Shown piece after piece: positions 1-29,055 of a stretch of 29,055 nt of DNA. The stretch comes from a virus: positions 1 through 29,055 of IMG/VR virus record IMGVR_UViG_3300044797_000164. One strand, 5' to 3'. Numbering within the stretch: position 1 is the stretch's first letter; each line of letters begins with the position of its first letter. The position numbers and the translations under genes were made by a program. The notes beneath the pieces are model-generated. The model made no database searches, was not told where the DNA came from, and worked only from the letters and a program-made list of their open reading frames with translations.

Positions 1-272
1 TGCGCCACCACCACAGCCGGGAAAGCGGGAACGCCATAGGCCGTAAGATTGCTTGAGCCGCCAGAAAGCACGTTGAACGTGTTTGTGCCGGTAAAGTTAT
101 TATTCCCCGCCAAGCTCGCCCCGCCGAGGGCGGTGAGGGCACCCGCAGCCGTGGAAATGCTCGCGGGCTGGGTCGTGAACCAGTTGTATTGAATCGCGCC
201 TGCGCCGATGAGGAATGCCGCCAGCAACGGGAGAGCCAGGTAAGCCAGGGCTTTTTTAAGTTTGTCGTTCAT
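1..272 (-). CDS. Fibre-like virion protein, N-terminal part (runs off left edge)
   Basis: Ninety codons are visible from the ATG at 270-272, and the frame stays open to base 1. The product starts with a short basic stretch (MNDKLKK) and a hydrophobic segment (about residues 8-27) that could be a signal anchor. A Gly/Ala/Thr/Asn-rich region follows, with the run NNNFTGTNTFNV. Runs of the type GNNTFTGTNTF are common in phage fibre and appendage proteins, so a fibre or appendage role is inferred. It starts 4 bases after the stop of the 127-residue gene at 277-660 and is probably co-transcribed with it. No clear ribosome-binding site is seen. The function cannot be fixed because most of the gene lies outside the window. 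Confidence 0.6.
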   Translation of the reverse strand, partial: MNDKLKKALAYLALPLLAAFLIGAGAIQYNWFTTQPASISTAAGALTALGGASLAGNNNFTGTNTFNVLSGGSSNLTAYGVPAFPAVVVA

Positions 273-276
273 AAGA

Positions 277-660
277 TCAGTTCCCGATCCATTCAACCCA
301 GCCTGCCGTGCCCGTGGTGGTCGTGTACCAAGCGTTCGGTTGCGCCGGGTTGGTGGTGTCAAAGTAGATGGCCGGGGCCGTGGTGGCGTTCACCGCGCCG
401 ACCGGGCTTCCGGTGCCGTTGTAAACCTGCGTGCCTCCGCCCGTTCCGCCGTTGAACACCTGCGTCCAAGTCGTCCCGTTGGCCGTCCAGTACATGGTAT
501 CTCCAACAGTGTTAAACGCGAAGCTGTTGGGCAGGGCTACGGTTCCGAGTGATGTCGGATTGCCGGCGACAAGGAGGATTGCGGGGACACCGGGCGTTGG
601 GTAGCTGCCATTAGGCAGGTACGCCTGGTAATTACCGTACATGTCTTTGCCAATGGCCAT
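277..660 (-). CDS. Small Gly/Thr-rich virion-type protein of unknown function
   Basis: A 127-residue protein rich in Gly, Thr, Asn and Trp. The C-terminal half contains a stretch of the type GTGSPVGAVNATTAPAIYFD followed by NAWYTTTTGTAGWVEWIG. This pattern of a turn-rich strand, YFDT, WY and W-x-W-I-G resembles short domains at the ends of phage appendage and Ig-like virion proteins. AAGG lies about 10 bases upstream of the ATG. It is the first gene after the 14-gene operon and is followed by the fibre-like gene, so the pair may be a small appendage unit. No enzymatic motif is seen, and the assignment to the virion is inference from composition and neighbours. Confidence 0.65.
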   Translation of the reverse strand: MAIGKDMYGNYQAYLPNGSYPTPGVPAILLVAGNPTSLGTVALPNSFAFNTVGDTMYWTANGTTWTQVFNGGTGGGTQVYNGTGSPVGAVNATTAPAIYFDTTNPAQPNAWYTTTTGTAGWVEWIGN

Positions 661-712
661 AAATCTGCCTTGCGGCGATTCCGTGGTGGGTCAATGGCAA
701 CGGTCTGTGGCG

Positions 713-741
713 AAGATGTATCGATCGCCGCGTTCTGTCAA
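713..741 (-). promoter_or_regulatory. Possible promoter for the two leftmost genes
   Basis: The gap 661-744 follows the last gene of the long operon. On the minus strand it holds a perfect TTGACA at 736-741 and, 17 bases on, CATCTT at 713-718. The -35 box and the spacing are ideal, but the -10 box matches the consensus at only three of six positions. It would drive the 127-residue gene and the fibre-like gene separately from the operon. Confidence 0.3.
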
Positions 742-744
742 CTG

Positions 745-1101
745 CTAAAACTCAGGCGGGGCTGCGGCAAATTGCTCCTTGGGGGCATCTGGCACTTTGA
801 TACCCATTTTTATGGCGTTATCAATCAGCTTGTTGTGTTCGCGTGCCGACGACAGCACCAGTTTGGCAGCCTGCAAGCGCATGGGGTCCGTGCAATTCTG
901 GCTGTCAATCAGCCCTTTCGCCAGCCGGACAACCGCTCCAAGTTCAGCCCCGATGGCCATGCAGAGGTTTCCCAGCATCTCAGAATCCCCCTTGCTAAAG
1001 GCGTGTTCGTCAATCTTTCGCCCGGAAAGTTCATGGGCTTTCTGCGCCTTGGAAATGGCGGCGGCGATTTCCGGATCGGTCGCAACGCGGCTTTTACTCA
1101 T
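745..1101 (-). CDS. Helical protein of unknown function, last gene of the overlap operon
   Basis: A 118-residue protein predicted to be mostly alpha-helical (Ala, Lys, Glu and Met rich), with no recognised domain. An in-frame ATG at 1111-1113 would add four residues. The ATG at 1099-1101 is preferred because it has a strong ribosome-binding site (GGAGGAAAC directly before it) and makes an ATGA overlap with the upstream stop, as at every other junction of this operon. Residues about 40-95 form an amphipathic helical region with one Cys (MLGNLCMAIG). The C-terminus is Pro/Ala-rich (PDAPKEQFAAAPPEF). Small helical phage proteins can be terminase small subunits or regulators, but nothing specific supports either here. 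Confidence 0.75.
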   Translation of the reverse strand: MSKSRVATDPEIAAAISKAQKAHELSGRKIDEHAFSKGDSEMLGNLCMAIGAELGAVVRLAKGLIDSQNCTDPMRLQAAKLVLSSAREHNKLIDNAIKMGIKVPDAPKEQFAAAPPEF

Positions 1102-1442
1102 GTTTCCTCCCATCCAAATCCGCTTCGATGTTTTTCATGCAATCTCAGCCAGCAATGAGCGTTAACCATTCGAGCCTTGGCATCCATCTGGCACCAGCAG
1201 CCCAGCTTGGGGTCGGCGTGGAATGGGGAGCCGCATGTTCTCAGTGGGCGGAAGAATATGGGGCATTCCCGGCATTTGGCCATCCGTGCCTGCATCTGGT
1301 CGGGGCGGGCCGCTTCCGCGTGCCACGAGTCCCACCATAGCCAGAAGAAGTCCTTGGCGCGCCAAAACACGTTTCCTGGCCCCCAGAGCGGGCTGTAAAG
1401 CGTTCCGGTGGCGACGGCAAGGATGAAGCGAAGGGTGGTCAT
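1098..1442 (-). CDS. Small Cys-rich, probably zinc-binding protein with hydrophobic N-terminus
   Basis: A 114-residue protein. The first ~30 residues are hydrophobic and Trp-rich (RFILAVATGTLYSPLWG, then FFWLWWDSW) and may associate with a membrane. The centre carries a Cys array: CRECPIF, TCG 10 residues later, then GCWC and HCW, six Cys in all. The spacing fits a structural zinc site. It overlaps both neighbours by 4 bases. GAGGAA lies upstream of the start. No function is known. The mix of hydrophobic N-terminus and zinc knuckle, inside an operon of glycan enzymes, would suit a membrane-proximal accessory factor, but that is inference. Confidence 0.7.
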   Translation of the reverse strand: MTTLRFILAVATGTLYSPLWGPGNVFWRAKDFFWLWWDSWHAEAARPDQMQARMAKCRECPIFFRPLRTCGSPFHADPKLGCWCQMDAKARMVNAHCWLRLHEKHRSGFGWEET

Positions 1443-2293
1443 CGCATTGATTCCTCGGACTGCCGGACATATTCAGCCATGCGGCCTTTGAACTGGCCCC
1501 ACATGTGTAGTGCCTGAAATCGCACATCGAAACGCGCGATTCCGAAAGCATAATGCTCCATACTCAGGCACCACGGCTGGCCCTTGTGAAAACGCATTAT
1601 CTTCCCTTCCGAATCAGCGTCAAAGCCGCTCCAAGACATGGCCATGTTGTGATCCCAGCAAGTAATGTTTCCGCCTGGCACGTGCATGAAGCGACACGGA
1701 TCACCAACTATCAAGTCCGGCCTGCTATTACGCCAGTGGCGGAATGCGCTCATGCAGCATTTCGACTCTGACCAGACATGGTTCTTTACCGTCACGGACT
1801 TGTCGTAAACCCCCAGCAACCACCCAGCAAACTCCATGAGCGGCACGCGATGTATAAACGTCGGTGCTTGGGCCGTGCCTTCCGGGTTGCAGGCCGCGTA
1901 ATCGAACTGCCGCCAATACTGGCATTCCTTGGTCACGTCACAGAAAATAAGCACGTCACAATCCACCACACAGACAAACTCCGCGCCGGTGTGATTCATC
2001 CACTCGGCAAGCACAAGCCAGTTCGAGAGGGACGCCCACAGAAACCACTCGTCTTTGATGCCTCGAAATGGCCAGACCTTGGCCAGCGCATCCTTGAGCC
2101 TCGAATACTTCTCCATCGGTTGATAATCGGCAATCCCCTTCCATTCATCCGGTTGTTTGTCGTCGGCCAGAAAGACCACCCGCCCGTCTGGATTCCATTT
2201 AAGCGCGCATCGCAGAGCTATGGGGATGCCCGGCCAGTTGCCGCTGACCGGCGAATGCGACCGGACAAACACGATTGGAATTGGTTCGCTCAC
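1439..2293 (-). CDS. GT-A-type glycosyltransferase-like protein
   Basis: The frame is open far upstream, to 2527, but that extension lies over the acyltransferase gene in another frame. The GTG at 2291-2293 (VSEPIPIVFVRSH) gives a GTGA overlap with the upstream stop, in line with the operon, so a 284-residue product is called. The N-terminus has a beta-strand start (IPIVFVRSHSP) and then VVFLADDKQP. Around residue 115 lies CVVDCDVLIFCD, an Asp-x-Asp element of the kind that binds metal and sugar nucleotide in GT-A enzymes. The C-terminal half has many Trp, Cys and His residues. A glycosyltransferase role is inferred from fold-like pattern and context. Donor and acceptor are unknown. Confidence 0.65.
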   Translation of the reverse strand: MSEPIPIVFVRSHSPVSGNWPGIPIALRCALKWNPDGRVVFLADDKQPDEWKGIADYQPMEKYSRLKDALAKVWPFRGIKDEWFLWASLSNWLVLAEWMNHTGAEFVCVVDCDVLIFCDVTKECQYWRQFDYAACNPEGTAQAPTFIHRVPLMEFAGWLLGVYDKSVTVKNHVWSESKCCMSAFRHWRNSRPDLIVGDPCRFMHVPGGNITCWDHNMAMSWSGFDADSEGKIMRFHKGQPWCLSMEHYAFGIARFDVRFQALHMWGQFKGRMAEYVRQSEESMR

Positions 2294-2871
2294 AGTTTTC
2301 CGATGCGTCTGGCCGGCACGCCCGCCCATATCTCGAACGCTGGCACGTTCTTGGTGACAACCGCCCCAGAGCCGATAAGCGCCCCCTTGCGGATGGTCAC
2401 GCCGGGCAGGATTGTGACCGCCGCGCCGATGCGCGCGCCATCTTCCACCACCGTCTTGAGCCATGCACTCTTTGGGCCTGGTGGAAACTTGTCGTTCGTG
2501 AAGGTGACGCGCGGGCCGATGAAGCAATGCTTGCCGATGGTCACGCCCTCGGGAATAAAAGAGAAAGCCCCAACGCGCGTGCCGTCACCGATTATGACAT
2601 TCGCGCCAATCTCGCAGAATGTGCCGACGTTGACCTTGCGCCCCAACTTTGCGGAGTCGTACACGTTTGAAGGCTCCCAGACCTTGCTGGTCTTGTGCCG
2701 GTTGGCAAGGCGGCTTATCATGCCGCTGAGTTCGCGCGCGCCACCGAAAGCGGCTGGCCTCAGATAAAACGGCACGGGTCCTGGCTGCTTACAAATGCAC
2801 TTCTTCCAGAAGTGGAGACAGACGGCGCATCTCTTGTTGCGCGGCGGGTTGGGTTCACGTTTCGTTTTCAT
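2290..2871 (-). CDS. Left-handed beta-helix (hexapeptide) acyltransferase, WbpD/WlbB-like
   Basis: A 193-residue protein with hexapeptide repeats from about residue 65 to the end (VNVGTFCEIGANVIIGDG, GVTIGKHCFIGP, VTILPGVTIRKGALIGSG). The stretch GPRVTFTNDKFPP matches the FTND-P signature of WbpD/WlbB-type sugar N-acyltransferases, which acetylate an amino sugar nucleotide for O-antigen-like glycans. An extra N-terminal 35 residues hold a small Cys cluster (CAVC, then CIC) that is not part of the usual family and may bind zinc. Start and stop overlap both neighbours by 4 bases. As the only obvious sugar-tailoring acyltransferase in the operon, it probably modifies a donor or product used by the adjacent glycosyltransferases. 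The substrate is not known. Confidence 0.85.
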   Translation of the reverse strand: MKTKREPNPPRNKRCAVCLHFWKKCICKQPGPVPFYLRPAAFGGARELSGMISRLANRHKTSKVWEPSNVYDSAKLGRKVNVGTFCEIGANVIIGDGTRVGAFSFIPEGVTIGKHCFIGPRVTFTNDKFPPGPKSAWLKTVVEDGARIGAAVTILPGVTIRKGALIGSGAVVTKNVPAFEIWAGVPARRIGKL

Positions 2872-3635
2872 GTCGTTTTAACAACTTGGTCCACCATCGC
2901 ACGGTCATCTGACCAAGGCAAAAAATCCTTTAGTCGCGCGGGCCACTTGGTATTGGCCTGCAACCGCCGCCATTGTTCAACCGCCCCGGTATAGCCGTAA
3001 TACTGCTCCTTGAAGGCAACCTGCTTTTCGGTCGCGTAGGCTTGGTGAAGAAAGAGTAATCCACGGTCTTTCGTGTTCCCAAAAGAAAACGGGTTAATGG
3101 GGCCAGCGCCAAACACGGGCGGCTCATGCGACTGAAAGCGCATCCCCGGCACATATCGCCACGCTCGCAGCCATTCGCCCGGATTGTTTCCGTACGCGCC
3201 GATTGTGACCGTTCGCAGATTGGGGCCAACGCGATAGTCGCATTGAAAATACGCGCAATCATGGTCGTTCTGAAACATGCTGGCGATGGTTCCGATCTGG
3301 CTTGCAGTCCAAAGCTCATCCGAATCCACCTGCATGAGCACGCCCGGACGGTCGCAGTATTGGAGCATCGCGTTAAACATTGCCGTCTTGCCGGGCCAGC
3401 GCGGACTTTGTAGAACCTTGACCCTGGGGTGCGATTTGAGGCCGTTCAGATACTCCGTGGTGCCATCGGTTGAAAGCCGGTGCGGAATGGGTTTGCACCA
3501 TCCGGTATCCAGCACGGGGTCGGCCACGCCTTCCGCGATAATCCAGCGCCAAGGGTCTGGCAGCTTCTCAAACTGAGCCAAGTGGTGAGCCAGCCACGGC
3601 ATTCCGTCCAAGACGATTGTGCAGAAGTAAATCAT
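2868..3635 (-). CDS. Glycosyltransferase, GT-A fold (GT2-like)
   Basis: A 255-residue protein beginning MIYFCTIVLDGMPWLAHHLAQF, the usual strand plus first helix of a GT2-like nucleotide-binding half. At about residue 103 VLMQVDSDELW supplies the D-x-D/E metal site, and FGNTKDRGLLFLHQAY lies in the acceptor half. The ATG has an excellent ribosome-binding site (AAAGGAGG about 5 bases upstream) and overlaps the upstream stop by 4 bases. The family of DSDE-containing enzymes starting with a 'CTIVLDGMPWL' type motif is widespread in phage and bacterial surface-glycan loci. Donor and acceptor are not determinable. Working with the adjacent acyltransferase is inferred from coupling. Confidence 0.8.
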   Translation of the reverse strand: MIYFCTIVLDGMPWLAHHLAQFEKLPDPWRWIIAEGVADPVLDTGWCKPIPHRLSTDGTTEYLNGLKSHPRVKVLQSPRWPGKTAMFNAMLQYCDRPGVLMQVDSDELWTASQIGTIASMFQNDHDCAYFQCDYRVGPNLRTVTIGAYGNNPGEWLRAWRYVPGMRFQSHEPPVFGAGPINPFSFGNTKDRGLLFLHQAYATEKQVAFKEQYYGYTGAVEQWRRLQANTKWPARLKDFLPWSDDRAMVDQVVKTT

Positions 3636-3832
3636 TGCGCCTCCTTTACCGGCCTGAACACGCCGATGAAAGGGGTGTCCTCGACCCGCAACCCAATCGT
3701 GGCCTCGACCGGGATAGGCTCGTCCAGCACGTCGGCCATGAACGTGTCGCCCTTTTCCATGACTTCATGCTGGCGGAGCAGCCGCTGACCTGCCGGCGCA
3801 ACGATGCCCTTGCCGTAAGCCAGACTGCTCAT
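3632..3832 (-). CDS. Small protein of unknown function
   Basis: A 66-residue protein with no recognised domain. It reads MSSLAYGKGIVAPAGQRLLR at the start and ends GVFRPVKEAQ. It overlaps both neighbours by 4 bases (ATGA), which is the main evidence that it is real. The downstream gene's ribosome-binding site lies within its last codons. It could be a small partner of the next upstream 85-residue protein. Nothing in the sequence indicates a function. Confidence 0.6.
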   Translation of the reverse strand: MSSLAYGKGIVAPAGQRLLRQHEVMEKGDTFMADVLDEPIPVEATIGLRVEDTPFIGVFRPVKEAQ

Positions 3833-4086
3833 AACGACTTGAGCTTGGCCAGCAACCGGCGCTTGGGGGTTGAATTGGGGGTCGCATACGGCAGATTCAG
3901 ACCGAGATCAACTTCGAGCGTCACCGGCGACACATTCTCGCCTTCCGGCAACGCCTGGCCAATGACAAGCTGCCACAGCGCGTTACGTTCCTCCGGTGCC
4001 CATCCAGCAAACAAGCCGGTGTTGCCTAGAGACCTGCGGCCTTCCGGCCCTTTCTCGACCCTGATGATAAGTTCCGTGGTGGTCAT
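3829..4086 (-). CDS. Small protein of unknown function
   Basis: An 85-residue protein starting MTTTELIIRVEKGPEGRR, with a likely beta-strand start, a Trp-containing central helix (WAPEERNALWQLVIGQALP) and a basic C-terminus (STPKRRLLAKLKSL). The ATG is preceded by AAAGGA and overlaps the upstream methyltransferase stop by 4 bases. No domain is recognised. The beginning ATGACCACC is shared with two other genes of the operon (at 1442 and 4751). Confidence 0.6.
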   Translation of the reverse strand: MTTTELIIRVEKGPEGRRSLGNTGLFAGWAPEERNALWQLVIGQALPEGENVSPVTLEVDLGLNLPYATPNSTPKRRLLAKLKSL

Positions 4087-4751
4087 GTTGTCCTTTCAAA
4101 AACGGCGTACCCGTTACGCAATGTGGGGTTGGTTTTGAGCAGCCGATAGTCCCGGTTATCCAGCAAATAATTGAACGAAGCCATGTTTTTAATGTCTACG
4201 ATGTCGTCCAAGGCGATGATTTTCGCTCCAAAAACAGCCTGCAACTCGGCAAAGCCGGTGAAGGCGCTGCCGTCAATCAGAACCATGTCGAACGCGTGGA
4301 TGTCGCGCGTGAACCGGATGGTCTCAATGACGTGCTGATTCTCGCAAGCCGCGCACGCATTCAAGTCCTGTTTCAGCCATTGCAGAACCTCGTCCAGCGG
4401 GTAGTTGTTCAGGTTGGTGTGTTTTTGTTCGTAAAACTCACGGACTTCGTACGGAGTCAGGTAGTCGCCTGATGCCACGCTTGAGCCGAAACATGGGAAA
4501 ATATTATGCCTGCCAGCATACCTCTGCGCCAGTTTCGCCATTCGCACTTCCGACATCTCAACGCAAAACAACACCTTTTCATGCGGCACCATGCCCATCC
4601 CTTTTACAATCGCCGCCGTTGACCCCTCTCCGGTGCTTGACCCGATTTCGAGAATGGTCTTGATGTCTGGGCGCGCGGCGCACTCGGTCAGGAGCGCCGC
4701 GAACTCGCAGCCATGAATCTCGGGCGGGATGATGGTTTCGAGGGTGGTCAT
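4083..4751 (-). CDS. SAM-dependent class I methyltransferase
   Basis: A 222-residue protein. Motif I for S-adenosylmethionine binding is clear at about residues 33-45 (TILEIGSSTGEGST). It is followed by VLFCVEMSEVRMAKL, the acidic end of strand 2, and by FDMVLIDGSAFTGFAEL at about 155-170, the motif of the Methyltransferase_24/CmcI type. AKIIALDDI follows as the next strand. These enzymes usually methylate small molecules or sugars on oxygen. In this operon, surrounded by glycosyltransferases, methylation of a glycan or an amino sugar is the simplest inference. It is coupled by ATGA overlaps to groES upstream and to a small unknown gene downstream. Confidence 0.8.
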   Translation of the reverse strand: MTTLETIIPPEIHGCEFAALLTECAARPDIKTILEIGSSTGEGSTAAIVKGMGMVPHEKVLFCVEMSEVRMAKLAQRYAGRHNIFPCFGSSVASGDYLTPYEVREFYEQKHTNLNNYPLDEVLQWLKQDLNACAACENQHVIETIRFTRDIHAFDMVLIDGSAFTGFAELQAVFGAKIIALDDIVDIKNMASFNYLLDNRDYRLLKTNPTLRNGYAVFERTT

Positions 4752-5095
4752 ATCTCGCGGCCAAGTATCTCCCCTTGACTGAAAATCTTGTAGGCGACAC
4801 CGTCAATAGTCAAGTCGGTGCCTCCGTGCGACATGAAGTGAACGCGGTCGCCTATTTTAGGAAACCTCCATCGGGCTTCGTCTATGTCTTTTACTGTCGT
4901 TTGATGGCCAAACGCCTTTCCAAGGCGGTTACAGGTCTCGCTGATACTTTCCACGTCAACCGCCACGACGACCCCGGTTGATTTGGGTTTGCGCGTGGTT
5001 TCCGGTGTCAGAATACCCCCGGACGTTGTTTCCTCCTGTTTATCCGGCAGCACGACGATGCGCGCCCCGAACGGCTGGAATTTGATTTTGGTCAT
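4748..5095 (-). CDS. groES: GroES-like co-chaperonin (Cpn10)
   Basis: A 115-residue protein starting at the ATG at 5093-5095, chosen because AAGAAAGGAAAC stands before it and it overlaps the upstream stop by 4 bases. The longer open frame to 5188 lacks these. FQPFGARIVVLPDKQEETTS and GGILTPETTRKPKSTGVVVA match the GroES core and mobile loop. IGDRVHFMSHGGTDLTIDG, then YKIFSQGEILGRE, match the C-terminal half. Usual GroES is about 97 residues, and here about 20 residues are inserted in the middle. The loop has ILT where GroES often has a tripeptide such as IVL. No groEL is present, so it would act with host GroEL. T4 gp31 is the known precedent, used for capsid folding. Confidence 0.88.
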   Translation of the reverse strand: MTKIKFQPFGARIVVLPDKQEETTSGGILTPETTRKPKSTGVVVAVDVESISETCNRLGKAFGHQTTVKDIDEARWRFPKIGDRVHFMSHGGTDLTIDGVAYKIFSQGEILGREI

Positions 5096-5772
5096 GTTTC
5101 CTTTCTTAATTCCCAACGACAATCCGTTGGGCCGTTGTGGTAGTCCATTGGAACGAACACCTTGCCGCGATTGAAACGGGCCGCGCACCCTGAGAACGAC
5201 GACGCGGGATAGGCAAACATCACCGGAGCCGTCGCCAGAATCAGAAAGTCCTCAAGAAAGTCCAGCTTCCAGGGATGCCCGCAATTTCGGTGCGGCGCGT
5301 CATCGGTCACAAGCTCAATGTCAGGATGCCCCGCCGCCTTGGCAGCCTCACGAATGCGCGCTTCCTGCACAATCGGCCAGCCGGTTTTGTTGGTTAGAAA
5401 ATCCCCGCGCCGCATGTGCGCCACGGCCTCGTATCGGTTCGACGGCTTGGCAAACTCAGGCCGGAACGGAAGCCAGCGGCGAAACTGCTCATCCGTGTAT
5501 TGCGGCACAAACGAATACTCCCATGTGTTCAACAGGGCGATGCCGTCCCAGAACTCTTGATCCGGCGCAAGCGGCCATGACAGGCGAAGGTTGGATTCGC
5601 CTTCAATCTTTGGGTCGTTCAGGTAAAACACCTGCTCTCCGGGCCAGTCGGCGGTCTGCAACACGGCGTCGTATTTCTCACAGAACCAGCGGCCCAGCGC
5701 GTACCATTGGAGCATGTTGCCCCATCGCCCGTGGCGTCCTCCGATTTGCGGCAGTTGCAAAATGCGCCTCAT
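5092..5772 (-). CDS. Fucosyltransferase-like (GT11-type) protein
   Basis: A 226-residue protein from the ATG at 5770-5772, which gives the operon's 4-base overlap. An upstream in-frame start would lie inside the neighbouring gene. The N-terminus GGRHGRWGNMLQWYALGRWF parallels the GT11 start, in which a Gly-rich turn is followed by GN-x-x-FQYA-x-A. VAHMRRGDFLTNKTGWP at about residue 133 matches the H-x-RRGD donor-binding motif of alpha-1,2-fucosyltransferases and relatives, and IELVTDDAP and VMFAYPASSFSGCAA match the later motifs. Length is a little below the usual 280-300. Fucose or a related GDP-sugar would be the donor by family. The acceptor is unknown. Confidence 0.75.
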   Translation of the reverse strand: MRRILQLPQIGGRHGRWGNMLQWYALGRWFCEKYDAVLQTADWPGEQVFYLNDPKIEGESNLRLSWPLAPDQEFWDGIALLNTWEYSFVPQYTDEQFRRWLPFRPEFAKPSNRYEAVAHMRRGDFLTNKTGWPIVQEARIREAAKAAGHPDIELVTDDAPHRNCGHPWKLDFLEDFLILATAPVMFAYPASSFSGCAARFNRGKVFVPMDYHNGPTDCRWELRKET

Positions 5773-8117
5773 ATCATGTTGCCCCAGAACTTTAAATGCG
5801 GCTGATGCACCGCCGCCCATTTCTTGAACTGTTCACCGTTGCGAACGTGTGACGGCGTGTTTTGAGGCAGGCTGGCCCATTGGCTGACATGATGCTGGTG
5901 ATACACGTAGCCGTTTGGCAACTCCGCGCAGACCATCACTTGGTCTATGTTCTGGCGGGTGGTCTTCTGGCCAACCTTGTGACGGACAAGCGCCGCCAGA
6001 TGCAGGTCGTAAGCAGGAGCGCCCAGGATGGCGTCCGGTATTTCGTCCCAATGCGCCAGCAGCCACACCTTGGTTGCGGCAAACAAATCCCTGCCCATGT
6101 GCCTTTCGCCTTTCGCTGCGATGTCCTCCGGGGCCATTGAGGGGCTTGGCGCGGTCTCATGCTTGAACTCCGTCCGCATGGCCGTGCAAGCGCCCCAGAT
6201 TGAGCAATGCTGACGCACGGCATCCGCTATCTCATTTTGGAGCAGAACATCATCATTCGTCCACATTACGATGTCTTCACCGTCGGCCTGACCCATTGCC
6301 ACAGCCAACACATCGCGCAGAAATGGCAGGTCCCGACTGTCGCCAATCTCCCGAGCGGTACGCGTGTAGCCCTTGCAATGGCAGGGAATGACGCCTTTTT
6401 CCCGGTACAGATAATCCCATGACAAACGGGCTATGGCCTTGCGGGTGGACTCAGCCATGCCGCGATCCGGGTGAATCTCGACCGCGTGGAAGATGCGGCG
6501 GATGGCGGGCGGTTCCGGCGGGCGATTGCGCCTCCCAAAGACGCCTTGCAGATTCTTCCACTGATTGATTTGAGCGTGAACATCGTCAATGGAAGCCAGC
6601 GCCTTGCTGTAGTCCAGTTGCAGTATCGCATTGCATTGCGGCGATGTTCGCATCCAGTGTCCGAAACACTCGCAATCGTTGACGATTGCCACAACGGGTA
6701 TCATGTAATCCGCCGCCAGATGCAGGGTATAAGTATCCGAGGAAATCAGGAGCTTTGCGTTTTCAAGGAACATCCCCATGTCATAGATGCGCTCCGCCTT
6801 TATGGCCGACAGGTCAACAATCTGGAAGTGTGCCGACCATCGTTCCATGATGGCGTCTCGCATCGTTACCCCGTCCTTGAACGGGGACGTGTTGCCCCCG
6901 GTCAGGTGCAGCAGCAGGAGCGGCTTCATCAATGGCGTGCAGGACAACAACGCCTGCTCGCGTTTGCCGTCAGTCTGGTCAAACACCTTGTCCACGCAAA
7001 GCCGGTTGTCAAACGCCCACTCAAATCCGCACACCCGCCATTGCTCGACGTTGTAGCACTTGCTTGACCTTTCCGTCGTGAAGTTCTCGCCGTAAACCTG
7101 CGCGTTCAACACGTACTCCGCCCGTTGCCCGGCAATGGCCAGCGCATCGTTTATCTTAACGTCGTCAATATCCAGCAGCAACGGCTCGATATACGAGCAG
7201 CCGTCCAGCACCATCCCGCCGTATTTCTGCGTGGAAACGAACAGGGGTTTTCGCCCGGTCTGCCGGAAGATGTGGAAGGCAATCGGCAGGACGTTGATGA
7301 TGTCGCCCATGTGCCCGAGGCTGACGATGGCAATGCGACCTCGGCGCGCATTGGTCAACCGCGTCACCCCGCCCGTAAACTGCGCCGCCAGCCGGTCGTA
7401 ATCCATGTCCGCCTTGGGGGTTAGCTTCACGTCGCCGGGAGGCTCAAGGAAGGCGTTAAGCCGGATGTCAGCCGCCTCTCCGGCGCGTGCCAGTCCGTCC
7501 TTCTGGCCGGGCTTATCCTCGCCCAGCCCGCTCAGGTGGTAAACAGACTCGCCCTGGCCCCAGCGATAGACAAAAGACGCCTCCTGATTGGACAACGGCA
7601 CCTTAATACCGTCAAACTTCTGGGTCACGCGCCCTTGAAAGTTCCGGTCTTCCCCGGTGTTCATATTGGCGAACATGCCAGCCGCCAGCCACGCCTTTTT
7701 GGTGTAAGCAAAAGTGTTGCAGGTTCCGGCAACGATGCCCTTGATGCGGGTGCCCTCCATGTAAAACATCTTGTCCAGCCACACCCAATCGTGTTTGTCC
7801 GGGTTGAAATGCCGCGCGAAATTGGACAAATGGCCACGGCAATAAGCGTCGTCGTCGTCCCAAACAACCAGCAGCCCGTCTTTCGCGCAGGCGTTGGCCG
7901 CGTTCCGGGTCTCGCCAATGGTGGACGGGCGGATGGGGGCATTTATGACTTTGACCAGCGGATGATCAAAGTCCAGCTTTTGGCGGAGACAGGTATTGTA
8001 AACAATCATCTCGCGCGGACCGTCGTAATCTTGGTCCAGAAAATTTGCAATCGCGTTCTCCAAGTGGCGAACGCGCGCAAAGGTCAGGCAGATGGCTGTA
8101 ATCTGTGGCTGGCTCAT
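5769..8117 (-). CDS. Three-domain glycosyltransferase fusion (GT2-like, GT9-like, third GT-A-like)
   Basis: A 782-residue protein from the ATG at 8115-8117. A longer frame to 8261 is the shadow of the next gene. Residues ~1-255 are GT2-like: QITAICLTFARVRHLENAI, then VVWDDDDAY as the metal site. Residues ~257-525 are like the GT9 ADP-heptose transferase family: RIAIVSLGHMGDIINVLPIA is the GD-containing start, and ISSDTYTLHLAADYMIPVVA matches the S-x-D-x-x-x-HLAA motif. Residues ~535-782 hold a third unit with IVMWTNDDVLLQNEI as a possible D-D site. Such fusions act sequentially in glycan assembly. The third domain is the least certain. Both ends overlap neighbours by 4 bases. Confidence 0.8.
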   Translation of the reverse strand: MSQPQITAICLTFARVRHLENAIANFLDQDYDGPREMIVYNTCLRQKLDFDHPLVKVINAPIRPSTIGETRNAANACAKDGLLVVWDDDDAYCRGHLSNFARHFNPDKHDWVWLDKMFYMEGTRIKGIVAGTCNTFAYTKKAWLAAGMFANMNTGEDRNFQGRVTQKFDGIKVPLSNQEASFVYRWGQGESVYHLSGLGEDKPGQKDGLARAGEAADIRLNAFLEPPGDVKLTPKADMDYDRLAAQFTGGVTRLTNARRGRIAIVSLGHMGDIINVLPIAFHIFRQTGRKPLFVSTQKYGGMVLDGCSYIEPLLLDIDDVKINDALAIAGQRAEYVLNAQVYGENFTTERSSKCYNVEQWRVCGFEWAFDNRLCVDKVFDQTDGKREQALLSCTPLMKPLLLLHLTGGNTSPFKDGVTMRDAIMERWSAHFQIVDLSAIKAERIYDMGMFLENAKLLISSDTYTLHLAADYMIPVVAIVNDCECFGHWMRTSPQCNAILQLDYSKALASIDDVHAQINQWKNLQGVFGRRNRPPEPPAIRRIFHAVEIHPDRGMAESTRKAIARLSWDYLYREKGVIPCHCKGYTRTAREIGDSRDLPFLRDVLAVAMGQADGEDIVMWTNDDVLLQNEIADAVRQHCSIWGACTAMRTEFKHETAPSPSMAPEDIAAKGERHMGRDLFAATKVWLLAHWDEIPDAILGAPAYDLHLAALVRHKVGQKTTRQNIDQVMVCAELPNGYVYHQHHVSQWASLPQNTPSHVRNGEQFKKWAAVHQPHLKFWGNMI

Positions 8118-8296
8118 CTTTTGTCGGTAAATCTCGGCTCGTTCCACAGTTTGATCGCGTCTTCCATGTTCTCGGCTTGCTTGATGATGCACCCTGTCGG
8201 GCAGGCGATGGACACCAGTTTGGTCTCCACAATGCGCGGCAGCCTGCCGCAGCAGGGACATGTTCTGATGCCGGCCATTTTGTCTTTACGTTTCAA
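8114..8296 (-). CDS. Lar-like zinc ribbon protein (restriction-alleviation family)
   Basis: A short protein with RTCPCCGRLPRIVE near the N-terminus, then VSIACPTGC, and a C-terminal MEDAIKLWN. The order CP-x-CG, second C-x3-C and a final A-I-x-x-W-N is that of the Lar/restriction-alleviation family. Some members weaken host type I restriction, but most are uncharacterised. The start is uncertain. TTG at 8294-8296 (60 residues) gives the TTGA overlap that fits all other junctions of this operon, while ATG at 8276-8278 (54 residues) is the conventional choice. Neither has a good ribosome-binding site. Confidence 0.7.
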   Translation of the reverse strand: MKRKDKMAGIRTCPCCGRLPRIVETKLVSIACPTGCIIKQAENMEDAIKLWNEPRFTDKR

Positions 8297-9597
8297 GGTA
8301 TTTGGTCAGGAATCGGGCTGTTGCCAAAATGAATGCCGTTCTTCGCGCTTTCGCGCAGCACTTCGAGCAGGGCGGGAATAAGGTCTTCCTTGAACTCCAC
8401 GCGGTCTCCTGTCACCTGCTTGACGTGTTCCATCCCCTGTTCCATAGCCTCTTGGATGGTGTCCCCGAACCCGGTCACGTAACCGAGATGCGCGGATTCA
8501 TCCTCCCCCGGCACAATCCAGTCCAGACCGTGACGGCGGCAGGTCTCGTAGAGCTTGACGTAATCCTCGATGGCCAGCGGATACTTGACGCCCTGCCAAT
8601 GTTTTTGCGCCCAATCGGACGAGAGCGCCACTTGGAATCCGTATTTCGCCTTGAGCTTCAATTCGACCAAGCGGCCTTGCGCGGCCTCCCACAAAACTTC
8701 AGCCAGGTTCAGAATCATGTTTTGAAGCAGTTCCCCCGGAGGCGACGGCGCGCGGCATGTGCTGTCAATCAAATACATCTTCCCGTCCTCGCCAATCCGA
8801 ATCTCTGACGAATACCAGCCGCGATATTTCCAGGCGGCAAAAGCCGGGGCCAGCTTGTCGTTGACCACCCGCACTTCATCCGGCAAATCCTCGTAAGGCA
8901 CGGCGGCAATGACATATCCGCAATTCTTGATCTCGACGCCGGCAAATCCGATGTCGGGAAACCGACCGTCCACATTCAGCCCGTCGTAGCCGATTTCCCG
9001 CAAAGTCTTGATTTTTTTCTCAACCACAAACTCCTGCTCGTCGGCCAGCGGGCCAAGCTCGACCTGCCACGCATCCAGCCGCGTCTTGACCTCAGGGTAG
9101 CTGACAGCCTCAAACGTCTCGCCCAAGCCGCGATACTTGGACACCTTCACGATTTCCTCCGGGTGCCCCTGAATGTATTTTCGCAGCGCATCCAGACCTG
9201 TAATCAACTCCGTGGGCTGCATCGGCAAACCAAGCCTCCCTTGCAACTGGCGGGCGTCCCATCGGCAAAGCTCCAAGTCCTCGCCGTCGCCAGCGCCGAA
9301 CACGTTAAACCCCTCGTCGCGCAAGTCCTCCTGCAAGTCAGCCATGCCGACGCAGAGGAAGACGAACAGAACATCCTGCTTGCGCTCGCGAAACTCGGTG
9401 CGGACGGCGTGCAGCTTTTCGGTGCGCTCAAGACCGGGAAAGCCGGTGCCGATGGCGGCAAGCTGCTTCTGCAACACCGTCGTCATTATGTTGCAGAAGT
9501 AAATAACGCGTCCAACCTGGCCGACGAGGCTGCGCGCAAAAGACACGCCTATGCCGTTGTCAACAATGACGAAAGTTTTGGATGACAGGGGGTTCAT
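8293..9597 (-). CDS. ATP-grasp enzyme, PurD-like (phosphoribosylamine-glycine ligase family)
   Basis: A 434-residue protein from the ATG at 9595-9597. The N-terminal part (VGMADLQEDLRDEGFNVFGA) resembles the start of PurD, where the ligase discards the low-numbered lobe for the ATP-grasp lobe. EEIVKVSKYRGLGETFEAVS and DEQEFVVEKKI resemble the ATP-grasp lysine and hinge strands. RGWYSSEIRIGEDGKMYLID ends with Asp-Thr rather than the usual Glu-x-Asn, so the metal site differs from true PurD. It may ligate another amine and carboxylate, for instance in glycan tailoring. It is the second gene of the operon, just after the helix-turn-helix gene. AAGGA precedes the ATG. Confidence 0.7.
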   Translation of the reverse strand: MNPLSSKTFVIVDNGIGVSFARSLVGQVGRVIYFCNIMTTVLQKQLAAIGTGFPGLERTEKLHAVRTEFRERKQDVLFVFLCVGMADLQEDLRDEGFNVFGAGDGEDLELCRWDARQLQGRLGLPMQPTELITGLDALRKYIQGHPEEIVKVSKYRGLGETFEAVSYPEVKTRLDAWQVELGPLADEQEFVVEKKIKTLREIGYDGLNVDGRFPDIGFAGVEIKNCGYVIAAVPYEDLPDEVRVVNDKLAPAFAAWKYRGWYSSEIRIGEDGKMYLIDSTCRAPSPPGELLQNMILNLAEVLWEAAQGRLVELKLKAKYGFQVALSSDWAQKHWQGVKYPLAIEDYVKLYETCRRHGLDWIVPGEDESAHLGYVTGFGDTIQEAMEQGMEHVKQVTGDRVEFKEDLIPALLEVLRESAKNGIHFGNSPIPDQIP

Positions 9598-9824
9598 TCC
9601 TTCACACCGCACACTTTGAGCATTCTCAACCATGTCTCAGGCGTCCACGCCCGACGCCCGGCTTCAAGGTCGCACATGAACGATTCGCGCACGCCCATTC
9701 CAGACGCGATAGCTTTGAGGCTCAGTCCGGCTCGGTTTCGGTGCTGCCTGGCTTTTATTCCCAACGCCACGTAATCCGGCTCTTTCCCGGTGCCAAAGCA
9801 TCTGCGACAGGTCTCGATTTGCAT
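9594..9824 (-). CDS. Helix-turn-helix (XRE-like) protein with a C-x2-C zinc-type N-terminus
   Basis: A 76-residue protein. Residues ~22-70 form an XRE/HTH_3-like domain: ALGIKARQHRNRAGLSLKAI, then GMGVRESFMCDLEAGRRAW and a final helix. The N-terminus reads ETCRRCFGTGKEP, a single C-x2-C-x-G-x-G unit like those of the DnaJ zinc domain. It is the first gene of the 14-gene operon, so autoregulation of the operon is a reasonable inference. Its stop overlaps the ATP-grasp start by 4 bases. No strong ribosome-binding site is seen before the ATG at 9822-9824. Confidence 0.75.
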   Translation of the reverse strand: MQIETCRRCFGTGKEPDYVALGIKARQHRNRAGLSLKAIASGMGVRESFMCDLEAGRRAWTPETWLRMLKVCGVKE

Positions 9825-9835
9825 TGCTGCGGATA

Positions 9836-9865
9836 CAATTACCCCAAGCGGGGGAAGTGCGTCAA
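9836..9865 (-). promoter_or_regulatory. Possible promoter of the 14-gene operon
   Basis: The 58-base gap 9825-9882 separates the adhesin stop from the helix-turn-helix gene. On the minus strand it has TTGACG at 9860-9865 and TAATTG at 9836-9841, 18 bases apart. The -35 box is good and the -10 box weak. A short CCCC-AAGC-GGGG inverted repeat at 9842-9853 lies between the boxes and could be an operator for the encoded helix-turn-helix protein. This is inference only. Confidence 0.3.
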
Positions 9866-9882
9866 CTCCTTTTTTAAAAAGC

Positions 9883-12800
9883 TTAGCTGATGGTCAACGT
9901 CCAGCCTGAGATCATCGGGTAAGGGGGCTGCCCGTTGGGAGACCCGTTCTGGACGCACCACAGGCTCCATGCGCCAATCGGATTTGTGCCGATAAGGCCA
10001 TTGAAACTTGCCGGAAATGAAATCGCCGGGCACGGTGCCAGCGGCGTCGGAACACTGCCAGACTCGGTGGGCTTGAATGTGCCGGAGACCACGTTGCCTG
10101 AGAACGGAAGGGATGTGCTGCTATTGGAGTCCAGTATCAGGTTGGCGCTGGCAAAAGCGTGATTGATGTCGCCAACGCCCGACAGCAGGCAGACCCCCAG
10201 GCCGGACGGCGACACAAGGAACAACGAAACCGTTGAGGCGGGTCCGCCCAGCATGTTGTTCAATCCGACCTGAATCCTGCTGATACTCGTAATCGCCCCG
10301 CTGTAAACGCTGACGCTCGGATACGGGGTTGCCGCCGCGCCGTTGCGAATCGTGATGAGCGATGAATTATTGGACTGATTGCAGTTGATGCCCGTATTTG
10401 CGTTGGCCGTGGCCAATGCAAGCGCGTTGGTGTCCGCATCCCCTTGTGAGATGTAGGAAACGTACGTCGCGCTCGCCGTGTACCCCAGACCGTTGTTGCC
10501 GTCATACCGCCCCACCGGGCAATACGCGGTGAAACTCTTGGTGGACGTGTAGGTTGCGATGCACCCGTATTGAGCTAGAACTTGCTGCGCGAGCGAAAGC
10601 GCCGCCGCCGTGGCCTTGTTGTTGGCGTCAACCTGGCTGATGAGACTAGTCGCCGTTGCGCTCTGGGTCACACCGTTGCAACCGGGGCACGGCGCAAAGT
10701 ATTGAAACAGTTGAACGCCGACGGTCTGGCCGGACTGGCCCGTTGGCCTGATGGCCAGTTGGTAGTACAGATAGTTGCCGGGGTTGACCACCGGGAAGAA
10801 TGACGGGTCGCCGGTTTGCATCGTGACGGCGTTGAATGTGCCGATGCCGGTGAAGTTCATCCCGTCGTTTGAGCCGAGCATTTCAATATCCACCGGGATG
10901 CCGCCAATGGTTGCGTCTGGGGTCACGGCGAAGGTGCCAAACAACGCGGCAGCCGCCAACTGGCCGGTCAAGGTCACGTAACTCGAACCCGATTGCGTCC
11001 CGCGCCATGCCGGGCCAGCGCCGAACGCGCGATAAGCCTCATAGCCGGTCAACTCCGACGAAGGCGTGAGATTGAAGGCGCTGTTGGTGTCAGCCGACAG
11101 TTGAGGGATGGCGCTGGTCGGGTTCATCTGAACCGAGTTCGCCGGACAAGTCGCCGTTGCGCTTAACGTGGCAGAGTATTGCGTCGGAGGCACGTAGTCC
11201 GATTCGATGTCCGGCAGCGGGTTGGGATCGGGTATTTCAGGGCCGGGCGGCGTGCTGAGGCATCCGTAACCGTAACAGTTGTAGCCGTAATACCAGAAAT
11301 AGCCGTAGCCAGCAGCCGTGCTATTGGACACAGGAGGCGTCGGGCTGGCTGAAAGGATGGCCTGAAAATCCGCGTGACTTTGCTGGTCTGTGTACGTGGT
11401 GACGGATGGCGAAAGCGTGGCCATCAGATAATAGCGAGCGGGACCGGCTCCGACGGTTTCCTGCCGCCACAGTTGGATGTTGGTCACGGACGGGTCTTGG
11501 CCGGCTGGAAATCCGATGTTCACTGAATGGATGTTTGCGCCAACGGTATGTGACGTGGCTGGTGACACTGCGGTGTGCCCGTTGGCTGTCAAATAGGAAA
11601 TCTCATACGAATAAACATCGCCACCGGACATGTCACCGGGAGACGTATTGGTGTTGTTCGAGCTTGGGGCAGGCGCGCTGCCAAGCAGTGAGAACTGAGA
11701 ATTGCTTAACGTGTCAGTGTACGTTGTGGCGCTGACCGGAAGCGTGGCGAGAAGGAATCTCGTCGGGGGAATGAATGCGAGAAATCTCCAAATCTGAATG
11801 CCCGTTACCTGCGGGGGGACACCGCCGGGCAGCGTAATAAGAATAGCACTTGCTCCCGCCCCCACTGTATGCGCCGCGCCCGATGAAAGCCCTGTGGTGG
11901 TGCTGCCGACTTGGTACGAAACGTAATACGTGTTTTGATCTCCGGGCGTCATGTTGCCGGCGGGAATAGTTCCAACCAACTGCGCGCTATAGATCGCACT
12001 CGACTGTGCGCCGCCGAGCCAGTTCCATCGGTAATAAAGATATGCTGTGCTGTTGGAAAAGCTCGTTGTCTGAGACGAGGTTGCCCCGGCCCCGGATGCG
12101 AGCGTTGTCCACGTAGAGCCATCATTTGACCCTTGCAGGTTCCATGCTGAGAAATCACCTACAATTATGGTTTGAGTGGCGACTAAAGCCGTCGGAAACT
12201 GATACTGCAACCACGACGCCCCGTGATACGAAAAACTATCAGACCAAAAATCGCCTCCGCCCAATCCTGAAAAGCCAAACCAAGGCGGGTTGCTGTAGCT
12301 GCTTGCTGATGCCACTCCACTCGGGGTGGTATCGCTGGTCATCACTGGAATAAGGTTCCCTGTCGTATTGGGCGCATCCGCCAGCGTCGGCGCATTCGGA
12401 TTCGATATGCCTCCAAAACCGTTGTCATTGACCGTGACAGCCAGCGGATTCGCAATCGCATTGCTGACCACACCCGTCCCCGTCCTGACCGCGCCGCAGG
12501 CGGGGGGAACGTATTGCAGGTTTTCCCCGTCAAAATTGTCCGAGAACATCAGCGTGGCATCGGTTACATCGGTCAGCGCGATGTCGTCCAGCAATGGGCA
12601 GGCTTCAAACGGGCCGAATGAACTGGCCGATGTCGCCGGGTTTGTGAACACAATCGGCGCTGTGTAGCTGGTCTGCGGCGTGAAATTGAAGCTGTATTGC
12701 TGAAACGCCTGGGTGAAGCTCGTAATCGCCACTGTCTGCGAGAATGCCCCCAGCGTGACGGTGACATTTTGAGTCCCGGTGTTCTGCAACTGGTTGCCTG

Positions 12801-14445
12801 CCAGCCAAAAGCTGATTTCGTAAGTCTTGCCAGCCGTGAAATTGAAGCTCGTTTTGGATGTGAGCGTCGAGTTTGCCCCGATGTCCACGTAAAGGCCGTT
12901 GCCCGGCAGTGGGTCAATCAAACCAGGCCCGTCCAGCGTGAATGAGCCGGAAGCGTTCCAGTTTGCGAACGTCGTGTAATTGGCGGATGGTTCGTTGACG
13001 AAATTGTTTCCCGGTGGCGCGCAATTCCCGGCGCAAAGGTATCCCTTCAATCCATACACCTGCTGAATCGTTGTTGTCGCATTCGACGGGTAGCAGTTGA
13101 CAAAGAAGCCGCCGGTCGCCAGGGCGCTGAGCAGGTTGAAGCCAAGATTCGTGGTCGTGGACGCCCGCACCCCGACGCACATGATGATCCCGCCTGAGTT
13201 ATGGAAGGCTGTCGCAATGGGCACCGGGGCATTGGCAGGCGTCGTGTCCTTGTCTTCACCGTCCGAAATCAGGACGATGACCTTCACCGCCGCGCTCGAT
13301 GCCGCCAGAATGTTGACTGCCGACTGCAAGGCAAGACCAATGCCCGTCAGATTGGCTGTGGTGACAATGTTTCCGGCCTGATTGGCGACCGTGGAAGCCG
13401 CCAGTGTAAGCCCGGAATCTGTCGTCGGCGCGCTGTCGAATTCAATCAGCGAAACCGTGTCGCCTTTGTTGGTGTTCGTCTGGTTGGCGTAATTCAACGC
13501 CAGCGCATCGGCAAATGCCTGCTTGGTGGAAAACCCGCCGCCAAAGGCCAGCGACATCGAATGCGACTTGTCCACCACGAGCACCGTGGCGGTCGTGACC
13601 CCACCGCAACACCCGGATGGCCCGCCGATGCCGTAAAGCTGAAACGTGTTGACGGCGCTGGTCTGGTTTCCTGACTGCGCGAACGTCACCCGGTAATACA
13701 GGTAGGCATTGGCGTTGTTGAAGGTGACGGGCGTAAGCGACCCCACCCCGGCGGCAATCGTGGACAGATTCGTAAAATTGACGCCGTCATGCGACCCGGC
13801 CAGTGTTGCCGCCTCAAAATCACCGTAAAGCACCCATTGAGTCGCAACGGCGGGGGCTTCAAATTGGTACTGCAAATAAGGCGGGTTGACATCCCCCGCC
13901 CAAATGCCGCTGCCCCAATAAAGGTTATTGGCCCCGTTGCCGCCGTTCATCGCCCACCACGGCTGCGTGTACACCCCCGGCAATATCTGGGTATTGTTGC
14001 TGGAAGCAACCCCGCTCGGGAATGTGTTGGAAGTCATCACCGGAATCAACGGCCCAAACGAGCCGCCCGGAGATGACCCCGCCAACACGGTGAGATTGGC
14101 CGTGGCCGACAGGTTGTTGGCCGTGGCGCTGACAGTCGCCTCCCCCGCTGACAACCCCGTGGCGCTGCCGCTGGACGCGCCAATGACCGCAACCGACATA
14201 TTAGACACCGACCAAGAGACCCCCGATGTCAGCAGCGTCTCAACGCCGTTGGTCACTGAATATGCCTGAAATTGAACTGAACCCAACGGGCACGTCAGCA
14301 GGACGCCTGGCTTGATTCTTAGGAATGGGGTATTGCCGCAGGTGTCCGGGTTGAGCGCGGCATACGCCGGGTCGGTGCAGTTCTGGTCAACCGGAGCCTG
14401 GGTGGTCGGTATGCAGGGCGAATTGATTATGTTTGGAAAGTTCAC
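9883..14445 (-). CDS. Giant adhesin-like virion protein (Ig-like, discoidin-like, VWA, FN3-like, P-domain)
   Basis: A 1520-residue mosaic starting at a GTG (14443-14445) with GGAG 9 bases upstream, inside the end of the adaptor gene. In order: Ig-like domain (~44-120); discoidin-like domain (~132-272); von Willebrand A domain (~283-465) with the MIDAS motif DKSHS in VLVVDKSHSM and ISDGEDKD; a carbohydrate-binding-like beta sandwich (~478-640); a second discoidin-like domain (~696-828) repeating LIPVMTS and PSGVAS from the first; two tandem FN3-like units (~832-925, ~935-1035); a third discoidin-like unit (~1110-1255); two Ser-Gln-x-x-Ala/Asp repeats (DUF5977-like); and a proprotein-convertase P-like domain (~1360-1520, VSLFLVSPSGLGVCLLSG, GAWSLWC). 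No signal peptide is seen. A receptor-binding or tail-associated role is inferred. Confidence 0.8.
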   Translation of the reverse strand: MNFPNIINSPCIPTTQAPVDQNCTDPAYAALNPDTCGNTPFLRIKPGVLLTCPLGSVQFQAYSVTNGVETLLTSGVSWSVSNMSVAVIGASSGSATGLSAGEATVSATANNLSATANLTVLAGSSPGGSFGPLIPVMTSNTFPSGVASSNNTQILPGVYTQPWWAMNGGNGANNLYWGSGIWAGDVNPPYLQYQFEAPAVATQWVLYGDFEAATLAGSHDGVNFTNLSTIAAGVGSLTPVTFNNANAYLYYRVTFAQSGNQTSAVNTFQLYGIGGPSGCCGGVTTATVLVVDKSHSMSLAFGGGFSTKQAFADALALNYANQTNTNKGDTVSLIEFDSAPTTDSGLTLAASTVANQAGNIVTTANLTGIGLALQSAVNILAASSAAVKVIVLISDGEDKDTTPANAPVPIATAFHNSGGIIMCVGVRASTTTNLGFNLLSALATGGFFVNCYPSNATTTIQQVYGLKGYLCAGNCAPPGNNFVNEPSANYTTFANWNASGSFTLDGPGLIDPLPGNGLYVDIGANSTLTSKTSFNFTAGKTYEISFWLAGNQLQNTGTQNVTVTLGAFSQTVAITSFTQAFQQYSFNFTPQTSYTAPIVFTNPATSASSFGPFEACPLLDDIALTDVTDATLMFSDNFDGENLQYVPPACGAVRTGTGVVSNAIANPLAVTVNDNGFGGISNPNAPTLADAPNTTGNLIPVMTSDTTPSGVASASSYSNPPWFGFSGLGGGDFWSDSFSYHGASWLQYQFPTALVATQTIIVGDFSAWNLQGSNDGSTWTTLASGAGATSSQTTSFSNSTAYLYYRWNWLGGAQSSAIYSAQLVGTIPAGNMTPGDQNTYYVSYQVGSTTTGLSSGAAHTVGAGASAILITLPGGVPPQVTGIQIWRFLAFIPPTRFLLATLPVSATTYTDTLSNSQFSLLGSAPAPSSNNTNTSPGDMSGGDVYSYEISYLTANGHTAVSPATSHTVGANIHSVNIGFPAGQDPSVTNIQLWRQETVGAGPARYYLMATLSPSVTTYTDQQSHADFQAILSASPTPPVSNSTAAGYGYFWYYGYNCYGYGCLSTPPGPEIPDPNPLPDIESDYVPPTQYSATLSATATCPANSVQMNPTSAIPQLSADTNSAFNLTPSSELTGYEAYRAFGAGPAWRGTQSGSSYVTLTGQLAAAALFGTFAVTPDATIGGIPVDIEMLGSNDGMNFTGIGTFNAVTMQTGDPSFFPVVNPGNYLYYQLAIRPTGQSGQTVGVQLFQYFAPCPGCNGVTQSATATSLISQVDANNKATAAALSLAQQVLAQYGCIATYTSTKSFTAYCPVGRYDGNNGLGYTASATYVSYISQGDADTNALALATANANTGINCNQSNNSSLITIRNGAAATPYPSVSVYSGAITSISRIQVGLNNMLGGPASTVSLFLVSPSGLGVCLLSGVGDINHAFASANLILDSNSSTSLPFSGNVVSGTFKPTESGSVPTPLAPCPAISFPASFNGLIGTNPIGAWSLWCVQNGSPNGQPPYPMISGWTLTIS

Positions 14446-14448
14446 AAA

Positions 14449-16221
14449 TTAAGCTCCGCTAACACCCGTTGGTATTTGTCCCGTGGCTTGAAATTTAGCG
14501 CAGGCATTTTGCAGCGTATTTTGCGCCAGAAAAACTCCGTAGTTGTAAGCCAGTGTGTTGGCCGCGCTCTGCGATGTCGTCGAAGAAAACTGACCAGCCG
14601 GGACCGTGGCCGTATATTGCAGCGTGACGGTTCGTGTCCCGCCTCCACCGCTACCAGAGCCGCCGGTGCCAACATTTCCAATCCCCTGAATTGTGCGGGT
14701 GCAAACAAGGGTCTGCGTAACCGATTGTGCCGTGTTCAAATAAGTCGTCACAGAGACAGAATTGCAGACCAGTTGTGCATTGGCCTGCACCGTCGCGGCA
14801 GCCGTTGCCTTCGCATTCGCATCGGCCTGACTGACCGTGCTGGTTGCGTAACCGGCGGGCAGGTTGACCGTGACCGATGAGCCGGTCGTCCCGGCGGGGC
14901 AGGATACCGTGACAGAGCCAGCCGCCGCCGTGCTCTGATAGGTGCAGGTCAATTCCGCCTGCGCTTGAGCCTGCGCGGAAGCCAAAGCCTGACTGTTGGC
15001 GTCGGACTGGGAAAGCGTCGAAGTAAACTGGCCGGCGGGGATTTTCACCGTCACCGGAGCGCCGGTCCCGTTCCCGCATGTCGCCGTGTAGCTTTGTGGC
15101 ACAGAGTAATAAGTAACCGGGAGGGCCACGCACGCAAGCTGTTGCCCTGCCATTTGAAGCGCAAGGCTCTGGGCGCGCGCGTCCGCATCCGCCTGGGACA
15201 CGGTTGAAACCACCGTCCCTTGCTGCACGGTGTAGCTAACCGGGGAGCCGGTTGTGCCCGTGGGGCATGAAGCCGTGGCTGCTTGCGGGTTGTTTGTGAA
15301 TGTCGGCACCACCAGCGATGCGCCTCGGGCAACGCTATTGGCCGCATCCGCAGAATCCTTGACATCGGTTTGCTCGCGGCATTCGTGGATTAGTTTGGCG
15401 CGATTCTCGTTGTACTCCCCGACTGCCGCGTTAGCCGCATCGTAATCCTTGTCGTACTTGAGCGCCTGCTGCCAGCGCACATACCATTCCACGGCAGCTT
15501 GCAGGAGCGCGTCTGAATCAATCAGGTCGGTATCCGCCCACGTCGTTTTAACGCCGTCCCATTCAATGACTATGGTTTCCGTGCTCTGAATCCACGGGGC
15601 AACGTAAATTTGACCACCTTTGATGGCCCACATGCCGAATTGCGCGCGCACCCCGTTGGGCGTGTCCGTCGAGGTTTGCGCGTAATGAAACCCGGCAGGA
15701 AGAAACGGCGCGCCCGAAAGCCCGGCGTCGGTAGGCGGCGGATATGTCCGATACTTGCCCGCCCAACAGGTCGGAAAGGCAATGACGCCGGCCAGCAGCG
15801 AGGGGATATTCCACCACGCCCAGAATGCCAAGTTGGTCTGGCCTGCCAACGCCTGAGACACGTATCGGTCAAGGTCGGTGTAGTCCACCTGCCGATAATC
15901 CACCACGGAGCACCAGTCGGTTGGGACTGTCGGGTCTTCCAAGCCGGTGGTCTGGTTCACCTTGTCAAGCGTGTACAGCCGGTTGATCCGGCCCCTCGGG
16001 GCGTCTGTCACCGTGTAACCGCACTTAAACAGGGTGTCGCATTGTGGAATGACCTGGGTGTTGTTGATTTGCAGGCATTTGTCCCATTTCTGCAAATCTA
16101 TCAACGCCTCAACCATCATCTGCCGGTGCGCCCCCACCAAGTTTTCCTGTTCGCCCGTCGGCCAAAGAATTGGCTGGAGCGCCTGCTGCATGTTCAGGAA
16201 GGTGTAAGGCCCGGTTGCCAT
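14449..16221 (-). CDS. Head-tail adaptor-like protein with C-terminal DUF5977-like repeats
   Basis: A 590-residue protein in two parts. Residues ~1-300 are Trp-rich and helical (WPTGEQENLVGAHRQMMVEA near the start; LLQAAVEWYVRWQQALKYDK near 260). With its position just after capsid genes, this part recalls podovirus adaptor proteins of the T7 gp11 kind. The likeness is in size and helix pattern, not a confident family match. Residues ~330-575 carry four repeats of the form S-Q-x-x-A-(D/N/A)-A-x-A, each ending in Cys (SQADADARAQSLALQM; SQSDANSQALASAQAQ; SQADANAKATAAATVQ; SQSAANTLAYNYG), alternating with Thr/Val/Gly-rich strands. These fit DUF5977. The same repeat occurs in the adhesin next door, so the two may share a structure or contact. 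Confidence 0.65.
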   Translation of the reverse strand: MATGPYTFLNMQQALQPILWPTGEQENLVGAHRQMMVEALIDLQKWDKCLQINNTQVIPQCDTLFKCGYTVTDAPRGRINRLYTLDKVNQTTGLEDPTVPTDWCSVVDYRQVDYTDLDRYVSQALAGQTNLAFWAWWNIPSLLAGVIAFPTCWAGKYRTYPPPTDAGLSGAPFLPAGFHYAQTSTDTPNGVRAQFGMWAIKGGQIYVAPWIQSTETIVIEWDGVKTTWADTDLIDSDALLQAAVEWYVRWQQALKYDKDYDAANAAVGEYNENRAKLIHECREQTDVKDSADAANSVARGASLVVPTFTNNPQAATASCPTGTTGSPVSYTVQQGTVVSTVSQADADARAQSLALQMAGQQLACVALPVTYYSVPQSYTATCGNGTGAPVTVKIPAGQFTSTLSQSDANSQALASAQAQAQAELTCTYQSTAAAGSVTVSCPAGTTGSSVTVNLPAGYATSTVSQADANAKATAAATVQANAQLVCNSVSVTTYLNTAQSVTQTLVCTRTIQGIGNVGTGGSGSGGGGTRTVTLQYTATVPAGQFSSTTSQSAANTLAYNYGVFLAQNTLQNACAKFQATGQIPTGVSGA

Positions 16222-16227
16222 TGCTGG

Positions 16228-16749
16228 TTATGCGCCGACTGGCGCGGCAGTGATTTTCTTCGGGCGCGCTATCCGGGGCGTGGACTTGACCGGGGCGGCG
16301 GGCGGCTCCTGACCTGACTCGGCTGGTGATGGTTTCGCCGGGGCGGCGGGAGTGAGCAAACTGGCTGCCGCCAGCGGGTGTATGCCGGGAATCGGCTTGG
16401 GCGGAATGGCCGGGGGCTGATTAGCCGCCGCAGCATCTACGGCCTGGGGGGCGGTAGGCTGTACTTTGTTGTTGCTGAACACCCTCAGGGGTTCCGATTG
16501 CGGCTGAGATTGCACGAAGACTGGTTTTTTTGAGACATCTGCATACTGCCCCTCCGTTGCGGCGTAAATCCCGCCTGTTTTGGCTTTGATGTGCTTTTCG
16601 ATCTCCGAGATCATTTCCGCATCGCGTTCGGTGTCGAGCTTGATTCCGCCGATGTCGTCCCCGACCTGATGAAAGGGGATGACCCGGCCTTTGCTGTCGT
16701 ACACGGCGTTGTTCGCCAGTTCCTTCAAGTATATTTTTTGTTCTCCCAT
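16228..16749 (-). CDS. Pro/Ala-rich protein of unknown function next to the capsid gene
   Basis: A 173-residue protein. The first ~60 residues (MGEQKIYLKELANNAVYDSK, then HQVGDDIGGIKLDTERDAEM) look like a small folded domain with acidic and hydrophobic alternation. The rest is disordered, Pro/Ala/Lys-rich (AAPAKPSPAESGQEPPAAP) and ends basic (PRIARPKKITAAPVGA). It sits between the capsid hairpin and the adaptor. The leader is CCACCACAACGAT with no Shine-Dalgarno. A capsid-accessory or head-completion role is a guess from position only. Confidence 0.6.
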   Translation of the reverse strand: MGEQKIYLKELANNAVYDSKGRVIPFHQVGDDIGGIKLDTERDAEMISEIEKHIKAKTGGIYAATEGQYADVSKKPVFVQSQPQSEPLRVFSNNKVQPTAPQAVDAAAANQPPAIPPKPIPGIHPLAAASLLTPAAPAKPSPAESGQEPPAAPVKSTPRIARPKKITAAPVGA

Positions 16750-16789
16750 ATCGTTGTGGTGGTTTGCTGTTTATAGTTTATGTGACAAA

Positions 16790-16822
16790 GGGCGAGCCAA
16801 CGGTACTCCCGTCGGCCCGCCC
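16790..16822 (-). terminator. Terminator-like or attenuator hairpin after the capsid gene
   Basis: In the 109-base gap 16750-16858 a 14-base-pair inverted repeat has arms 16790-16803 and 16809-16822 around a 5-base loop. On the minus-strand RNA all 14 pairs form, two of them G-U. On the plus strand those two would be A-C mismatches, so the element is selected to fold in minus-strand RNA. It is followed by UUUGUC, a weak U-tract. It may cut transcription after capsid and lower the levels of downstream adaptor and adhesin messages, or protect the capsid message. Confidence 0.7.
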
Positions 16823-16858
16823 CCGTCAATATCAACCCACCACGGATGATAAATCTGA

Positions 16859-18634
16859 TTATGCCGGTTCCGTGGTCGTGGTCGTCCCAGCCCCGACCGT
16901 GCTCGGATACACGATGTTGCTCGGGTTGGTGTAGGCGGGCTGGCCGCTGGCAAAGTTTTCCAGCCACAGATTGCCCGCCGGGCATTCCACGATCATCGTT
17001 CCCGTGACCGACATCAAGGTGGTCTCCTGCGTGTTGACTTCCATCACACAGGCGTAGCTCGAATTGAGGGCCGCAAGATTCTTCAACTCGCCGGTGTTCC
17101 AGACCTTGCGGTTGCTGGCTGCGATGCCGGGGTAGATGCCGGTGAAATCCAGCACGAGCAGCAGACGGCCCGCGTTGGCCTGGCCGGCAAAGCTGTTCGC
17201 CGTCAAATAATCGTCGAAGTAATAGTGCGTGATGACGTTGATTCGCAACGCCGGATACATGAGGTTGTAGCTCCGGTAATTGAAACCAAACTGAGCCTTC
17301 TGGATGTCCTGCTCCTTGTTGAAGGAGGCTTGGGGCATCTCATTCACGCCGACCGTCCAGCGCGCGTAGTTGCCGGTCTCGTTGGCGTAATACAGGATCA
17401 TCGCCTGGTTGATGGCGTGCGCGGTTTGATTGTCGGTGAAGATGTCGAACTGCTCCACATACTTGCCGGTCGCACCCTCGCGGATACGCTTCATGTTGTA
17501 GAGTTCGTTGAACAGCGCGATGAGGTTCAACTGCGCGCCCTGCAAATCCATGACGCGGTTACACTCAACCAACTGCTCGTAAATCCCCACCATGTTGGCG
17601 CGATAACCAACGCAGGTCCCACCGTCAATGCCCAACCCGTAAGCCGAGCCGTCATACGCCGTAATCATCGGCAACTGGTTGTAATTGGCGAGCGTCTGAT
17701 TGGCGCTGATCTTGGAGCCGCGCAACATGGTCTCAACCTGGCGCTTCTGCCAGTCGGCCCCAAGCTGGCGGTTCTTCTCGATCTCGGTCAAATCGCCAAA
17801 CTCACGATACAGCGGGTTATCCTCAAGCAGCCACTTGCGCCACCGCTCATACATCGTGCCACGGCAGAGCGTGGTGCGCTGGGTCTCAATCCAGAACGGA
17901 ACATTTTTCCAGTTCAGGTAGGCCGGGGGTTCCGCGCAGAAGTTTTCAAAGTCCGTGATATTGGCCGTGCCACGGGTGAGCAGCCCGGTCACAGGCGATT
18001 GCAAGCGCGAGCCGGACAGGTAAGACCCGGCGTTTTGCGGGGTCAAAACAAGCTGGACGCCGTTGGCCACAGCCGGAGAGGGGATGGAAACCAAAATCTG
18101 CCACGCGGTCATGGTCTTGGTGTTCGCCGCCGTCAGACCGGCGATATACACGCGCTGGCCGACCGGGAAGCTGCGAACGTCGCCGGGGATGTTGGTCGTC
18201 GAAGAAACGTCCACCTGCCAGTTGGAGCCGGTTGCCACGCCGTTTTGAACGTACCAATAGCCGTTGTTGATGGCCGAGTATTGGCGGGCCATCGCAAAAG
18301 GCTTGACCATCCACTGTCCGGAATCCACGGATTCGGTCTTGACCTTCTTGTTGACGTTGACCCGGTTGGCCATGAAAAAGTCGTACAACCCGTTTTGAAC
18401 GGTATCGCACATCTTTATCTCCATGTCGTGCTTGATGAGCGCGCCCATGATGAGATAGTCGCCGGTGCGGGTGTAGTTCGTCAGTTCCGACTGAATCATC
18501 GCCTTGGCGTTGCAGGACGTGACCGACCCGCATTCCTTGATGTTCGTGGTCAGGTTCGGCGCGCATTTGGCGAATGCGTTGGGCGAAAGCAGTAGATTGT
18601 TTGTGTCGGTATTTTGCGGTGTCGTTTCAGCCAT
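16859..18634 (-). CDS. Putative major capsid protein
   Basis: A 591-residue protein from the ATG at 18632-18634 (MAETTPQNTDTNNLL). An in-frame GTG at 18655 lies within a hairpin and is not preferred. The protein is soluble, without signal or membrane segments. It has an early Cys-containing segment (IKECGSVTSCNAK) and ends in a Gly/Thr-rich tail (VGAGTTTTTEPA). Identification rests on place and size: it follows portal and scaffold candidates and has its own leader hairpin and downstream terminator, as expected for the most abundant protein. HK97-fold capsids are usually 300-450 residues, so 591 implies insertions. No motif is diagnostic, hence moderate confidence. Confidence 0.65.
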   Translation of the reverse strand: MAETTPQNTDTNNLLLSPNAFAKCAPNLTTNIKECGSVTSCNAKAMIQSELTNYTRTGDYLIMGALIKHDMEIKMCDTVQNGLYDFFMANRVNVNKKVKTESVDSGQWMVKPFAMARQYSAINNGYWYVQNGVATGSNWQVDVSSTTNIPGDVRSFPVGQRVYIAGLTAANTKTMTAWQILVSIPSPAVANGVQLVLTPQNAGSYLSGSRLQSPVTGLLTRGTANITDFENFCAEPPAYLNWKNVPFWIETQRTTLCRGTMYERWRKWLLEDNPLYREFGDLTEIEKNRQLGADWQKRQVETMLRGSKISANQTLANYNQLPMITAYDGSAYGLGIDGGTCVGYRANMVGIYEQLVECNRVMDLQGAQLNLIALFNELYNMKRIREGATGKYVEQFDIFTDNQTAHAINQAMILYYANETGNYARWTVGVNEMPQASFNKEQDIQKAQFGFNYRSYNLMYPALRINVITHYYFDDYLTANSFAGQANAGRLLLVLDFTGIYPGIAASNRKVWNTGELKNLAALNSSYACVMEVNTQETTLMSVTGTMIVECPAGNLWLENFASGQPAYTNPSNIVYPSTVGAGTTTTTEPA

Positions 18635-18636
18635 AA

Positions 18637-18677
18637 TTTTGTTGTGGCCGCGCACACGACGCGGCTATGCAACAAAA
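18637..18677 (-). promoter_or_regulatory. Long hairpin in the leader of the capsid gene
   Basis: In the 50-base gap between scaffold and capsid, arms TTTTGTTG (18637-18644) and CAACAAAA (18670-18677) pair perfectly. Inside them GCCGCG (18647-18652) pairs with CGCGGC (18660-18665), with a 7-base loop and small internal bulges. The lower stem abuts the capsid ATG with 2 bases between. No T-tract follows on either strand, so it is not an intrinsic terminator. It may control translation start or RNA processing and stability. Confidence 0.65.
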
Positions 18678-18684
18678 CTACGGC

Positions 18685-20070
18685 TTAAAAATCCTCAAAG
18701 AAACCGCCATGAGGTTTTTGACCACCCCCTCCCTTGCCGCCTGCATCCGGCGCGGGAATTCTGGCACTTGTCGTTGTTGGCGAGTTGATTTCTTCCGGCT
18801 CGCTTTCAGGCTCGGATGCACCCGGCTTGGCGGCGGGTTGAGACGCTGCCGATTTTGTCTTATCTGCCTTGACATAACCGAGTTGCGAAGCAAGTCGCTG
18901 AACGCGCGCGCGCTCCGACTCTAATCGTTTAATTGCCGCAGTGCCGTATTCCGCCGCAAAGAGTTTGTTCAATTCCGGTGCTCTTAGCGTCCAGTGTTTT
19001 GCGCGTTGGGCCTCGGTCATCTTGGAGAATTCAAGGCTGGTCGTGAATTTTCTGCCTTGTTTGTCCAGTTGCTTGTCCCTCGGCAACGCCAAAAATTCCT
19101 TTTCCTGCCTGGCCGCCCAATCGAGAATGAAGGCGTGCATGGGGTTTTTGGGGTTCAGCGCAGTCACGTTGCGGTCGAGGCGCAGAATCTCCTGGCAATG
19201 CTGGCGTATCCTCATCACTTCGGGAAAAATGATTTCGTACGCCACCGGGTCTTCGGTCTCGATTTTCTTCAAAACATCCGTGTTCAGCGTGTTATCCGGC
19301 TTGAGCAGGTTTTTGAACTCGCCGCCCACCAAATCAAACACGAGACGGTCTGCCGCCAAAGATTGGGCCACAATGGCAGGCTCGGCTTCGCGCGCGCGTT
19401 CCTTCGCCCGGAGTTGTTCCAGTTCTGACTGCGTCTGGCGCGTAAGCTCTGGCAGGCGTTTGTCCAGCCGCATTTCGGCGCGGGCTTCCACGGCGTCGTC
19501 GTCCTCCCAATCCACGGAATGCTTGGCAAAGAAACCGTCGTGTTCGTTGGATTCCGGGTCGAAGTCCTGACCGGGGTGTTCTTCCTCCCATTTATCGCGG
19601 TATTTCTTCACCGCGCGCGCATTCTCCATGTAGCGGGCCTTGAGGTTCTTGTAACGGTCGGGGAACAATGCCTCCATTTTCTCCAAGACTGGCAACTGCC
19701 GGATTTCGTCCTCGGACAACCCCTCGGTTTCGACCGTAACGACAGCGGGCTTTTCCGGCTCCGCCTTGACCATTGCGGCGGCAACGCCTCGCCCCACGGC
19801 CTCGGCAAGCGTCTCGGCGTCAATCGGCGCGGCTGGCTCGGGCTTGGCCGGCGCAGGTTTTGGCTTGGGGGTCGGCTTCGCTGCTGGTTTTGCCGCCGGT
19901 TTTGCGGGTGCTGGTTTTTCGTCCGGTTTCTTTTTGGGCGGCGTGACCACCGGGGCGAACATCTCATTGATAACGTCCTGTGGCGCTTTCTTCGCGTCCT
20001 CGGCTGCCTGCTGTTCGGCGGCTATCTGTTCGGGGGTCTTTTCGACGGTTGTGGCGGGTTCTGGTGGCAT
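18685..20070 (-). CDS. Putative scaffolding protein
   Basis: A 461-residue, highly charged protein with no membrane or signal segment. The N-terminal ~110 residues are a low-complexity Pro/Ala/Lys tract (PAPAKPAAKPAAKPTPKPK at about residues 52-70). Residues ~115-390 are helical and acidic, with long amphipathic helices and probable coiled coil (SELEQLRAKERAREAEPAIV). The C-terminal ~70 residues are again disordered and Gly/Pro-rich, ending HGGFFEDF. Large, charged and helical, directly between the portal and capsid genes, it fits a scaffold, which is expected there. The assignment is by position and composition. Confidence 0.65.
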   Translation of the reverse strand: MPPEPATTVEKTPEQIAAEQQAAEDAKKAPQDVINEMFAPVVTPPKKKPDEKPAPAKPAAKPAAKPTPKPKPAPAKPEPAAPIDAETLAEAVGRGVAAAMVKAEPEKPAVVTVETEGLSEDEIRQLPVLEKMEALFPDRYKNLKARYMENARAVKKYRDKWEEEHPGQDFDPESNEHDGFFAKHSVDWEDDDAVEARAEMRLDKRLPELTRQTQSELEQLRAKERAREAEPAIVAQSLAADRLVFDLVGGEFKNLLKPDNTLNTDVLKKIETEDPVAYEIIFPEVMRIRQHCQEILRLDRNVTALNPKNPMHAFILDWAARQEKEFLALPRDKQLDKQGRKFTTSLEFSKMTEAQRAKHWTLRAPELNKLFAAEYGTAAIKRLESERARVQRLASQLGYVKADKTKSAASQPAAKPGASEPESEPEEINSPTTTSARIPAPDAGGKGGGGQKPHGGFFEDF

Positions 20071-20072
20071 AA

Positions 20073-20390
20073 TCAGGTAGTGGGTTTTATTGGGGGTTTG
20101 GGAGACGTGATGATTTTGATTTCGTGGTGTTTGTCGGCGGCCTGCAATTCGGCAATGACCTCAAGGCAATGGCGATACCGTTTCGCGGAATCCACCTTGT
20201 CAGCCGCTTTGTCGGCATACGAATTGGTTTCGTCGGATTCGTACGCGGCCTCAATTCCATCAACGAGCGCAGAGTTTATGCGCGCGTCAACAATCCGCTT
20301 GAGAATCCTCAAATCCTCAGACCGCAGCAGGTTGTTCAGGCTCTCCTGTTCCACTTGCGACAGCGGGTGTATTTCCTGGTGCAGGGGCAT
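20073..20390 (-). CDS. Small helical protein of unknown function overlapping the portal gene
   Basis: A 105-residue protein with helical segments (SQVEQESLNNLLRSEDLRIL, then DKAADKVDSAKRYRHCLEVI) and a Pro/Lys-rich end (KIITSPKPPIKPTT). It begins at 20390 and its first 74 bases are shared with the end of the portal gene in another frame, an unusually long overlap. No in-frame ATG occurs later. The leader is CCACCACAAA without Shine-Dalgarno. The charged helices and the place before scaffold suggest a head-assembly accessory, but this is inference. Confidence 0.6.
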   Translation of the reverse strand: MPLHQEIHPLSQVEQESLNNLLRSEDLRILKRIVDARINSALVDGIEAAYESDETNSYADKAADKVDSAKRYRHCLEVIAELQAADKHHEIKIITSPKPPIKPTT

Positions 20391-22647
20391 TTTGTGGTGG
20401 TGGTTGATTGGCTGGCGCTGGCGCTGGCGGGGCGGGCTTGGCCAGCCCGAGCTTGACCAGCAAGTTTTCCATAGCCTTGTTCAGCGTTTGAATCTCGGCC
20501 TGCTGCTTGGCCATCTGTTCCGCAACCGGCTTGGCGATGGTGTCATTGGCGTGGTTGGCACACGCAATCTGAATGGACTGCGCCTTTTTATTGAGTGCAT
20601 CCATCTCGGCGCGCTGATCCGGGCGCAGTTTGAAATCCTTGTCCGCGCCAGCCAGCTTGGCCGCGTTCTCAATCATCTTGAGCATGGACTTCGGCCCGAT
20701 GGCCTTGAACAAATCCGCGTTTTTGGCGATGGACATGACGGCCTGCATCATCACCTGCGCCACTTGCGGGTCGCTCTTTTTGTCCGGCCCCTTGGTGCTG
20801 CCGGCAAAGCCGTCCAGCTTCATCACCTTCTTTGGGCCTTTGACCCGCAACCGGCCTTCGCCTTTTATCTCCCCGGTGACATCAAACCCGAGTTGCTTCA
20901 AATGCTCGTCAATGTCCGGTATGTCGCTGGGCACCATCGCCACGATGGGGTCGCTCAGATACGCCATGTTCGCGTCGTAAAGCTGCCGCTTCCATGCGTC
21001 TATCCCGTCGTCAATCGCGCTGCCGGTGAACTGCACCCGGTTGCTCGACGACGATTCGATTTCCTGAATCTCCGCCTTGCTCTGCTGATGGCTGGCTGAT
21101 TGACCGGACTCCTGGGCGGAAAGCTGCAACAGCCGTTCGAGGATGGCCAGCGTCGTGTTCATGGATTGGAACAACGGCGTAATGTCCTTGTAGGGGATTT
21201 GCACCGGAAACAGAGCCTTGGTCTGGTCAAGTTGCGCGCGCGGGTTGGCCAGCGAATCAAACGGGATGAATTCAAGCGAGCGATACAGCTTCTCGCCGCG
21301 ATTCTTTAACTTGTCCAACTGGTCGTTGTTAATCTGGTTTTTATCGAAGAAAATGACCTGCAATAGATTTTGCTTGGCGGTCAAAAGAATCTGGGAAAGT
21401 GTGTTGCCAACCGAGTCTTGAAACGGCAGGACTTCCAGCGCCAGGCTGGAATTTTTTGAGCGCAGCGAATTGGAATCATACCCGGAATAGATGATTGGCG
21501 TGTAGCAGCACGGCTCCGCGTATATCACGGTATTGTCCGATGCCACAATGAAGCGCACCCAGATCGGGTGCTTGTAGTCGCCCATCTTGTACTTGGCCGG
21601 AACAATCTTCATGAACACATCGGTCTGCGTCACCGCCTGGTCGCGCTCGGTTGTGGTATAGAACGCCTGCTGATTCTCCCGGCTGGTGCCTTCCCCGGCC
21701 AATGGCGGCACCGGGAAGCTCATTGTGCATTGAAAGAACTCCTTCAAATAGTTAACACCGCACAGTTCCTCGTTCCAGTTGCGCCCGGAATAGCCGATGG
21801 ATTTCCGGTTCCAATAGCACGGATTGTCCAGAATCTCCCCAAACTTGACCACCTTCCAGTATCCGGCAAATTCGCACCCGGTGTCAGTATTGAAGCTGGT
21901 TATCGGATAACTCATGTCCCAGAACATGCGGGAAGGGTGCGGCAGTTCGTAGCGGATGCCCTCTTTCTGGATGGTCTCCTTTTCCTCGCCGTCCTCGTTT
22001 TCCTCAATCTGCTTTTCCCGGTGCCACACTTCACGGGGAAACCACAGGCAGGTGGAATACATGAGAGTCTGGAAAATCGAGTCCTTGAGCACGGTTGAGT
22101 AGCCGTAATCCTGGCCCATGACTTCGACGAGGTAGGTCAGCATCTCGCAAAGGATGCGATGTTCGGCATTCGGCTGGATGGGGTCGTACTTGAGCAGGGG
22201 GTTGGTGTTCCGGTCGTTGAACAGCTTCGCCCATCGGATGGTCACGTAAGCCTTGACCAGCGGAATGAAGATTTTATAAAAAACGGGCGGGTTCAAAACC
22301 CGCGCCTTTTGGCCGTTGATCGTTCCGTCCAGAAACAACTCGCTCTCTTTCAACCCCCAGCGTTGGAGTTCGGACAATGTTTCCTCCATCGTCAGGTTCC
22401 GCGAGATCAGGTTGTTGACAAAAGTGGGGGTGGTCTGGGCGAACGGCACGTCGTAAGCCATGTCAATCGCCGCCCACGTCCGGTACTCCTTGATGCACTT
22501 TAACTGGCCGTCCTGAATCCGCCCCTGAATCAGCGTCTCCAACTTCTTGATTTGAGACAGCTTCTCGTCAGAAGACGCCGTGAACAACGCCTTCCACGAC
22601 TTCGGATCGCAACCGTGCGCCCGGAGTATTTTGGGGCTGACGGCCAT
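20317..22647 (-). CDS. Putative portal protein
   Basis: A 776-residue protein from the ATG at 22645-22647, which is joined to the previous gene by a TAATG overlap. The central part has regular strand/helix alternation with many Trp, Tyr and Asn (SRMFWDMSYPITSFNTDTGC; VIYAEPCCYTPIIYSGYDSN). The late helical part (QSMNTTLAILERLLQLSAQE) resembles the stem and crown of podovirus-like portals. The last ~45 residues are Pro/Ala-rich. The size (700-800) is typical of short-tailed-phage portals. The call rests on length, fold-like pattern and the order portal-scaffold-capsid, with terminase across the divergent promoter region. Confidence 0.75.
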   Translation of the reverse strand: MAVSPKILRAHGCDPKSWKALFTASSDEKLSQIKKLETLIQGRIQDGQLKCIKEYRTWAAIDMAYDVPFAQTTPTFVNNLISRNLTMEETLSELQRWGLKESELFLDGTINGQKARVLNPPVFYKIFIPLVKAYVTIRWAKLFNDRNTNPLLKYDPIQPNAEHRILCEMLTYLVEVMGQDYGYSTVLKDSIFQTLMYSTCLWFPREVWHREKQIEENEDGEEKETIQKEGIRYELPHPSRMFWDMSYPITSFNTDTGCEFAGYWKVVKFGEILDNPCYWNRKSIGYSGRNWNEELCGVNYLKEFFQCTMSFPVPPLAGEGTSRENQQAFYTTTERDQAVTQTDVFMKIVPAKYKMGDYKHPIWVRFIVASDNTVIYAEPCCYTPIIYSGYDSNSLRSKNSSLALEVLPFQDSVGNTLSQILLTAKQNLLQVIFFDKNQINNDQLDKLKNRGEKLYRSLEFIPFDSLANPRAQLDQTKALFPVQIPYKDITPLFQSMNTTLAILERLLQLSAQESGQSASHQQSKAEIQEIESSSSNRVQFTGSAIDDGIDAWKRQLYDANMAYLSDPIVAMVPSDIPDIDEHLKQLGFDVTGEIKGEGRLRVKGPKKVMKLDGFAGSTKGPDKKSDPQVAQVMMQAVMSIAKNADLFKAIGPKSMLKMIENAAKLAGADKDFKLRPDQRAEMDALNKKAQSIQIACANHANDTIAKPVAEQMAKQQAEIQTLNKAMENLLVKLGLAKPAPPAPAPANQPPPQNAPAPGNTPAVASGTGEPEQPAAV

Positions 22648-22988
22648 TACCGCTTCATTTTCTTGGCCATGATGGCCACAACGGCGGGATTTTCGTCGCC
22701 TTCGCCGGTTTTGTCGGCGTCTTCCTCCGGCGCGCCAGCGGTTTCCTGCGCGTTTCCGTCGCCCATGTCCTTGCTGACAACAAGGTTCTGCCCGTCGTTG
22801 CTTTCAACCTTGAGCATGTCGCCGGGTTCCAGTCCCTCAGCTTGGGAGGCAAGGTCCGGGTCGGTCAGCGGGATGGTTATGGCGTTGGGTGGCGGGGTAT
22901 TGTCAGAGGTATCGTTGGCCGGCATGGCGTCCGCCTTGTCAGCGGCGGGCATGGATTCATCGGGAGCGGGGGATTCTTGTGGTGTCAT
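22647..22988 (-). CDS. Acidic disordered protein of unknown function
   Basis: A 113-residue, strongly acidic protein (many Asp, Glu, Pro and Ala; DESMPAADKADAMPAND near the start) with a short basic end (VVAIMAKKMKR). The middle has LEPGDMLKVESNDGQNLVVS, which looks like one beta-rich segment. It is the first gene of the leftward head module and overlaps the portal by one base (TAATG). A terminase small subunit, a decoration protein or a head accessory are all conceivable, but no motif decides. Confidence 0.6.
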   Translation of the reverse strand: MTPQESPAPDESMPAADKADAMPANDTSDNTPPPNAITIPLTDPDLASQAEGLEPGDMLKVESNDGQNLVVSKDMGDGNAQETAGAPEEDADKTGEGDENPAVVAIMAKKMKR

Positions 22989-23072
22989 AAAAGTATGGCG
23001 TTGGGGTTATCGTTAACTTTATCGTTATTCATTGACAGATATTGCCAAATCGGGATGTTGTAAAGCGATATT
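22989..23072. promoter_or_regulatory. Divergent promoter region between head genes and terminase
   Basis: This 84-base, AT-richer gap separates the leftward head module from the rightward packaging gene. On the plus strand it has a perfect TTGACA (23032-23037) with weak -10 candidates (TTGTAA at 23058-23063). On the minus strand TTTACA then, 17 bases on, TATCTG is a possible pair. A perfect 9-base direct repeat lies in the middle. No ribosome-binding site is seen before the terminase ATG. Regulation of both directions from here is inferred from the divergent layout. Confidence 0.5.
23007..23027. repeat. Tandem 9-base direct repeat (operator-like)
   Basis: TTATCGTTA occurs at 23007-23015 and again, exactly, at 23019-23027, with ACT between. 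The centre-to-centre distance is 12 bases, close to one helical turn, so a protein could bind both copies from about the same face. The location in the divergent region suggests an operator. Confidence 0.6.
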
Positions 23073-24623
23073 ATGTCAGAGCAACCCGCCGCCCCGCCGC
23101 CCCCTTGGAAACCTTCCCTAAGCCCAAAGCAGTTCGAGGGAATGCGCCTGTGCAAACGGGTGCCAGGCGCAAAGATTTTTATTCTGTTCAGCGGCCCCCG
23201 CATGGCAACGAAAACCGTGCTCGCGTTAAACTGCATCGCTCACATTCTTTGGACGGTGCGGAATTCCCGGTTTGTCGTCATATCTCCCACCGTGACGGCG
23301 GGTGACGATTCGGGCTGCTGGACCGAGCTTTGCGACACCGTGATTCCCAAGTGGATTGCCGGGGGGTTTGGCATGAAATGGGTCACTGAGCCAAAGCAAA
23401 AGGGCGCAACCAAAAAAATGTTCTTCGAGGTCACAAACCAGTTCGGCGGAGTCAGCCGGTGCCACTTGGATTCGCTGCCCATCGAAAAAGACGTGGAAGT
23501 CCGGTTCAAAAACAAGAATTACACCGGAATCTACGTGTCCGAGCTTTCGCACTATAAAAGCCGAAAGACTTTCGACATCTGGCGGGAAACCCTGCGCGGG
23601 GCGGACCGGGACGAGCATGAGTTTGTTTTTATCGGGGACACCAACCCGGCGGAGGAAGGCAAGCAATCGTGGATTTGGAAGCTCTGGTGGGAGGAACGCC
23701 TGCGCGAGACTGACGACAGCCGGTTCAAGACGTGGCAGAATCAGCTTGCGCTCATGGAGTTTTCCGTGGCCGACAACATTTTCATGTCGGAAGACTGGCA
23801 CAAGCAGCAGGCGGCAAAGTACCTGTGGAGCGAAGACCTGTTAAAACGGTACTACCACGGGGAATGGGTCATGGCCACAAGCAATTCTGTGTTCCATGAT
23901 GTGTTTCGACCGACGGCGCATATTATTGGCGAGCCGGAAACCCCGGTGAATCTGGACCCGGAAATCTTAATGCCAGCGGAAGACGCCACGGAGGGGATCA
24001 CCGGATGGGACTTGGGGGTGTCCAATTCCGCCGCCTGCATCCTGTTCAAACGATGGGAGCGCCGACAGTCCCAGATAACCGGCCAGTGGCGGGATGTCAG
24101 CATTTTTGACGTGATTGACGAGGTTGTTTACCTGAAGTCCGACGCCGATCTGGACGATTTTGTCAACGAATTCATGGACAAGATTTGGTTCTGGGAGCAG
24201 GAGCTTGGCCGTGAAATCCGATGGCGCAACTGGTCTGACCGCTCCGCCTTCGACATGCGCGCCGGGCTTGGCAACATTTACCACCACCAGTTGGTTTCCC
24301 AGGTTTCCAAGGGGCGCATCATCCTCCAAGCCGCCGACAGGTCTCCTGGCTCAATTCGGCCACGGGTTGACCTGATGCGAAAGCTCTTTTACGAAGACCG
24401 CATTTTTGTCTGCAAATCCAGATGCCCGTTTTTAATCGAAAGCCTGCAAGGGCTTCCGCCGGGAAAAGCCGGGGCCGCGATCAACAAGGAAAGCCATTAC
24501 AAACACGTCTTTGACGCCCTGAGCTATGCCATTGTAAGCGAATGCGTTGATGAGGTGTTCCGTCACAGGGAAGGCGCGCGCACCGGCAGGGTGAACGACG
24601 AAACGGTAAGTATTGACTTTTGA
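23073..24623 (+). CDS. terL: Terminase large subunit (ATPase and nuclease)
   Basis: A 516-residue packaging motor protein. Walker A is GPRMATKT at residues 41-48, with Ala-Thr before the Lys where most P-loops have Gly. Walker B is the strand and acid of GIYVSELSHY (~152-161). GDTNP (~188-192) is the coupling-motif equivalent. The RNase H-like nuclease has Asp313 in TGWDLGVSNSA, a middle acid in NWSDRSAFD (~390), and Asp481 in HVFDALSYAIV, which is the usual order. Terminases of 450-600 residues are normal. It starts the plus-strand module, opposite to the portal, which is unusual because TerL and portal are normally neighbours in one direction. Confidence 0.92.
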   Translation: MSEQPAAPPPPWKPSLSPKQFEGMRLCKRVPGAKIFILFSGPRMATKTVLALNCIAHILWTVRNSRFVVISPTVTAGDDSGCWTELCDTVIPKWIAGGFGMKWVTEPKQKGATKKMFFEVTNQFGGVSRCHLDSLPIEKDVEVRFKNKNYTGIYVSELSHYKSRKTFDIWRETLRGADRDEHEFVFIGDTNPAEEGKQSWIWKLWWEERLRETDDSRFKTWQNQLALMEFSVADNIFMSEDWHKQQAAKYLWSEDLLKRYYHGEWVMATSNSVFHDVFRPTAHIIGEPETPVNLDPEILMPAEDATEGITGWDLGVSNSAACILFKRWERRQSQITGQWRDVSIFDVIDEVVYLKSDADLDDFVNEFMDKIWFWEQELGREIRWRNWSDRSAFDMRAGLGNIYHHQLVSQVSKGRIILQAADRSPGSIRPRVDLMRKLFYEDRIFVCKSRCPFLIESLQGLPPGKAGAAINKESHYKHVFDALSYAIVSECVDEVFRHREGARTGRVNDETVSIDF

Positions 24624-24628
24624 TGGGT

Positions 24629-24706
24629 TGGTAGCGGGGGGTGGATTTGAACCAACGCTTACCAGTTTATGGGACTGGCGGCTTAACCAGGCTTGCCCAC
24701 CCCGCA
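24629..24706 (-). tRNA. tRNA with CAU anticodon (Met or Ile2), CCA encoded
   Basis: On the minus strand a full cloverleaf folds: acceptor 24700-24706 with 24633-24639; D arm with GGC/GCC stem and the conserved A14, G15, G18, G19 and A21; anticodon stem CCAGT/ACTGG; loop CCCATAA; a 5-base variable loop; T arm with loop TTCAAAT; A73 and genomic CCA (24629-24631). Anticodon CAU reads Met, or Ile2 if the C is modified to lysidine. Oddities are C33 instead of U33, an unpaired 1:72 (T-T) and a T-C mismatch at 50:64. It lies between two plus-strand genes and is antisense to their transcription. Its structure is otherwise complete. Confidence 0.85.
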
Positions 24707-24731
24707 ATTCACTGGCACAGTCAACCACGCC

Positions 24732-25658
24732 ATGTCTCGACTGTCAATCGTCATTACCTGTCACGGGGAGTACGAAGAACTTCAAAAAACCATCGCCTCA
24801 ATTCGCGCCACGGCTGGCCTCAAGCCCGAGGTTGTTGTTGTTGACGACGCCAGCCAGGTTCCGATTTCCGTTAACGATAAAGATTGCCTTTTAATACGAA
24901 ACGAGACCCGCGCCGGAGTTGGGCCAGCCCGCCATATTGGAGCAACCCACGCAACCGGGGACTTCTTGCTGCTGATTGATTGCCACATGCGATTTGAGCC
25001 GAACTGGCACGACAAGGTTCTGGATCACATCAAAGGCCGGACAACCACTCTATTCTGCGGTTCCTGCATCGCCTTGTCTCCGGAGCAGATGGACATTAAC
25101 CGCGCGCACGAGGTCTATCACGGCGCAACCATCAACTTCCACGGCCCCGACCGGCATCGCCCGGAGAAGACCCAGGTGTTTGAGGGCGTCTGGGCCAAGG
25201 ACCAGCCGGGCAAGGACGATTATCCGCTGGCCTGCGTCATGGGTGCCTGCTACGCGATGGCCACGGATTGGTTCTTCCATATCGGCGGTTTGAGGATGTT
25301 GCGGCAGTGGGGCGGGGACGAGGCGCTGATTTCAATAAAAACATGGCTGGCCGGCGGCGATGTTCGCATGATGAAAAAGCTGCGAGTGGGGCACATGTTC
25401 CGCGAGAAAAGCCATTATACCAGCCAGCAATGGTGCCTGATTTACAACGCGATGGTCACGGCGCTGACCTGCCTGCCGCTGGACAAGGCGTACCGCCTGA
25501 ACCGTTTGCACATGGGAAGCACGGAGGTAATGCTGGCGCGGCAGCGCGTGGACGAGGACTCAGGCATCATCTGGGCCGAGCGCCATCATCTCCAAAGCAT
25601 CTTCACCCGGACTTTTGACTGGTATCTGGAATACTTTGGGCTTAATTTCCCGCAATGA
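24732..25658 (+). CDS. GT27-like (polypeptide GalNAc-transferase-type) glycosyltransferase
   Basis: A 308-residue protein from the ATG at 24732 (MSRLSIVITCHGEYEELQK). The alternative start at 24693 would lie in the tRNA. VVVDDAS (~36-41) and LLLIDCHMRFEPNW (~79-92) give a GT-A fold with a D-x-H metal site, the form used by GalNAc-transferases, not the usual D-x-D. LRQWGGDEALISIKTWLAGG and RVGHMFR (~219-224) match the Gal/GalNAc-T motif of GT27, where WGGE, W-x-CGG and VGHVFR occur in the same order. Family GT27 enzymes glycosylate Ser/Thr on proteins. Here the C-terminal lectin domain is absent. It is followed by an ATGA-coupled small gene and then the tail propeller. Confidence 0.8.
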   Translation: MSRLSIVITCHGEYEELQKTIASIRATAGLKPEVVVVDDASQVPISVNDKDCLLIRNETRAGVGPARHIGATHATGDFLLLIDCHMRFEPNWHDKVLDHIKGRTTTLFCGSCIALSPEQMDINRAHEVYHGATINFHGPDRHRPEKTQVFEGVWAKDQPGKDDYPLACVMGACYAMATDWFFHIGGLRMLRQWGGDEALISIKTWLAGGDVRMMKKLRVGHMFREKSHYTSQQWCLIYNAMVTALTCLPLDKAYRLNRLHMGSTEVMLARQRVDEDSGIIWAERHHLQSIFTRTFDWYLEYFGLNFPQ

Positions 25659-25909
25659 GCACCGAAAAGGAAAAGTACGCTCTCTTGGAAACAGCGCGCA
25701 GTTTGCTGCGCGAGCACTTTGACTCGGTCATCATCATTGTCACGTATCAGGACGGTCACAATACCGAGCTTTGTCAGGTCTCGTCCGGCAACCATTTCGC
25801 CAACATCCAGGCCGCGCGCCAGTTCATCGACCGCGAGTCGGCCATAACCCACCACAACCAACGACCTGAGCCGCCGCCGGATGAGGCTGACAACTGGAAG
25901 GAATCGTAA
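25655..25909 (+). CDS. Small protein of unknown function between glycosyltransferase and tail gene
   Basis: An 84-residue protein with a helix then strand (ALLETARSLLREHFDSVIII), then YQDGHNTELCQVSSGNHFAN, a second helix, and a Pro-rich acidic end (QRPEPPPDEADNWKES). The pattern fits a small alpha/beta fold that is common in phage genomes but uncharacterised. It overlaps the glycosyltransferase stop by 4 bases (ATGA) and the next gene by TAATG, so all three are coupled. Confidence 0.65.
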   Translation: MSTEKEKYALLETARSLLREHFDSVIIIVTYQDGHNTELCQVSSGNHFANIQAARQFIDRESAITHHNQRPEPPPDEADNWKES

Positions 25910-27726
25910 TGGCCAAGACAAAAGCCGCGTGGACAACTGTAACGGTCAATCCGCTTTCGGGCGTGCTCGATACCCGAACCAACCCCGAGCAGGTTGCCAT
26001 CGGTGCGTGGCGATGGCTTGAAGGGATGCGGTTTAAAGACGGCTCGAAACTTTGCTGCCGGGAGGGCTTCGAGAAGGCTTTCAACACGCTCAATCCGTAC
26101 GTCAACTCCGACCTGCATGATCAGACCTACCTGAATGCGAGCAGCCAGCTTACCGCCGTCACACAGGAACACATCACGTTCATGTTCTCGGCCACGTCGA
26201 ACGACGGGACGCGCACGCTCTACGCCTCGACGCTCAACCGTATTTACGTCCTGAACGAATCGGCGGGCACTTGGAGTGCCATCGCCACTTTCAACCAGGC
26301 TGAGGAAAACGGATGTTCACAGCAACGCTTTCAGGCGGATGAACTTGAGCAGGTCGTGATATTCACCGACAACGTGAATCAGCCGCTTTACACCGCCGTC
26401 GGATCAACCACTTCCGGTCAGATAGGGGAATTGGCCATCATCCAGGTGACTGCCGCCGGCGTCGTCGTGGAATTCGACGGGTTCATGCTGCTAATGAACG
26501 TCGTGCAGGCTGGCGCGCGGATGTCCAGCCGCATCTGGTGGTCAAACTATCAGGGGCCGACCCAGTGGAATCCGGCGGGCATGTACGGCCCCGTCGGCGC
26601 GCAGACAGCATCGCTCGCAAATTATCAAGACCTTGATTACGGCGCTCAAATTCTTGCGGCGGTTGGCGTCGGCGGGCTGCTTTATATTTACACCACGGAA
26701 TCAATCTGGACATGCTCCCCGACCGGCGATACCAGTGTTTTTGCGTTCCAGAAGGTTTACACCGACCCGCTCAATCATTCCCGGTGCCTTGTTTATCCCA
26801 ACACGCTGGTCGCGTCGGGCACGGACATGTACTACGTCTCGCAGGAGTCGGTTTACAATTACAACCCGTACATTCCGCAGCCGCAACGGTTGGAGTGGAT
26901 GTATCGCGGCGGTTCCATCATGTTCAGCGATACCTACGGTCTGGACCCGAATTGCTGCCAGTCACCCGTGGCGGCTATCGTCCCCGAGGAAACTGAGATT
27001 TACCTTAGCTGGCCGGAGCTAAACAAGGGCACGGGTTGCGCCAACACCAAGACGCTGGTGTTCAATTATCTTTACGGCACAGTCTCCATCTACAGCCACG
27101 GGTTTTCGGCGTTCGTGAACTTCCGACCGCAGCAGGCCACAACGTCTGGCTGCAACATTGCCACTCAGTATTTTCTGGGGGCAAGCTGCCAGGATTTGTG
27201 CCTCAAAAACATCGGCGTCAATTTCTCCCAGGAAATCTGCACCAACCCAGGCGGCACTGGCACACTCGTCAACGGCGTCCTTGTGCCGTCCACCGGTGTT
27301 TACACCACTCAGGGCTACTACCGCATCATGCGCGCCTTGCTGCCGTTCGAGAACTTTGACCGGGACAAATGGGTTCGCAGGCTGTTGCTCGAATGCCATC
27401 CCAACCCGAACACGCCCCAATGCGTGATGCGCCTTCGCGTTGGCAACTCCTTTTCCGAGACCGACCCTAACAAACCCGACGGCCTGTGTTCCGTCTTGTG
27501 GCATCAGATGAAGGACTTGCCGCTCAAATGTCTGGACACCATGACAGGGCCGCAATACGTCGCGGCGAATCTGCGAAGGGACTCGGGCACGGAATGGAAC
27601 TTCTTGCAGGCGGGCCGGTTTGTTTATGTCGAATTTACCGTGGCCAACCCGGATGACAGCCCGGCCATCGGCGGCGATTGCTGCTTCACGCGGATGGAGC
27701 TTAAGGTTCAGGTGCAGACGACTTGA
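25909..27726 (+). CDS. Tail nozzle or DNA-stabilisation protein, P22 gp10-like
   Basis: A 605-residue beta-rich protein with repeated strand pairs. SSRIWWSNYQGPTQWNP (~206-222), LDYGAQILAAVGVGGLLYIY, then SIWTCSPTGDTSVFAFQKVY and DMYYVSQESVYNYNPYIP match the order of motifs in the P22 gp10 kind of packaged-DNA-stabilisation proteins (R-x-W-W, pt-x-W, a glycine-rich strand pair, then YYVS and Y-x-Y). These close the portal vertex and form part of a short tail. Cys residues are frequent (~20). The last ~25 bases overlap the convergent minus-strand gene. It is on the opposite strand from the portal and capsid genes. Confidence 0.72.
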   Translation: MAKTKAAWTTVTVNPLSGVLDTRTNPEQVAIGAWRWLEGMRFKDGSKLCCREGFEKAFNTLNPYVNSDLHDQTYLNASSQLTAVTQEHITFMFSATSNDGTRTLYASTLNRIYVLNESAGTWSAIATFNQAEENGCSQQRFQADELEQVVIFTDNVNQPLYTAVGSTTSGQIGELAIIQVTAAGVVVEFDGFMLLMNVVQAGARMSSRIWWSNYQGPTQWNPAGMYGPVGAQTASLANYQDLDYGAQILAAVGVGGLLYIYTTESIWTCSPTGDTSVFAFQKVYTDPLNHSRCLVYPNTLVASGTDMYYVSQESVYNYNPYIPQPQRLEWMYRGGSIMFSDTYGLDPNCCQSPVAAIVPEETEIYLSWPELNKGTGCANTKTLVFNYLYGTVSIYSHGFSAFVNFRPQQATTSGCNIATQYFLGASCQDLCLKNIGVNFSQEICTNPGGTGTLVNGVLVPSTGVYTTQGYYRIMRALLPFENFDRDKWVRRLLLECHPNPNTPQCVMRLRVGNSFSETDPNKPDGLCSVLWHQMKDLPLKCLDTMTGPQYVAANLRRDSGTEWNFLQAGRFVYVEFTVANPDDSPAIGGDCCFTRMELKVQVQTT

Positions 27727-28186
27727 CCCGCTTCCACTCTTTTAATCTTTCGGCAAGCTCCGCTTTCTGCTGACTGGTCAGATGCCAGAACGCTTTGTTT
27801 TTAATCGCGTTACGGCGGATGAAGGAATGGTTGCGGGCAATATGGGTGAGATCAATCCCGCAAGCATCCATGAAGCGCAGGGCGTCATCGATCTGCACGG
27901 TGTTCCATGACGTGAGGCGGGCCAGCTTCTCGCGCACGTACCAGCCGGGGACGCCGCTTTTCTCAATCACTTCCTCCAATGTCATGCGCCGGTAAAGCTG
28001 CTTTCGCTCCTTCGGCCTGCCAGCGCGCCTGAGATTATCCCGCTTTCGACGGGCGGCACCGCTGAATCTGGACTTGATTTGCTCCTTCGTCAGCTTCTCG
28101 GTTTTGACCCGCGACAGCGCAAGACACAGGAATGGCGGGAACTCGTCAAGCCGTTGGCGCAGTGTTAGCGTGCGAAAGTCGTTCAT
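27701..28186 (-). CDS. Helix-turn-helix-like DNA-binding protein
   Basis: A 161-residue, basic protein. Residues ~67-115 (RMTLEEVIEKSGVPGWYVRE, then LTSWNTVQIDDALRFMDACG) fit a helix-turn-helix with the usual LEE-V-x-x-SGV pattern, followed by a helical tail. The N-terminal half is rich in Arg and Lys (SRFSGAARRKRDNLRR). It has a strong ribosome-binding site (GGAGG) and an ATGA overlap with the 62-residue gene upstream. Its 3' end runs 26 bases into the tail gene's end. It may be a regulator of the phage. A small-terminase role is possible but not supported by more than the fold. Confidence 0.65.
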   Translation of the reverse strand: MNDFRTLTLRQRLDEFPPFLCLALSRVKTEKLTKEQIKSRFSGAARRKRDNLRRAGRPKERKQLYRRMTLEEVIEKSGVPGWYVREKLARLTSWNTVQIDDALRFMDACGIDLTHIARNHSFIRRNAIKNKAFWHLTSQQKAELAERLKEWKRVKSSAPEP

Positions 28187-28371
28187 TCCCCCTCCGGCTT
28201 GGGGACGGGTTCATCCGACCATCGGTAGGGCAACTGCGATATGGCGACACCCATCGGCGTTTCAAGCCGCCCACGGCGTTCCTCGATTTCGGTGACGATG
28301 GGCTTCTTTTCGCCGGGGCGTTTTATCCAATAATGACCGGGCGCGGTTGGCCTGTTCCATGTCCATTTCAT
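28183..28371 (-). CDS. Small Trp-rich protein of unknown function
   Basis: A 62-residue protein (MKWTWNRPTAPGHYWIKRPG) with a turn-rich start, then IVTEIEERRGRLETPMGVA and ending in EPVPKPEGE. Its motif P-x-x-x-G-x-YW-x-(K/R) is found in many small phage and prophage proteins of unknown function. ATG at 28369-28371 is chosen because the longer frame to 28407 runs into the upstream gene. It ends with an ATGA overlap. Confidence 0.6.
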   Translation of the reverse strand: MKWTWNRPTAPGHYWIKRPGEKKPIVTEIEERRGRLETPMGVAISQLPYRWSDEPVPKPEGE

Positions 28372-28375
28372 CGCA

Positions 28376-28813
28376 TCAATTATTCGAGAGTGGATCGGGC
28401 GGCTCAATCCGGCGTTGCTTCGCCGCTTCCTCTTTGATTTTGTCGAACACTTCCTTGCTCACGTCGAAGATTGGCCCGTTGGGATGCCCCGCCAGCGTGA
28501 AGCTGTAGAAGAAACCGTATTCCCCGCTGGAATCACACTTGGCGGCAAGCTGCCCCTTATCAAGCTCTTTTTGGCAGGCGTCGCAAATGCCTAGCTGCAT
28601 TTCGTCCCCGGCAAGGACGACATCGGAATGCCACTGCTTCTGGCAGATTTTACAGGCGCGATTCGGCTTTTCGCCGTTCTCACGATTCTGCGTGTATTTG
28701 CCGGTGCGGAACTTGTGCTTGAGCACCTTGCCTAAATGCTCGAATGCGGCCTTTGCCACCTCCGGGTTGGCAATCTTCGGCGCAAGCGGGTCAATGGGTT
28801 TTTCGTCGTCCAT
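28376..28813 (-). CDS. Double C-x2-C zinc-finger protein of unknown function
   Basis: A 145-residue protein with RACKICQKQWHSDV at about residue 52 and GICDACQKELDKG at about residue 75, two C-x2-C pairs that probably make one treble-clef-like zinc site. The N-terminal part is acidic then basic (PEVAKAAFEHLGKVLKHKFR). The C-terminal part is charged and helical (KEVFDKIKEEAAKQRRIEP). GAGA stands before the ATG. Several phage proteins of this architecture bind nucleic acid, but no function can be assigned. Confidence 0.65.
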   Translation of the reverse strand: MDDEKPIDPLAPKIANPEVAKAAFEHLGKVLKHKFRTGKYTQNRENGEKPNRACKICQKQWHSDVVLAGDEMQLGICDACQKELDKGQLAAKCDSSGEYGFFYSFTLAGHPNGPIFDVSKEVFDKIKEEAAKQRRIEPPDPLSNN

Positions 28814-28816
28814 ATC

Positions 28817-29055
28817 TCACGCGAGAAACGAAAAACTCTCAAGGCTCTTTGTTGTAAACCCACACGCACCCCGATGTCCACCGCCGCCGTATTTGACCGC
28901 GATGGCGGACAAGTCCAAATCCGTGCGGTGCTTCGCGTGGTAAAGCGAGAATGTCCAGCCATTACCATTGTAATAAAATCCCATCAGCGCATCGTGGCCC
29001 GTTTGCGGGATGTCCTTGCTGGCAAAAGTGAGCGCATTGCATCGCGCCGTGGTCA
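28817..29055 (-). CDS. DHHA1-domain phosphoesterase-like protein, C-terminal part (runs off right edge)
   Basis: Seventy-nine codons are visible before the TGA at 28817-28819, and the frame is open to base 29055. The end reads DLSAIAVKYGGGGHRGACGF, the signature of the DHHA1 domain (GGGGH-x-x-A-x-GF) found in DHH phosphoesterases such as NrnA-type nano-RNases and RecJ relatives. The preceding strand GWTFSLYHAKHRTD fits the usual S-L-R-S strand. The catalytic DHH domain lies outside the window. A role in oligonucleotide or dinucleotide turnover is expected by family. Confidence 0.8.
   Translation of the reverse strand, partial: TTARCNALTFASKDIPQTGHDALMGFYYNGNGWTFSLYHAKHRTDLDLSAIAVKYGGGGHRGACGFTTKSLESFSFLA

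Follow-up and report, generated by a model that had tools for sequence, protein, structure and literature searches.

A variable glycosyltransferase cassette among phage structural genes and its predicted role in O-glycosylation of a threonine-rich capsid tail

The window, i.e., the whole analyzed stretch of 29,055 nucleotides (IMG/VR record IMGVR_UViG_3300044797_000164), belongs to an uncultivated phage, as seen from its genes for TerL, the portal, and the major capsid protein (MCP; 16859-18634, minus strand), the latter being assigned from position and conservation. On the minus strand, exact ATGA overlaps couple nine of ten junctions from orf38 (8114-8230) down to the gene at 1098-1442; the coupled operon proposed in the initial annotation is real. 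It hosts a three-domain glycosyltransferase (GT) fusion (5769-8117), a GT11-like (HxRRGD) glycosyltransferase (5092-5772), the co-chaperonin GroES (4748-5095), a probable class I SAM methyltransferase (4083-4751), two small ORFs of 66 and 85 amino acids (3632-4086) for which no relatives were found, a GT2 enzyme termed GT2a (2868-3635), a hexapeptide acyltransferase with a left-handed beta-helix of the sugar O/N-acyltransferase type (2290-2871), and a GT-A-like protein with a DxD motif (1439 to ~2284), whose inferred GTG start directly follows the acyltransferase stop. A PurD-like ATP-grasp enzyme (8293-9597) and a VWA/Ig/F5-8-like tail protein (9883-14445) are encoded on the same strand. The plus strand carries a further glycosyltransferase, GT2b (24732-25658), adjoined by the virion structural protein phrog_3287 (P3287; 25909-27726). 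GT2b lies beyond the region 1439-9597 covered by the initial annotation and was not included there.

The gene identities proposed initially held to differing degrees. GT2a matches Pfam GT2 (1e-6), GroES exceeds the gathering score of PF00166, and homology of the ATP-grasp enzyme to PurD was recovered by profile search (E 4e-9); as the latter scores far under the NCBIfam purD cut-off, it is not PurD itself. The supposedly WbpD-like protein is indeed a hexapeptide acyltransferase (Pfam Hexapep 6e-21) with a homologue in the relative G025, its top NCBIfam model being of the NeuD type and under the cut-off. Assignment of the GT11-like protein is only possible through an intermediate, G017_011 (28% identity, E 2e-15), which hits Pfam GT11 at 1e-4, below the cut-off, whereas the window protein itself does not match Pfam Glyco_transf_11. 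Similarly, the GT-A-like protein lacks a Pfam match but is kin to proteins at the same genomic position in G003 and G013 (E ~1e-9 to 1e-8). The methyltransferase call is based on visually recognized motifs and a single weak NCBIfam match (4e-4), while a profile built from the methyltransferases of relatives did not match it. In respect to the fusion, domain 1 is a GT2/GT-A domain and domain 3, modelled apart, gave a confident GT-A-like model (pLDDT 91.6) without a close family. Domain 2, representing a putative GT-B half, shows weak heptosyltransferase/GT9-like matches below the family profile cut-off. AlphaFold prediction of the entire fusion yielded a good model for the first domain only.

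Comparison with relatives (MCP identity 46-58%) revealed that the gene list of the window is not kept and its exact set is unique, whereas the genomic slot and a three-GT core are conserved. The near border of this slot is the VWA tail gene and, in relatives, the far border is the P3287 gene; the cassette is located among late structural genes. The core consists of the fusion, which in most relatives comes first among the conserved genes of the slot, GT2a (found in 10 genomes including the window, alignment A7), and GT2b, which stays with P3287 even where this pair is located across TerL (window and G002). The complete genome G025 depicts a minimal set: VWA, fusion, methyltransferase-like gene, GT2a, a small ORF, GT2b, and P3287. 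The genes around the core (methyltransferases, GTs, and an epimerase) change from relative to relative, and domains of the fusion itself are lost, split, or exchanged among phages. The matches of 69 variable slot proteins of the relatives are mainly to methyltransferases, GTs, and NDP-sugar epimerases. Together with the conserved core, these protein classes support the multi-enzyme glycan-building cassette postulated at the outset. The absence of nucleotide-sugar genes, also stated there, is correct for the window, although the slot of relatives hosts a NAD-dependent epimerase without a counterpart in the window. Two proposed members do not belong to the core: GroES is co-transcribed yet outside the conserved cassette, being absent from all 18 relatives tested and thus restricted to the window, and the ATP-grasp enzyme is not consistently linked to the slot, as it is found inside it in the window and outside it in G012, G013, and G022. 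An "entire pathway" is not demonstrated. In relatives without the cassette, the slot contains other GTs, and the MCP has no threonine tract (see below). A tblastn search of 50,697 phage records gave no match for TerL, portal, MCP, ATP-grasp, fusion GT, or GT2b, and no relative of the MCP was found in bacterial genomes. The fusion alignment retrieved from bacterial genomes only two MAG contigs (Planctomycetota and Pedosphaera) with GT9-like or GT9-like/third-domain genes, which is too little for naming a host.

Polypeptide GalNAc-transferases (GalNAc-Ts), constituting CAZy family GT27, are the animal enzymes starting mucin-type sugar chains. When the GT2b profile (alignment A6) was compared with the PDB, all 16 best matches were enzymes of this type (E 7e-27 to 2e-18), including the Toxoplasma O-glycosyltransferase 8uhv, with the next-best other GT following at E 4e-8. 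The window GT2b alone ranked GalNAc-Ts in the same way (E 1.8e-16), and strong matches to GT2b were detected in 12 relatives. This similarity is specific, since neither GT2a, for which a PDB search returned no significant match at all, nor the fusion matches GalNAc-Ts. The homology extends over the catalytic GT-A domain, in which the metal ligands D83 and H85 (D-x-H) and H221 (the histidine of GHxFR) are invariant in 13 sequences, and the position of the Gal/GalNAc-T motif WGGEN reads W/F-G-x-D/E-E. With 308 amino acids and no Pfam match to a ricin-type lectin domain, GT2b lacks the C-terminal lectin domain of the family, and we therefore refer to it as GT27-like and not as a GT27 member. Related GT-A enzymes such as MftF, itself only a weak match, and chondroitin synthases act on non-protein acceptors; the GalNAc-T-like sequence thus leaves the acceptor unfixed. 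Judged from its sequence, GT2b is a predicted initiator on protein Ser/Thr.

A candidate acceptor was found at the C-terminus of the MCP, which ends in ...YPSTVGAGTTTTTEPA in the window (summarized as ...GAGTTTTTEPA), the tail peptide with the threonine tract being SNIVYPSTVGAGTTTTTEPA. Such a tract is present at or near the MCP C-terminus in all 16 contigs carrying a cassette gene and in none of the 7 cassette-free contigs of at least 48 kb; since the MCP tree shows a single change each for tract and cassette, both on one branch, this association represents one evolutionary event, and Fisher values are not independent tests of it. In the clade, the tract test was passed by 18 of 19 MCPs and by 16 of 854 other proteins; the exception among the MCPs is that of G027 with its shorter tract. 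The tract is retained while the MCPs diverge to 46% identity, and it forms the extreme end of the protein or precedes an added DUF5977 domain. Contig L121 has the tract and no cassette gene within its visible 20 kb. We consider the MCP threonine tract a predicted glycan acceptor; it may also be merely a flexible linker.

Taken together, we regard it as probable that the enzymes of the cassette attach glycans to the virion of the phage itself: O-glycosylation would begin on the threonine tail of the MCP, and the cassette would lengthen and vary the resulting chains. During late expression, GT2b would use a host nucleotide-sugar to place the initial sugar on threonines of the flexible MCP tail, perhaps also acting on other Ser/Thr-rich virion proteins. 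The fusion and GT2a would extend it into a short oligosaccharide, which strain-specific enzymes (in the window the GT11-like and GT-A-like proteins, the methyltransferase, and the acyltransferase) may then cap or decorate. Because these cappings are swapped among relatives, each phage would display a different surface glycan, plausibly serving as shield or adhesin. The more specific picture, in which a GalNAc-T homologue initiates and a modular multi-domain GT extends a mucin-like O-glycan coat that varies among strains and sits on the Thr-rich capsid tail, is plausible but tentative. To our knowledge, phage virion glycosylation has been demonstrated in few systems; this proposal adds a concrete acceptor and a concrete initiating enzyme. 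If true, it would connect phages with the GalNAc-transferases known from mucin-type glycosylation and provide small soluble enzymes for glycosylating proteins in bacteria. The cassette variation resembles antigenic variation of particles and would bear on how these evade recognition or adhere to mucus or cells.

The initial annotation left the site of the glycan between host envelope and virion. Remodelling of LPS or capsule during infection, leading to superinfection exclusion or receptor masking, could be read from the weak matches of GT2b to GtrB-like phage families (1e-5 to 1e-3) and from the weakly heptosyltransferase-like fusion domain 2; still, GalNAc-Ts rank first for GT2b and the slot sits among structural genes. 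Moreover, no polytopic membrane protein of the flippase or polymerase type was found in 151 slot proteins, two marginal hydrophobic matches aside. Near-complete relatives encode no tyrosine integrase, serine recombinase, or resolvase, apart from one marginal integrase match inside a giant G025 protein, making lasting lysogen conversion unlikely. Serotype-converting gtr clusters comprise the membrane flippase GtrA and a membrane Gtr in temperate phages; this model was rejected on the same lack of integrase and resolvase and because the slot of the window hosts no polytopic membrane protein. We therefore consider an envelope target unlikely and favor the virion, given the late structural neighborhood, the lack of integrases and polytopic slot proteins, the GalNAc-T-like GT, and the threonine tail tracking the cassette.

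Comparably unlikely is virion glycosylation on another acceptor, such as P3287, the VWA tail protein, or DUF5977 proteins, with the MCP tract being a linker only. P3287 adjoins GT2b, the VWA protein contains 22% Ser+Thr, and in five genomes the tract connects the MCP to a DUF5977-like extension; however, the tract is almost restricted to the MCP and is kept also at its extreme end, where there is nothing to link. Passenger genes that are loosely assembled and share no function would fit the unique gene set of the window and the ATP-grasp, GroES, and small ORFs untied to the slot, but this appears very improbable in view of the constant core and slot, the tight gene coupling, and the few functional classes to which the swapped genes consistently belong. 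A role of the GTs in modifying the bases of the phage DNA, as known for T4-like and hypermodified phages, is the least probable of these explanations: DNA-acting phage GTs are well known and restriction avoidance is a common benefit, yet seven long genomes contain neither thymidylate synthase nor a thymidylate-synthase-like base hydroxymethylase, replication genes do not adjoin the cassette, and DNA glucosylation is not typically accompanied by sugar-tailoring enzymes.

Analogy to known systems suggests that the proposed virion glycosylation may be a new variant on that of mycobacteriophages. According to PMC12619734 and PMC11256854, which refer to Freeman et al. 2023, Che8 and other mycobacteriophages carry shielding glycans on the C-terminal ends of their capsid and tail-tube proteins, and their GTs are, as in the window, phage-encoded. 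Unlike the cassette phages, Che8 has no threonine tract on its MCP and, unlike the window, no annotated three-domain fusion; orthology of its GTs gp108-110 to GT2b, or of gp110 to GT2a, was not detectable. F1 phages related to Che8, e.g., Maravista, encode an integrase (PMC11256854), whereas the cassette phages do not. The cluster O phage Corndog shares an O-methyltransferase and several GTs amid structural genes and the lack of an integrase, and its capsid was suggested to be modified with methyl groups and glycans (PMC4351075); by description, it differs in its portal-to-protease slot and smaller set. Compared with GT27 enzymes, GT2b shares, on the sequence level, the catalytic domain, D-x-H, and the GHxFR histidine; it reads W/F-G-x-D/E-E at the WGGEN position and has no lectin domain. 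In Chlorovirus PBCV-1, A111/114R likewise combines three GT domains in a single viral protein linked to MCP glycosylation (PMC7826918), there forming N-glycans in a eukaryotic virus, and its likeness to the fusion is one of domain number.

The 29 kb virus record carries genes for a large terminase (TerL), a portal, and scaffold-like and major capsid protein (MCP)-like proteins, all assigned from position, conservation and PHROG/Pfam matches. A protein-level search of cultured phages gave no relative, and the comparison was based on 12 relatives from an MCP search and 63 loci from an MCP alignment search. Two of these (G002, 72.5 kb; G025, 78.1 kb) carry terminal direct repeats (123 and 127 bases, respectively) and are taken as complete genomes, the remaining long relatives spanning 65-76 kb. 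Relatives' genes were called with a simple purpose-made hexamer model; small ORFs are therefore uncertain.

The operon described in the initial annotation as a phage glycan-modification system is present, with exact ATGA overlaps coupling its genes at 9 of 10 junctions in the stretch that begins with a 38-aa ORF (8114-8230) and finishes with the 1098-1442 gene; at the remaining junction, the inferred start lies a few bases from the preceding stop. The weakest of the family assignments are the methyltransferase, recognized by motifs only, and the GT11-like gene, reached through an intermediate. No relative has the complete set of genes seen in the window, whereas the operon's place and a core are kept in relatives; the coordinates of the initial annotation covered the operon genes but left out the conserved glycosyltransferase (GT) GT2b (24732-25658, plus strand). 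In relatives, this slot is flanked by a gene for a VWA tail protein on one side and by P3287, a structural gene (phrog_3287), on the other, usually with a three-domain GT fusion (window 5769-8117, minus strand) first and GT2a (2868-3635, minus strand), GT2b and P3287 toward the end. In the complete genome G025 the slot is close to minimal: the fusion is followed by a Methyltransf_24-like protein, GT2a, one small ORF and GT2b. The GT2b-P3287 pair lies beyond TerL in the window and G002, yet still together. Content between the core genes differs from phage to phage, with Methyltransf_24 (10), Methyltransf_11 (5), TylF (4), PLOD-type GT (3), GT34, DUF5672, TOD1/MUCI70, FkbM and NAD-dependent epimerases found by Pfam among 69 slot proteins. 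Distant relatives without the core carry another set there (by eye GT4-like, GT2-like and FkbM-like).

GT2b resembles polypeptide GalNAc-transferases (profile E 7e-27; single window protein 1.8e-16) with invariant D-x-H and His metal ligands, and matches known phage GT families weakly; the other conserved GTs gave no match to the polypeptide GalNAc-transferase family. Domain 1 of the fusion is a GT2 of GT-A fold; domain 2 resembles half a GT-B enzyme and is weakly similar to heptosyltransferases. Domain 3 has a confident predicted fold (pLDDT 91.6) whose best matches are GT-A glycosyltransferases, albeit weak (E 0.005, PDB; 0.001, viral models), and therefore may represent a novel family of GT-A type. 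Among relatives the fusion behaves as a set of modules: it is divided over two genes in G012 and G007, bears DUF5672 in place of the third domain in G010, and lacks the third domain in G027 and domain 2 in G024. GT9-like and third-domain proteins also occur as adjacent genes, with no GT2 domain in front, in two other phages (G017, L156; G019, L157) and a Pedosphaera (Verrucomicrobia) MAG contig (L169).

The window MCP (16859-18634, minus strand) ends in ...YPSTVGAGTTTTTEPA, a Thr tract which, judged from sequence, is the predicted acceptor of the cassette glycans. Cassette-bearing relatives have the tract at the MCP end or just ahead of an added DUF5977-like domain, in G027 shortened to WTTTTSQ; MCPs of cassette-free relatives end without it. 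Defined as T>=5 in 8 residues, it was found in 18 of 19 clade MCPs versus 16 of 854 other proteins. By contig, a tract was present in 16/16 with a cassette gene versus 0/7 cassette-free ones of at least 48 kb (Fisher 4e-6, which ignores kinship). A tree of MCP sequences with the tail removed requires a single change of the tract and a single change of the cassette, both on the same branch (SH-aLRT 99); the strength of the association therefore is the retention of both to ~46% MCP identity, not independent replicates. The DUF5977-like domain extends the MCP past the tract in G001, G002, G004, G009 and G027, and also occurs in neighboring tail-side proteins.

Glycosylation of the virion is the favored reading; less likely alternatives are lysogenic serotype conversion, DNA glucosylation and a lipid-linked envelope pathway. 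Cassette phages yielded no tyrosine integrase bar a marginal match within a giant G025 protein, and four of seven long cassette-free relatives (G033, G037, G038, G042) encode one; gain of the cassette and a change of life style may coincide. Neither resolvase nor thymidylate synthase was found in seven long genomes, and the slot showed no polytopic membrane protein beyond two marginal hydrophobic matches. The integrase, resolvase and membrane-protein negatives speak against serotype conversion, the missing thymidylate synthase against DNA glucosylation, and the membrane-protein result likewise against a lipid-linked pathway.

Virion glycosylation as an idea is already known: mycobacteriophages are reported to bear glycans at C-termini of capsid and tail-tube proteins (cited in PMC12619734; PMC11256854), Corndog has methyltransferase/GT genes (PMC4351075), and chloroviruses have three-domain GTs (PMC7826918). 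New are the predicted GalNAc-transferase-like initiator, the MCP with its putatively modified Thr tail, the fusion with its modular domains and the slot whose genes are exchanged; a search of a limited set of papers found no phage GalNAc-transferase-like system, which is no proof that none has been described.

Two operon members appear, as far as can be told, to be riders. The ATP-grasp enzyme (8293-9597, minus strand) is PurD-like as annotated, but its role as pathway member was not supported, since G012, G013 and G022 carry the gene elsewhere than in the slot; GroES does sit in the operon but was found in none of 18 relatives and is no part of the conserved set. A small HE..E-motif protein (cluster c21) accompanies the ATP-grasp family in the window, G002, G012 and G022. 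The product of the gene at 1098-1442 (minus strand), 114 aa long and rich in Cys, is conserved in G002, G014 and G022, and a similar ORF adjoins TerL in L073. Genes of ~1,800-4,900 codons lie beyond P3287 in G003, G006, G012, G014, G022, G025 and G045. G025 has a second glycan-like locus away from the slot (35358-38010, L145) with GT2-like and, by eye, GT4-like genes, together with a gene homologous to that of the acyltransferase in the window. In the window, a tRNA-Met gene (24629-24706, minus strand) lies between TerL and GT2b, and a gene end with a DHHA1-like GGGGH motif (28817-29053, minus strand; nanoRNase-like by eye) is cut at the contig end.
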